From Acidobacteriota bacterium (lineage in GTDB: Bacteria > Acidobacteriota > Blastocatellia > Chloracidobacteriales > Chloracidobacteriaceae): a DNA stretch of 53,484 nucleotides. The notes under the pieces are model-generated. The model did no database searches. It saw nothing but the letters and a program-made list of their open reading frames with translations, and was not told the origin of the DNA. The stretch lies in contig JACQXX010000082.1 in assembly GCA_016208495.1 (NCBI GenBank), forward strand, positions 1 through 53,484, read 5' to 3'. Shown piece by piece: positions 1 to 53,484 of the stretch (position 1 is the first letter of the stretch; each line of letters starts with the position of its first letter). A program made the translations under genes and the position numbers.

Positions 1-3000
1 CGGGTCGTAGTCGTACCGTGAAACGACATTTCCGCTGCTGTCCGTCACTTCCCGCACGCTCCCCAGATGGTCCCGCGTGTAGTAGTTTACCGTGCTGTTG
101 GTTTTCACCCCCTGTGAAAAGAATCGCTTGGTGATTGGGTTCACCCCTGGGATTGTTGTTCGCTCCCAGCAGATTTCAGCCCCACACCAGATGTAGCGCT
201 GTTCCCTGACCACCGTGCTGCCTTGTTTGCTGATTTTTTTGATTCGTCGGCCAATCCCATCATACACGAACTCGACCCGGTTTGTCCCCTCCTCAATTTC
301 AACCAGTCGCTGAGCACCGTCCCACCCGAAAGTGCGTGTTCCGTCATTGATCAGACACCCGTTGGCATCATATCCATAATTGGTTTGCGGGGCGGTGCCG
401 ACTTTGCGGGTCAACAGTTCATTGCGGTTGTTGAAGGTAAAGTTGGTCGTCGTCGCGCCAATGATTTCCTGGTTCCGATTGGCTGCCAGGTCATAGTTAA
501 ACGTGTACGCCGTTGAGCCTCCGCCGCTGGTGGCTTTGGAGTAGGTTTTGAGTTGTCCGGCTGCATCATAGGTCATTGAATCCGAATTGGCAAACCCATT
601 TTTCTGCATGCTCGTGATTTCGCCAAATGGATTGTAGGTGTAATCAAACTGTGAATGAATTGTTGCTGCACCTTTCTTGTTTAGAATCGTTTGCAACCGC
701 CGGTCGTTGCTGTTGCCGAAATAGCTGAACGTCGTGGTTTGGGTATTGGGGTAGGTAATCTGGGTCAGGCGTCTCGTGACTCCGTCATAAGCATAGCCAA
801 ATGCCCCCAGCGCATTGGACATATTTGTCACCCGCCCCAACGTGTCGTAGGTCATGGTTTCGGTCACGCCTTCGACTTCTTTGGTCAACATCCGGCCCAG
901 TTCGTCATAGGTGAATTCCAGCGTTCCGTTCGGTGTTACCTCGCGTGAAAGCTGGTTGGCACCCAGAGACGGCGTGGTTGTGGCCACCGGGTGGTAAAAA
1001 TAAGCGTAGTCGTTTCCAAGGGTATCCGTCATGCTGGTTACCCGGTTGTACCTCGTACTGTAGTTGTAAGTGACTGCTGGTGTTGCATTTGACGTGAATG
1101 CATATGACACGCGGTAAATGTTGTTGTCTGGATAATACAGGAATGTCGTTTCCTGGTTTTGTATATCCGTAGTCTTTTTCAGTCGTCCGGCAGTGTCGTA
1201 TTCATAATCAATGGTTCCACCGCCATCCTGTACCTTGCTCACAACCCGTCCGATGATATCACGATTCCAGGTTGTCACTTGACCTTTGGCATCGGTCATT
1301 TGATACAGACCGCCGCAGTTGCACCAGTTGAAGGTTGTTGTTCGGTTGAGCGGGTCCTTAACCGAGACCACCCGCCGCAGGGCATCATAGGTCATTTCGG
1401 TGATTCGTCCCAGCCGATCCCGACTCTTGAACAAGTCAAGTTTGTCATAGGTCATTTCCTCATAGGTCGTGTCCGGGTAGGTAATCCGGGTTGGCCGATC
1501 CATCGCGTCATAATCAGTCGTGGTGGTAAAGCCATCCGAATCCGTCACCGTTCGCACCCGACCATATCCATCATAGGTGTAGGTCGTGGTCGCACCGCTC
1601 ACCGGTCCCGTCACGCCCGTCAGGTAGCCGTTTGTGTCATAGGCATAGGTCGTGGTTTCATTTTTCGCGTTTGTCACCGTCAACACCTGTCCACGGGCGT
1701 TGTAAGTGTACGTCGTCGTTTTTCCATCAGCCCCGGTACTGCTGGTTGGAAGGTGTTGTGAGTTGTACTGGTATTTGGCAATCACGTCATAGACCCCGGC
1801 GGCAGCGCCTTCGGTCGTTTGACGGACTTCCACCAGGTCAATCCCGTTTGAGGCATAAATGTTGATGGTTTTCCGTCCCTGAGTGTTGGCGCTTTGCTGC
1901 ACATTGTTGAACGGGTCAATCATTGAGGTAACCTGACCGAAACTGTTGTATTCCATCCGGGTCAACTGGGTTCGGTCAGTGGTTGAAAGCGGGTTATGAT
2001 CCAAAACACGTCCGATTTTCGAGGGCCGGGCCACCGTACCCTGAAACCCATTTGATGTTTGCCCAGGATAGTTGTACCAGACCCGGCCTTCAAATGGTCG
2101 TTTCTCGCTGAGTTTGTATCCGGAGGTGTAGAATGGGGCATCTGTCTTGTGCCCCCATTGAGTATGGATGGCCCGGTTGTAATCAAACCGATATCTCCCC
2201 CAGGTGCTTTTGTTAAAGTAAAATGATCCTCGATACTGATGGCTTGATGCCGCCAGCATTCCCGTCGGCAGGGGAAACGGATCAGTTTCCGTATATAACC
2301 CGTCGGCATCCCGAAGTGACTCCAGCCGCTCGGCGTCACCGTATGGGTCGGTTGCCATCAACCAGCGGTTACTGCCATAAGCGGGATCAGCCGACCCCGT
2401 TTCAAAGGTGGTTGTGCCATACGGCGTTGTCATCGAAGTGATGAAGTCATTGGTTCCATAGGCAAATTTGGAAGTCAGTGAAATCACATCCTCAATGCTA
2501 TACAGTTGGTTTGAAGGATTGTAGTCAAAGAGGGCAAAGCGACCGAATGGGTCGGTCACTTTCGTGATTTTCAACGGATCGGTCAGATGGTCATAGCTCA
2601 GGGTCGTCACCTGGCCGATGGTGTCCTGGATTTCCCGTAACCGCAGACTGCCGTCATAGTTCAAGGAGACCGTATCTCCTTGTGGATCAACATGCTGGAT
2701 CAGGAAAATCTTGCGGGGCGCCGTTGTGGAACCATCCGAGGCGCTGTACACATCCTTTGAGCCATCACGGTTCCGGCGCTCATACGATGACGAGGAAATA
2801 CGCACCAGTTTGGACTGGTCATATTCTTCAGGGTCAAAATCCTGAGTGGTGGTGTTGAATTTATGGATCGCTCGACCTCCCCCGCGCAAATACACCCCAA
2901 CGTCAGTGCTGGGGTTGGTCGGGTCATCCTCGACGTAGGCAAACCAGTTGTGAGTCCAGTTCCGACCCAGGTTGGAATAAGTGAACACAGATGGCTGGAA

Positions 3001-4389
3001 ATACTCACGCTGGTTGTAGGTCACGGTAAAACTGACTCCTGGACCAACCGGCGGGCGATATCCAACCGGCGTGTCTTTGATGTTCAGGTTGACCAGCATA
3101 GTATGGAACGCATAGGTTGCCATTCCAGTTGAATCTTCGCACCCACCCGGACAATCATCGCCAGTCTTATCACTATCGCACCGGTACGGGTTGGGGTCGT
3201 GGTCATCGGCGGCACCTTTCCCCCACACGGTGGCGGCTTCGTCCTTTGAGATTGGCTTCCATCCAGAGGGAAGTTCGCCTCCAGGGGCCAGAAAATATCC
3301 ACTTCCTTCCTGATCCAGGGCTTCTTTGCTTACCCAGAAATCTTCACCGAAGGTTGGGTCGGCAATTTTGTATCGGACCACTCCGCTTTTCAGTTGGGTT
3401 TGACCAACCACTGCCGCGAAGTGACCCGCTTTCCAGTGAACAATCGCTGGAAACATGACCTCACTCCCCGGTTCACGCTTCGCCGGTTGATACCCCATTT
3501 TGATGTCTTCAGCCATTTTCACCAGTTGCGCGAGCGAAGTTCCCTGACGGGTTGAGCGCATGGCGATGATTTTGGGATTGAGTTTATCCGATGGATTTTG
3601 TAAACCGCGCACTTTATTGAGCGCATAAGGTCCACAGAGAAAAGAAGTTCCAGGCGTCAGATTCATCAAACCCAGACCTTCTTTGGCGTTGTTGAATTTC
3701 TGGGCAGCGGCGCCCAGCAGATTTCGGGAACCGACTTCCTGAAAGAGTTTTTCCAGGCGGTCATACCGACCCAGTCGGGCATTGAGCGAAGCCAGTTCGG
3801 CCACGGCCCGATCAGCCACGGCTCGCGGACGTTCAAGTGTTTCGGCTTTGGAAAGAGTCCATGCAGATTCCCAGGCATCCATCGCTTTCAAAAAATACCC
3901 GGTTTGACGGTAAAACAGGCCCAGGTTGAGTTGCACTGAGGCATTCCATCCGGAATCAGGGTGGGTTTTGACAAATTCGACTAACGCTGAGGTGTCATCG
4001 AGGTTTTGACGACTGAGAAATTGTGTCGTTGCTTCGGCCAGGGCTGCATTTTCAGCCGTGAGTTTTGCGGATTCAGGATCAACCTTGCCGATGTAGACAA
4101 ACGGTTCAGCCAGTACTTTTACCCGTGACAGTTCATCCACAGTTGGTTTTGCCGAATAAGAAGGATACGTCGGCCAGGGATCGAACGCCGTTAACGTTCG
4201 GTTGACGGTGACAACTTTCGGCGTCGGAGGCGCCGTCGAGTTAGGCTTGGCGGTTTCGTCGGTGGAATCGGCCAGTACCCGCCAGGGCAGGCCCATCGAG
4301 AGTTGAAGACTGGCAAGCAGCACGGCCAAAAACATGACCGGAAGCCGCCGCCGATACAAACGCACACTTGTACCAGAGGAGCCAAACAT
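1..4389 (-). CDS. RHS/YD-repeat protein with N-terminal C39-like peptidase domain (C-terminus beyond window)
   Basis: The frame stays open without a stop for 1463 codons from an ATG at 4389 to the window edge, so the 5' end is complete and the 3' end is missing. Residues about 12-40 form a hydrophobic signal/anchor segment, followed by a helical, TPR-like stretch to about residue 230. Residues about 245-350 look like a papain-like C39 peptidase: FLCGPYAL (Cys252), GHFAAVVG (His323) and IADPTFG (Asp344) give a Cys-His-Asp triad. From about residue 420 on, YD/RHS repeats dominate (TYDALRRV, YDTLGRV, TYDELGRM), and the RHS core signature YYTRDHLGSVREVTD lies at the window edge. RHS proteins form a shell that encapsulates and presents a variable C-terminal, often toxic, domain; that domain is outside the window. 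An SD-like GGAAG lies about 12 nt upstream. The RHS assignment is firm; the peptidase assignment is by motif only. Confidence 0.9.
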   Translation of the reverse strand, partial: MFGSSGTSVRLYRRRLPVMFLAVLLASLQLSMGLPWRVLADSTDETAKPNSTAPPTPKVVTVNRTLTAFDPWPTYPSYSAKPTVDELSRVKVLAEPFVYIGKVDPESAKLTAENAALAEATTQFLSRQNLDDTSALVEFVKTHPDSGWNASVQLNLGLFYRQTGYFLKAMDAWESAWTLSKAETLERPRAVADRAVAELASLNARLGRYDRLEKLFQEVGSRNLLGAAAQKFNNAKEGLGLMNLTPGTSFLCGPYALNKVRGLQNPSDKLNPKIIAMRSTRQGTSLAQLVKMAEDIKMGYQPAKREPGSEVMFPAIVHWKAGHFAAVVGQTQLKSGVVRYKIADPTFGEDFWVSKEALDQEGSGYFLAPGGELPSGWKPISKDEAATVWGKGAADDHDPNPYRCDSDKTGDDCPGGCEDSTGMATYAFHTMLVNLNIKDTPVGYRPPVGPGVSFTVTYNQREYFQPSVFTYSNLGRNWTHNWFAYVEDDPTNPSTDVGVYLRGGGRAIHKFNTTTQDFDPEEYDQSKLVRISSSSYERRNRDGSKDVYSASDGSTTAPRKIFLIQHVDPQGDTVSLNYDGSLRLREIQDTIGQVTTLSYDHLTDPLKITKVTDPFGRFALFDYNPSNQLYSIEDVISLTSKFAYGTNDFITSMTTPYGTTTFETGSADPAYGSNRWLMATDPYGDAERLESLRDADGLYTETDPFPLPTGMLAASSHQYRGSFYFNKSTWGRYRFDYNRAIHTQWGHKTDAPFYTSGYKLSEKRPFEGRVWYNYPGQTSNGFQGTVARPSKIGRVLDHNPLSTTDRTQLTRMEYNSFGQVTSMIDPFNNVQQSANTQGRKTINIYASNGIDLVEVRQTTEGAAAGVYDVIAKYQYNSQHLPTSSTGADGKTTTYTYNARGQVLTVTNAKNETTTYAYDTNGYLTGVTGPVSGATTTYTYDGYGRVRTVTDSDGFTTTTDYDAMDRPTRITYPDTTYEEMTYDKLDLFKSRDRLGRITEMTYDALRRVVSVKDPLNRTTTFNWCNCGGLYQMTDAKGQVTTWNRDIIGRVVSKVQDGGGTIDYEYDTAGRLKKTTDIQNQETTFLYYPDNNIYRVSYAFTSNATPAVTYNYSTRYNRVTSMTDTLGNDYAYFYHPVATTTPSLGANQLSREVTPNGTLEFTYDELGRMLTKEVEGVTETMTYDTLGRVTNMSNALGAFGYAYDGVTRRLTQITYPNTQTTTFSYFGNSNDRRLQTILNKKGAATIHSQFDYTYNPFGEITSMQKNGFANSDSMTYDAAGQLKTYSKATSGGGSTAYTFNYDLAANRNQEIIGATTTNFTFNNRNELLTRKVGTAPQTNYGYDANGCLINDGTRTFGWDGAQRLVEIEEGTNRVEFVYDGIGRRIKKISKQGSTVVREQRYIWCGAEICWERTTIPGVNPITKRFFSQGVKTNSTVNYYTRDHLGSVREVTDSSGNVVSRYDYDP

Positions 4390-4615
4390 GGTAGCTTTGT
4401 CTTCCTTTCTTTGTAACAATTGAAAGCACCGCATCAGGTCAGGCAGGGAGAGTTTGCGAGACGGTCCGTGCCTGACCTGCCGTGTTAGAAACGTGGTTGA
4501 GAGTCCCGCCTTCAGGCGGTTCTGGAAATGAGCAAATCCTCCAAATTGTTGATCACATTTGTGTTACGTCACCTCAACCTGCCGGGTGATCCAGCACGAG
4601 GTTGGAATGATTTCC

Positions 4616-4730
4616 GTTCAGAGTTGCTGCCTTTAGGCGGTCCCGTTCAGAGTTCCGCCTTCAGGCGGCCCCGATGTCCCTTCAGACCAGGTTCAGGATA
4701 CAAAACCCGCCTAAAGGCGGAACTCTGAAC
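4616..4730. repeat. Palindromic AGTTCCGCCTTTAGGCGG repeat
   Basis: Arms of 24 nt at 4645-4668 and 4707-4730 are inverted copies of each other (GTTCAGAGTTCCGCCTT and its complement) with one mismatch. A third, direct half-copy lies at 4616-4640. The element ends in a T-run. A related palindrome with the same AGTTGCTGCCTTCAGGCGG core lies at 17893-17982, so this is a dispersed family in this genome. Confidence 0.75.
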
Positions 4731-5365
4731 TTTTTTCTCGTTGTTTAAGGTCTTGATACAACTCAAGTTGTTTGATTTGTTGGGTCGAAGCAAGCTCACG
4801 CTTAAGCTCCGTGCTTTTGGCTGATTTCAAGAAATTGAAAGATGAATCATTCGTAAAGTTTACCTGCTTCAAAGCGGCGTCAAGCCGCCGCACTCCGAAA
4901 TTTCAAAAGTATCTGGCCTGAGTCGGTTTAGAATGAACCCAGGAAAGTTCGCATCACCACATGCGAGGCATAACCGTCATTGTGCTGGGTTCAGGTTCAA
5001 TTGTGCCTGTTATCTTTTTGAAAAGGTGAGTGAGAATACTTTGGTGCCCCCCCCCCTCGTCAAGCATTATATTCCGGAAATATTGTAAAATGTGGCTAAT
5101 TAGAGCGTGTCGCAGAACTCTATGCCTGAAAAATAAGCACTTACAGCTTCTGCGCATTTTCCTCTTTGAATCCAGTCCCGAAAAATTGTGAAGGAGTCAA
5201 TGAAATCATGACTAGGTTGAATTCGTAAGTGCTTTGCTCATCTAATTATATGAAACTAAAGGGTCAATAATTTCTCCACGGCAAAATGCACGGAAGTCAA
5301 TCAGATGAAGGGCGGCCCTTTTTCCAATGCAGTCACGGTTGATATAGCTTTTTAGATAAATATTT

Positions 5366-5445
5366 CCTGGGAGCGCGGGCGTCCCGCCCGCACCAAATCT
5401 ATTGATGACAAATGAGTTGCGGGCGAGACGCCCCGCGCTCCCAGG
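5366..5445. repeat. GC-rich REP-like hairpin
   Basis: The left arm CCTGGGAGCGCGGGCGTCCC (5366-5385) and continuing CGCCCGCA pair with the right arm at 5418-5445, which reads TGCGGGCGAGACGCC then CCGCGCTCCCAGG. The loop of about 25 nt is AT-rich. This is a strong extragenic hairpin; no gene-specific role is evident. Confidence 0.75.
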
Positions 5446-5493
5446 CAGGAATCTTTTTTTCTGAAGAACTATAGTTGTCTCAGCTTCACAGGT

Positions 5494-5613
5494 TCACTGA
5501 TTCAGCTTGAACTCAACCACTGTCCCGCCCGGCTCCTTTTGAGCCCAGGTCACCTGCGCTGAAATCAAACTGGTGCGGGAGCGGATGTTGGCCAGGCTGG
5601 AAGTGAAAGAGAC
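5494..5613 (-). pseudogene. C-terminal remnant of a histidine kinase (HATPase domain)
   Basis: The minus-strand frame reads LANIRSRTSLISAQVTW followed by GGTVVEFKLNQ and a stop. This matches the end of NarL-type histidine kinase ATPase domains, where a NIR-x-R helix, a short strand and a final GT-x-V-x-x-x-L strand precede the C-terminus. The upstream ATP-binding boxes are missing and the frame loses similarity before about 5613. A MITE lies immediately upstream (5689-5804). I read it as a decayed gene end; about 35 residues is thin evidence. Confidence 0.45.
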
Positions 5614-5688
5614 GGCAAGATAAATTTCTGGGAGTCTGTTTCCGAAAATTGCACTGGAATTTGGCGTTGGCTGGGGTTTATGCAACGA

Positions 5689-5804
5689 TAAGTACCTTGC
5701 CATAAATTTATTGAGAGATTGAATCTCGGAAGTATTTGATTCTTTTTGTGTATTTCGTGTATTTCGTGGTTAAAAACGTCTTGGAATTTTCGGTAACGTA
5801 CTTA
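5689..5804. mobile_element. MITE-like element, family 2, copy 1
   Basis: This 116-bp element begins TAAGTAC and ends GTACTTA, with imperfect terminal inverted repeats of about 20 bp and a possible TA target duplication at each end. Internally it carries the short tandem motif TTTCGTGTATTTCGTG. A second copy lies at 18091-18205. Its right end supplies the A of the start codon of the downstream gene at 5804. Confidence 0.65.
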
Positions 5805-8437
5805 TGACCACCTCATCCTCACCACCACGTACCACGCTGACCAGCTTTTTGGCTGACTTTCTCAACCGTGGCAACGAAACGGCCTTTGCTGTCAAACGAG
5901 GCGTGCGGGTGATTCGCTGGTCATATCGGCGGACGGCTGAAATCGCGTTTCAAATCGCCCATGAACTCACCGCCCAGGGAATTGAACCAGGAGACCGGAT
6001 TTTAATGTGGGCTGAGAATAGCCCTGAATGGGTAGCGGCCTTTTTCGGATGTTTACTGGTTGGCAGCGTGGCCGTGCCGCTCGATTCTCAAAGCACACCT
6101 GAGTTTGTCAGTCGAATCATCAGCCAAACCGGGGCCAAACAAGGATTTTGTGATTCGGCGACCCAGGCTCAGTCTCCTCCGGAAATCTCCTGGCTTCGGC
6201 TGGAAACTATTCAAGCAACCGTCTCAAAACATCCTCACACGCCCTGGCATCCAGTTGAAATCAAGTCAACTGATGTGGCTGAAATCATTTTCACTTCAGG
6301 CACAACGGCGGAACCCAGGGGAATTTGCCTTTCCCACCGCAATCTGTTGGTCAATCTGCAGCCACTCGAACAGGAAATCCAGAAGTATTTAAAATGGGAA
6401 CGGCCTTTTCATCCAATTCGATTTCTGGACTTACTCCCATTAAGTCACGTGTTTGGCCAGTTTATGGGTGTCTTTGTGCCCCAGTTGCTCGGTGGTGAAG
6501 TCCACTTCCAAACCAGCGTCAACCCAACCGAAATTCTGGAGACCATTCGCCGGGAGCGGATTTCAGTTTGTGTGATTGTTCCCCGGTTGCTTGAAACCCT
6601 GCGGCAAAAAGTAGAGCGAGACTGGCTGGTGTCGCACCCTGGTCAATCACTCCAGACGGTGCTGGCTGAGTGCCCGAAGGAACACTTTGCCCGTCGCTGG
6701 TGGCGATTCCGGAAGGTTCACAACCAGTTTGGCTGGAAGTTTTGGGCCTTTATTTCGGGCGGTGCCACGCTGGACCAAAACCTTGAAGCTTTCTGGCGGC
6801 ACCTGGGGTTTGCGTTAATTCAGGGTTATGGAATGACCGAAACCGCTTCGCTGGTCAGTGTGGTGCATCCCTTTAAACTCAGCCAGGGTTCAATTGGGAA
6901 AGCGCTTCCAGGCCGAGAACTCAAGCTTGATGACGGCGGAGAAATTCTGGTCCGAGGTGAAAATATTGCCGCTGGTGTCTGGCAAGGAGACAAAATTCAA
7001 CCTCTGAGCGACGATGGGTGGCTCCGCACCGGGGATATTGGGTCTCGTGATGCGGAAGGCAACCTGTTTTTTCGTGGGCGGAAAAAAGAGGTCATTGTGA
7101 CCGGCGCCGGGATGAATATCTACCCCGAGGATTTGGAAGCCGCCCTGCTCCGGCAGCCTGAAATCTGGCAGGCCGCTGTGTTTGGGATAGACGGTCAAAC
7201 CGGACCAGAACCCGTAGCCGTGGTGATTGTACGGGATGAACAAACAGCGGTTGATCAACTTCTGGCAACCGTGAACGCTGGATTGAACCCGTACCAGTCC
7301 ATTCGACGATGTCTGGTGTGGCCGGGGTCTGATTTTCCACGCACCAGCACCCACAAAACCCGCAAGCGCGATGTCATGGCCTGGGCCACCGCACAGCTTG
7401 GGACTGGCCAAAGCCAAACGCTCTGCGAAGAGTTGACTTCAGATTTTCTGTTGACTGCGATTGAAAAAATTACCCATGAAAAACCACTCCGGTTTGATCC
7501 GGAAGCAAATTTGACGACCGATTGCCGGCTTGATTCGCTTGGAAAGGTTGAACTCTTGAGCTGGCTTGAAGACCACTTTCACATCGAACTGGATGAAGCC
7601 GCATTTACGGCGGCAACCACAGTGGGCCAGCTTCAATACCTGATTGAACAGGCGATTGGAGCGACCAGCCCTGGGTTGCGTGAGTCAAAAGCGTCACCCG
7701 TTGAGCCCCAGCCACTTTCTGACGCGCCCTATCCATTCCCGGCCTGGGCGATGCGTGCTCCGTGGACGTGGTTGCGGCAACTGCTGTTTTACAGCATTGT
7801 CTGGCCAGTCTGTACGGTGTTGTGTTGGACACGAGTGGAAGGCCGCGACCATCTGGCTCACCTGACTGGCCCGGTGGTGCTGGTTGCCAACCACATCACG
7901 ATTGCCGACCACGCGCTGATTTTAGCGGCGCTCCCGGCAAAGGTACGTTCCCGACTGGCGATTGCCATGGAAGGCGAGCGCTTGCGGGATTTTCGATTTC
8001 CCCCGGCAGGCACAGGATGGGTTCGGAGACTCTGGATGCCGGTGCAATATCTTCTGATCGTGCTCTTTTTCAACGTATTTCCACTGCCGCAAAAAAGCGG
8101 GTTCCGGCGGAGTTTTCGCTACGCCGGGCAGGCCGTGGATCAGGGGTTTCACATTTTGATTTTTCCCGAGGGTCGCCGGTCAGAGGAAGGTCACATGCAT
8201 CCGTTTCGGTCAGGTATTGGCGTCCTGGCCAGGGAAATCCAGGTGCCGGTGGTGCCAGTCTACCTGGCTGGTCTGTACGAATTACAACAAAAAGGAAAGC
8301 AGCGCTGGTTCAATCGCTTTTGGGCGGCACCGGGTTCAGTTCAGATTCGATTTGGCCCATCAGTTTCTTTTTCAAAGGATGCGCACCCGGAACACATCGC
8401 CCGAGAACTTGAACAAGCTGTCCGTAGACTTGAATAA
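5804..8437 (+). CDS. Acyl-adenylating synthetase / acyl carrier / PlsC acyltransferase fusion
   Basis: This 877-residue protein has three domains. Residues about 1-540 are an AMP-binding acyl-CoA/acyl-ACP synthetase: EIIFTSGTTAEPRG (160-173), GYGMTET (341-347), RTGD (408-411) and the GRKKEVIVTGAGMNIYPED hinge. Residues about 550-625 are an acyl carrier domain with the phosphopantetheine serine in DSLGKVELL (Ser578). Residues about 660-870 are a PlsC/LPLAT acyltransferase with NHITIAD (His697, Asp702) and FPEGRRS (787-793). It probably activates a fatty acid, loads it on its own carrier domain and transfers it to a lysophospholipid or glycerol-phosphate acceptor, at the membrane. E. coli Aas joins similar catalytic domains, but in the other order and without an ACP. 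The ATG abuts a MITE and has no clear Shine-Dalgarno sequence. Confidence 0.92.
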   Translation: MTTSSSPPRTTLTSFLADFLNRGNETAFAVKRGVRVIRWSYRRTAEIAFQIAHELTAQGIEPGDRILMWAENSPEWVAAFFGCLLVGSVAVPLDSQSTPEFVSRIISQTGAKQGFCDSATQAQSPPEISWLRLETIQATVSKHPHTPWHPVEIKSTDVAEIIFTSGTTAEPRGICLSHRNLLVNLQPLEQEIQKYLKWERPFHPIRFLDLLPLSHVFGQFMGVFVPQLLGGEVHFQTSVNPTEILETIRRERISVCVIVPRLLETLRQKVERDWLVSHPGQSLQTVLAECPKEHFARRWWRFRKVHNQFGWKFWAFISGGATLDQNLEAFWRHLGFALIQGYGMTETASLVSVVHPFKLSQGSIGKALPGRELKLDDGGEILVRGENIAAGVWQGDKIQPLSDDGWLRTGDIGSRDAEGNLFFRGRKKEVIVTGAGMNIYPEDLEAALLRQPEIWQAAVFGIDGQTGPEPVAVVIVRDEQTAVDQLLATVNAGLNPYQSIRRCLVWPGSDFPRTSTHKTRKRDVMAWATAQLGTGQSQTLCEELTSDFLLTAIEKITHEKPLRFDPEANLTTDCRLDSLGKVELLSWLEDHFHIELDEAAFTAATTVGQLQYLIEQAIGATSPGLRESKASPVEPQPLSDAPYPFPAWAMRAPWTWLRQLLFYSIVWPVCTVLCWTRVEGRDHLAHLTGPVVLVANHITIADHALILAALPAKVRSRLAIAMEGERLRDFRFPPAGTGWVRRLWMPVQYLLIVLFFNVFPLPQKSGFRRSFRYAGQAVDQGFHILIFPEGRRSEEGHMHPFRSGIGVLAREIQVPVVPVYLAGLYELQQKGKQRWFNRFWAAPGSVQIRFGPSVSFSKDAHPEHIARELEQAVRRLE

Positions 8438-8624
8438 CCGAAAAATTATCAAATACCAATAGAAGATTTTGGAAACAGTTATTTTTCAACAGGTTAGTTT
8501 TTATTCCCTCAAAAAGAAAACTTACAAAATAGTATAGCTAAAGAACAGTGAAAGGATATACTTTTGCACACGTTCCGTATATGCTGTGGCCTTCATTTCT
8601 GACAACTTTTTAAAGAGGGCAGCC

Positions 8625-9623
8625 ATGAAGCCACAGGACTTCTCGCAATTGGACCTTATCCAGTTAACCTTCGGTTGTAAGAGCACTCGACCGGCCACAC
8701 TTCCGCCATTTCTTGGGTCAACGCTTCGAGGTGCCTTTGGACATGCGTTCAAACAAGTCGCCTGCGCCCTCGAAGGACCAACCCGCTGTGCTCAAACCTG
8801 CCAGCAACCTGCCCAGTGCCGCTATGCCTTTCTATTTGAAACGGCAGTTCCACAGCACCAGTCTCCAAATCACCGCCACCAGGATATTCCCCATCCCTAC
8901 CTGTTGATTCCTCCGCTTGTGCATTACAGTGTCTCCCGCATTGGGTTCAAGGAAGGTGATCCACTGGAATTTGGGATTATCCTTATGGGCGAAGCCATCA
9001 ACCTGGTTTTGCTGGTAACCGTCGCTGTCGAACTGATGCTGGACCAGGGACTTGGTTCATCGCGGACGCCGTTCCAACTGGCTTCCGTGACCGCCTGGGG
9101 GAAAACCCAAATTTGTTCGATTGAGAAACCAAAGCCTGATACCGAAGCGCTTTATGCCGCGATCACACCTCTTTCCAACGTGATCGAACGGCGACTGGCG
9201 CCACTCAACCCTCTGGCGGAATCACTCACCCTTCGGTTTTTGACACCGTTGCGACTTCGCAAGGGAGGCAATTTGCAGGACAGCATCGGTTTTGTGGATA
9301 TTGTTCGCCACCTAATGCGCCGAATGGAGACCTTGACCGAAGCCTTCGGCTCGGCGCCTCCACGGGTTGACACCGAACGTCTGCCGGCCCTGGCAAGCCA
9401 GATCCAAACCACCGCCAATTCATTGTGGTGGAATGATATGGAGCGGTTTTCAAATCGGCAGCAAACCAAATTAAAACTAGGCGGGCTGATGGGTGAAATT
9501 TGTTTTTCAGGTCCAGTGTTAGCCGAGTTCCTTCCTTTGCTGGCTGCCGGGGAGGTGCTGCACATTGGGACGGCGACTACCTTTGGGCTTGGACGGTACG
9601 AACTTCTTCATGACCTCAAATAG
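8625..9623 (+). CDS. cas6: CRISPR-associated endoribonuclease Cas6
   Basis: This 332-residue protein processes CRISPR precursor RNA in type I and III systems. The N-terminal RAMP ferredoxin-like fold is marked by LPPFLGSTLRGAFGHAF (residues about 26-42) and a cysteine cluster CAQTCQQPAQCRYAFLFE typical of this Cas6 subgroup. The C-terminus carries the glycine-rich loop ATTFGLGRYELL. I chose the ATG at 8625, preceded by AGAGGG, over an in-frame GTG at 8586. A 12-nt gap separates its stop from the CARF-like stub and csx15 follows, which suggests one transcript. No CRISPR array or other cas effector gene lies in the window, so it would have to act on arrays elsewhere or be a relic. Confidence 0.9.
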   Translation: MKPQDFSQLDLIQLTFGCKSTRPATLPPFLGSTLRGAFGHAFKQVACALEGPTRCAQTCQQPAQCRYAFLFETAVPQHQSPNHRHQDIPHPYLLIPPLVHYSVSRIGFKEGDPLEFGIILMGEAINLVLLVTVAVELMLDQGLGSSRTPFQLASVTAWGKTQICSIEKPKPDTEALYAAITPLSNVIERRLAPLNPLAESLTLRFLTPLRLRKGGNLQDSIGFVDIVRHLMRRMETLTEAFGSAPPRVDTERLPALASQIQTTANSLWWNDMERFSNRQQTKLKLGGLMGEICFSGPVLAEFLPLLAAGEVLHIGTATTFGLGRYELLHDLK

Positions 9624-9635
9624 GGAGAAAAAACT

Positions 9636-9746
9636 ATGGAACGGACGATATTGATTCTCATCGGCGGACGAAGCGCAATTCCAGCCATGATGAGGACATT
9701 ACAATTTTCGCAGACGTTGGCAAGGAGTTCTCATGATTGTAATTAA
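9636..9746 (+). pseudogene. 36-codon stub resembling the N-terminus of a Card1/Can2-type CARF effector
   Basis: A short frame starts 12 nt after cas6 with a GGGAGAAA ribosome site, and encodes MERTILILIGGRSAIPAMM followed by 17 more residues. The spacing TIL-x-x-x-x-x-x-x-x-IP matches the first strand, loop and helix of Card1/Can2-like CARF proteins as I remember them (TILVNLVSEQTIPNV in Treponema Card1). The frame stops at 9746, 14 nt inside csx15, and no CARF or nuclease continuation is seen in any frame. My reading is that an internal deletion removed nearly the whole effector up to the csx15 ribosome site. It could instead be a coupled leader peptide. The identification rests on about 20 residues. 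Confidence 0.5.
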
Positions 9747-10113
9747 CTTTTCCCACCCGCTTACCCCAACCCAGATAACTGCCATTGAAAATCTGGCGGG
9801 CAATGTGATTCAAGAAGTCATACAAATCAAAACGCAACTTGATCCTCAACAACCATTTGGCGAGCAAGTGAAACCCCTGATTGAATCTATCCCGTTTCTT
9901 TCCCAGCAGTGGCAAACCGAAGCCATTTTGATCAATCTGCCGAGTTTTAGCCCGATTGCGGCGCTGGTTCTGGCTGCACTGCACGGCAGGATGGGATATT
10001 TCCCGGCGGTTGTGCGACTTCGACCAATTGAAGGCAAAGTTCCGCCTCAGTTCGAAGTTGCTGAAATCCTCAATTTGCAGGCCATCCGTGATTCAGCCCG
10101 TTCTGACCGATAA
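9733..10113 (+). CDS. csx15: Csx15 family CRISPR-associated protein (putative ring nuclease)
   Basis: A 126-residue protein beginning MIVINFSHPLTPTQ, the characteristic start of Csx15, followed by a short alpha/beta domain with LINLPSFSPIAALVLAALHG and FPAVVRLRP. Csx15 sits beside type III CRISPR loci and has been proposed to degrade cyclic oligoadenylate second messengers. The ATG at 9733 has AAGGAG five nt upstream and lies inside the tail of the CARF-like stub. Length and both ends look normal for the family. I cannot assign catalytic residues by eye. Together with cas6 and csx3 it indicates a former or dispersed type III CRISPR locus. Confidence 0.8.
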   Translation: MIVINFSHPLTPTQITAIENLAGNVIQEVIQIKTQLDPQQPFGEQVKPLIESIPFLSQQWQTEAILINLPSFSPIAALVLAALHGRMGYFPAVVRLRPIEGKVPPQFEVAEILNLQAIRDSARSDR

Positions 10114-10326
10114 TGACGGCTTCAGTTTCGGTATCCGCCTGACCATCCGCATCTGGAATAGATTGGTTTTGACAGTCCAAAGTTCATCCTTTAAAGTAGC
10201 CAGACCTTCGTTCACTTTCCAATCCCGCCAACCTGAGCCATGGTCAAAACGGTGAAAGGTTCGCACAATTCCTGTAAACTTTGAAAACAGATGTTTTATG
10301 TTTGATGGTGTCCAACGAGTAACTGT
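10093..10326 (-). other. Unexplained open stretch, possible gene remnant
   Basis: On the minus strand a frame is open from a stop just beyond 10326 down to a TGA at 10093-10095, with protein-like content (SKFTGIVRTFHRFDHGSGW, DELWTVKTNLFQM) but no suitable start codon. It may be the tail of a disrupted gene, or chance. It overlaps the last 21 nt of csx15. I do not recognise a family. No plus-strand gene is credible between 10114 and 10360. Confidence 0.25.
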
Positions 10327-10360
10327 TTAGAACCAGGCCGATCCTGTACCTTTTCATTGT

Positions 10361-10388
10361 CACTTAGACGTGCTGCAGTGCGGATTGG
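10361..10388 (+). repeat. 28-bp direct repeat, copy 1
   Basis: This exact 28-bp sequence (beginning CACTTAGACGTGCTGCAGTG) recurs at 10737-10764. The two copies bracket the large palindromic element 10428-10707. The flanking bases differ, so the identity ends sharply at 28 bp. It may be an unusually long target duplication. Confidence 0.85.
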
Positions 10389-10427
10389 AACAAATTGTTC
10401 ACTTTCTGGGAGGGGTGGCCCTTTCAA

Positions 10428-10707
10428 GTGTAGATTTTTGGTTTGCACCTCGAAGAGTTGCCGTTCGGATAGCCGGTCGGTTGGCCGCTTTGGGCCTACC
10501 ACCGGATCCGGTGGCCGATTCTTTTTCCCCGCGCGAGCCGCGCCCCACAGGGGCGCGGCTCGCGCGGGGGGGTAGGGAAACGACCCTTTCCCGGTGGTAG
10601 CTCACAAAGCCTCGCAACCGACCGGCTATCCGAACGGCAGCCCTTCGGGATGCTCAAAACAGTTTTCATCGCCTCGTCCCAGCCGGAGTTCATTAAAAAA
10701 TCTACAC
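10428..10707. repeat. Large nested palindromic element between csx15 and csx3
   Basis: Three pairs of inverted arms are nested around one centre: GTGTAGATTTTT at 10428-10439 with 10696-10707; a perfect 25-bp pair at 10459-10483 and 10615-10639 (TGCCGTTCGGATAGCCGGTC, then GGTTG); and a perfect 20-bp stem CCCCGCGCGAGCCGCGCCCC at 10527-10546 with 10550-10569 around an ACA loop. A smaller palindrome CCACCGGATCCGGTGG lies at 10499-10514. The sections between arms are only partly complementary. It is non-coding, since both strands show the same arginine/glycine-rich low-complexity frames. It looks like a mobile palindromic unit inserted into the CRISPR accessory operon. Confidence 0.8.
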
Positions 10708-10736
10708 GTGAAGAAGGGGCGGCCCTGCTGGTCGGC

Positions 10737-10764
10737 CACTTAGACGTGCTGCAGTGCGGATTGG
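10737..10764 (+). repeat. 28-bp direct repeat, copy 2
   Basis: An exact repeat of 10361-10388, 36 nt upstream of the csx3 start codon. If one copy plus the palindromic unit is removed, csx15 and csx3 come within about 310 bp of each other. Confidence 0.85.
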
Positions 10765-10800
10765 GAATACCCAAGGCAACTCATTTTAAGAGAAAAAGTT

Positions 10801-11766
10801 ATGGGGAATCTAAATCTTCAGTTTATTCAAACGGATCAAAACTTTCAGATCCTTGATTTTTACGTTGATGGCAACCTGACGCTGGACCCAGGAACCCTGG
10901 CTGAGGTTCAGCTTCCCAGTGGGGCTAATCTGGATAAAGGGCTGGTCATCAATGGGAAAGGGCCAGTCTGGCTCTATGCTCGTTTAGCAGGTCTTTGTCA
11001 GGATTTTCCCTGGGTTGGGACGTTTGACCCTCGGTTTGGATCACTCATTGTCCTATCCAGAATCCCGGAAATGCAGGTTGGAACCATGATTCCGGCAAAC
11101 CAGATAACCCTTTATTTGACAACCCGGAAGTCTGACGCCTCACCCGTTGTCGGGGCGCAAGTCACCGTGAGCAGCAAAGTGATTGCCTTTGTTGGTCCTC
11201 CACATAGCGGCAAATCAGTTTTGGCGTATTTGGTGCAAGATCGTCTCAAACAATTGATGGGGGCAGACTATGGCACTGACTTTTTCCTGATAGTCGCTTG
11301 TCCCGATGGAGAAGGAATTTGGAGCCAGGAATCTTTGCCCGAAGTGGTGAGCATCATCCGGCACAAAGGAACTTTTGACCAGGATTTTATCGAAAAAACC
11401 AGGGTGTCGTTGGAAGGTTTGAAAGCTCAAAAAAGGCTGGTGTTTGTTGATTGTGGCGGGAAAATCAAAAGGGACATTCAAGCGTTTCTCAATTTATGTA
11501 CTCACGCGATCATTGTTGCCGCAAAAGACAAACCTCACGCCAGTTGTGAATGGCGCGGCGCCTGTCTGGCAAGTGGTGTGGAAATTGTGGCCGAGGTCGA
11601 GTCGGTGCTTGAACCTGAAGAAACCGTTTTGGAGAGTTCTCCGCTCAAAATTCGCTTTGGACCGCTTGAGCGAAACCGGACTGAGGTCGTGGTTCCCGAT
11701 AAACTGATGGCTGCCATTCTGGCTGGAACAAAGTGGGAAGCCGCTTCATTCTCTTCGCAGTTTTAG
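10801..11766 (+). CDS. csx3: Csx3 (Crn3-like) fused to a P-loop ATPase domain; catalytic histidine apparently lost
   Basis: Residues 1-105 of 321 are a Csx3 domain with KGLVINGKGPVWLYARLAG and WVGTFDPRFG. Csx3/Crn3 is a ring nuclease cleaving cyclic tetra-adenylate made by type III CRISPR. Residues about 125-315 form a P-loop domain: FVGPPHSGKSVLAYLV (Walker A, 130-145) and RLVFVDCGG (possible Walker B). Csx3-ATPase fusions are known, notably in cyanobacteria. Aligned with my recollection of Archaeoglobus Csx3 (His60, Asp69, Arg71), the Asp (76) and Arg (78) are kept, but the His60 position is Gln67 and the neighbouring His57 position is Gly64. The protein may therefore bind rather than cut cA4. 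The start ATG has AAGAGA upstream. Confidence 0.82.
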   Translation: MGNLNLQFIQTDQNFQILDFYVDGNLTLDPGTLAEVQLPSGANLDKGLVINGKGPVWLYARLAGLCQDFPWVGTFDPRFGSLIVLSRIPEMQVGTMIPANQITLYLTTRKSDASPVVGAQVTVSSKVIAFVGPPHSGKSVLAYLVQDRLKQLMGADYGTDFFLIVACPDGEGIWSQESLPEVVSIIRHKGTFDQDFIEKTRVSLEGLKAQKRLVFVDCGGKIKRDIQAFLNLCTHAIIVAAKDKPHASCEWRGACLASGVEIVAEVESVLEPEETVLESSPLKIRFGPLERNRTEVVVPDKLMAAILAGTKWEAASFSSQF

Positions 11767-11825
11767 AAGCCCTTCTCTTCTTGTGCTTAAAGTATTCTAC
11801 CTGATTTCACAGGTGGAATTATTCC

Positions 11826-12386
11826 CTAATCAAAAATCGTTGAAAAGTTGATTTCGACCGGAAACCCAGCTATCGAGGTGAGTTTAGTGGTGGCCGTATA
11901 CGTTTCCTGGACGTCGTACCTCCCAGCTTTTGGCTGCTGGTAAGCCAGGATTTTCTCAGCCGTCAAATCAACAATCCATACTTCGGGAATTTCAGCCTGG
12001 GCATACATTGGCAACTTTGTGTCTCGGTCGTAACTGAGCGAAAGGTCTGAGACTTCAATGACGAGCAGCACCTCGTTCGCCTGCGGATGTTGTTCCGCAT
12101 AGAAGTCATCTTTGAACTGGAGAATTGAAAGATCAGGTTGGGGTTCGGTAAACGAATCCAGTTGAATTGGATCCTGGACACCAATAATCACTTTTCCAAG
12201 CAGTTGCCTCGAAAGCAGTGCATTAAACCGTTTGACACAGGCGGCATGCCGACTTCCAAAGGGACTCATTGAAATGACCACACCAGCAATCAGTTCTGTT
12301 CGGTCATCTTCAGTCAAGATTCCAGTTTCAACCATCCGGTGGAAATCCTGAACTGAAAACCACCTTTTTGTGGGATGTGTTGACAT
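11826..12386 (-). CDS. Uma2 family (DUF820) restriction-fold nuclease
   Basis: A 186-residue PD-(D/E)XK-fold protein with the usual Uma2 blocks: DRTELIAGVVISMSPFGSRH, VQDPIQL with EPQPDLSIL, VLLVIEVSDLSLSYDRDTK (the D...E-x-K-like core) and EVWIVDLTAEKILAY. Members are abundant in cyanobacteria, Acidobacteriota and Chloroflexota; their biological role is unsettled. The ATG at 12386 has AAAGGTGG just upstream, whereas the longer TTG-initiated frame runs into a minisatellite and is not credible. It is convergent with csx3, whose stop is 59 nt away. Confidence 0.88.
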   Translation of the reverse strand: MSTHPTKRWFSVQDFHRMVETGILTEDDRTELIAGVVISMSPFGSRHAACVKRFNALLSRQLLGKVIIGVQDPIQLDSFTEPQPDLSILQFKDDFYAEQHPQANEVLLVIEVSDLSLSYDRDTKLPMYAQAEIPEVWIVDLTAEKILAYQQPKAGRYDVQETYTATTKLTSIAGFPVEINFSTIFD

Positions 12387-12400
12387 ATAAACCACCTTTC

Positions 12401-12470
12401 TGGGGCTGAAAAACCCAGGGCTCAGGGCTTGGGGCTGAAGAAAACGGGCTGAAGAAGTCGGGCTGAAGAA
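12401..12470. repeat. GGGCTTGGGGCTGAAGA minisatellite, copy 1
   Basis: Short imperfect repeats of GGGCT(T/C)GGGGCTGAAGAA occur just upstream of the Uma2 gene. Longer versions with inverted arms lie at 39351-39567 and 41975-42150. Confidence 0.7.
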
Positions 12471-12565
12471 TAAACTTTTCGAAAAGCGCCAAGCACCAGG
12501 AACCAAGCACTAAACCACCAACCACCAACCACTAACCACTAACCACTTTCTTCATTCTTCATTCT

Positions 12566-14665
12566 CTAGCCGCTTACACCTTTGGCCATGACCGGAATTT
12601 TGGCCAGCTTTTCAGATGCGTCTACCTGCATGCGGGCAAATCCTTCGGGGTCCTTTCGCCAGGTTTCAGCCAAGTCCTGTTTTTTCGCGATGTCTTCATC
12701 CGTGATGTATTTTCCGAATGATCGCAATCCGGCCAATTGATATCCATGCTTTTTGAAGAGCCGGTAGATTTCCTTCACCCGGTCTATCGTGATGTTGCGC
12801 CCGAGCGTGTAGTCTTCAAACCGACCTTCCATTGCCAAAAGCGAAGTTTCCGCCAGACAGGCATAGGCCGTTTTCGGCGGAAGCCCGATGTTATAGCCAA
12901 AATCAATATCACCTGGGATCAAAACTTCTCCACTTTCAATGACCAAAACATCTGGCCTGAGCGCGCCTTCCTTTTTATTGATATCGGGCGGGCGGGCGAC
13001 GTCACAAATCACGGCGCCAGGTTTGCATTTCGTGATATCCACAATTCGTTGTCCAAAGGCTGACGTTGCCGTCACGATCAAATCACATTCTGGGAGGAGT
13101 TCATCCGGACGTGTGGCAATCGCGACTTTGGCTTCCGGGGTTTCTTCCAGGATCGAGCGTTTTAAGTCAATCAGGCGCTCGGGTTCGATAGAGACCAGCA
13201 CCACGTCATGAATTGCCTGGGCCAGGAGTCGTGAACACACCGAACCAATTGAACCGGTTGCGCCAATGATCATGGCTTTGCCACGGGTTAGATCTTTCAT
13301 GCCCATCTTGATGACGGCTTGTTTGGCCGCTTCGAGCGTCGCCGCCACGGTCAGGCTGTTTCCACTGGTGATGGCAATATCGGCTTCGTGCGCCACGGTC
13401 ATTCCAGCATCGCCGACCACGCTGGTAAAGGCCCCCAATCCCATAATGCGTGCCCCCAGTCGTTCGGCCATGCGGGCCGCCCGGTTGAGTTGTTTGTAGG
13501 TAAATCGGGGATCCATGCGCATCATTCGCCGAGGGGTGGCACACAGGGTAATCAAAAACCCTTCAATGCGTTGGCCGGTCGTAGGTGAAACCCCACCAGT
13601 AACTCGGGAGAGATAAATTGGTGGAAGGTACGACCCCACCATTTCGACCAGCCAATCAGGAAAGAACCTCGTCCAGGTAAAACGTGGGTCAGCGTTGAGA
13701 AAACTGACGTCAAGTGGGTGAATCACAAACGCAAATCGGTTGATTCCAGCTTCGTCTGGCTGGAGGTACTGAATTGACGGCGTCCATTGAATTTCAGCCA
13801 TCAGGTCCAGATAGGTATTTTCATCCAACGGGGAATCTTTTTTGGTGCGCAACGAAGCCAGGACGGCTTCCAGCGTTGCCGCCGACCAGCAGCCGAGTGC
13901 GTCATTTTTTGAAAGCGAAGGCATCAGAGTCACAACGATTGAAACCCCACGTTCGCGCAACTCTTCGATTTGGTTGGGCGAGGCGTTTTCAACCACAACA
14001 GTCTTGCGCTTCAGTGTTTTGGGAGCATAGCGAAGGATGGCGCCGATGTCGCCGGCAATCACTTCAGCCCAATCGAAAATTTGGGTTGTCCGTTTCGCGT
14101 GAGGTTCGCCAGGGGAAGGTTGCAACCGACGAAAGGGAGCGTCTTTTAATTGATCAAGTGTGGTTGGCGCCGCCTGTTCGAGCGTGTATTTTGCTCCGAC
14201 ACCAGGAAGTGCCGGAAGATTAAAATACATGATCGGGTCGCCATAACGAAGTTCCGAACCGCTCCGCCCCAGTGCATGAGCCAGGCCCGTGTGATTTAAT
14301 CCAGGAAACATCAATATTCGCTTATAACTGAAAATTCCCGGTTGCGCCCGATTGGCCAGAATTACCCCCCACCGTTCCAATCCTGAACGCACGCCGTGGC
14401 CATCAACGACTGGGGTTTGCGTTGCGGCTTTGGCCAGGCGGGTCCCTGACGAATGTGGTTGGCGAGCCGAGCCCAGTTCCAGTGTGGCCGGCATGCCTTC
14501 GAGGGCAATGGCATCAACTTTCCCATCAAACTGGGAGATCAATGCCTGGACTTTTTCTGGATCACCTTCCGAACCGATTCGTTCAATTTCAATTGTTTCT
14601 CCAAGAAATTCGATGGTTTCCTGGCGGTGTTCCTGATTGGTGTGGATGACGAGGATCTTTTTCAT
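12566..14665 (-). CDS. Long acyl-ACP-reductase-like NAD(P)-binding protein
   Basis: A 699-residue protein. The C-terminal half (about 330-690) resembles cyanobacterial long-chain acyl-ACP reductase (AAR): [35 protein letters not shown], the Rossmann loop GATGSIG (468-474) and [13 protein letters not shown]. In the last motif Cys603 aligns with the cysteine that forms the acyl-enzyme thioester in Synechococcus AAR. The N-terminal 300 residues ([20 protein letters not shown] onward) are a separate domain I do not recognise; AAR itself is about 340 residues. A fatty-aldehyde-producing reductase is plausible, but no aldehyde deformylating oxygenase is nearby. I chose the ATG at 14665 over an upstream in-frame TTG at 14713; its ribosome site is weak. 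Confidence 0.72.
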
Positions 14666-14872
14666 GGCAGTTTTTTCACTTTGCAACTCAAAAGGTGAAG
14701 ACGTGCGGTTCAATCATTCCAGGTCTGGGGCAACCCGATTTTTTCACTTGACTATGCAGGAGACAATTTTCAGGCCACAAATCTGAGAACCCGTGAGTTT
14801 TTAGAGGATTCTCCATATATTCACCCTTCCTGTATTTTGATGAAGGTCAGAATTTTGAGGAGGTGAATCAAA

Positions 14873-15229
14873 ATGTTGGCCTCTGTCTGTTCAACTTTGT
14901 TCCGAATTCTGACTTTTCAATTTACCAAAGCTGAGATTGAAAATCCCTCATACTGGCATCTGGTAGTTGGTTTTATTTTGACGTGGGTCGTTGGGATTAG
15001 GCGATACTGGGATCATCCCAAAGCTGAATTATTACAATATTTTGGACCAGGGTCCGTGATGTATGTTTTGGTACTGGCGCTCTATCTCTATCTGGTTGTT
15101 TTGCCCGTATGGCCAGATACCTGGTCTTATCGCCAACTGCTCACATTTATTCGACTGACCTCTCCCCTGGCCATCCTATATGTGTACCAGTTGAAAAATA
15201 GTTTTCACTTGAAATGGCGCGAGCATTGA
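14873..15229 (+). CDS. Small membrane protein, unknown function
   Basis: A 118-residue protein with a strong ribosome site (GAGGAGGTG) and three hydrophobic segments: HLVVGFILTWVVGI, VMYVLVLALYLYLVVLPVW and a weaker one near the C-terminus (LTSPLAILYVYQL). Its stop overlaps the start of the next membrane gene by 16 nt, so the two are probably translated together and may once have been one gene or a pair. I do not recognise a family. Confidence 0.65.
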   Translation: MLASVCSTLFRILTFQFTKAEIENPSYWHLVVGFILTWVVGIRRYWDHPKAELLQYFGPGSVMYVLVLALYLYLVVLPVWPDTWSYRQLLTFIRLTSPLAILYVYQLKNSFHLKWREH

Positions 15230-15526
15230 ACGTCTGGTTTTTGGTGATTGTGGGTACCTGGAGCGTTGTTGCTGGTTTGATTTACTTGCGAAGATATGCG
15301 GGATTGAGGAATTTTGCGCAGTTTGCCGCAACCTTTCTCCCGCTTTCCCTTATTGTCATGGCACTGGTCAGGCTGAACCTGCTCGCTTACGGTTCATATT
15401 GAATTTCGCCGTTTCTGGTGGTGTACTATGTTCTGGCAATTGTCGGGCAGTGGAAAAAAGATCGCCTGAGAGTTCCTCCCAAACTCCCGATTTACACCAG
15501 TCGCTTCAGTCAAAGGGAATCAAGAT
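15214..15526 (+). pseudogene. Membrane protein interrupted by an in-frame TGA
   Basis: An ATG at 15214 opens a frame with two hydrophobic helices (VWFLVIVGTWSVVAGLIYL and LPLSLIVMALVRLNLLAY) that stops at TGA 15400-15402. The same frame continues for 40 codons with a third convincing membrane helix (FLVVYYVLAIVGQW) and a basic tail, ending at 15526. This looks like one three-helix protein broken by a single nonsense codon. It may alternatively be a genuine 62-residue protein ending at 15402. The methyltransferase start (15525) overlaps the end of the continued frame by two bases, consistent with an original operon. Confidence 0.5.
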
Positions 15527-16208
15527 GAAATTGTTGGACGCCAATCAATTAGAACGCTCATCGATTGTGGCCAATTCACTGATGAACCGTGAGCGAAATG
15601 TCGCCGGCACCAATAGCTACCAAAAAGACCTGCGGTTTGATGTGCTCAATTTCATCACAACCGGGCTCTCTCGGAAGTCAACGATGTCGTGGCTTGACCT
15701 GTGTTGTGGGACGGGAAAAGCCGTTCTGCAATCAGCTCAGACATTGAACGAATCTGGTTTGGCTGGAAAGGTGAGCCTGGTGGGAGTTGACCTGGTGGAT
15801 AGATTTTTCCCCAAACCTGAATCCTTTTATTTTCTGGAGCTGGTTCCGGCTTCGCTCTCGAATTGGCACCCAGTTCAGCCATTTGACCTGATTACCTGTG
15901 TGCATGGATTGCACTATATCGGGGATAAACTTGACTTGATCACCCGCGCTGTATCCTGGTTGACGACAGAGGGGGTTTTTGTTGCCAATCTGGACCTGAA
16001 CAATCTCAAACTTGACCATCGAATGTCAGCAAATCGGTTACTGGTTTCACTTTTGAAAAAACAGGGACTGCACTTTGATGCCCGCCGAAAAATCCTGACC
16101 TGTCTTGGACAAAAACAGATCAGTTTGAACCTGACATTTCTTGGCGCTGATGATCAGGCTGGCCCAAATTATACAGGGCAACCAGCGGTAAATTCCTATT
16201 ACCGGTGA
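15525..16208 (+). CDS. Class I SAM-dependent methyltransferase
   Basis: A 227-residue protein with the SAM-binding glycine motif WLDLCCGTGKAVL (about residues 53-65), an acidic strand end SLVGVDLVD, and the post-motif segment DLITCVHGLHYI. The substrate is unknown. The ATG at 15525 has AAAGGGA upstream; the longer frame upstream of it belongs to another reading frame of the membrane gene. It follows the two membrane genes closely and may share their transcript. Confidence 0.8.
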   Translation: MKLLDANQLERSSIVANSLMNRERNVAGTNSYQKDLRFDVLNFITTGLSRKSTMSWLDLCCGTGKAVLQSAQTLNESGLAGKVSLVGVDLVDRFFPKPESFYFLELVPASLSNWHPVQPFDLITCVHGLHYIGDKLDLITRAVSWLTTEGVFVANLDLNNLKLDHRMSANRLLVSLLKKQGLHFDARRKILTCLGQKQISLNLTFLGADDQAGPNYTGQPAVNSYYR

Positions 16209-16503
16209 GACGGTATTTCAAGAAAATGGGTTGAGCTTCCAGGCAGCAACTCTTTGTTAGATCGAAAATAAAGGGCTTACAGGTGTGAAAAAGCTGTAAG
16301 TTCTTTGAATTGATTCAAATAAAGAATTGCTGGCTTCCAGAAATCGCCCGTTTGAATAGGCCCTGGGTTACAAGGCTTTGCGAGCCACCTGGGAAACCTC
16401 GATCATTACCTCAAAAGATTGTGAGCAGATTGTGAGCATAGAAACCCAAATATTTCGCGTTTTGTAGCAGGTCAGAATATTTGGTTATGTAAGGAGTTCC
16501 CCT
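16209..16503. other. Intergenic spacer without a gene
   Basis: Only a short stem (CTTACAG and CTGTAAG around 16278-16302) and the AAGGAG ribosome site of the following gene are visible. Nothing else can be supported. Confidence 0.5.
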
Positions 16504-17757
16504 ATGTCCCAACCGTTGAGAGAAAGTCAAAAAATGAGGCACTGTGTAAGAATTTTTATTTGCCTGGGTTTTGTTATTTTATTTTGTACCAATAGCTGGG
16601 CAATGCAAAAAAGGGAATGGCCATCAGTTATTGGCGTGAAATACCAATCAGCTACACATTCAGAGACCAAAAGTGAATCATCCGGAAAAAATGCCTTCCA
16701 AAAGCCGATTTTCATTTCAGGTACTGGGTCTGCAACAACCATCTTAACTGTTGATTATAACCAGGATGGAGTAACCGACCTGATTGAGAGAGCAGGGAAT
16801 GTAATTACAATTCACCTGGCAAACAGCGATGGCTCTTTTTCAGACAATAAGGTTTATCAGTTAAATCTGGAAGAATTTTTCGCCACTAATGAAAGTCTTC
16901 CATTACTGGCAGCGGCTGATTTGGACAATAACCAGACGCTCGAACTGATACTTCCCGTACCTGGTACTTTCGTCGTGATATTCAATTCTGGGTTTAAGGA
17001 AGATACCGGTTATATTTTTACCCTTCGTGTAAGTCCTTCAACTTCCTCTCCTAATTCTATTGAAACAACTGATTTTGATAATGATGGAGACATTGATATT
17101 GTATTGGCAGATGAGATGGCCAACCTGGTGCTGGTATTGTTCAATAATGGAGCTGGTATATTTGGAAGAAGCATGACCTTTGAGACTGGATTGAAACCAA
17201 AAAAGGTGGCCATTGATGATCTCAATTCAGATGGAACCAAAGACCTGGTGATTGCCAATGTGGGCAGTAATTCTATAAGTGTTGTTCTGGGAGGTGAGAC
17301 ATTGGCAACCGTAAGCTCAATTTCCCTTCCAATGTCACCAGAAACCGTTATCATCAACGACTTGAATGGCGACAACAACCTGGATGTGATGGTTGCGTCA
17401 CAAGGTCCCTTCGGCAAATTTGGAATTTTATTTGGTGATGGAAATGGTGAATTTAATCTGGTTTTAAGCTCAGTTGATCTGCCACCAGTCGGCGGGGCTG
17501 TCAGTGGTAATTTTGTGGGCGACCAAAAGCCAGAAATTATCTTTACCCATCCCGAGAGTAAAAAGTTGACGCTGGTTACTTTTTCAGAGTCCGGGATAGA
17601 GGCATCAAGCCTTCAATTTGAAGGTGTTAAGTCACCGATTTTGTTGGAAACGGATGACCTGAATCGGGATGGATTCCCGGACTTAATTCTGGCAACCAAA
17701 AATAAGAAGAAATCAATCGTGATTCTTCTCAATGCTGGTACGACAAAAGGCGAGTAA
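16504..17757 (+). CDS. Secreted FG-GAP/VCBS repeat protein
   Basis: A 417-residue protein with a signal peptide (hydrophobic IFICLGFVILFCTNSWA, residues about 18-34) followed by a beta-propeller made of FG-GAP/VCBS repeats. Calcium-type loops recur: DYNQDGVTDLI, DFDNDGDIDIV, DLNSDGTKDLV, DLNGDNNLDVM and DLNRDGFPDLI. Such proteins are exported and usually bind glycans or surfaces; no enzymatic motif is seen. The start is supported by AAGGAG seven nt upstream. A MITE begins immediately after the stop codon. Confidence 0.88.
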   Translation: MSQPLRESQKMRHCVRIFICLGFVILFCTNSWAMQKREWPSVIGVKYQSATHSETKSESSGKNAFQKPIFISGTGSATTILTVDYNQDGVTDLIERAGNVITIHLANSDGSFSDNKVYQLNLEEFFATNESLPLLAAADLDNNQTLELILPVPGTFVVIFNSGFKEDTGYIFTLRVSPSTSSPNSIETTDFDNDGDIDIVLADEMANLVLVLFNNGAGIFGRSMTFETGLKPKKVAIDDLNSDGTKDLVIANVGSNSISVVLGGETLATVSSISLPMSPETVIINDLNGDNNLDVMVASQGPFGKFGILFGDGNGEFNLVLSSVDLPPVGGAVSGNFVGDQKPEIIFTHPESKKLTLVTFSESGIEASSLQFEGVKSPILLETDDLNRDGFPDLILATKNKKKSIVILLNAGTTKGE

Positions 17758-17859
17758 TACCAGTTTGTAGTCAGTAGATCGTAGTCAGTAGTTCACTAAC
17801 TTCAATTGATTGAATTACTTGACTATTTTTTAAGACGATCACTTCATTCCAAAATGGTA
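17758..17859 (+). mobile_element. MITE-like element, family 1, copy A
   Basis: This 102-bp element begins TACCAGTTTG and ends CAAAATGGTA, giving 10-bp inverted ends with one mismatch and TA at both borders. The interior holds GTAGTCAGTAG repeats and a TTGATTGAATTACTTGA core. It starts at the base after the TAA of the VCBS gene. Three other copies lie at 18351-18452, 18618-18761 and 24551-24652. Confidence 0.8.
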
Positions 17860-17892
17860 TAACCCAAATTCTTAGTTTGGAAATCGAGATAG

Positions 17893-17982
17893 AGTCAGGA
17901 GTTGCTGCCTTCAGGCGGGGTTTATGTCCCCAAGTTGGTCTGAACGGATGCTGGGGCCGCCGAAAGGCAGCAACTCTTGACT
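17893..17982 (+). terminator. Palindrome with T-run, possible terminator; dispersed repeat
   Basis: AGTCAGGAGTTGCTGCCTTC (17893-17912) and its near-complement at the right end (…GGCAGCAACTCTTGACT) form a long stem followed by TTTTTATTT. It lies downstream of the VCBS gene and could end its transcript. It belongs to the same palindrome family as 4616-4730, so a repeat origin is at least as likely. Confidence 0.45.
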
Positions 17983-18090
17983 TTTTATTTGATGATGGAA
18001 GTAGTTGAACATTCCAAATCGTCCCTCTTTTGGGTTTAAAATCGAGGAAACATTCAAACAAAGAATAGCTGGATTTATTTTTAGAACTCA

Positions 18091-18205
18091 TAAGTACTCT
18101 GTCGTAAGTTTCCTGAGATATTGAATTTGGTAAGTATTTGATTCTTTTCGTGTTTTTCGTGTTTTTCGTGGTTAAAATGTCTTGGAATTTTCGGTAAAGT
18201 ACTTA
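18091..18205. mobile_element. MITE-like element, family 2, copy 2
   Basis: This 115-bp copy of the element at 5689-5804 begins TAAGTACTCTG and ends AAGTACTTA, again with TA borders and the internal TTTTTCGTGTTTTTCGTGG tandem. It lies between family 1 copies A and B in a gene-free region. Confidence 0.65.
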
Positions 18206-18350
18206 TCAGATCCCACCCATTATTGTCGGTCTCAACTCCATTAAAAAGGATAGTTTGAAAACGCGCTGGCGTTACAATTGTAATAGAAGCCACAGCATTT
18301 CTTGGTTCCTCCTTGCCTGAAAAAAAAGAGGCTGGGAAGCAAGCAAATCA

Positions 18351-18452
18351 TACCATTTTGGAATGAAGTGATCGTCTTAGAAGACAGTCAAGTAATTCAA
18401 TCAATTGAAGTTAATGAACTGCTGACTGTGATCTACTGACTACAAACTGGTA
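18351..18452 (-). mobile_element. MITE-like element, family 1, copy B
   Basis: An inverted 102-bp copy of element A (starts TACCATTTTGGAATGAAG, ends CTACAAACTGGTA). Together with copy A it forms an inverted pair about 490 bp apart. Confidence 0.8.
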
Positions 18453-18617
18453 TCACTTTCTTGCTGCGGGAAAAGAGCCGGGTACTCCTGTTAAATATTT
18501 ATAAAACAATATTTTATATGGATCAGCTTGTTGCTGGTATGGGGGTATCTGCGGCCTGTACCCAGGGCTTGAAGAAATATGTGTGGCTCCTTGAGTCAAA
18601 ATCAAAATAATTTGTAA

Positions 18618-18761
18618 TACCATTTTGGAATGAAGCGGTCGTATTAGAAAACAGTCAAGCCATTCAATAAAATGAACTTAGTGAACTACTGACTACTGAC
18701 TACTGACTACTGACTACTGACTACTGACTACTGACTACTGACTACTGACTACAAACTGGTA
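18618..18761 (-). mobile_element. MITE-like element, family 1, copy C, with expanded tandem array
   Basis: The same ends as copy B, but 144 bp long because the internal CTGACTA heptamer has expanded to about nine near-perfect tandem units. It ends 32 bp before the sulfatase start codon. Confidence 0.8.
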
Positions 18762-18793
18762 TAACAACTCCACGCGCTTCCTGCTGAACCCAT

Positions 18794-20389
18794 ATGTTCT
18801 TACAAAAACAAGCAGTTTCTTTCCAGAAAAGATCCTCCCATCAGTTGCGTCGAAAATTAGGGCTGATAGGATGTTTTTTATGTCTTGCCTTGGGCCTGGC
18901 GGGTTTACCAAAACCTGTCTGGTCACAGTTTTTCCCTCAACCAGCCCACTTGCAACGGGTGCGGCCCAACATTATTTTGATTCTCACTGATGATCAGGAT
19001 ACCCAAAGCTTTGGGTTTATGCCTCGGCTCAAACACCATCTGATTGATCAGGGAACACGCTTTAACAATTTCTTTTCCAGTAACCCGGAATGTTGCCCAA
19101 GTCGAACCTCAATTCTACGCGGCCAATACACCCACAACCATCAAGTCCTGGCAAATGAAGCACCGATTGGTGGCTTTCAACGATTCCAGCAACTGGGCCT
19201 GGAAAATTCAACGATTGCCAAATGGCTTCAAGACAGCGGATATCGAACTGCCCTGCTTGGAAAATATTTGAATGGCTATCCAAAAGGCTTTCCTGCCAAC
19301 TACGTTCCGCCGGGGTGGACTGAGTGGTGTGTCCCCACCAATGGGCAACCATCGAACTATTTCAACTATCAGCTCAACGTCAATGGGACAGTTAAAACGT
19401 ATGGGGGCGAACCAGAAAGTTATCTAACTGACGTGCTTTCAACCTACGCCGTCAATTTTATTGAGCAACAGGCCAATGCCGACACTCCGTTTTGCTTGTT
19501 TTTGTGTGGAATTGCGCCGCATACACCGGCAACACCGGCACCACGGCACCTTAACGAGTTTAACTCGGCCAAAACCCCACGTGTCCCTTCATTCAATGAA
19601 GCTGATGTGAACGACAAACCAGCCTTTGTCAGGCGATTCCCACTGTTGTCGGAAGAGAGAATCCAGTCAATTGACAAACTCTACCAAAACCGCCTGCGAA
19701 CATTACTTGCCGTTGATGAAATGGTTGAACGGGTGGTGGAAACCTTGCGCCGGACAGGCCAGTTGGAAAATACCTATATTTTTTTCACCACCGACAATGG
19801 ATTTCATCTGGGCACGCATCGGTTTCCTTTTGGCAAAGGAACTCCCTATGAAGATGCCATCCGGTTTCCGCTAATCGTGCGTGGTCCAGGGGTCGTTGCC
19901 GGTCGAGAGTTGCCGGCCATGATTGCCACGATTGATCTGGCGCCGACCTTTGCCGAGCTGGCTGGAATCACCGCGCCAGAGTTTGTTGATGGCAATTCGT
20001 TGGTCAGCTTTTTGGGGCCAGATATTCCACCGACCGATGACCAGCAACAAAATGTATTGGTAGAGCACTGGCCGGGCAAAGGTGAGGACGATAAACCTGA
20101 TAACCAGTTTATGTATCTTGAATCTGTCAATCAGGGGGCGGTTGGTAATTCCCGGAAAAAGAAACCGAGAGCACCTCAGTGGGCTGCCATTCGAACGAAA
20201 CGGTATATGTATATCGAATATGTCACTGGCGAACGTGAACTCTATGACCTTCAGGTTGACCCGTATGAACTCCAAAATATTTACTCCACCGCCCAACCTC
20301 CGCTCCTGAGATCATTAGAGGCAAATCTCAACGCACTTCGGACCTGTGTTGGGCCAGGGTGTCGCAAGGCGCAACGTGTCAGACTTTAA
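18794..20389 (+). CDS. Secreted sulfatase (arylsulfatase / glucosamine-6-sulfatase type)
   Basis: A 531-residue protein. The N-terminal 45 residues form a signal peptide (LGLIGCFLCLALGLAGLPK). The metal-binding start NIILILTDDQD (Asp66, Asp67) and the active-site motif CCPSRTSILRG (Cys100-x-Pro-Ser-Arg) identify a type I sulfatase, in which the cysteine is converted to formylglycine. TTDNGFHLG near residue 334 supplies further metal ligands. It probably removes sulfate from exported polysaccharides or glycosaminoglycans outside the cytoplasm. A protein with an FGE-like domain lies about 1 kb downstream. The last 11 nt overlap the convergent methyltransferase gene. No clear ribosome site precedes the ATG. 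Confidence 0.92.
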   Translation: MFLQKQAVSFQKRSSHQLRRKLGLIGCFLCLALGLAGLPKPVWSQFFPQPAHLQRVRPNIILILTDDQDTQSFGFMPRLKHHLIDQGTRFNNFFSSNPECCPSRTSILRGQYTHNHQVLANEAPIGGFQRFQQLGLENSTIAKWLQDSGYRTALLGKYLNGYPKGFPANYVPPGWTEWCVPTNGQPSNYFNYQLNVNGTVKTYGGEPESYLTDVLSTYAVNFIEQQANADTPFCLFLCGIAPHTPATPAPRHLNEFNSAKTPRVPSFNEADVNDKPAFVRRFPLLSEERIQSIDKLYQNRLRTLLAVDEMVERVVETLRRTGQLENTYIFFTTDNGFHLGTHRFPFGKGTPYEDAIRFPLIVRGPGVVAGRELPAMIATIDLAPTFAELAGITAPEFVDGNSLVSFLGPDIPPTDDQQQNVLVEHWPGKGEDDKPDNQFMYLESVNQGAVGNSRKKKPRAPQWAAIRTKRYMYIEYVTGERELYDLQVDPYELQNIYSTAQPPLLRSLEANLNALRTCVGPGCRKAQRVRL

Positions 20390-21224
20390 GGGCTTCAATC
20401 AACAGCATCGGAACTGTGGTATTGACCTCACCTGCGTGGCGAGCCAGGCGGTTGAGGTCTTCTTCCCATTCACAATAGACCTCAGTCTCATCATCTGGGG
20501 ACACTGCAGAGAGCCAGCCTTCCAAAAAGCCAAATTTGACCAGGGCGTGGTTGAGCATGGCGGTGCCATCGGCAAATCGAAGGTGAAATTTCTGTTGAAC
20601 CACGTGGGTGATTTGAAATCCAGTTGATTCGACCAGTGCCGAAACACGATCAATTGACATTCGGTGGTGTTCCTGCTCGGCCAGTTTGGGCAGGTATTCC
20701 GGTTTATTGATTCGAACCAGTGTTTCACGAAAGACCTGGTAGACTTCAGCCATGTGGCCAAACAGGTTGGTGGTGAGGATGAGCCGGGCGTGATTTTTGG
20801 CTACCCGGTAACATTCCCTGAGCACTGAGGCTGGATCCGCAAAATTGTTGATGCCCAGGTTGGAAACGATCAGGTCAAAGCTGGCATCGGGAAATGGCAA
20901 CTGGCTGGCATCGGCTTCGATGAGCTCGACATTGGTCAAGCCATAGATGTCGCGTTTGTGGCGGGCGCGGTCAAGGGCCGCTTTCCAAATATCAATCCCC
21001 ACCAGCGTACAGGTGGGCCCGTGCATGTGGGCCAGTTCAAAAAGTGGAAACCCGGTGGCGCAGCCGATATCCAGGATCCGCTGATGTTTTCGGATGACCA
21101 GGTTGTCAACCAGTAAGGCGCCAAAACGGGATGACCAAAAGGACAGCTCGTCAAACACTGATGCCAGTTCAGGGTTTGTAAAGTCAAAGGGCTGGCTGAG
21201 TTCAGTTCGTGGTTTGTCAGTCAT
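20379..21224 (-). CDS. SAM-dependent methyltransferase (Methyltransf_11 type)
   Basis: A 281-residue class I methyltransferase with ILDIGCATGFPLFELA (motif I), LVGIDIW, the DASQLPFPDASFDLIVSNLG block and an acidic C-terminal extension. The substrate is unknown. The conserved part begins at the ATG at 21224; a longer upstream frame has no family support. It overlaps the sulfatase 3' end tail to tail and is divergent from the kinase gene at 21453, leaving a 228-bp shared upstream region. Confidence 0.85.
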   Translation of the reverse strand: MTDKPRTELSQPFDFTNPELASVFDELSFWSSRFGALLVDNLVIRKHQRILDIGCATGFPLFELAHMHGPTCTLVGIDIWKAALDRARHKRDIYGLTNVELIEADASQLPFPDASFDLIVSNLGINNFADPASVLRECYRVAKNHARLILTTNLFGHMAEVYQVFRETLVRINKPEYLPKLAEQEHHRMSIDRVSALVESTGFQITHVVQQKFHLRFADGTAMLNHALVKFGFLEGWLSAVSPDDETEVYCEWEEDLNRLARHAGEVNTTVPMLLIEALKV

Positions 21225-21452
21225 ACAGTTCACACAAGGAAGAAAATTGGCAACTCCGGGTACGCTCGATTGCAAAATTGAAGTGATTTTGCCTGATTTG
21301 AAGTTTTTTTGCAGACAGTACTTGAAAGTTCCAGGTGATTTCACCAAAACTGTGGTTTCCGGGTATGTTGATTCGAACGACTTTTTTTGCGCTCAGTCGA
21401 GCCATTCTGACCTGACATTGAAACCACACCTCTCGAAGCCTGCGAACGGAAC

Positions 21453-23588
21453 ATGACGTTATTCAGCAATCGCTACCAACTCATTAAGGAACTCGGCAGC
21501 GGCGCCTTTGGTCATACTTTCTTGGTTGAAGATACCCATTCACCGTCGCGCCGGCAGTATGTGCTCAAACAACTCAAACCGGTCGCCAATCCCGAAAAAT
21601 ATTTGATGATTCAGGATCGGTTTCAACGGGAAGCCGCTATTTTGGAACAGCTTGGCGAGGGTTCAAGCGGGCAGGTGCCGCGCCTGTACGCCTATTTCAG
21701 CGAGGCAGGGTCGTTTTACCTGGTTCAGGAATGGATTGAAGGCCAAACCCTGACCCAACAGGTGAAAGATTGCGGGCAAATGACCGAAAAGCAGGTTCAG
21801 GACATGTTGATCGGGATTTTAACCGCCCTGGAATATATCCACGCCAATCGGATCATTCATCGCGACATTAAGCCCGATAACATCATGATTCGTGAGCGAG
21901 ATGGAAAATATGTTTTGATTGATTTCGGCATGGTGAAAGAAGTCATGACCTCAGACCTCTCTCCCGATGCCAATCAATCCGTCATGGCGGGCACCCCGTC
22001 CTTTATGGCGATTGAGCAGTTTTATGGCAAACCCGTGTTCGCCAGTGACATTTATAGCCTGGGAGTGACCGCCATCCACGCCCTGACCGGGAAAAATCCA
22101 CAGGATCTGGCAAAAATCCCAGGTGATATCCGGTGGCGTCAGTTTGCCCTGAATATTGACCCCGCCTTTGGTCTGATTTTGGATAAGGCGGTTGCCGCCA
22201 TGGTTGATGACCGCTATAAGTCAGCCCGCCAGATGCTGGATGCCATATATTTGCTTCAACGCAACAGCCTGAAACCCGAGGAAGTGTTTACCAAAACCTA
22301 TGGCCGGGTGACCGAAACCATTTTGGACACCCCGCTCCCCGTGCCGATAGAACTTGAGCCGGTATTTGACCCCAAAACAGAGGCCACACTGTCAAAACTG
22401 ACACCGGCAACGGGGATTGAACGAATTGACTCAGTTGAAATGGCTTTTTGGGATTCCATCCGCAGTAGCACCAACCCGAAAGAATTCGCCGCCTACCTCA
22501 AACGCTATCCGAAGGGACAATTTGCCGAACTGGCCGAAATCAAACTCGAACAACTGACCAGTGACCAGGCTTTAACGTCAGGGTCCACCTTTGGAGTTGT
22601 TTCCACCCCGACTTTTCGTCCAACCCAGGGCACGACGCCGCAGGACGCTCAAACGGTTCATGGGTCGGTGGTGCAACCCAACCCTTCCACTCAGTCTCCG
22701 TCAGTCGTTCAACCGCCGCTCGTGCCTCCACCATCCGCAGCCACACGGCCTCCAGTCCCACCGACGCAACCCCCGCCGCCCAGATATCCGACCGGACCCC
22801 AGCCCCAATTTACCCTGCCGCCCTCACGACCACCTGTATCAACCATGCAGGTGCAACATGAGATTAAATTTACCAATCAGCTCGGAATGGAACTGGTCAT
22901 GATTGGGGTCGGTTCATTTGTGATGGGGTCCACCGAAGTGGAAAACGAATCGCCGGTTCGTCAGGTCACGATTCGGCGCCCGTTTTACCTGGGAAAACAT
23001 CAGGTGACCCAAAAGCAGTGGGTGACCGTCATGGGGCAAAATCCCAGTAATTTCAATGGCGACACCCTTCCGGTGGAGCAAGTTTCATGGGAAGCCGCCG
23101 TGGAGTTTCTCCGGCGACTCAATTCTTCGGGAGGAAAGTTTTTGTATCGCCTTCCAACCGAAGCCGAATGGGAATATGCCTGCCGGGCAGGGACCACCAC
23201 CCGGTATTCATTTGGGGATGACGAAAAGCTCCTGGGCGAATATGCCTGGTATGACGATAACTCAGCGGTCGAAGACGAGTACAGTGAAGATCTGGCCGAA
23301 AGCCGGACTCAGCCGGTTGGGCTCAAAAAGCCAAATGCCTGGGGACTGCACGATATGCACGGCAATGTTTGGGAATGGTGTATTGACTGGTACCACGACA
23401 ATTACCAGGGGGCCCCGCCCGATAACCGCCCCTGGGATGACGGCACCAACCATCAGTATCGGGTGGTTCGTGGAGGTTCGTGGCTCGATAGCGCCCGCTA
23501 TTGCCGGTCAGCCCGGCGTCGAAACGTATCACCCCAGGTTGGCTTGAGCGCGGTTGGGTTTCGGGTCGTGGCGGCCATTCGGATGTAG
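21453..23588 (+). CDS. Serine/threonine protein kinase with C-terminal FGE-sulfatase-type domain
   Basis: A 711-residue protein. The kinase domain (1-265) is complete: ELGSGAFGHTF loop, Lys39, HRDIKPDNIM (catalytic Asp138, Asn143), DFG (157-159), GTPSFMAIEQ and SDIYSLGV. A proline-rich linker (about 390-465) leads to a formylglycine-generating-enzyme-like domain (about 470-711): PVEQVSWEAAVEFL, YRLPTEAEWEYACRAGTT, HGNVWEWCIDWY and VRGGSW. By comparison with human FGE as I recall it, the first cysteine of the catalytic pair appears to be Asp, so this is probably a binding or effector domain and not a true FGE. No membrane segment is obvious, which implies a cytoplasmic kinase. The ribosome site is weak. 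Confidence 0.9.
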   Translation: MTLFSNRYQLIKELGSGAFGHTFLVEDTHSPSRRQYVLKQLKPVANPEKYLMIQDRFQREAAILEQLGEGSSGQVPRLYAYFSEAGSFYLVQEWIEGQTLTQQVKDCGQMTEKQVQDMLIGILTALEYIHANRIIHRDIKPDNIMIRERDGKYVLIDFGMVKEVMTSDLSPDANQSVMAGTPSFMAIEQFYGKPVFASDIYSLGVTAIHALTGKNPQDLAKIPGDIRWRQFALNIDPAFGLILDKAVAAMVDDRYKSARQMLDAIYLLQRNSLKPEEVFTKTYGRVTETILDTPLPVPIELEPVFDPKTEATLSKLTPATGIERIDSVEMAFWDSIRSSTNPKEFAAYLKRYPKGQFAELAEIKLEQLTSDQALTSGSTFGVVSTPTFRPTQGTTPQDAQTVHGSVVQPNPSTQSPSVVQPPLVPPPSAATRPPVPPTQPPPPRYPTGPQPQFTLPPSRPPVSTMQVQHEIKFTNQLGMELVMIGVGSFVMGSTEVENESPVRQVTIRRPFYLGKHQVTQKQWVTVMGQNPSNFNGDTLPVEQVSWEAAVEFLRRLNSSGGKFLYRLPTEAEWEYACRAGTTTRYSFGDDEKLLGEYAWYDDNSAVEDEYSEDLAESRTQPVGLKKPNAWGLHDMHGNVWEWCIDWYHDNYQGAPPDNRPWDDGTNHQYRVVRGGSWLDSARYCRSARRRNVSPQVGLSAVGFRVVAAIRM

Positions 23589-23690
23589 CCAGGAGTGAGT
23601 GGGTGTGAGGCGTCAAAATGCAAAATTCAATGAATTATGCTTGCCTGGGTTTCCCCGCTTAAAGCCTTTAATTACAGTTGATTAAAAGAC

Positions 23691-23706
23691 TGTCAACGCG
23701 TTGACA
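23691..23706. promoter_or_regulatory. 16-bp perfect palindrome TGTCAACGCGTTGACA
   Basis: A perfect dyad of the kind bound by dimeric repressors, lying between two convergent genes (kinase-FGE and hydrolase), an unusual place for an operator. The flanking AT-rich stretch shows no obvious promoter. It may be chance, a relic, or a site for an unannotated transcript. Confidence 0.3.
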
Positions 23707-23735
23707 CTTTCACTTCCGAACGAAATGGGTTTGAG

Positions 23736-24551
23736 CTATAACAACTGTTGAATCGCAGGTTCACCCGTCGGTTTCTGAAGGGCCGGAAGCTCACTCAGTG
23801 TCCGTCCTTTGTTTTTTTCGAGGAGGCGGGCGGCCAGGACGACGATTTCCGCCGCATATTCTTCGGGTTGCTCAATCATTGGGAACTGATCCCAATCGGG
23901 TACAATTCGAACCTGAGCCTGTGGCAGTAAGGTTTCAAGCGCATTGAGTTGATTTCCGTTGAGACCTTTTTCATGTTCGCCCCATAGCAAGACCGAAGGA
24001 ATATCAACCGGCGTCAGGATTTGAAACCAGTGCGGTGTAATCAGGTCAAACATCTGTCCAAACACGGAACACCGACGGTACTCTTCAAAAAATTGATCCA
24101 CATAGTCGGCTGGAATCGGTTTCTCAAACAGCAGCCGTTTCCAGACTGGTCGTGCCAGCCGGGATGAAAACGCACGTTTACCGAGGGCTCGCATCCCTGG
24201 AAGATTCATCAATTGTGGAAACCAGCGTCGGTCCAGATCAGCTCCGACCGGAGCATGTAAAATTGCCCCTTCGACACTGAACGCAAAGAACTGAAGAAAT
24301 TCCAGAATAATTGATCCACCAATGCCAGTTCCCAGCACCACAACGGGCTGGGTCTGCTCCTTGACGAGCCAGTACAGGTGCTCGGCATAGTCAGTGATGG
24401 TTACATAGTGTTTATTTGGTGGGACTTCGGCAAATCCAGGAAGCGTTGGTGTCAGAAACCGGATGTGAGCGGGGATGTATGGCCGGACACGTTCAAAACG
24501 AAACCCACCTCCGCCATTTCCATGGATCGCGATCAGGGTAAATGAAGTCAT
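23736..24551 (-). CDS. Alpha/beta-hydrolase-fold protein lacking the nucleophile serine and catalytic histidine
   Basis: A 271-residue protein with a typical fold: IAIHGNGGGGFRFE (oxyanion loop), FLTPTLPGFAEVP, VVVLGTGIGGSI and a cap domain. In the nucleophile elbow G-x-S-x-G is replaced by GTGIG (Gly76 where Ser is expected). Near the C-terminus the usual G-H-F-P-x-x-E-x-P is WDQFPMIEQP, with Gln222 in place of His. Both changes suggest a non-catalytic or decaying protein. The start codon is formed at the border of a MITE (24551-24652), so the native ribosome site is gone. No frameshift or stop interrupts it. Confidence 0.8.
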   Translation of the reverse strand: MTSFTLIAIHGNGGGGFRFERVRPYIPAHIRFLTPTLPGFAEVPPNKHYVTITDYAEHLYWLVKEQTQPVVVLGTGIGGSIILEFLQFFAFSVEGAILHAPVGADLDRRWFPQLMNLPGMRALGKRAFSSRLARPVWKRLLFEKPIPADYVDQFFEEYRRCSVFGQMFDLITPHWFQILTPVDIPSVLLWGEHEKGLNGNQLNALETLLPQAQVRIVPDWDQFPMIEQPEEYAAEIVVLAARLLEKNKGRTLSELPALQKPTGEPAIQQLL

Positions 24552-24652
24552 ACCAGTTTGTAGTCAGTAGTCAGTAGTCAGTAGTTCACTAAGTCTATTT
24601 GATTGAATTACTTGAATATTCTCTAATACGATGATTCCATTGCAAAGTGGTA
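24551..24652 (+). mobile_element. MITE-like element, family 1, copy D
   Basis: A 102-bp copy of element A in the same orientation (starts TACCAGTTTGTAGTCAG, ends GCAAAGTGGTA). One of its border TA pairs contributes the A of the hydrolase start codon. Confidence 0.8.
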
Positions 24653-25037
24653 TCATTGTCGTGTGGTGAGCGGCTGGATGTTGTTCAGGATTGGTTCCAT
24701 TGGGATTCAAACCATACAGGGATTTCAGCCGGCTCAATCAATCAAAGCAATTTGTTTCCGAGGGTTTTGGTCTATAATTGGCCAATTGTCCCGCACACAG
24801 GTCGTCAAATCAGAAATCTGAAAAAAACGTAACATCGAAACTTGTTTTTCAAATTCGTTTTGGGATCACCGATCTGGACGCATATCAAAAACTCAGAAAG
24901 CTTTTATTGAAAGACCCACTACCTATAACAGAAATCCATTGTGAAATTATTGGGCTGCTTGAAAATCCTGTTTTTTGAATCGAATCAGTTAAAGCCTTTT
25001 TGATGGGTGTTCGTCGGTGATCCAGCAGGAGGTCGTT
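24653..25037. other. Spacer upstream of the NHL-repeat gene with possible promoter
   Basis: No gene is convincing. A perfect TATAAT lies at 24773-24778 with TTTGTT 16 nt upstream (24751-24756), a plausible sigma-70 promoter for the downstream secreted protein. A short open frame across 24840-24978 shows no family resemblance. The ribosome site AGGAGG lies at 25027-25032. Confidence 0.4.
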
Positions 25038-28000
25038 GTGAACTTTGTTGGATTGTATAAACGCCAGTTGATGGTTTGGTTCAGTATCGCACTTACCCTT
25101 TGTACCCTGTTCATTCAATTTCAACCATTCCCCACCACTGTTTCAGCGCAATCGAGTGGAATTCGCATCCGCGAAGTCAACCCGGTCGTCAACGAACAAA
25201 ACCAGATTACACTCACGGCAGTTGATGCCAGCGGACAGCCCCTGGCCAATGTTGTCTGGGAATCCGGGAGCCCAGAGATTGCCTCGGTTGATGCCCAGTC
25301 CGGGCGCGTGTCTGGCGTCAGGCAAGGCTTTGCCACCATTACCGCCCGAAGCGGTGAGGCTTCCTTTTCCACCTTTGTGGTGGTGACCCGCGTCAATTCA
25401 GGACGTGGCGCCAAAGTTCCCGGCGATACGAAAACCGACGCCGACGGGAAACTCTACCTGACTGATCCGCTGGGGAGCGTGATTTTGAAAAAAGACAACC
25501 TTACCTTCCCGGCGGAAATTTTTGCTGGTCAGCGCGGCGCCACTGGAATAACCAATGGCAACCGGCGCGAGGCAAAATTCAATGCTCCGACCGCCGTGGC
25601 CGTGAACAACGGCTTACGGGGCGGGGTCTTTATCGCCGATACCGCCAACCACAGCGTGCGCAAAATTGATTTTTCGGATCAGGTTACAACCGTGCTTGGA
25701 AATGGAACGCCAGGCGTGATGAACACCGATGTCACGCCATTTGCCGCTGTCGTGTTTCGTGGGCTGCGCGGACTGGCGATTGATTCCGGTGGAAATCTCT
25801 TTATTGCCGATACTGAAAACCACGCCGTGTATTATGCCGATTTTGCCAGACAGGAAGTCAGGTTGCTGGCTGGCGCACCCGGAACCAGCGGCAAAAGCGA
25901 CGGAATTGGACGTACCGCGCGGTTTTTCCGTCCCAAAGGCGGGGCAATCAGTCCAGATGGACGACTGCTGGCGATTGCTGATGAAGGAAATAACGTGGTG
26001 CGGCTCCTGGACCGGAATGGCACGGTGCGGACACTTTCCCGAAAAGCGAGCCAGCGCCCTGACTCCGCCTGGCCAATACCAAAACAAGCGAGCACGGAAA
26101 TTCTTTTTGATTCACCACAAGCCTTGAGTTTTGATGAACTTGGCAATTTGTATGTTGTGGACCGGACCAGCGCCAGAGTCATTACCCAGGCCCTGACGGA
26201 TCAGGCTGATGTGTTTGACCTGGCACAACCAGGAAGCTTTCGCCAGGCGGTGAGTGTGGTGGTTCGTGGTACCGAAAGCTTTGTGCTGGATGCCAGTGCT
26301 GCGACGGATGACGAAGCCGTGAAATCAGTCACGGTCGGCGGACCTGAAATCATCACCGTGGCGCCTGATTCGGTTACCATCAATGGTGGTGAAGAAGTCA
26401 TCCTCACTGGACGCAATTTTGCACCGGAAAGCCTCTTGTTTTTTGGTGAAACCGTTATTTCTGAGTTCACAGTCGAAACCGCCACCCGGATTCGGTTCCG
26501 GGTACCGCCCCAAATCAGACCTGGGGTCAAAACACTGACGGTTCGCACCCGAGGTGGGCTGGCCCAATCGTCATTGTTTACCAAATCACCGTCTTTGAGC
26601 GAATTACAATCAGGTGAAATTACAACCTATGCGGGAAGTTCGGTGTTTATCGGCGATGGCGGACCCGCGATTGCCGCAACGCTGGGCGAGCCCAAAGGGC
26701 TGATGGTTGATCCGAAGGGGAATTTATACTTTGCCGATGTCACCAATCATCGGGTGCGTTTGGTGGACCCGGTGCTTGGCCAAATCTCCACGGTGGCTGG
26801 AACAGGAGTTTTTGGCGACGGGAATCCAGATGGCACTGATGCTCTGGCGGCCAGTCTCACGGAGCCGTCCGATGTGGCGATTGATTCTGAAGGAAATCTC
26901 TACACCAGTGATTTTCAAACCATTCTCAAAGTGGATGCCCAAACCGGAAAAATTCAAAATCTGGTCAGCGTGGCTGGATTGCGGGCGTTTACCATTGACG
27001 CTCGGAACCAGCTTTTTGTGGTGGATGTCAATTGCCACTGTGTCAACCGGCTGAATCCCGATTCCGGACAACTCACCCGAATTGCCGGAACGGGTCGAAA
27101 TGGATTTTCGGGTGATGGCGGCCCCGCTTCAGCCGCCAGCTTAGCGACTCCCACCGATATTACGGTTGATCAGACTGGGAATTTGTGGATTGCCGATAGT
27201 GCCAATCATCGCATTCGCCGAATTGATGCCCAAACCGGAATCATTTCAACCGTGGCCGGAACTGGCGAAGGGACATTTGCCGGCGATGGCGGGCCAGCCC
27301 GTACCGCACCGCTCAATGAACCCCGAGGCGTGGCGCTTGATTCAATCGGAAATCTTTTGATTGCTGATACTTCCAATAACCGGATTCGACGCGTTGATGC
27401 CCGAACCGGAATCATTTCCACCGTGGCTGGAAGCAATGTTCAGGGAGGCTTCAGTGGTGACAGCGGTCCGGCAACCCAGGCGGAACTCTCGTTCCCGGTG
27501 GCGGTTGGGTTGGATGGGGCCGGTTCAATGTATATTTCAGATGCCGGAAATCAACGCATTCGCAAAGTGACGGCCTCAACCCAAACCATCAGTACGTTAG
27601 CTGGTCGCGGAGATAAAGATTTTGGCGGCGAGGATATCCCCGCCGTTCGAGGTCGGTTATTTCAGCCCTACGGTTTGGTTTTCGACAGCCAGGAAAACCT
27701 GTTTATTGCTGACACCCAGGTTGGACGAATCCGTCGGCTTGACCGTGAACGCCAGACCCTGCTGACCATTGCCGGGCGTCGAACCGGTGAAGGAATTGGA
27801 AATGGCGGGCCGGCCATTGATGCCTTCTTGAGTTTTCCAGCCAGTCTGGCGATGGATGGTAATTTCAATTTGATGGTGCTGGATAGTCAGTTTTCAACGC
27901 TGCGCCAGATTGTCTTCGCCACTGGTTTTATCGAATCAGTTGCTGGAACGGGAGGATTTGGTTTTGCTGGCGATGGCGGCCCCGCTCAGTCGGCAATGTT

Positions 28001-28886
28001 GAACCAGCCACAGGGAATCGCGCTTGACGCTGCGCGCAATATCTATATTGCGGACAGTGAAAACCATCGCATCCGGCGAATTGATGCCCAAACCCGAATC
28101 ATTACCACCATTGCCGGCACGGGAACGCCAGGATTGAGTGGCGATGGTGGCCCAGCCCGGCTTGCCCAATTGTCTTTCCCAACTTCGCTGGCGTTTGATT
28201 CAAAGGGAAATCTTCTGATTGGCGATTCTGGAAACCAGCGAATTCGGCGGATTGAAGCAACCTCCCAAACGATCCAGACAGTTGCAGGAAATGGTGATCT
28301 TGGAAGTGGAGGGACGGATGGCGATGGTGGTCCGGCGCTCCAGGCCAGTTTCTCAAACTTTTTGGGAGGACTGGCTTTTGATGCCAATGACCGACTCTAT
28401 GTTTCGGACACCTTCCTGGAACGAGTTCGCCGAATTGATTTTTCAACCGGCATCATCACCCGTGTCGCTGGGGCGGGGCCGGTCGGTCAATATGGCGATG
28501 GAAAATCAGCCCTGACGGCAACGTTACAGGCGCCCCAGGCACTGGCCTTTGATCGAGCCGGGAATTTGTACATTGCCGATTCCTTCAATAATGCCGTCCG
28601 GGTCATTAAAGATGCTGCCAGCGGTGGTGGAAGCCAGACTCAGGTCACCATTACCGGGGCTACCTACACCAAACCAAACCTGACCATCACCGGAACCGGA
28701 TTTGGCGCCACTGAAAATCAGGTCACCATCAATGGCAAAGATGTCAGCCGGTTTATCAAAAACCAGTCAGCAACCAGCCTGGCACTCAAGGGGAATTTGA
28801 AAAAACTCAATCTCCAGCGTGGTATCAATCGCCTTGCGGTTACTGTCAATGGCGTGACTTCAAACGTGTTTGAACTTCAAATCTGA
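25038..28886 (+). CDS. Giant secreted NHL-repeat protein with Big-2 and IPT/TIG domains
   Basis: A 1282-residue protein. A GTG start at 25038 sits five nt after AGGAGG and is preferred to the upstream in-frame GTG at 25017. A signal peptide (VWFSIALTLCTLFIQF) is followed by a bacterial Ig-like Big-2 domain (about 50-130), NHL units, an IPT/TIG domain (about 430-520: ITVAPDSVTINGGEEVILTG) and then a long run of NHL beta-propeller units built on GDGGPA, GNLYIADSANHRIRRID-like and STVAGTG signatures. A second TIG-like domain closes the protein. Such propellers act in extracellular binding; no catalytic motif is present. This gene style is common in Acidobacteriota. Confidence 0.9.
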   Translation: MNFVGLYKRQLMVWFSIALTLCTLFIQFQPFPTTVSAQSSGIRIREVNPVVNEQNQITLTAVDASGQPLANVVWESGSPEIASVDAQSGRVSGVRQGFATITARSGEASFSTFVVVTRVNSGRGAKVPGDTKTDADGKLYLTDPLGSVILKKDNLTFPAEIFAGQRGATGITNGNRREAKFNAPTAVAVNNGLRGGVFIADTANHSVRKIDFSDQVTTVLGNGTPGVMNTDVTPFAAVVFRGLRGLAIDSGGNLFIADTENHAVYYADFARQEVRLLAGAPGTSGKSDGIGRTARFFRPKGGAISPDGRLLAIADEGNNVVRLLDRNGTVRTLSRKASQRPDSAWPIPKQASTEILFDSPQALSFDELGNLYVVDRTSARVITQALTDQADVFDLAQPGSFRQAVSVVVRGTESFVLDASAATDDEAVKSVTVGGPEIITVAPDSVTINGGEEVILTGRNFAPESLLFFGETVISEFTVETATRIRFRVPPQIRPGVKTLTVRTRGGLAQSSLFTKSPSLSELQSGEITTYAGSSVFIGDGGPAIAATLGEPKGLMVDPKGNLYFADVTNHRVRLVDPVLGQISTVAGTGVFGDGNPDGTDALAASLTEPSDVAIDSEGNLYTSDFQTILKVDAQTGKIQNLVSVAGLRAFTIDARNQLFVVDVNCHCVNRLNPDSGQLTRIAGTGRNGFSGDGGPASAASLATPTDITVDQTGNLWIADSANHRIRRIDAQTGIISTVAGTGEGTFAGDGGPARTAPLNEPRGVALDSIGNLLIADTSNNRIRRVDARTGIISTVAGSNVQGGFSGDSGPATQAELSFPVAVGLDGAGSMYISDAGNQRIRKVTASTQTISTLAGRGDKDFGGEDIPAVRGRLFQPYGLVFDSQENLFIADTQVGRIRRLDRERQTLLTIAGRRTGEGIGNGGPAIDAFLSFPASLAMDGNFNLMVLDSQFSTLRQIVFATGFIESVAGTGGFGFAGDGGPAQSAMLNQPQGIALDAARNIYIADSENHRIRRIDAQTRIITTIAGTGTPGLSGDGGPARLAQLSFPTSLAFDSKGNLLIGDSGNQRIRRIEATSQTIQTVAGNGDLGSGGTDGDGGPALQASFSNFLGGLAFDANDRLYVSDTFLERVRRIDFSTGIITRVAGAGPVGQYGDGKSALTATLQAPQALAFDRAGNLYIADSFNNAVRVIKDAASGGGSQTQVTITGATYTKPNLTITGTGFGATENQVTINGKDVSRFIKNQSATSLALKGNLKKLNLQRGINRLAVTVNGVTSNVFELQI

Positions 28887-28892
28887 AAAAAG

Positions 28893-29027
28893 TGAAGTAG
28901 CGAAGTAGCGAAATAGTCAAAACCACAGAGATTTAAGGGTTGACGGCAACAACCTGAAACAGGACGATGCGCTACTTCACTACTTCGCTACTTCGCTACT
29001 TCGCTACTTCGCTACTTCGCTCTTCCT
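28893..29027. repeat. Tandem-armed inverted repeat, left of the CHAT gene
   Basis: GAAGTAGCGAAGTAGCGAAA on the left and five or more TACTTCGC octamers on the right are inverted relative to each other around a core with ACCACAGAGATTTAAGGGTT. The same core and octamers occur in the opposite orientation at 32155-32320, so the CHAT gene is bracketed by inverted copies. Confidence 0.75.
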
Positions 29028-32000
29028 TCACGCTAATCCAAACAACTGGAATGCTGCCCAATAGTAAGGAGATTGGGTTTCCGGTGCGTGTGAATTTTTG
29101 AGAAACGAGAGCTGGGTGTTGCGCAAGGCGGTGGAAACGCTTTGTTCCTCAACCAGCAACAGGCGATAAAATTGCTGGGTAAAAGCCAGACTTTGTTCGT
29201 CGTCCACCAGCCATACCGAAGCCACCACCCGTTTGGCGCCAGCCGACAAAAAGCCATGCACCAGCCCGACGATCCCTTCTCCCCGAAGCGCCGTTCCATG
29301 GGCGGTTTGGCACCCGGTCAAAGTGATCAAGTGGGCATCCAGTTGAATTTGATGCAGTTGAAATAGATCAAAATACCCGTTTTGCGGCTCCAGGTTCTCG
29401 GAAATAAAAGACAACGCCATGGCTGATAGTTCAGGATGACGGGTATTCACCATCCCATGCGTCGAAAAGTGAAGGAAATCAAACCGCTTGAGATCCAATG
29501 ATTGCAATTTCGGCAGCGACGCGTCAAACCCGGTTAACAGCTTGAGGGAGCAGGGTTTCTTTGACTCTTCCAGCAAAATGGCTTCAAAAAAATGAGGTTC
29601 GGCGGCGGCATACACCAGGCGTTCAAAGGGATTGGTTTTTGCCATGGGTGCCGGGAGCTTTTCAGACGGCGATTTGGCCAGTGCCCGGAAGCGTTTTTTG
29701 ACCCGAATATCGTGCGTTTGAAAAACCGGGTCTGAAACCACCAGGAGTGAAGTCTTATGTTCAGGCTTGAGACCTGATTCGGTTTTTAGTTCTCTGAGCA
29801 ACCCAAACGCGGCGGCGGATGGAAGCGAGATAATTTCCGCCCATTCAACGGCATAGGTCCGGCCAAATGAACCTGGCACCGTTAACGCCGTGAAGGGTAA
29901 ATAATGGAGCGGACCGTCAGAGACAATGTACCATCTGGTTTTTGATTGCAGATGCGACCAGAGTGGACCCAGCAGTCTTTCACCCAGGACCTGACTGAGA
30001 TGGTGACCTTTTTGATCGGCAGCCGCGAGTTGCTTTCGGTATTCATTTCGATGGGGGGTCGGACTGGTGTGCGTTCGCCGGGTAATCTGTTCAAACCATT
30101 CGGAAACGAGCGTTTCAAGTTCACCTCCGTTTGGAATTGAAACCGCGCAAATTTCAGTCTGGGTTACGACCCAGGCAAAACAGGTATCCGTAAAAAAAAA
30201 CTCGACCAGTGCCGAGTCTGGTTCAAGCTGAGCCTGGATGGCAGCCGCGACCCCGTTGGGAAAAATGGAGAGTTCAAACCAGTTTTGCCGCCGAAGGTTC
30301 CTCCTGGATTGTTGGCGATGAAATTGAGTGATGGAAAGTTCCAGATCAGGTGAATGCGAGTTTGGATCAATCGAGTCCGGTTCCAGAGTCACTTCCTGCG
30401 GGTTGGCTGCCTCGGGTGTATGAAGAACTCGATTTTGGTTTTCTGAATGAGCTTGCCCATGTCCAAACGACATGAGATCCCGCAGCAACCGTGCCCTGGA
30501 TCGCTCACATACTTCAAAAGCGGCTCTGATCTGGTTTGATGCCAGAACCGTTCCACCCTCGGTGCTGAGTGGTTGGAGCAAGAGCTCTACCAGCGCGGTA
30601 TAATAAGAAATCCGCTCCCCAAGGTAAGCGGATCGAAGATTCTCGGGCTCGATGTGCTGGCGTTGGGACTCGATGATTTGAATGGCCTGCTCAAAACAGA
30701 TTTGCGCCCGTTCACGATTGCCGGTTGCGGCAGCCGCTTTCCCAAGCCGAAACCGACACAGGGCATCGAGTTCGGGCTGCCGACAGGGGAGGCGGGATTC
30801 AATCAACTGCACGTGGGGTTGGGTTTGATCAATGTGCTGACTGGTGGCCAGAAGTTCAACCAGCTTGGAGCGAATGCGAAGCTCCCACTCGGTTTCGTGG
30901 GTGGTTTGGGCCAGCACCAGTGCCTGTTCAAGTTGCTGAATCGCCGTTTGGACGTCTCCAAGTCGGGAGTCCAGGCGACTCATTCGATAGAAGCACTGGG
31001 CCTGTCGGATTGGGTCGTCCAGTTTTTGCCAGTACAGGAGCGCCCGAAGCAAGAGGTCACGAGCTGACCGGACTTCACCAGAGGTTGTGGCATTGTCGGC
31101 GAGCAATTCGGCTCGAAACTCCAGCCCCCGGGCCTGCCAGCGAAGCTTTCCCGAATCCTGAGTATGAAACGGGAAGGTTGAAAGAAACACACCTGATACT
31201 GCCTGTTCATGGGTCAGGCTGATAAATCCTGGCGGGAGTTGATGGAGCGTTGGTAAATCGCGAACGACATCAATTGACGGCGGATTGACCGGGGGTAAGT
31301 GAAATTCATGGGCCGGCAGGCTGGTGTCTTCGGCAGACCAGGATTTCACCTGCTCAAGCAAGACGGCGGCCACTTCAGTTTTTCCAACTGCGGCAAACAC
31401 CGTGGCCAGATTTCGAATCAATCGCCGGCGGGCTCGCTGGTGTGATTCGTCTCCGATTAGTTCATGCAGGGATAAAATAGACTGGGCTTGCTCATAGGCT
31501 GAAAGCGCCAGGTCAAATTGACCCAACTGGAAGAAAACCGTTCCGATGATTTCAGCCAGCCAGGCGCTGAGCGGCGATGGTTCCAGCCATTCAACCAGTT
31601 CTGACAGGGCTTTCAACCAATGTTTGAGGTGGGCAAACGGGAGTGTTGAATCCGAAAGTTTATTGATCGTCCGGTTCAACGTGGTCAGTGAAAGGCACAC
31701 GTTATAGGCCAGGCTCGGCAGTACGTCGAATTGCTCGCGTTCGAGCGCCAATCGAATTGCCTGTTCAAAGAGAGACAGCGCGGCATCAAATTGAAGGCAT
31801 TGCGATTGGGCCAGCGCCAAATCGTTGAGCACCAGCAACTGCAGGGTTGGTTCGTCTGAAGTCAGGTTTTTGAGCGCGTGTTCAAATGAAATGACCGCTT
31901 TCGGGTACACCTTTAATTGCAAATAACATTGGCCAAGCAACACCAGCGCCGGGGTTACCTGATGTCGCTGGTGAGTATCAAGCCCGGCGGCGAGTGCTTC

Positions 32001-32144
32001 TTTCAGATGTTCTTTCGCCGCCAGAAACTCTGATTGAGCAAAGAGTTGCCGGGCCTGGGCCAGTTGCTGGTCAATGTGCGACACCGATTCCGTTCGCGGA
32101 GGCCGTTTCAGAAATCTGGTGGAAAGCCGTTTGAAAAAGTTCAT
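29028..32144 (-). CDS. TPR-CHAT caspase-like protease
   Basis: A 1038-residue protein. Residues about 25-620 are TPR-like helical repeats; residues about 680-1035 are a CHAT domain (caspase HetF-associated with TPRs). The catalytic histidine is in LHFSTHGMV (His896) and the cysteine in ITLTGCQTAHG (Cys945), followed by the typical GEGIVGLVHGFLSAGAKRVV. CHAT proteases are caspase-like and are often effectors in bacterial conflict, including Craspase systems. I place the start at the ATG 32144; no good ribosome site exists because a tandem repeat abuts the 5' end. It heads a minus-strand cluster with a kinase, phosphatase and Hsp90. Confidence 0.9.
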   Translation of the reverse strand: MNFFKRLSTRFLKRPPRTESVSHIDQQLAQARQLFAQSEFLAAKEHLKEALAAGLDTHQRHQVTPALVLLGQCYLQLKVYPKAVISFEHALKNLTSDEPTLQLLVLNDLALAQSQCLQFDAALSLFEQAIRLALEREQFDVLPSLAYNVCLSLTTLNRTINKLSDSTLPFAHLKHWLKALSELVEWLEPSPLSAWLAEIIGTVFFQLGQFDLALSAYEQAQSILSLHELIGDESHQRARRRLIRNLATVFAAVGKTEVAAVLLEQVKSWSAEDTSLPAHEFHLPPVNPPSIDVVRDLPTLHQLPPGFISLTHEQAVSGVFLSTFPFHTQDSGKLRWQARGLEFRAELLADNATTSGEVRSARDLLLRALLYWQKLDDPIRQAQCFYRMSRLDSRLGDVQTAIQQLEQALVLAQTTHETEWELRIRSKLVELLATSQHIDQTQPHVQLIESRLPCRQPELDALCRFRLGKAAAATGNRERAQICFEQAIQIIESQRQHIEPENLRSAYLGERISYYTALVELLLQPLSTEGGTVLASNQIRAAFEVCERSRARLLRDLMSFGHGQAHSENQNRVLHTPEAANPQEVTLEPDSIDPNSHSPDLELSITQFHRQQSRRNLRRQNWFELSIFPNGVAAAIQAQLEPDSALVEFFFTDTCFAWVVTQTEICAVSIPNGGELETLVSEWFEQITRRTHTSPTPHRNEYRKQLAAADQKGHHLSQVLGERLLGPLWSHLQSKTRWYIVSDGPLHYLPFTALTVPGSFGRTYAVEWAEIISLPSAAAFGLLRELKTESGLKPEHKTSLLVVSDPVFQTHDIRVKKRFRALAKSPSEKLPAPMAKTNPFERLVYAAAEPHFFEAILLEESKKPCSLKLLTGFDASLPKLQSLDLKRFDFLHFSTHGMVNTRHPELSAMALSFISENLEPQNGYFDLFQLHQIQLDAHLITLTGCQTAHGTALRGEGIVGLVHGFLSAGAKRVVASVWLVDDEQSLAFTQQFYRLLLVEEQSVSTALRNTQLSFLKNSHAPETQSPYYWAAFQLFGLA

Positions 32145-32154
32145 GGTGAGCAAC

Positions 32155-32317
32155 AGAGCGAAGTAGCGAAGTAGCGAAAGAGCGAAAGAGCGAAAGAGCG
32201 AAAGAGCGAAGTAGCGAAAGAGCGAAGCATTGATTCTCGGTTCCAGTCTGTCAACCCTTTAAATCCTATGGTTTTTATTCATTGACTCTTCCACTACTTC
32301 ACTACTTCGCCCGTTCA
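32155..32317. repeat. Tandem-armed inverted repeat, right of the CHAT gene
   Basis: GAAGTAGCGAAAGAGCGAAA octamers next to the CHAT start, then a core with TCAACCCTTTAAATCC and an opposite arm CTACTTCACTACTTCGCCC. It is the reverse-complement relative of 28893-29027. Confidence 0.75.
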
Positions 32318-33775
32318 CTACTTTGCTATTGGCTCGCTCCGAACCCGGATAAACCAGCCGTCCGGTGTGGTGTTTAATCGGAAGGCCGCGCCGGGAACCA
32401 AATGAATTGCCTGACCAGGCTGAACCGGATTACCGCCCGGAGACGCCATCGAGTCAAATCCTTCATTGACGAGAAACCACTGGTTTTCCATACACAGAAA
32501 CCGGCCAAGCGGCGTTCGGTCGGCATCTTCAGTGGGCCGAATACTGGACCGGGCATGCCATTCAAACAATCGCAACTCCGGATAGACCACCAGCGAACGG
32601 GTTGGAACCAACTGTTTCGAAAGCGGTTCGGAAAAAAATTCCAGGATTGGAACCCAGCGAAAGACCGTGGCGCCACAAAATGGACATCTGGGTTTTTCTT
32701 GAGGGTTGACGATAAACCAGCGATGGTGACAGTTTTCATTCGGACAAGGGTGGAGATGATCCCAGGCGTTGAGCAATCCTGCTTCCAGGTGGATCGCTGT
32801 CGGTCGTAAGGCGGGCTGGTGGAGCCCCGTCACAAAGAACTGTTCCATCAGGTGTGACAGGTGAGGTCCCAGGGCTGAAACCCCAACTTCAAGATCCTGA
32901 GGCCGATTTGACGTGTCGTGCGGGTTTTCAATAAACAGGGCCTGAGGCCCCAGGGCCAGAAAGTCATCTTCTTCGCTCGAAATCGTGGAGTGAACTTTGG
33001 GGCCGATGAGCGGATGCCGCCATAACAGCAATTCATAAATGAGCACTGCCAGCGAATGGGCATCGGTTGAGAAATTGGGAAGAATTGTCAGTGGCTGCTT
33101 GTGGGGTGATGCCGAGGCACCAATCAATTCCGGCGCCATATAGCTTGGCGTTCCCAGAACGTCGGGCGGAAACTGGTCGGCAACCACAATCGAATCAACA
33201 TCCAGCACCATACACCGACCAATCACGGGATCTATCAGAATGTTCTGGGAAGATAAATCACAGTGAACGAGGTTGGCTTGATGAAGTCGTCGAACGGCCC
33301 GGGCCAGCAATATCGCCATTTGCACATACCGGAGCCAGTCCCCTTTTTCAGCCGCTGGCAGTTTTGACCGCAGGGATTTTCGACAAAACCAGAGCAGTTC
33401 TTTTTCCGCGCCTTGAAATGGACCAGATGCAAAGTAGAAATTGGACGGATAGGCCGGCGCCACAATTCCCAATCTCGGCTCAGTGACAATTCCAGTGGGC
33501 CAGCAAAACAGGTTCTTGAAATATCGGGCGGTTGACTGGGTCAGCCCCGTGGCACCGCCAGCATACTCCGGGAGCGTCAGGTTGTGTTTCCAGACGATGG
33601 CTTTGAGTCGTTCAAGCCGGTTTGTGCGCTCGACTGCCAGTTCCGGATGATAGAACTGAACAACCTGGGTTCGATCTGGACTGAAGTAGGTTTGCTTCAT
33701 GGCGCCAAACGGCGGATTGGCTGATTCGAGATATTCAACCGTCTGGCCTTCAAACAAGGTGGCCTTCGCGATCAT
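32318..33775 (-). CDS. Divergent protein kinase with zinc ribbon (YegI / TerY-associated type)
   Basis: A 485-residue protein. Residues about 1-300 are a eukaryotic-like kinase: LVHCDLSSQNILID (Asp173, Asn178; HCD instead of HRD) and LDVDSIVV (DVD in place of DFG, Asp192 kept), then GTPSYMAPE. A zinc ribbon follows at about 345-373 (CPNENC and CPFCG), and the C-terminal 100 residues look beta-rich. The start ATG overlaps the PP2C stop by four nt (ATGA), so kinase and phosphatase are translationally coupled. Such kinase/PP2C pairs occur in the TerY-type triads described for tellurium and stress islands, but the VWA partner is absent here. It probably controls phosphorylation of a shared target. 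Confidence 0.82.
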   Translation of the reverse strand: MIAKATLFEGQTVEYLESANPPFGAMKQTYFSPDRTQVVQFYHPELAVERTNRLERLKAIVWKHNLTLPEYAGGATGLTQSTARYFKNLFCWPTGIVTEPRLGIVAPAYPSNFYFASGPFQGAEKELLWFCRKSLRSKLPAAEKGDWLRYVQMAILLARAVRRLHQANLVHCDLSSQNILIDPVIGRCMVLDVDSIVVADQFPPDVLGTPSYMAPELIGASASPHKQPLTILPNFSTDAHSLAVLIYELLLWRHPLIGPKVHSTISSEEDDFLALGPQALFIENPHDTSNRPQDLEVGVSALGPHLSHLMEQFFVTGLHQPALRPTAIHLEAGLLNAWDHLHPCPNENCHHRWFIVNPQEKPRCPFCGATVFRWVPILEFFSEPLSKQLVPTRSLVVYPELRLFEWHARSSIRPTEDADRTPLGRFLCMENQWFLVNEGFDSMASPGGNPVQPGQAIHLVPGAAFRLNTTPDGWFIRVRSEPIAK

Positions 33776-35283
33776 GACGATGGTTCCTGTGGGTACACGA
33801 CCAGCAGAGTCCGGTCGTCAAACGAACCTCGTTTCTGATAGGCATCAAGCCATTTGCGGAGGGAGGTTTCGCTGTCTTCGCCCAACAGCGGGTGGTCGGT
33901 TTGGGTGGCCAGCCACATCAACTCAGGCGATTGGAGCACCATCGCCGGTGTCAGATCCAACATGCGGGTAAATTCTTTAAACGATTTGAGATATACCGTT
34001 TCCGGGGCTGGGGTGATGGTTTCGTATTTCGATGCGGCTGGTACGCTTTGAATCTGCTCGGGTGACAGATGGTGAAGGGAACTCAGGCTGGTCAACATCT
34101 CGTCACGGTTTCCCGGTTGGATTGGCAAAATGCCGTTGATTTTCAGATCACCCAGCAGGGTCAACAATTCGGTTTCCATCGGGTAATAATCATCCGCCAC
34201 CCCATCCGACATCATCAATAAGGCTTTGACATCTCCGCAAAAGACAAAGGTTCTTCGAGTCAGAAAATCAGGGTTTAATCGGTTGCTGGTGGTGAGAAAT
34301 TCAGTTTTACCCGTCGGTTCATGTTCGTCTGGAATCCCCAGCAATTTGACCGAACATTTAGAATCAATGACGGCTGTCATTCCATCTCCGATTTGGCAGG
34401 CGACCACCAGGCTGGTTGCATTCTTTTGATCTGGAATGGGGATATGAATGGCCAACAAGAGGGTTGACGAAAAATCCTTGAGCGAGAGCCGTGACCGTTC
34501 ACTGGGTGTGAGAAACGAATCATCAGTCAGGAGAGCATGTGCTTTGTGTTCGACGGCACGCAGTGCTTCACCCGCCGCCAGATGCAGTGACGTTTGGAGG
34601 TACTCCACCTCTGGATCCAGATAGGCCGACCGGTCTCCAGGTTGAATCGGACGCGAAAACCCGGCCTGACACCATTGTTGCGAATGTTCAAGCCGGTGGC
34701 TGGCTAACCGCCGGGTTAATACCTCAACCGCCCGTTGGCAAGATACCTTGGCGCCAATTCTTGAAAATCGTTTCGACCCGGCACCATCTGCCAGTGCCAG
34801 GATTGACCAGTTTTGAACCGAAGCAACTTCAAACCAGTCATCACAATGCGAGCCTTCATGCTTATGTTTTTTTCCGCGAACTCGGGCGCCGAGTACTTCA
34901 AAGCCGGTTGGCAGGTGAGCTGAAAATGTGACTGAATCGGGTCTTGGTTCTGGTCCGCAGGGTGAAGGAAGGTAGCGCCACCGGGGCCCAAAAATGATAT
35001 GTTCCAGGGATGGAAGCGGATCGGTGGGCAATTCGTCAAAGTTTTCAGGAAGAACTTTAAACTCTCCGGTGATGGCTGTTTCACGGGCCAAATCAATCAG
35101 GTTTGAACCCGTGGCCGTTTTGAACCGATCTGGCCGGGATGGTGAAGTGGGCGGCCCAGATGCCGGACGGGGGAGCAACCCAGTTTGGAAATTTTGGGAC
35201 GGGGGGCTGTCCACGGTCGAGGGGTGTGGACTTTCAGCCGGTGAGGGAGACTTCAGGTCATCCGGATCGAATTTATGTGTCAT
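33772..35283 (-). CDS. PP2C-type serine/threonine phosphatase
   Basis: A 503-residue protein. The first about 125 residues are proline- and serine-rich and look disordered. The PP2C domain follows: HCDDWFEV (Asp148/149), LALADGAGSKRFSRIGAK (metal Asp166), CQIGDGMTAVI, MSDGVADDYYP and the C-terminal DDRTLLVVYP. The metal-binding aspartates are all present, so it is probably active. It is the upstream member of the coupled pair with the kinase. The divergent HTH gene starts 319 nt away. Confidence 0.87.
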   Translation of the reverse strand: MTHKFDPDDLKSPSPAESPHPSTVDSPPSQNFQTGLLPRPASGPPTSPSRPDRFKTATGSNLIDLARETAITGEFKVLPENFDELPTDPLPSLEHIIFGPRWRYLPSPCGPEPRPDSVTFSAHLPTGFEVLGARVRGKKHKHEGSHCDDWFEVASVQNWSILALADGAGSKRFSRIGAKVSCQRAVEVLTRRLASHRLEHSQQWCQAGFSRPIQPGDRSAYLDPEVEYLQTSLHLAAGEALRAVEHKAHALLTDDSFLTPSERSRLSLKDFSSTLLLAIHIPIPDQKNATSLVVACQIGDGMTAVIDSKCSVKLLGIPDEHEPTGKTEFLTTSNRLNPDFLTRRTFVFCGDVKALLMMSDGVADDYYPMETELLTLLGDLKINGILPIQPGNRDEMLTSLSSLHHLSPEQIQSVPAASKYETITPAPETVYLKSFKEFTRMLDLTPAMVLQSPELMWLATQTDHPLLGEDSETSLRKWLDAYQKRGSFDDRTLLVVYPQEPSS

Positions 35284-35601
35284 GAAACTACCCTGGAACC
35301 AAGATTGAGCCGTTCCGTTTCGTGGATTGGTAATCTCTTTTTTACTACAAGTCCAGTATTCGGCGAAAGTGTCCCTGTCTCAAACAGGCTCAAATTTCCT
35401 TATCCTGGTGCTCTGGGCCATATGCCTCCCAAGACCGCCTTCTTCAGCACATTGTGACGAGACCATTTGGTTCAGCCTGATGTTGCTTGACAACCAGCCC
35501 CAGTACGTTAAACATAGATCCCACCACAAGGTTTAACCGGTCATTTGTTCAATTCATCCTCCCCCAACACGGTCACAAATGGTCACCAACCTGGAATTAT
35601 C
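35284..35601. other. Divergent intergenic region between PP2C and HTH genes
   Basis: About 318 bp without a gene. It should hold promoters for both directions. I see no strong dyad or consensus promoter that I would defend. Confidence 0.4.
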
Positions 35602-35823
35602 ATGGACAACAAGGAATATTTGACCATCGAAGAAAGTGCGGAAGTGCTTGGAGTTGATCCGTCAGCCGTTGAAAAGCTGGTTCAGGACGGAGTCTTCCGC
35701 GCCGTGCGGTTTGGTGTGGAACGCAAAATTGGCCGTAATTATGTCGAAGCCTTTCGGTCAGGCCGGATTCGTGCCCCACGCAAAAAATTCCCATCCCCTT
35801 CAAATGATTCAGGGCTTTCGTGA
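35602..35823 (+). CDS. Excisionase-family helix-turn-helix protein
   Basis: A 73-residue DNA-binding protein of the MerR-like HTH_17/excisionase type: LTIEESAEVLGVDPSAVEKL forms the HTH, followed by the wing-like FRAVRFGVERKIGRNYVEAF and a basic tail. It is the only plus-strand gene in the CHAT-Hsp90 cluster and is divergent from the PP2C gene, so it could regulate that cluster. I take the ATG at 35602; the longer TTG-initiated frame has no support. A MITE follows 15 bp after its stop. Confidence 0.75.
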   Translation: MDNKEYLTIEESAEVLGVDPSAVEKLVQDGVFRAVRFGVERKIGRNYVEAFRSGRIRAPRKKFPSPSNDSGLS

Positions 35824-35838
35824 GTAGACTTGAGTCAG

Positions 35839-36193
35839 TAATGCCAGTTAAGAGTTGAAAAAAGAGCGGATTTGAGCCCAGGAAATCCCGCGTAGGCAGT
35901 AGCCCAGGGTGCAACCCCATAAGCGCCAGGATAAGGGTTTTAGGCCCGAAGGGTCGTCGTGTAATAGCCGTGGTGCGAAGCCCACGGACCTGGCCAGGAC
36001 GGGATCCAGGCCCGACACGAACGTCGTTCAATGCCAACGGAAAGGACACGGGGTTTCTTATCCTGGCGCTTATGGGGTGCAGCCCTGGGAAAAGGTGGGG
36101 AATGACCCGAATTCCCAGGGCTCAAAGACTCGCCCAGGGCTACGAGCTGGCTGGGCTGAGAACCAAAACGGCTTCAACTCTTAACTGGCATTA
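35839..36193. mobile_element. MITE-like element, family 3, with 24-bp perfect ends
   Basis: CAGTAATGCCAGTTAAGAGT (then TGAA) at 35836-35859 is perfectly inverted at 36173-36196, with TA at each border (35839-35840, 36192-36193). Inside, a second inverted pair of about 34 bp lies near 35899-35940 and 36055-36090 (ACCCCATAAGCGCCAGGATA type). The open frames inside are low-information readings of the palindrome. Its right border contains the TAA stop codon of the helical-repeat gene. Confidence 0.75.
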
Positions 36194-37342
36194 CTGATTA
36201 CTGACTCCTTCGTATCCTTCACAAAGCAGACGCCGGTAAAAATCGTTTCCGTTTCGAGCATCAAATTTCTCAGCCAGACTGCTGGCTTCGGCCAGGACCC
36301 AATCCAGAAGCTTTTGAATTGAATAGAATTCTCTGCCAGATGAAAAAGGGCAGGTCGGTGGCAAGTACAGATGGATTTGAGATTGTTCCTGGCGAAGCAA
36401 TTGTCGAAAAAGGCGAACACCAGTCATCCAATAATGAAGCCGCTCTAGCCCGAGCGGGGAATTGATTACCTCGGGAAGATACTGCTCAAACAGCTTGAGT
36501 GCGGCGATTTCGTTTCCGGTCATACATAAAAAAGCGATGTGCTGCTGAGCCAGGAGTATGCGTTCGACTTGGGAAGGTAATTTCTTGACGCTCATTAAAT
36601 GATAGTGAACAGCCTCGGAGGCGCGCCTAAGTTTTAAGAGGGGTAACAGCAACGTTGTCAATACTTTGACTTGAAAATCCCGCTGGCAGGTGGCTCGATG
36701 GTGGAGTAAGGGGGTTGCCATTTCGACTGCTTCTCGATGCTTCCCCAAAAAAATCTGAAATTTCACGCGGGCTAAAAGCGCGCACGCCTCACAGGGCCAT
36801 TCTCCTTTGGCATGCACCGAGTATTTTTGCAATTCACGATAAAGATCAGTTGCCCGGTCAATCTGACCCAGATCCCAATTGACCGACCAGCTAACAAACA
36901 CTGACCTGAATTCCCCATATCGGGTGAATCTCAAATCCCGGTCCAGTTCAGAAAGCGAAGTATAAATATCGGTGATTGAAATACCTGGAAATTGAGGAAG
37001 TTGCTGGATCACAAACGGATAAAGGACATTGATCAATTTGGTGTCGCGCGGATCCTGGCTTCGGGCTTTTAACCAGGCAATACTGGCCAGCAACTTTGGG
37101 ATTTGCCGGGTATGAACCAGCGCCCGAATCAATTCAAAGTGAAGTGTTCGGGCCAACACCTCATCCTGGGCCGTTTCCGCCAGACGGAGTGCTGATTCAA
37201 GCAGGCGGATTTGTGGGGCGCCGTGAAGTTCCTGGGATTGATAGATGAGTTCATAAACAACGGAACGGATATCTGAAACAGCCATAACACCTGGTGTATC
37301 AAAAAATAGCCTGACCAGCGGGAACAATTCCTTTTCAGACAA
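36191..37342 (-). CDS. Helical-repeat protein coupled to Hsp90, function unknown
   Basis: A 383-residue, almost entirely alpha-helical protein with TPR-like segments (LLESALRLAETAQDEVLART, LGQIDRATDLYRELQKY, VERILLAQQHIAFL). No enzymatic motif is visible. I choose a TTG start at 37342, preceded by AAGGA, which overlaps the Hsp90 stop by eight nt; the alternative ATG at 37285 would remove 19 residues. Tight coupling to Hsp90 suggests a co-chaperone or client adaptor. The stop codon lies on a MITE border. Confidence 0.7.
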   Translation of the reverse strand: MSEKELFPLVRLFFDTPGVMAVSDIRSVVYELIYQSQELHGAPQIRLLESALRLAETAQDEVLARTLHFELIRALVHTRQIPKLLASIAWLKARSQDPRDTKLINVLYPFVIQQLPQFPGISITDIYTSLSELDRDLRFTRYGEFRSVFVSWSVNWDLGQIDRATDLYRELQKYSVHAKGEWPCEACALLARVKFQIFLGKHREAVEMATPLLHHRATCQRDFQVKVLTTLLLPLLKLRRASEAVHYHLMSVKKLPSQVERILLAQQHIAFLCMTGNEIAALKLFEQYLPEVINSPLGLERLHYWMTGVRLFRQLLRQEQSQIHLYLPPTCPFSSGREFYSIQKLLDWVLAEASSLAEKFDARNGNDFYRRLLCEGYEGVSNQ

Positions 37343-39260
37343 TCAATTCCTTGTGGGTTTCAATTCCCCAATCTACAAACCCAAGGAGCCCCTCATTTAA
37401 AAGCGCGAGTTCTTTTTCCGTTAATGGATGATGTCCCATCAGAAGCGATTGAAGGTACAGAAACCGAATTGACAGGCGGAGAAGATTTGAATTTCCCAGG
37501 TCGCACAATTTTTGGATTAATGGATTGTTGTAGTTAAAGCAGAGTTGGGCGTGTGGTTCGGTCGTGAGTGATTCCTGGGAAAGGCTGGTGAGAATGGATG
37601 CCAGCACATCGTCGGAATGCTCTTTGGTGCGTTCAACTGACCTCAAAAAAGCCCCGGATTCAGTCAGGCTGTACAGCGCGGGCACGGTCGGTGGGTCAAA
37701 TTTCTTTAAGGTAACAAAACAATGAAATGGTTCGAGGACCTGTTCGGCGGCCTTTAAAAACTGGAAAGTGCTCAAATCAGCGTCAGGGTTAAGCTCTGAA
37801 AACTGTGAGGAAAGTGATAACCCATTGATGGGTTCCACCATCGCTTCAGGGTCCAGCTCAGCCAACTTTTCAAGTAATTGCGAGTCATAGGCATATCCGG
37901 CGTTGATGACACACAGGTTTTGAGACCTGGCAATCGGCAGCAACTGTCGAAATTGATCCAGTTCAGATGCAAAGCGGATAACCTGATTGTTCCGGCGGTA
38001 CTCACCAAGGGTGAGGCGACCATGAGTTGTTTGAAAGGGAAACAAATCAATGAACAGGTGAAACAATTCATCGTCAAATAGAGCCAGGTATTTGATTGAA
38101 TGGTGGTGGATTGTCAGGATTTTTTGGAGCCGGTTGGGGTCACGGGCAATGAGGTCCAGGAGAAATGATTTAAGAGATTGTCCCAACTCTTCCCGAACTG
38201 CTTCAACCTTCTCGTCTTCATAAAAAGATTCACGGGAGGCGGTTGGCCGTAAATCATTGGCGTTTATGACACAGGTCACAAAGAACGCCCAGTCAGGCAA
38301 GAGCTGATCAATGTTTTCCGACAGCAACATGTTTTTCAAGTAGGCCCGGTGTTTGGGTTTCGCACCCGGATGCATGGCAACCGGAAGCACAAACGCAACC
38401 CCTTCGACTTCACCAATTTGGCTTCGGATCGGAAAGCAATCAATAAAATCAAATCCCAGAACGCGTTTTCCATACCGGAGTCTGGCCCGTTGCTGTTCCA
38501 GCAGGTTGTGGTTGGTGATTTTCCAGGGAGGCTGTTCCTGGTTCAGCACCTCAAACCCCTGTTCGGTTTCAAACACAATCTGGGTGGGTAGAAAACAGCC
38601 GAAATGTCGAACCAGAGTTTTGACGCACTGAGGTTCAAAGAATTCCAAAAATCCAGGTTTGCACCGCAATCGGATGGTTGTCCCAGGCTGAATTTCCCGG
38701 GATAAGGGGGTTACGGTGTAGGTACCGCAAGGGAAGCCTTTCCATTCCCAGCCGTGATTTTCGGAAATTGACCGCGTCCAAACCGTGATTTCAGTACTGA
38801 CCAGAAAACAGGACAATAACCCGATTCCAAATTGTCCGATGAAATCCAGTTGTGAGTACAACAACTCATCGTGCTTGCTGGATTTCCCAATCGTTGCCAG
38901 AAAATCATGGATTTCGGCTTCAGTCAGCCCAATGCCATTGTCGGAAAATTGCAAAACAGGCTGGAAATCAGCCGAATCTTCAATCCGAATGACAATCCGA
39001 CCATCAAAAAATGGATCCACCTTTTCCCGCGCCCGAACTGCATCAACGCTGTTTTGGAGAAGCTCCCGGATAAAAACTTGTGGGCTGCTGTACAGGTGAT
39101 TTGAAAGTAAATCAATGATTCCACGGATGTTAACTTGAAATCGGTATGTCACGGAAGATTCACCACTTCGGAAAGGATGTTGGGGTCCATCTTTCCGAAG
39201 TGATTTTGGCCCGCGAAATATTTCAGGGAATTTAGGAGAGTTCGTTTGGCGTCGTGTCAT
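37335..39260 (-). CDS. Divergent Hsp90 (HtpG-like) chaperone
   Basis: A 641-residue protein with the GHKL ATPase motifs of Hsp90: FIRELLQNSVDAV (catalytic Glu66, Asn70, Asp73), DNGIGLTE (108-115) and GQFGIGLLSCF (142-152), then a middle domain with RPTASRESFYED. The C-terminal dimerisation part is divergent. It is an ATP-dependent chaperone for selected clients. Family members begin near the strand YRFQVNIRG, so the first about 36 residues may be an over-extension: a GTG at 39152 with a weak SD-like AAGTGGTGA upstream is an alternative start. It sits in an accessory signalling cluster, so it is likely specialised and not the housekeeping HtpG. Confidence 0.88.
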   Translation of the reverse strand: MTRRQTNSPKFPEIFRGPKSLRKDGPQHPFRSGESSVTYRFQVNIRGIIDLLSNHLYSSPQVFIRELLQNSVDAVRAREKVDPFFDGRIVIRIEDSADFQPVLQFSDNGIGLTEAEIHDFLATIGKSSKHDELLYSQLDFIGQFGIGLLSCFLVSTEITVWTRSISENHGWEWKGFPCGTYTVTPLSREIQPGTTIRLRCKPGFLEFFEPQCVKTLVRHFGCFLPTQIVFETEQGFEVLNQEQPPWKITNHNLLEQQRARLRYGKRVLGFDFIDCFPIRSQIGEVEGVAFVLPVAMHPGAKPKHRAYLKNMLLSENIDQLLPDWAFFVTCVINANDLRPTASRESFYEDEKVEAVREELGQSLKSFLLDLIARDPNRLQKILTIHHHSIKYLALFDDELFHLFIDLFPFQTTHGRLTLGEYRRNNQVIRFASELDQFRQLLPIARSQNLCVINAGYAYDSQLLEKLAELDPEAMVEPINGLSLSSQFSELNPDADLSTFQFLKAAEQVLEPFHCFVTLKKFDPPTVPALYSLTESGAFLRSVERTKEHSDDVLASILTSLSQESLTTEPHAQLCFNYNNPLIQKLCDLGNSNLLRLSIRFLYLQSLLMGHHPLTEKELALLNEGLLGFVDWGIETHKELIV

Positions 39261-39350
39261 GACAGGAAAGGTAGCCGTTGAATTCCAAGATGAAATAAAA
39301 GAGGGACTACCTTTAAAAGCGAAAAACTGTCAGGAAAAGGGCCACGGGTT

Positions 39351-39567
39351 GGGAAAAAACAGGGCTGAAAAAACCAGGGCTTGGGGCTTGGGGCTTGGGG
39401 CTGAAAAAACCAGGGCTTGGGGCTTGGGGCTCAGGGCTGAAGACTTCGGGGTCAAGGCAGAATTCCCAATGTCTTCAGCCCGTCTTCTTCAACCCCGAGT
39501 CTTCGAGTCTTCAGCCCCAAGCCCATTTTCTTCAGCCCCAAGCCCTGGTTTTTTCAGCCCTGGTTTT
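39351..39567. repeat. GGGCTTGGGGCTGAAGA minisatellite with inverted arms, copy 2
   Basis: Tandem GGGCTTGGGGCTGAAAAAAC units on the left (39351-39440) face TTCAGCCCCAAGCCCTGG units on the right (39480-39567). The whole can fold into a long hairpin. It fills the gap between the Hsp90 cluster and the Roadblock/ParA module. Confidence 0.8.
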
Positions 39568-40146
39568 TCAGCTCAATGCCTGACGAACCTGATCAGCCAC
39601 CATCCGGGGGGCAACAACTGGTCCGAGGAGCCCAAGCTGCAATGTCCCAAGCTGGCCAACGGTAACGTTAAACCCGGTAACCCAGCCCGTTGCCTGTTCA
39701 AAGGCCACAATCGGCGACGTTTCAGGGAGATCCGGCAATTGTTGGGCTTGATCGAGGGCAATCGTCAATCGGGCGCCGATTTCCTGGGCTTTTTCGGGTG
39801 TGACCAGACCCTGATTGGCGACCACAAATCCTTCTCGATCAATCAGAAAGGCGCCAGATCCATTGATGGCTTCAAGACACCACTTGAGAAGCTGTTCCCA
39901 GGTTTCTTTTCCATATAAATCATCAGATAAGGGTGGAAGCGACGGAAGAACCGGTGCGTCTGGGGGCGCTGATTCAGCCTTGTCTGATTGACCGGTAAAA
40001 TGTTTCAAATGAAAGCAGATATAATTTGGCGGTGCTGGTGGTTGCCGGGGTGTGGGCGGCGACAACCGCGTCTCAAGGCTTAGTTTGTGACTAATTTGGC
40101 GTGCTTTTTCCAAATCAGAGCAATTGACGTTGCTGGCGTTCGACAT
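39568..40146 (-). CDS. Roadblock/LC7-like protein with N-terminal extension
   Basis: A 192-residue protein. The C-terminal about 115 residues resemble a Roadblock/LC7 (MglB-like) domain: INGSGAFLIDREGFVVANQG, ARLTIALDQAQQL and GTLQLGLLGPVV. The first about 75 residues are proline-rich and unassigned. It overlaps the ParA gene by 32 nt, with GAGGTGA as ribosome site. Roadblock proteins regulate Ras-like GTPases in polarity switching, but no MglA-type GTPase is in the window. With ParA it may act in protein positioning. Confidence 0.6.
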   Translation of the reverse strand: MSNASNVNCSDLEKARQISHKLSLETRLSPPTPRQPPAPPNYICFHLKHFTGQSDKAESAPPDAPVLPSLPPLSDDLYGKETWEQLLKWCLEAINGSGAFLIDREGFVVANQGLVTPEKAQEIGARLTIALDQAQQLPDLPETSPIVAFEQATGWVTGFNVTVGQLGTLQLGLLGPVVAPRMVADQVRQALS

Positions 40147-40933
40147 GGGTCACCTCACTCATCAGACTGAGCCGCTTCATCAGATAATCAAGTTCGGCGG
40201 CGAGGAATTCGAAACGGCGGGCCTCGGGTGAAACCGGACCTCCCAGAAAACCAACCGGAAGCCCCTTCTGGCTGGCTTCGGCAAATAAATCAACCCGGGG
40301 AATAATCGTATCGAGCACACCGGAAAAATTTCCCCACGCCTCGCTCAAAATGGAGAGTGCATTTGGCTGATGCTTTTCAACCAGCGTTAACACCAGTCCA
40401 ATCAACTGTAATTTTGGATTTTCGTTGGTTTGAACATGTTCAATCACCCGCAGAATTTGTGAAATTGAGCGCAGGGCCAGCGATTCGGTTTGAAATGGCA
40501 CCAGCACAAAATCAGCATTGGCCAATGCCGCTCGGGTAATCAGGCCCAGGCCCGAGGGGGTATCAAAAATAGTGATATCTATATCATTTTCAACTTTGGC
40601 CAGGGCATCTTCCAACACACCCGGTCGAAACAACGCTTGCTCATATTCCCCGGCATCAACTGGATCCAGCTTTCCTCTGGGGAGCAGGCGCAGTTTAGGC
40701 ATTTTGGTTTGGAGCACGGCCTGTTCTGGCGTGGCCTGGCCCATCAACAGGTCGGCCAGCCCTGACAATTCAGCGTCTTCTTTTCCCAGTGAATGGCCGA
40801 TTCCACCCTGTGGATCCAGATCAACGAGCAGTGTACTTATTCCTCGCTCGGCCATGGCAACCGCGAGATTGAGGGCAATGGTCGTTTTCCCGACCCCGCC
40901 CTTAGGACTTGCGATACAAATTCGACGTGACAT
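40115..40933 (-). CDS. ParA/MinD-family ATPase
   Basis: A 272-residue ATPase with the deviant Walker A PKGGVGKTTIALNLA (10-24), Walker A' region LLVDLDPQGGIGHSLG and Walker B ITIFDTPSGLGLI. It belongs to the ParA group used for plasmid, chromosome or protein-cluster positioning; no ParB or parS-like site is visible, so positioning of a signalling cluster is more likely than DNA partition. The ribosome site is GAGGAG. It lies 23 nt after the response regulator gene. Confidence 0.88.
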   Translation of the reverse strand: MSRRICIASPKGGVGKTTIALNLAVAMAERGISTLLVDLDPQGGIGHSLGKEDAELSGLADLLMGQATPEQAVLQTKMPKLRLLPRGKLDPVDAGEYEQALFRPGVLEDALAKVENDIDITIFDTPSGLGLITRAALANADFVLVPFQTESLALRSISQILRVIEHVQTNENPKLQLIGLVLTLVEKHQPNALSILSEAWGNFSGVLDTIIPRVDLFAEASQKGLPVGFLGGPVSPEARRFEFLAAELDYLMKRLSLMSEVTHVERQQRQLL

Positions 40934-40956
40934 GACTCTTTCTCCTCGAAGTTTTA

Positions 40957-41931
40957 TTAAACAGGTGAGGAATCGGGCTCAGTGTTCTCCACCACGATTC
41001 CCATTTCATGGAGGCGTTTCACATTGGCTTCCACCCGACGATTCCCTGGTTGAAGCTGGTTTGCCAGCAGAAAAGCCCGGAGTGCGGCCTGATATTCTTT
41101 ATTGAGCAGGGCATTGATTCCGGCTTCCCAGGCAGTTTCAAATTCATCAACTGGTGGTGCTGGATCGGCAGGTGGTATGACCCGGTCCTCAAGCATCACG
41201 GCTGGTTCCAATGTGGCCTGTTCCAGGTCCTTTAATTCCTGTTGCAGGTCACCGGCTTCTTTCATTTCGTCGTGGATCCGTGCTGCCTCCATCAGCAACG
41301 CCTCCCAGCCAAGCTCGATATTGCGCTCGTCAGGTGATTGGAGCAGGGTGCGGCAGGTCACCCGGAATTCCCGGCCAAACAACAGCCGGCGGAAGGCGTC
41401 TTCGCCATTCCCGAGTGGATCCCGGGCATTCCAAACTTTTCCTTCAAAAACCTGAATGGTGCCAACCGGCGTGCCATTCTGGGACATATCAATCGTGACT
41501 GAGTGTCGTCCCAGACAGGCAAGTTGGACAAAGTCAACGGCTGAAAAGGGCGGGTCCGCGACCTGTTGTTTGGTGATCCCAACTTTATTAACCACAATCT
41601 GGCGGAGTTCTTCGAGGCTGACGGGTTTGTCTCGGACTTCAACCGCCGCATGGCGGGGAATTTGGGGGGCATATGCCTTCAAGTAAGCCGAAATAAAAAC
41701 CACTGGAATTTTCCAGCCTCGTTTTCCCAACTCACCCAGAATCTCAATGCCTGACCGGTCAGGTAAATCAAGGTCTGAAAAAATCAAATCGGGCGGTTGT
41801 TCGTCGAGATGGGTCAATGCCTCGGTCAAGGTTCCAGCTTCAATGGTGACAATCCCGGATAGTTTGCTGATTCCTCGGGCCATTGAGGCTCTCAGGACCG
41901 CTTCGTCTTCGATGATCAATACAACGGCCAT
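40957..41931 (-). CDS. Response regulator with DUF4388 (PatA-type) and TPR-like tail
   Basis: A 324-residue protein. Residues 1-120 are a receiver domain (IIEDE at 6-10, phospho-acceptor Asp53 in FSDLDLP, Lys in RDKPVS). Residues about 135-225 match DUF4388, as found in PatA-like gliding/polarity regulators (FVQLACLGRHSVTIDM, GTIQVFEGKVWNARD). The C-terminal 90 residues form a helical TPR-like tail. There is no DNA-binding domain, so output is by protein contact. The ATG has GAGGAG upstream; a longer frame through a minisatellite is rejected. It is the probable partner of the histidine kinase 43470-44600. Confidence 0.87.
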   Translation of the reverse strand: MAVVLIIEDEAVLRASMARGISKLSGIVTIEAGTLTEALTHLDEQPPDLIFSDLDLPDRSGIEILGELGKRGWKIPVVFISAYLKAYAPQIPRHAAVEVRDKPVSLEELRQIVVNKVGITKQQVADPPFSAVDFVQLACLGRHSVTIDMSQNGTPVGTIQVFEGKVWNARDPLGNGEDAFRRLLFGREFRVTCRTLLQSPDERNIELGWEALLMEAARIHDEMKEAGDLQQELKDLEQATLEPAVMLEDRVIPPADPAPPVDEFETAWEAGINALLNKEYQAALRAFLLANQLQPGNRRVEANVKRLHEMGIVVENTEPDSSPV

Positions 41932-41974
41932 AACATACTCCTCAGACTGGAGGGGATTGGGGGCGACACAAGGG

Positions 41975-42150
41975 ATGAGAAAACCAGGGCTGAGGGCTTG
42001 GGGCTGAGGGCTGAAGACTTTGGGTTGAAGAATTGGTTTTATTTCATCCCTCATCCTTCATCCCTCATCCCTTCGATTGCTCCGAGCTTGCGAGTCTTCA
42101 GCCCCAAGCCCTGAGCCCGTTTTCTTCAGCCCTGGTTTTTTCAGCCCGCT
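41975..42150. repeat. GGGCTTGGGGCTGAAGA minisatellite with inverted arms, copy 3
   Basis: The arms GAAAACCAGGGCTGAGGGCT and the opposing TCTTCAGCCCCAAGCCCTGA flank a core with CATCCCTCATCCTTCATCCC heptamers. It interrupts the otherwise compact module between the response regulator and MBL genes. Confidence 0.8.
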
Positions 42151-42154
42151 TGAA

Positions 42155-42910
42155 TTACCCAGGGATCTGAAAAGCTTCGGGCATGAAGTCAACGCCACAT
42201 TCAAGATCCGCACACCAGTTGATAAACTGATTGACCAGTGCTTTTCCTTTAAAATAGGCGCCGTGTTGCGGGGCAATCATTTCGATATCAAGGGTTCGCG
42301 CCATTTCCGCCCAGGCCCGCATGACTTTTCGGGAGGCCATATACCGCCGGTGAAACCCTTCCATATACTGGAGATGCTGGTCAAAATCAGTGACTTCCCG
42401 ATAGTCCATCCCTAATGAGGCCCCAAGGTCACCACTAAAATAGATTTTTGATTCAGGGTCGTAGACGTGAAAATTTCCCGGAGAGTGCATAAAATGCGCC
42501 GGAACAAAGATCAGTTGACACCCGGCCAGGTCATAGCGCATTCCCTGATCAGGAATCGGATGCAGGCGATCAAGCACCAGCCGATCAAGCCCAAAATGGG
42601 GCACAAATCTGACCCACAGCGCTGAAATATACGCCTGGGCATCCGTGGTCATCAGCCAGCCATTGGCGGCGGCAATGATGTCTGGGTCCTGATGAGAAAA
42701 AAAGATGGTGGTTAATTTCCCGCCCTTGAGCAGCCCCGTGGTTTCGCTGAGGGCTTTGTTATAAACCTTGTGTCCTCCTGGATCCAGGATCATCCCTGCG
42801 CCATCATGGACGATAACATATTGATTGGCCTGTACCATCTGGCCATGGCCAAAATCTTCGAGCAGGAAACATTTGTGCAGTCCATTATCAAACAATACTT
42901 CGGTTGGCAT
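42155..42910 (-). CDS. ODP-like MBL-fold diiron protein
   Basis: A 251-residue metallo-beta-lactamase-fold protein. The metal motif is FFSHQDPDII (His73-x-Asp75-x-Asp77) in place of the usual H-x-H-x-D-H, as in flavodiiron proteins and the oxygen-binding diiron proteins (ODP) linked to chemotaxis. Further ligands are in VPAHFMHSPGNF, YFSGDLG and IAPQHGAYF. It has no flavodoxin domain. It most likely binds iron and senses or reduces oxygen or a related gas. It has AAGGAGA upstream and lies inside the two-component/Roadblock module, which supports a sensory role. Confidence 0.85.
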   Translation of the reverse strand: MPTEVLFDNGLHKCFLLEDFGHGQMVQANQYVIVHDGAGMILDPGGHKVYNKALSETTGLLKGGKLTTIFFSHQDPDIIAAANGWLMTTDAQAYISALWVRFVPHFGLDRLVLDRLHPIPDQGMRYDLAGCQLIFVPAHFMHSPGNFHVYDPESKIYFSGDLGASLGMDYREVTDFDQHLQYMEGFHRRYMASRKVMRAWAEMARTLDIEMIAPQHGAYFKGKALVNQFINWCADLECGVDFMPEAFQIPG

Positions 42911-43117
42911 GATTTTTCTCCTTGTTACAATATGCCGCCACTTTTCGAATCAAATCTTCAGACTGTCAGTCAAGTGACCAGGCAAATCCCAAAAAGCCGC
43001 CTCGAAAAACAATTGTAAGATGTAGTAAGTAAAACAATGCCCGGTGAGGATATGTTGAACATATTGTTTTTCAAAGGATTATGGCGGTTCTTGCCCTGGT
43101 TGTATGGGTGTTGTGAA

Positions 43118-43483
43118 TTACAACACCTTTTTGATTTCCTGAATGGCACGGCTCATATCGAGGAAAATCAATCCCAGTTTGGCTTCACGGGTGGTCATAA
43201 CCATCAGCAATGTTCCTTGTGAGGCCGCCGCCATGACAATATAGCCGTTGGCCCCACGGATGAGAACCTGCTCAAGCTGCCCGCGCTCGAGTTCAGCCGT
43301 GGCTCGACTGCCAAGACTTAAAATCGTGGCGCTAATTCCAGCCACCCGAATTTCCTCAATATGTTGAGGCAGGGCGCTGGCGATGACCAGTCCATCATCG
43401 GTCATAATGGAAGCAGCCTCAATATCGGGCGTACTCGATTGCAACGCCCGCAGAATTTTGTTGAGTTCATCAGTTCGAGACAT
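43118..43483 (-). CDS. Roadblock/LC7 (MglB-like) protein
   Basis: A 121-residue single-domain Roadblock protein: ILRALQSSTPDIEAASIMTD, DGLVIASALPQHIEE, LERGQLEQVLIRGANGYIVM and a C-terminal helix. A very strong ribosome site (AGGAGGAAGG) precedes the ATG at 43483. It overlaps the 3' end of the histidine kinase gene by 14 nt, so the two are coupled. Usual length and fold for the family. Confidence 0.87.
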   Translation of the reverse strand: MSRTDELNKILRALQSSTPDIEAASIMTDDGLVIASALPQHIEEIRVAGISATILSLGSRATAELERGQLEQVLIRGANGYIVMAAASQGTLLMVMTTREAKLGLIFLDMSRAIQEIKKVL

Positions 43484-44600
43484 TCTTCCTTCCTCCTGAA
43501 TACTCACCTTCCAAGGTGGTGGTTGCAAATTGAACTGAGCGCGGAGTCCCCAGAGCCGGCTGGCGTGGGATAGGGACAGGCAATAAAACTGTGACCTGGG
43601 TTCCGTTTCCTTCGCGACTTTCAATCAACAATTTGCCATGTGCCCGGTTGACCACGGTTTCACACAGGGCGAGCCCCATGCCACTGCCGTTGGGTTTTGA
43701 GGTAAAAAACAGTTCCCGACACCGGCGCAACGTTTCCTGGTTCATTCCGATGCCAGTGTCACGAATAACAATTTTTAAGACCCGGTCGTGGTCCACCAGA
43801 CAGGCTTCAACCGAAATTTCATCTCCGGCTTTACAGGCATGGATGGCATTGTTGACCAGATTAAACACAATGGCCCGAATCGCCGCCGGATCAAGGTAGA
43901 GCAAGGGAAACGGCTGGACTTTGCACCTGGATAGAATCCGATTGCGTTTCATTTGGGCTTCCAGAACCCGAAACGCTTCTTCAATCGCAAAATCAATCGC
44001 GGTGGCCTTGCGGGTACACATGGTTAAATCCAGCAGACCAATTCCTTCAAAGGCGAGCTTCATCCGGCGGACTTCGCTCAAAATGGCGTGTAATTCGGTT
44101 TTGACATAACCTTCGGGAACATCTTCAATCAGGACTTCGACTGCCGTGGTAATCGCGGCCATTGGGTTTTTGAGTTCATGCAGGATTCCGGGCAGCACTT
44201 CACCCACGGCGGCGAGTTGGAGCAGGCGGTCGCGTTCATTGCGTAACCGTTCAAATCCGGTGATGTCTTGAAACAGCACGGTGAAAAATTCCGCCTGGAG
44301 TGACGCTTCAGTCAATCCAGTTCTAGCGATCTGAAACCCGATGGTGATATCGCCATTATCGGGTTGTTTATAGACACACCGGGTTTGGTGGTCTTCTTCA
44401 GAACGATTTTCAGGCAGGGTGAGATGGGCTGCCATGCCAGGAAGAATTTCCTTGAGGAGAAACCCGATCAACTGATCACGTGATCGGTGCAAAATAGCTT
44501 CTGATTTTTGATTGGCGTAGACAATTACACCAGCTACATCGGTCACCAGGACTCCAGCCGGTAGCGTGTCTAATACTTGAACAGATTTTTTGGATTCCAT
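43470..44600 (-). CDS. PAS-domain sensor histidine kinase
   Basis: A 376-residue soluble kinase without membrane helices. An N-terminal PAS domain (about 5-120, GVLVTDVAGVIVYANQKSEA) is followed by the HisKA helix with ILHELKNPMAAI (His141) and the ATPase domain: NLVNNAIHAC (N box), DTGIGM (G1) and GSGMGLAL (G2). It probably senses a cytoplasmic signal and phosphorylates the response regulator of the same module. First gene of the minus-strand operon, coupled to the Roadblock gene. Confidence 0.9.
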   Translation of the reverse strand: MESKKSVQVLDTLPAGVLVTDVAGVIVYANQKSEAILHRSRDQLIGFLLKEILPGMAAHLTLPENRSEEDHQTRCVYKQPDNGDITIGFQIARTGLTEASLQAEFFTVLFQDITGFERLRNERDRLLQLAAVGEVLPGILHELKNPMAAITTAVEVLIEDVPEGYVKTELHAILSEVRRMKLAFEGIGLLDLTMCTRKATAIDFAIEEAFRVLEAQMKRNRILSRCKVQPFPLLYLDPAAIRAIVFNLVNNAIHACKAGDEISVEACLVDHDRVLKIVIRDTGIGMNQETLRRCRELFFTSKPNGSGMGLALCETVVNRAHGKLLIESREGNGTQVTVLLPVPIPRQPALGTPRSVQFATTTLEGEYSGGRKNVSN

Positions 44601-45032
44601 AATGCCATCGGGTACCAGCCTCTGTTCCGACGGATGGTTTTATTGCGAACCATTCAAAGCTTCGGCAACGAAAAGAGAGGTGGAGCAGGTTTTTCTTCAA
44701 ATGGGATGGTCATTTCATTGGTTGCGGCAACCTTGAAGTGAAGGGATAGACACCACACTGCAACCCAAAGGCCAAAACTGACGATTGTTCGTTTTTTTCG
44801 GGGAAATCAATTGAATTGTCTGAAATTAGACCGCCTCAGATGGATTCTGAAGTTAGAAAAAGTCACAACTTATTGATCTCGATGGAATAATCCTGGTTGT
44901 GATTTATGATCCACTGATGCTGAGTGAGTGGGGAAAAATTCGCTTTTATGTGCGAAATGTTCAAAAAATCACACCTGTACTGGGAAAAAATCCGAGTTGG
45001 CTGGAAAAATCCGCAGGCCAGAGGGACCTGGT
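44601..45032. other. Intergenic region without a gene
   Basis: About 430 bp upstream of the histidine kinase operon. It must contain that operon's promoter, but I see no consensus I would defend and no credible gene on either strand. Confidence 0.4.
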
Positions 45033-45581
45033 TTATTTCACCCATTGCCGCTGGTTCAATTGAAATGTGTGCTCCTGACAGGGTTCATCATTAAAGTAAG
45101 CCGTGTCTGTTTGCACCAGTTGAAAACCAAGTTTGACCAGGACCTTGATGGAAGATCCGTTTCGGGTATCTGTAATAGCGGTGAGGTCGGTGACTGGGGT
45201 TTTTTGAAATAAGAGGTCAATGGTTGCCCTGACGGCTTCAGTTGCCAGCCCGCGTCCCTGATGCGCCCGGCAAATCGTGTATCCGATCTCAGCCTGATGG
45301 ATGTCATCGGCATGAAAATGTACGCCGATATCCCCAATCAATTCATCAGTTGACGGCAACGCCAGGGCAATTTGAAACCAGCGGCCAGCAACGCCAAATT
45401 CAGCCAGATTCATCTCGCGGACAAAATTTTGAGCCGTCTCAGGTGAAATATTAGACCACCCTTGATAGCGAGCAATTTCGGGATCATTGCGATACATCAG
45501 AAAGGTGTGCCAGTCCGCTTCTTCAAAGCGTCGCAGGATCAGGCGGGAGGTGGCAATGGGAAAACATTCGAGGGGCAACAT
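45033..45581 (-). CDS. GNAT acetyltransferase (RimJ/RimL type)
   Basis: A 182-residue protein of the Acetyltransf_3 group: TSRLILRRFEEADWHTFL at the N-terminus, IGDIGVHFHADD, AEIGYTICRAHQGRGLATEA (acetyl-CoA loop Q-x-x-G-x-A) and NGSSIKVLVKLGFQ. It would acetylate an N-terminus, an antibiotic or another amine; no specific substrate can be named. The ATG at 45581 has AAGGAAAT upstream. The neighbour upstream ends 31 nt earlier, so they may be co-transcribed. Confidence 0.88.
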   Translation of the reverse strand: MLPLECFPIATSRLILRRFEEADWHTFLMYRNDPEIARYQGWSNISPETAQNFVREMNLAEFGVAGRWFQIALALPSTDELIGDIGVHFHADDIHQAEIGYTICRAHQGRGLATEAVRATIDLLFQKTPVTDLTAITDTRNGSSIKVLVKLGFQLVQTDTAYFNDEPCQEHTFQLNQRQWVK

Positions 45582-45612
45582 AGGTATTTCCTTCAAAATC
45601 AGGTGGTTGACA

Positions 45613-46116
45613 TTAACCGCAAATCTGCCCGAGTAGCAACCATAAACCAATTCCAAGAAGACAGCTCATTAGTAGAATATACCTTTTATAAAGCCATTGA
45701 ATTTTCCAGGTGCTGGCATTGGGAATTCTTGATTGAAGCTGTTCACAGAGTCTTTCTCCGAAGACTTTTCCACTTGGCGGTACAACCAGAAGCATAAAAA
45801 ACCCCCAAATAAGACCGGCAAAACAGTTCAGGAGAGGATCATGGGGAGTAAGTTTTAAAGCAACCAGTAGTTCATAAAATAATGTAATCAGTAGAGAGAT
45901 CCTGGCACCAGAGACAAACCCGTACACTCCAGCTTCACGAACCAAGTCGTTGGCAAGATCTTGCTTTTCATTTCTCTGGAGATAGAGACCAGGCTTTGGA
46001 ATTGTTACTGACTGACAGCGAGTGCAAATATTGCTCACCGGGTCAAAACAGTCTGCCTGATGGCAGATTTCACAGCGCTGAGCCAGGTATTCTTTCTTGA
46101 TTTGCAGGCGTTCCAT
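45613..46116 (-). CDS. Zinc-ribbon membrane protein, unknown function
   Basis: A 167-residue protein with an N-terminal zinc ribbon (Cys-x2-Cys at CEIC, then CTRC) and three hydrophobic helices (ARISLLITLFYELLVAL, CFAGLIWGFFMLLVVP and LLMSCLLGIGLWLLLG). I take the ATG at 46116 with GAGGAAA, not the longer TTG frame. It is divergent from the DUF2760-Hsp70 operon. No family is recognised with confidence. Confidence 0.65.
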   Translation of the reverse strand: MERLQIKKEYLAQRCEICHQADCFDPVSNICTRCQSVTIPKPGLYLQRNEKQDLANDLVREAGVYGFVSGARISLLITLFYELLVALKLTPHDPLLNCFAGLIWGFFMLLVVPPSGKVFGERLCEQLQSRIPNASTWKIQWLYKRYILLMSCLLGIGLWLLLGQICG

Positions 46117-46248
46117 ATTTTTCCTCAACGCGCATAACCGGCCTTGATGCCAGGAATCCTTTTGTTTTCAGGGTAGAATTTGATAAACAAAGGCTAACGC
46201 ATTTATTTTTGATTATCTTGCAGATTCTTACCATTTACAAAGGGTCTT

Positions 46249-46797
46249 ATGATTGGATTTGGTCAACGTCTTTCTTTTGCCATCAAAACATTTCTGGCGC
46301 TGCTCACCAGCGGGAAATTGCCGGAAGATGTGGTGCGCGAACTGATTCCGCCGCCGCCACCCCCTCCGCTTCCGCCTCCCGCGCCCAAGGTGGTTAAACC
46401 GGAAGTCAAAGTTGAGGAATCCTGTGATCGGGCCATTCAACTCCTTGCCATTTTACAGCGTGACGGGCGACTGGTTGATTTTTTTACCGAGGATATTTCT
46501 CCGTTTACGGATGCCCAGATTGGAGCGGCGGTTCGGGACATTCACCAGAGCTGTCGCAAATCACTCGAACGATATGTGAAATTTGAACCAGTCATTCCGC
46601 AAGCCGAAGGACAAACCGTAAAAGTGGCCGAAGGCACCAACCCCGCCAGTATCAAGCTGATGGGAAATAATGTCGGAAAGCTGCCGGTCAGTGGGGTGCT
46701 CCGCCATCGTGGCTGGCGCGTGGCCAGTATTCAACTGCCCCCGCTGCCCGAAGAAAAAAGCCGCACGGTTGTTTTTCCCGCGGAAATTGAGACGTAG
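46249..46797 (+). CDS. DUF2760 protein
   Basis: A 182-residue protein. An N-terminal amphipathic/hydrophobic helix (RLSFAIKTFLALL) and a proline-rich linker (PPPPPPPLPPPAP) lead to the DUF2760 domain: RAIQLLAILQRDGRLVDFF, DISPFTDAQIGAAVRDIH and the C-terminal GVLRHRGWRVASIQLPPLP. DUF2760 genes are typically found directly upstream of two Hsp70 genes, exactly as here. Function unknown; a membrane-anchored partner of the Hsp70s is a reasonable guess. The ribosome site is AAAGGG. Confidence 0.87.
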   Translation: MIGFGQRLSFAIKTFLALLTSGKLPEDVVRELIPPPPPPPLPPPAPKVVKPEVKVEESCDRAIQLLAILQRDGRLVDFFTEDISPFTDAQIGAAVRDIHQSCRKSLERYVKFEPVIPQAEGQTVKVAEGTNPASIKLMGNNVGKLPVSGVLRHRGWRVASIQLPPLPEEKSRTVVFPAEIET

Positions 46798-46845
46798 GGG
46801 CGGACCAACGTGTCCGCCGGTAGGGGCGGACCAATGTGTCCGCCC
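46794..46845 (+). repeat. Two tandem 26-bp GTAGGGGCGGACC repeats
   Basis: GTAGGGGCGGACCAACGTGT (plus CCGCCG) at 46794-46819 is repeated at 46820-46845 with two mismatches. Each unit is itself partly palindromic (GGGCGGAC...GTCCGCC). The first unit provides the TAG stop codon of the DUF2760 gene. Confidence 0.8.
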
Positions 46846-46866
46846 AAAACAGAAAGGAAAATTGTT

Positions 46867-48702
46867 TTGGATACGCGGTTTATTGTTGGTATTGATCTTG
46901 GCACGACCAATTCGGTCCTGTCGTTTTTGGATACATCTCTGCCGGTCGAAGATCAGCACATTCAACTGGTTCCCGTCCCGCAGACGGTCAATCCAGGCGA
47001 GGTGGCTGACCAGTCGGTGTTGCCGTCATTTTTGTTCATCCCAGGGGAAATGGACTTCCCACCAGGGAGCACCGCCTTGCCGTGGGATGAATCGCCCCAG
47101 TATGTGGTCGGTGAACTGGCTCGCAAACGTGGTTCAGAAAACCCCTCCCGGCTGGTGGCTTCGGCGAAATCGTGGCTCTCGTATTCGGGTGTCAATCGCA
47201 CCTCACCCATTTTGCCCTGGCAGTCTCCTGATGAAATTCCAAAAATTTCGCCAGTCGAGGCTTCAGCCCAGTATCTGGGTTATTTGCGGACGGTCTGGAA
47301 TTCCCGTGTGGCTGAAGGGAATCCCGAATATGATCTGGGCAATCAGACGGTTTTTTTGACAGTGCCGGCCTCATTTGATGAAGAAGCCCGTGAACTGACG
47401 CTCCGCGCCGCTCATCAGGCTGGATTGCAGCAGGTGATTTTGCTCGAAGAGCCCCAGGCGGCGTTTTATTCGTGGCTTGGAACACACGGCGAAACCTGGC
47501 GCAAGCAGGTCAAAGTCGGTGATTTGATTCTGGTGTGCGACATCGGAGGCGGGACAACCGATTTCAGTTTGATTTCAGTTTCCGAGCACGATGGCGATCT
47601 GGCGCTGGAGCGGGTTGCGGTCGGCGACCACATTTTGCTGGGCGGCGACAACATGGATCTGGCGCTGGCCCGGTTGATGCAGCAGCGGCTCGAAGAATCC
47701 GGCCATAAAATTGATACCTTCCAGCTTTTTGGTCTCTGGTATCAGTGCCGGGTGGCGAAAGAACGATTGTTTGCCGATGAACACAGCGAACAGCAGCCAG
47801 TCACGCTGCTTGGAAAAGGATCACGCCTCATTGGGGGCACCATCACCACTGATCTGACCCGCGATGACGTCAATCGGGTTCTGGTCGGTGGGTTTTTCCC
47901 GCATATTGCTTCGGATGAAATGCCGGCGCGGCAGCGACGGGTCGGTTTTCAGGAAATTGGGTTGCCGTATGCGGCTGATCCGGCGATTACCAAACATCTG
48001 GCCCGGTTCCTGGCCCGACAAACACAGAACATTTCCGAACAAAATACAATTCGTCGAAGCCAGAGCGGAATGGCCTGTCCAACGCACATTTTGTTCAATG
48101 GCGGTGTGATGAAAGCACCGATTCTGCGCACACGGATCCTCGATGTGCTCAATGACTGGCTGGCCGAAGAAGGCTTTGACTCAATCACCGAGCTTTCAGC
48201 GACTGACTTTGATACAGCGGTCTCGCATGGCGCTGTGGCGTATGGCAATGCCCGTCGCGGTTCTGGCGTGCGGATTCGGAGCGGTTCGCCACGAACCTAC
48301 TACATCGGGATTGAAAGCGCGTTGCCAGCAATTCCTGGATTCCCAGCGCCGCTCAAAGCCCTCTGCGTTGTCCCGTTTGGAATGGAAGAAGGCACCTCAG
48401 CCAGAGTTTCAGCCCGTGAATTTGGTCTGGTGGTTGGCGAACCGGCGGAATTCCGGTTCTTGAGTTCAACCGTCCGCAAACAGGATCCCATCGGCAGCCT
48501 GATTGAAGACTGGGGCGATGAACTTCAGGAACAAAATCCACTCGAAGTCACGCTCCACATTGACGGGAAAGAAGACACGGTGCTCCCGGTTCGACTTGAA
48601 ACCAGCATCACCGAAGTCGGAACGCTCGAACTCTGGTGTGTTTCACTCGATGGTCAGCAACGCTGGAAACTGGAATTTAATATTCGCGAGAAGGAAGAAT
48701 AG
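46867..48702 (+). CDS. Hsp70-family protein (first of pair)
   Basis: A 611-residue actin-fold ATPase: FIVGIDLGTTNSVLSF (phosphate 1), PASFDEEARELTLRAA, VCDIGGGTTDFSLI (phosphate 2), LLGGDNMDLALA and LFNGGVMKAPI (adenosine loop). The C-terminal about 120 residues are a divergent substrate-binding domain, so this is not the housekeeping DnaK. I propose a TTG start at 46867, eight nt after AAGGA; an upstream ATG at 46834 would read through a dispersed repeat. Middle gene of the DUF2760-Hsp70-Hsp70 operon. Confidence 0.9.
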   Translation: MDTRFIVGIDLGTTNSVLSFLDTSLPVEDQHIQLVPVPQTVNPGEVADQSVLPSFLFIPGEMDFPPGSTALPWDESPQYVVGELARKRGSENPSRLVASAKSWLSYSGVNRTSPILPWQSPDEIPKISPVEASAQYLGYLRTVWNSRVAEGNPEYDLGNQTVFLTVPASFDEEARELTLRAAHQAGLQQVILLEEPQAAFYSWLGTHGETWRKQVKVGDLILVCDIGGGTTDFSLISVSEHDGDLALERVAVGDHILLGGDNMDLALARLMQQRLEESGHKIDTFQLFGLWYQCRVAKERLFADEHSEQQPVTLLGKGSRLIGGTITTDLTRDDVNRVLVGGFFPHIASDEMPARQRRVGFQEIGLPYAADPAITKHLARFLARQTQNISEQNTIRRSQSGMACPTHILFNGGVMKAPILRTRILDVLNDWLAEEGFDSITELSATDFDTAVSHGAVAYGNARRGSGVRIRSGSPRTYYIGIESALPAIPGFPAPLKALCVVPFGMEEGTSARVSAREFGLVVGEPAEFRFLSSTVRKQDPIGSLIEDWGDELQEQNPLEVTLHIDGKEDTVLPVRLETSITEVGTLELWCVSLDGQQRWKLEFNIREKEE

Positions 48703-48707
48703 AAAGC

Positions 48708-48853
48708 AGGGTTCCGGGTTCCGGGTTCCGGGTTCCTGGTTCCGGGTTCCGGGGGTCTTCGAATTTATGTCCTTTTCGTCCTTTATGTCCTTTATGTCCT
48801 TTTCCCTGAACCCCGAACCCCGAACCCTGAACCCCGAACCCCGAACCCTGAAG
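48708..48853. repeat. GGGTTCC / GAACCCC tandem-armed palindrome
   Basis: Heptamer arrays GGGTTCCGGGTTCCGGGTTC (left) and CCCCGAACCCCGAACCCTGA (right) are inverted around a core of TTTATGTCC repeats. It separates the two Hsp70 genes and ends just before the second start codon. Confidence 0.8.
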
Positions 48854-48855
48854 CT

Positions 48856-51693
48856 ATGATCGCCACACCCCGGTATCTCATTGGCATTGATCTTGGAACG
48901 ACAAATTCAGCCGTGGCCTACGTTGATCGCAGGGCGCGGCTCAGTCGGGGGTTGCCGGTGATCAACCGGTTTCAAATTCCTCAGATTCTGACCGAAGGCG
49001 AAATGACATCACAGCCGATTTTGCCGTCATTTCTCTATTTTCTGAATGAAATCGAAACCGCACGCGGTGGGCTGACGCTGCCGTGGCACGAAGACGCGGT
49101 GGCTGTGGTTGGCCTTTATGCCCGCGAGCAGGGGGCATTGGTTCCGGGTCGGCAGGTTGCCTCGGCAAAATCCTGGCTGTGTAACAGTTCGGTGGATCGA
49201 ACCGCCGCCATTTTGCCCTGGGATTCAGACCAGCCGGAATGGAAATGCTCGCCGGTGGATGCCACCACTGGCTATTTGCTCCACTTGTGCGATGCCTGGA
49301 ACTACACCTTTTCCAAAAACGGGGAAGACGAAACGGCTGCGTTTGAAAACCAGGAAATCGTGATCACGGTTCCGGCTTCGTTTGACGAAGAAGCCCGCGA
49401 ATTGACCTGTCAGGCGGCGGCGAATGCCGGCATCAAACACCTGACGTTGATTGAAGAACCGCTGGCCGCGTTTTACGCCTGGATGGTGGCCAACAAAAGT
49501 CGGCTCAAGAAAATTCTCACCCATGGCGAACTGATTTTGATTTGTGACGTGGGTGGCGGGACGACCGATTTCAGTCTGATAAGAGTATTAATTGAAGATG
49601 GTGAGATTCAATTTGTTCGAACCGCCATTGGTGAACACCTCCTGCTTGGCGGAGACAACCTCGATCTGGCGCTTTCCCATCTGGTCGAAGCCCGGCTTGG
49701 CAATCCCAAACTGACCCTCAAACAACGCAAAGCCCTGCAGCGCCAGTGTTGTCAGGCCAAAGAACAACTGCTGGCACATCCAGCGCTTGAAAAAGTAACG
49801 ATTCGCATTTTAGGGAGTGGCTCGTCATTGATTGGCGGGGCGATGACCACTGATGTGACAGCTTCGGACGTCACCGGGTTGTTGCTGGACGGCTATTTGC
49901 CAAAGGTTGCCCCAACTGATTTACCCAAACGAGATCGGAGGGTGGCGCTCAGGGAAATGGGGTTGCCCTATGCCAGCGACCCGGCCATTACCAAACATCT
50001 GGCCGAATTTCTCACGCAAGCGGTTGATGCCGATACATTTGAACCAGATCATTCACCCTCAACTTCGACGGTGCGAATGGCCTGTCCCGACGCAATTTTG
50101 TTCAACGGCGGTTTTTTTGAGACCGAAATTGCCCGGCAGGCAATCGTGGATGTGCTCACCCACTGGTTTACACCTGACCGCCCGGAATACAAACCCAGGG
50201 TTCTGGCCAATACCGATCTGGCCGGTGCCGTTTCGATTGGTGCGGCCTATTATGCCCATGTTCGGCGCGAAGGTGGCCTGCGGATCAGCGGCGGCAGTGG
50301 GCGGGTGTATTATCTGGGCGTGCACACCAAAACAAAGCCAGAACGTGGACAAATTCCTGCCGTTTGCGTCCTCCCGCGAGGGACTGAGGAGGGCACCAGC
50401 CTTGAAGTTTCCAACCTGGAGTTCAAAGTTCTGGCCAATCGCCCGGTGACGTTTACGCTCTATAGCTCGACGGTCCGCCACGACCAGCACGGAAGTGTTG
50501 TGACGCTCGACGAAGCTGATATCCATCGGCACGCGCCGCTGGTCACGGTGCTGAGTTTTGGAAAACGCTCGCAGCAAGCCGAATTAAAAGTAAAACTCCT
50601 GGCCAGATATACCGAACTTGGAACGTTGGAATTGTGGTGCGAATCGCTGTCAACCGAGCACCGCTGGAAGCTTCAATTTCAACTTCGTGCGACTGATAAC
50701 AATTTTGAAGAATCCGAAGAAACCCAGACAGTCATTTCCGATGAAGCCATTGAGCAGGCAATTCAACTTCTAAAAACCGTCTTTGACACATCCCACACGA
50801 TAAAAGCTGACGAACACCTCACGCCTGAAAACCTGGTCGGAAAACTTGAAGCCGTGCTTGGGTACGGCAAAGATGCCTGGCCGGTAGCGGTCATCCGCAA
50901 ATTGTGCGATGTGCTCCACGAACTGGCTGAAGGTCGGAAAAAACGGTCGAACTATGAATTGCGCTGGCTCAACCTGTATGGATTTTGCCTTCGTCCTGGT
51001 TTCGGCGCCGTCCTTGATGACTGGCGAACCAAACAGGCGCGCAAGATTTTCCTGTCAGGATTGACCTTCGGAAACGACATCCAGTGCCAGGTCGAATGGT
51101 TTGTCTTTCTGGCCCGGATTGCCGGCGGTCTGGCCCAGGGGCAGCAACTGGATGTGTATCAGCGATGTATGCCGCTCCTTGGCATAGGCGGGAAAAAACT
51201 CAAGAAGCGGCTCCACCCACAAGTTGAACGCGATGGCTGGCGGTTGCTGGCGAATCTGGAACATCTGGCACCAACCATCAAAACCCGGCTTGGTAGTGAA
51301 CTGATTGAAAAGATTAAAGAAAAGCCGTTAAACAAGAGCTTTTTATGGTCGCTTGGCCGGTTAGGAGCACGCATCCCGCTCTATGGTCAGCTCAACAACG
51401 TCGTTTCGGCTCGCGTTGCGTCAGAATGGATTACCGTCTTGCTCGAACTCCCTGAAAAATCGTGGGATACCGCCTCGGCCCTGTCACAACTTGGAGCGCG
51501 AACCGATGACCCGCTCCGTGATATTTCAGATGAGCTTCGCGAACGAATCATCCAGGCAATCCAACCGATTGAACGCACCGGACCATTGATTGAAGCGTTG
51601 AAGCAGTACCTGCCGCCCGAATCGGCCCAGAAAGTCCAGATGTTTGGCGAATCGCTTCCGATTGGGTTGCGGATGGACGCTGAGACCATTTAG
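48856..51693 (+). CDS. Hsp70-family protein with long DUF3731-type C-terminal extension
   Basis: A 945-residue protein. Residues 1-about 600 parallel the upstream Hsp70: LIGIDLGTTNSAVAYVD, PASFDEEARELTCQAA, ICDVGGGTTDFSLI, LLGGDNLDLAL and LFNGGFFETEI. The extra about 330 residues are helical (YGKDAWPVAVIRKLCDVLHE, NYELRWLNLYGFCLRPGFG) and correspond to the DUF3731-like extension known for the second Hsp70 of this operon type. The pair probably arose by duplication and works together with the DUF2760 protein on an unknown client. No ribosome site is evident, because a repeat precedes the ATG. Confidence 0.88.
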   Translation: MIATPRYLIGIDLGTTNSAVAYVDRRARLSRGLPVINRFQIPQILTEGEMTSQPILPSFLYFLNEIETARGGLTLPWHEDAVAVVGLYAREQGALVPGRQVASAKSWLCNSSVDRTAAILPWDSDQPEWKCSPVDATTGYLLHLCDAWNYTFSKNGEDETAAFENQEIVITVPASFDEEARELTCQAAANAGIKHLTLIEEPLAAFYAWMVANKSRLKKILTHGELILICDVGGGTTDFSLIRVLIEDGEIQFVRTAIGEHLLLGGDNLDLALSHLVEARLGNPKLTLKQRKALQRQCCQAKEQLLAHPALEKVTIRILGSGSSLIGGAMTTDVTASDVTGLLLDGYLPKVAPTDLPKRDRRVALREMGLPYASDPAITKHLAEFLTQAVDADTFEPDHSPSTSTVRMACPDAILFNGGFFETEIARQAIVDVLTHWFTPDRPEYKPRVLANTDLAGAVSIGAAYYAHVRREGGLRISGGSGRVYYLGVHTKTKPERGQIPAVCVLPRGTEEGTSLEVSNLEFKVLANRPVTFTLYSSTVRHDQHGSVVTLDEADIHRHAPLVTVLSFGKRSQQAELKVKLLARYTELGTLELWCESLSTEHRWKLQFQLRATDNNFEESEETQTVISDEAIEQAIQLLKTVFDTSHTIKADEHLTPENLVGKLEAVLGYGKDAWPVAVIRKLCDVLHELAEGRKKRSNYELRWLNLYGFCLRPGFGAVLDDWRTKQARKIFLSGLTFGNDIQCQVEWFVFLARIAGGLAQGQQLDVYQRCMPLLGIGGKKLKKRLHPQVERDGWRLLANLEHLAPTIKTRLGSELIEKIKEKPLNKSFLWSLGRLGARIPLYGQLNNVVSARVASEWITVLLELPEKSWDTASALSQLGARTDDPLRDISDELRERIIQAIQPIERTGPLIEALKQYLPPESAQKVQMFGESLPIGLRMDAETI

Positions 51694-51763
51694 GGTTCAG
51701 CGTTCCTTCCCCGTGCCTGTTTTTTCGGGGAATTGCCAACCACCATCCAGAAAGGATATTTTG

Positions 51764-51895
51764 GGGCTCCTCCAGGCTGATCTGACTTTTTTGGATTTTG
51801 ATTACCTTGAAAATTGGGTGAAAGAGCTTGAGCTTTGGGATCTATACCAGCGGGCATTGGAAATGATTAAAGCCAAACCTCAATCAAATGAATAA
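51764..51895 (+). pseudogene. C-terminal fragment resembling nucleotidyltransferase-family tails
   Basis: The frame ending at 51895 reads ILGLLQADLTFLDFDYLENW then VKELELWDLYQRALEMIK, a pattern seen at the C-terminus of proteins of the minimal nucleotidyltransferase (antitoxin-like) group, where a D-x-x-Y-x-x-x-W helix pair closes the protein. The rest of such a gene is missing and the frame upstream runs into the Hsp70 gene in another phase. Probably a relic. Weak evidence. Confidence 0.35.
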
Positions 51896-51910
51896 GTTGA
51901 AATTATTTTG

Positions 51911-52324
51911 TTATTGAGAAAGTTCCTTCGGCTTGCCATATTTTTTAGTAGCTTGCTGGCTGCGCTGGAAAAAATCTTGTGCCAGACGAATGATAATTGG
52001 GTTTCGAATCTGCGGTATAAGAATTAAAACTCCAAGCACGTCGGTTAAAATACCTGGAAAGAAAAGGCATAACACCGAGCCTATAAATACCATTGAAATG
52101 ACCAGAGAGGTAGAGGATTCTAAAGAATCCTCTTTTGTAAACTCGAACAAATATGGTCTGGCAATATAAAAGTGCAGGTATTGAGCACAACAACCAATGA
52201 CAAATGAAACAATTACAATTCCTAATGTGTAGGAAGTTCCCAAATGGTTGTACAGCCAGATGATAATTCCAGCTTCTGCAAATGAACAAATTACAGTAAA
52301 CAGCAATAACCAGAGTTTCCACAT
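51911..52324 (-). CDS. FxsA-family membrane protein (third in the triplet)
   Basis: A 137-residue protein with the FxsA layout: an N-terminal helix with SFAEAGIIIWLYNHLG, a second helix (LGIVIVSFVIGCC), the central FFPGILTDVLGVLILIPQIR motif and a short cytoplasmic tail. E. coli FxsA suppresses F-plasmid exclusion of phage T7 when overproduced. The ATG at 52324 has AAAGGC upstream; the stop of the preceding paralogue is 30 nt away. Confidence 0.85.
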   Translation of the reverse strand: MWKLWLLLFTVICSFAEAGIIIWLYNHLGTSYTLGIVIVSFVIGCCAQYLHFYIARPYLFEFTKEDSLESSTSLVISMVFIGSVLCLFFPGILTDVLGVLILIPQIRNPIIIRLAQDFFQRSQQATKKYGKPKELSQ

Positions 52325-52354
52325 AAGGTGCCTTTCAGGTTTCGTGGGCAAAAT

Positions 52355-52795
52355 TTATTGGTTGTGCAATCGTTCTTTTTTTCCCCTATTCATTTTAAGG
52401 AATGTATCGCCGAGTCCTGGGTTTTGCTCGCAATCCTTGAGCATGAAACGTGACATTGACCGGATAATTGGATTTCGAACCAGTGGGACCAGTAAGAGAA
52501 GGCCAAATAGATCCGTGAGCATCCCAGGAAAAAGCAAAAAGACAAATATGTATATAAAGATGATGTCTTGAACCTCCTCTTCCAAAATCTCAATCAACGC
52601 TTGCGGATTGGAATGCTTTTGTTTTTCTTTCCACCGTTTCCGGGAAATGTATTCAAGTCCTCCGCTGACAATGATTGAAATCAGAAGGATCCCGAAAGTC
52701 CAGGATAACCCCAGTTTCTGGTACATCACGATGGTCAGGCCAGCTTCAGCCAGTGAAAAGAAGACAATTCCGAATAACACCCAGAGAAATCCCAT
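52355..52795 (-). CDS. FxsA-family membrane protein (second in the triplet)
   Basis: A 146-residue paralogue: FFSLAEAGLTIVMYQKLGL, FGILLISIIVSG, FLLFPGMLTDLFGLLLLVPL and LVRNPIIRSM. It starts only two nt after the stop of the first paralogue, so it is translationally linked. The soluble middle is charged (RKRWKEKQKH) and differs from its neighbours. Confidence 0.87.
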   Translation of the reverse strand: MGFLWVLFGIVFFSLAEAGLTIVMYQKLGLSWTFGILLISIIVSGGLEYISRKRWKEKQKHSNPQALIEILEEEVQDIIFIYIFVFLLFPGMLTDLFGLLLLVPLVRNPIIRSMSRFMLKDCEQNPGLGDTFLKMNRGKKERLHNQ

Positions 52796-52797
52796 AA

Positions 52798-53220
52798 TTA
52801 GCGCCTCTTTGACTTTCTGAAAAACTTCAACTTTGTTGACTGGGGCAATTGTTGAAACTCTTCCCAGTTTCCTTCAGCTATATGTTTGACAACCCGCGTT
52901 TGAACTGACTTCAACAACAAAGCCATTCCCAAAATATCAGTGAGAATTCCAGGGAAAAAGAGTAAGCCAATTGAGAGCAGGTAAACTTTCTGACGGGCAA
53001 CAATAAAAAAATACTCATATGAGTCTATCTTTCGTGGAAGTTTTTCAAAAAATGGATTTTTGTGTTTCTGATTATACAGCACTTCGATGAAACACCCGGC
53101 CACCAGCGACGTGAGAATGATTCCGAATGACGGGTACAGGCCAGTGTTTCGATAAAGGCTAATCGTGACACCTGCTTCAGCCAGGGAAATCAATAAGAAC
53201 ACAGCAATCAGATACCACAT
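52798..53220 (-). CDS. FxsA-family membrane protein (first in the triplet)
   Basis: A 140-residue paralogue: LLISLAEAGVTISLYRNTGL, FGIILTSLVAGCF, LLFFPGILTDILGMALLL and a basic tail. The ribosome site is GAGGGA. It shares only the family signature with the other two, so the triplication is old. The three genes form a compact operon. Confidence 0.85.
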   Translation of the reverse strand: MWYLIAVFLLISLAEAGVTISLYRNTGLYPSFGIILTSLVAGCFIEVLYNQKHKNPFFEKLPRKIDSYEYFFIVARQKVYLLSIGLLFFPGILTDILGMALLLKSVQTRVVKHIAEGNWEEFQQLPQSTKLKFFRKSKRR

Positions 53221-53377
53221 AGCCGGTCCCTCAAAAAGTTAAAGAGGCAGTCTTCAACTGCAAAAATGTATCAACACTGGATTGAACTGAGACTTTCTAC
53301 CAAAACGTCACAGCCTTGTCCAATTGTTCACTCTCAGAAGGAACCGGTGCTCATCGGCTAATACTTTGAAAAAGAAA

Positions 53378-53436
53378 CAGGTCAGTCCTACGATAGAAAA
53401 GACAAAAAACAGAAGAGAAATCGGAGGGCTGACCTG
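53378..53436. repeat. Inverted repeat before the terminal open frame
   Basis: CAGGTCAGTCCT (53378-53389) and AGGGCTGACCTG (53425-53436) form a stem with a 35-nt AT-rich loop just before the GTG at 53436. The inner half-site includes the GGAGGG ribosome site, so it could hide that site in RNA or be the end of an insertion sequence. Confidence 0.5.
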
Positions 53437-53484
53437 TGAGAAAACCAAAAGAATGGGGACAAGGATGCCCCAAACCGGAATGTA
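53436..53484 (+). CDS. Start of a probable transposase (partial)
   Basis: A GTG with GGAGGG upstream opens a frame reading MRKPKEWGQGCPKPEC to the window edge. The W-G-x-x-C-P-x-P-x-C start is the zinc-binding N-terminus common to several IS1/IS1595-like transposases. Only 16 codons are visible, so this is a guess that depends on the sequence beyond the window. Confidence 0.4.
   Translation, partial: MRKPKEWGQGCPKPEC

Follow-up and report, generated by a model that had tools for sequence, protein, structure and literature searches.

Among the closest described relatives of the protein considered here is the Csx3/Crn3 ring nuclease, which is characterised by Mn-dependent cleavage of cA4 and by stacking of its dimers on cA4 and is represented by Archaeoglobus AfCsx3 (PDB 3WZI, 6YUD). 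As reported in PMC7371418, cA4 is sandwiched in AfCsx3 by two dimers, one contributing its D69 face and its neighbour the H60 face. The H60A and D69A variants are inactive, R71A and H80A strongly lower cA4 cleavage, H57A weakens RNA cleavage, and mixing H60A with D69A restores activity. In the alignment of that paper H57, H60 and H80 are termed absolutely conserved. The H60A variant turns milky with cA4, which its authors read as cA4-bridged fibres, and the H60A-cA4 crystal contains a filament of dimers (PMC7371418). In Csx3-AAA fusions a second domain is attached, the function of which is described as an open question in PMC12409355.

Other proteins handle the same signal. Csx15 dimers sandwich cA4 head-to-tail; the Chlorobaculum member is a ring nuclease that needs no metal and cuts cA4 slowly, and some members act as a cA4 sponge only, among them PfCsx15, which carries the loop and hairpin histidines too (PMC13148439). 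SyCsm6, a CARF protein with a RelE domain, has ring-nuclease activity of its own (PMC9676260). vWA-related proteins and transmembrane proteins are described at CRISPR loci in general in PMC10910872, the main text of which leaves Csx3 unmentioned. Titles and abstracts of the open-access literature searched contained no description of a Csx3 that has lost its histidine face, or of a membrane–vWA cassette accompanying Csx3.

Here we describe a Csx3–P-loop fusion from an Acidobacteriota bacterium in which the catalytic face has been replaced and the cA4-holding face kept. The window, by which we mean the whole stretch of 53,484 nucleotides that was analysed, has the following features around the gene:

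8586 to 9623, plus strand: cas6 (GTG start as listed, in-frame ATG at 8625; PF10040 3.3e-16; PADLOC Cas6 2.9e-85).
9733 to 10113, plus strand: csx15, 126 amino acids, with H8, H84, R119, R123 and R126 (NF040560 3.6e-48; PDB 9teu 1.9e-18).
10420 to 10657, no strand assigned: palindromic element separating csx15 from csx3, one copy of an interspersed repeat (matches in its own genome).
10801 to 11766, plus strand: Csx3–P-loop fusion gene, 321 amino acids, ATG at 10801 and stop at 11766 (PADLOC Csx3-AAA, PDLC01045, 2.3e-48, residues 24-306).
10801 to 11119, plus strand: Csx3 domain, residues 1-106 (PF09620, residues 27-97; TIGR02579, residues 15-98).
10990 to 11001, plus strand: codons 64-67, with Gly64 (H57 of AfCsx3) and Gln67 (H60), by alignment.
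11026 to 11034, plus strand: codons 76-78, with Asp76 (D69) and Arg78 (R71), part of the retained cA4-holding face, by alignment.
11059 to 11061, plus strand: codon 87, Arg87 (H80 of AfCsx3), by alignment.
11173 to 11763, plus strand: P-loop domain, residues 125-321 (PDLC01515 2.3e-41), with motifs GPPHSGKS (132-139), CPDGEG (167-172), VDCGG (216-220), THAII (234-238) and AEVES (264-268).

The reading frame is unbroken over all 321 codons. The protein belongs to the Csx3 family by PF09620 (4e-20, 71.9 bits against a cut-off of 21) and TIGR02579 (1.2e-18, 67.2 bits against 55.4), and matches the AfCsx3 structures from 1.4e-11 in a comparison with PDB sequences. Judged by sequence it is a Csx3-AAA fusion, a Csx3 domain followed by the family's P-loop domain (PDLC01045 and motifs), and it shares the same two domains, in the same order and over nearly the whole protein, with the known Csx3-AAA or Csx3' fusions (PDLC01045; slr7080 of Synechocystis). 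The GxxxxGKS, DGxG and DxGG motifs are common to the eight fusions compared, the window's included. An earlier reading of this DNA from its sequence alone (the sequence-only reading) had described an intact fused P-loop ATPase; the Walker A motif GPPHSGKS is indeed intact at 132-139, but the ATPase label goes too far for a domain below every Pfam cut-off, AAA_22 reaching 15.5 and 16.4 bits against 27. In a profile comparison with the PDB the best non-Csx3 match is the GTPase Der (1e-5), around the P-loop only. An AlphaFold2 model built without an alignment had a mean pLDDT of 37.1, and no conclusion rests on it.

Unlike AfCsx3, the window protein has G, Q and R in place of H57, H60 and H80, so that all three histidines of the metal-binding, catalytic face are replaced (G64, Q67, R87). 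The sequence-only reading had seen the first two substitutions, which hold both in the AfCsx3 match and in an alignment of 42 rows, and had overlooked the third. The same two comparisons bear out its pairing of Asp76 and Arg78 with D69 and R71, and no histidine is left in the Csx3 domain, the only ones in the protein being at 135, 188, 235 and 246. Its gap-free alignment to AfCsx3 stands for residues 44 to 80, with short gaps elsewhere along the whole length. Because that stretch is gap-free the pairing of the active-site positions is secure, and a misalignment, considered as the source of the missing histidines, was ruled out with D69 and R71 in register. The cA4-holding face is retained: besides D76 and R78, the protein has the residues of the cA4-holding loop (N51-G52-K53 and V56), and each residue of this face (44N, 45G, 46K, 49V, 69D and 71R in the alignment) is present in some intact fusion. 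As the catalytic histidine face, a defining feature of a Crn3 ring nuclease, is absent, the protein is not to be filed as one, and the NCBI model name (Crn3/Csx3) would mislabel it.

A conserved catalytic residue taking the place of the histidines, which the sequence-only reading had named as an observation that could overturn it, was sought at positions 57, 60 and 80 and not found across the face-lost fusions that keep the cA4 face; these read G/Q/R, H/L/R, N/S/N and S/K/K, and no residue at any of the three positions is common to all face-lost fusions. This argues against residual cA4 cutting, slow or by another route, such as Arg87 acting with the D76/R78 pair without a metal. The metal-free Chlorobaculum Csx15 offers a precedent in the account of PMC13148439, and arginine at position 80, present in the window protein, recurs in G123 and Synechocystis; yet in PMC7371418 the H60A change by itself abolishes detectable AfCsx3 activity, H80A strongly lowers cA4 cleavage and H57A is reported as weaker in RNA cleavage. 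We regard such cutting as decidedly doubtful.

The frequency of the loss was judged from PF09620 searches of genome samples that overlap one another. Matches were found in 14 of 396 genomes of the window's phylum (two of the 14 being P-loop fusions), in 2 of 98 and 4 of 393 relatives, in 17 of 395 genomes of the phylum of G511, a Bacteroidota MAG, and in 13 of 332 genomes of the class of G896. Plasmid-record searches yielded 9, 15 and 3 records, and fusions of other phyla were sampled through plasmid records alone. A public genome scan for close relatives pointed to two loci, one an integrase-like frame and the other a frame of 92 residues; both matches look fortuitous and were set aside. The viral contigs and phage records searched held no close relative.

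In the 42-row alignment the helix histidine is present in 13 of 22 fused Csx3 domains and in all 19 stand-alone proteins. The nine fusions without it are those of the window, G123, G896, G1057, G711, Allocoleopsis and Nostoc ATCC 53789 and two from Synechocystis, whereas G880, G1110, G1077, G954, G1031, G979, G1100 and G959 have all of H57, H60, D69, R71 and H80. Loss as a trait of Csx3–ATPase fusions at large does not survive inspection of the His60 column, and we rejected it as a mark of all fusions: unlike the window protein, most of those compared (the same 13 of 22) keep the histidine. The G711 fusion, which has G at 60 and H at 61 and is without D69, R71 and H80, was scored as lost despite its column-61 histidine; otherwise the loss stands at 8/22. 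Most cyanobacterial fusions and many Bacteroidota stand-alone proteins form a clade in which the second histidine is shifted by one residue, to column 61, where it was counted as kept; G711 lies outside that clade. Among the stand-alone proteins, the gene of G758 is cut by a contig end with H57 and H60 visible, and Nostoc C052 has R at 57 and D at 71.

Histidine loss differs between fused and stand-alone proteins with a Fisher p of 0.0017, kinship ignored, a contrast that grows weaker as rows are thinned (p of 0.005, 0.013, 0.029 and 0.057 at 90, 70, 60 and 50% identity). Left out of the 22-versus-19 count were Synechocystis PCC 7339 and PCC 6714 (near rows kept) and further Synechocystis records; G755 and G696, the match shown for each being identical to that of G814; the first domain of a tandem Pseudanabaena protein (A at 57, later histidine kept); and Csx1–Csx3 together with short histidine-face-only forms (eight aligned ones keep H60; L011, L014 and L069 judged by eye). 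On a tree of the P-loop part, where the unfused P-loop gene of G526 took its state from the adjoining csx3, the histidine state changes seven times, although weak branches permit fewer, and a single clade of the window, G123, G896, G1057 and G711 is not rejected (p-AU 0.169, 0.129). If the histidine is never regained the minimum is four losses: Allocoleopsis and Nostoc ATCC 53789 are each joined by a starred branch to a sister that keeps it, and Synechocystis stands separate from both.

The loss reaches one face in some of these proteins and both in others. In the window, G123, G896 and G1057 fusions H60 and H80 are gone, with D69 and R71 still present (K at 71 in G123, which also retains H57), and the face-lost fusions of Nostoc ATCC 53789 and Synechocystis retain D69 and K71, the usual pair of their clade. 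Both faces are lost in Allocoleopsis and G711, where the P-loop motifs are retained; with D69 and R71 gone, cA4 binding is doubtful in these two. The window fusion is 44% identical to that of G123 and 42% identical to the intact fusion of G1110.

Immediately upstream of the fusion lies csx15, with cas6 further upstream on the same strand; by eye, the open reading frames of 4000-20000 include no CRISPR gene beyond these three, and there is no CRISPR array in the window. The window Csx15 is a member of its family (NF040560, 162.9 bits against a cut-off of 35); in H8 and H84 it has counterparts of the 9teu histidines in loop and hairpin, the three C-terminal arginines are present, and it is nearer to 9teu (1.9e-18) than to 9tet (7.6e-4). 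Histidine spacings of 77 and 71 lead us to infer that the Chlorobaculum enzyme is the protein of 9teu and that the PfCsx15 sponge is that of 9tet. Because the PfCsx15 sponge has both histidines too, the residues of the window Csx15 fit either function, and it may be a sponge rather than a nuclease. A Csx15-like domain also occurs at residues 168-290 of PDB 9ylu, a protein named CbCash, for which a literature search by name brought up no paper. Between csx15 and csx3, a 28-base direct repeat (10361-10388 and 10737-10764) flanks the palindromic element, which looks like a MITE-like interspersed repeat: with 40 of 188 candidates scored, and counting the two strands together, it has at least 87 matches in its own genome. 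Two type III systems are present in the genome, each on another contig: a III-B locus with cmr genes, a GGDD Cas10, CARF-RelE, CARF5 and an array of at least nine repeats, and a III-D locus with a GGDD Cas10, Csx19 and a Card1-type CARF nuclease. The fusion gene stands away from both cas10 loci.

This setting would fit a decaying ring nuclease, its role lost when the locus broke up, with the histidines going first and the rest to follow: the gene is separated from the cas10 loci and has just cas6 and csx15 for company, an interspersed repeat separates csx15 from csx3, and the cassette that accompanies the fusion of the G123 relative is missing from the window genome. The frame nevertheless runs unbroken through 321 codons, with the cA4 face and the P-loop motifs preserved despite identities of 44% to G123 and 42% to G1110. 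Moreover, the window, G123, G896 and G1057 fusions have all changed the histidine face and kept the other, unlike random decay, and we consider this explanation unlikely. We consider it highly unlikely that the active site is split, the fusion giving the cA4 face and a second protein the histidine face. Such complementation has a model in the AfCsx3 mixture of H60A and D69A that regains activity (PMC7371418), in the intact csx3 that directly precedes the face-lost fusion in Allocoleopsis and Nostoc ATCC 53789, and in G123, with its cA4-face-only fusion and histidine-face-only Csx1–Csx3 protein. However, a search of the window genome, which is 99.16% complete, for a histidine-face partner gave no convincing match to another Csx3 (the next one has E 0.208), and the Allocoleopsis fusion has lost its cA4 face as well.

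Proteins with the opposite pattern exist. Like the window protein, CARF2–HEPN–Csx3 (PADLOC PDLC01844) has a Csx3 domain fused to an effector, but it keeps the histidine face and is without R71 and mostly without D69, the mirror image of the window protein. Loci L008, L009, L010, L011, L014, L017, L018 and L069 (of which L018 alone was profile-scanned) encode Csx1-type CARF–HEPN proteins with a C-terminal Csx3 in which H57, H60 and H80 are kept, R71 is gone and D69 is gone except in L008. Short stand-alone Csx3-like proteins at L012, L013 and L015 (frames of 85-98 residues) are likewise histidine-face-only. Open reading frames were called mechanically. A stand-alone Csx3 that has every catalytic residue (L049:5932-6216) lies among phage-like genes (integrase, LexA-family regulator, DNA polymerase) on a small Pyramidobacter record, and an anti-CRISPR use is possible for it.

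The neighbourhoods of intact and face-lost fusions differ in part. All eight intact Bacteroidota-side fusions adjoin a gene for Csm3 or Csm4 together with one or more CARF proteins (profile-confirmed), the remaining genes of their csm operons being assigned by eye; no csx15, csx20 or second csx3 was found by them in flanks of 4.3 to 9.6 kb, with single-sequence csx15 and csx20 queries that distant kinds may escape. A ring-nuclease or csx3 gene adjoins four of the nine face-lost fusions: csx15 in the window, csx20 in G1057, and an intact csx3 directly before the fusion in Allocoleopsis and Nostoc ATCC 53789. The two Synechocystis face-lost fusions have no adjoining ring nuclease in the flanks examined, and the helix histidine persists in Nostoc UHCC 0302 and G814 despite a nearby csx3 or csx15. 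At L073:2012-2521, L122:931-1422 and L124:192-704 a small lipoprotein, similar by eye, stands before a CARF gene heading csm operons.

Several relatives share a two-gene cassette, a membrane protein of about four helices and a vWA lipoprotein, found within type III CRISPR loci or close to them and to Csx3–P-loop genes (L126:9885-11812, L074:10012-11834, L036:2735-4548, L096:4871-6885, L098:4942-6848 and L099:5098-7040). In G1057 the order is csx20, fusion, membrane protein (381 amino acids), vWA lipoprotein (261 amino acids), cas10 (GGDD) and III-D genes, with two CARF proteins (one CARF–HEPN), an array and another vWA lipoprotein further on; the CARF proteins and this further lipoprotein led us to reject the cassette as sole effector of that locus. 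In G896 the fusion is followed by the membrane protein and then the vWA lipoprotein; upstream, close to where the contig stops, a 20-mer occurs three times and possibly marks the end of an array. G123 has the same three genes preceded by a III-D Cas7 gene. In G711 a 206-amino-acid membrane protein follows the fusion and the cassette is on a different contig. Since G123, G896 and G711 lie on short contigs cut by contig ends, their neighbours are visible on one side. The lipoproteins of the cassette are related (G123 and G896 at 6e-12 in a database of eight sequences) and those of G123, G896 and G1057 have DxSxS; the membrane proteins fall into linked groups. Among the cassette proteins scanned, none reached a Pfam cut-off (VWA_2, 14.8 of 27; VWA_CoxE, 17.1 of 26.4) or gave a convincing PADLOC model. 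The Allocoleopsis fusion has no such cassette nearby; the window fusion has no membrane or vWA gene within 10 kb on each side, and the window genome is without the cassette (best vWA match E 0.441).

Within the Archaeoglobus-like clade, which includes the window fusion, the cassette is next door to 3 of 6 face-lost and 0 of 9 intact Csx3-first fusions (Fisher 0.044, kinship ignored; pairs were too few for a pair test respecting kinship). A strict tie of loss to cassette is not upheld. The reverse-order P-loop–Csx3 fusions of G814, G755 and G696 have intact histidines and the cassette near, the stretches read around the cassettes of G558, G774 and G550 contain no Csx3, and the G711 cassette is on another contig than its fusion. 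Standing near intact fusions and in Csx3-free loci as well, the cassette is not bound to the loss. Related arrangements include the reverse-order fusions at L060 and L096, P-loop domain and Csx3 as separate adjacent genes (L078:9251-10160), and a Csx15 domain behind predicted transmembrane segments (190 amino acids; L096:3924-4496) that adjoins a vWA cassette and a P-loop–Csx3 fusion.

On the sequence evidence, we give an even chance to the reading that the window protein binds cA4 without cutting it and couples cA4 to its NTPase domain. The fusion would have descended from a cA4 ring nuclease. Its Csx3 dimer would bind cA4 on the D76/R78 face (D76, R78, N51-G52-K53, V56), and a second dimer would stack and close the site, perhaps with R87 in place of H80. 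As no metal site would form, the cA4 would be sandwiched uncut in a lasting complex, a tetramer or fibre, and the lasting stack would set the activity of the fused NTPase domain. Removal of cA4 would be left to others, most simply the Csx15 next door, or CARF proteins with ring-nuclease activity of their own. Binding, non-cleavage, NTPase coupling and this division of labour with Csx15 are what we infer from the following evidence. Loss is limited to one face, with 57, 60 and 80 all changed; AfCsx3 H60A is inactive yet milky with cA4 and packs as a filament of dimers in the crystal, as PMC7371418 describes; G123, G896 and G1057 also keep D69, R71 (K in G123) and the P-loop; the P-loop motifs are common to eight fusions; and the cell has genes for cA4-type signalling (two GGDD cas10, Card1-type, CARF-RelE, CARF5). 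We also count in its favour the ring-nuclease or csx3 gene beside four of nine face-lost fusions, with no csx15, csx20 or second csx3 found in the 4.3 to 9.6 kb flanks of the eight intact Bacteroidota-side ones, and the membrane–vWA cassette headed by the G123, G896 and G1057 fusions.

Against the non-cutting binder we count that H80 also contacts cA4 in AfCsx3, so that its change could weaken binding; that the window genome is without the membrane–vWA cassette, that the gene stands away from the two cas10 loci and that a repeat element separates it from csx15; that the neighbour pattern is incomplete (Synechocystis, the contig-cut G123, G896 and G711, Nostoc UHCC 0302 and G814); and that the window Csx15 is possibly a sponge, not a nuclease. 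A protein serving purely as a sponge, mopping up low cA4 and using its NTPase domain for another purpose such as fibre disassembly, has a counterpart in those Csx15 proteins that sequester only (PMC13148439), but the neighbouring gene already encodes a Csx15, an NTPase is superfluous to a sponge, and even the Allocoleopsis and G711 fusions, with their cA4 face gone, retain the P-loop motifs; we think this improbable. The likelihoods given to these five readings overlap.

The described systems nearest in logic differ from a non-cutting receiver in construction. As is proposed for the window protein, Csx15 sandwiches cA4 between dimers, and some members, one family member adjoining the window fusion, sequester it without cutting (PMC13148439), but Csx15 has another fold (CARF) and no NTPase domain. 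The cyclic-nucleotide filament effectors Cat1 and TIR-SAVED (PMC13148439) resemble the proposal in that a stacked receptor switches on a fused domain; their receptor and output domains are different, and for the window protein, known from its sequence, a filament is only proposed.

Tentatively, in several lineages the fusion may have turned from a type III off-switch into a receptor, cA4 stacks driving an NTPase that acts on a membrane protein and a vWA lipoprotein (G123, G896 and G1057), the membrane partners of the window member being gone or replaced. The behaviour predicted for the window protein is that of AfCsx3 H60A, inactive and fibre-forming with cA4, and its loss face by face fits the two-half-site mechanism proposed for AfCsx3. 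Natural fusions without the cutting face, available beside intact relatives such as that of G1110, separate binding from cutting without mutagenesis and make the function of the second domain of Csx3-AAA proteins directly testable, and the membrane–vWA cassette becomes a candidate output of type III signalling.
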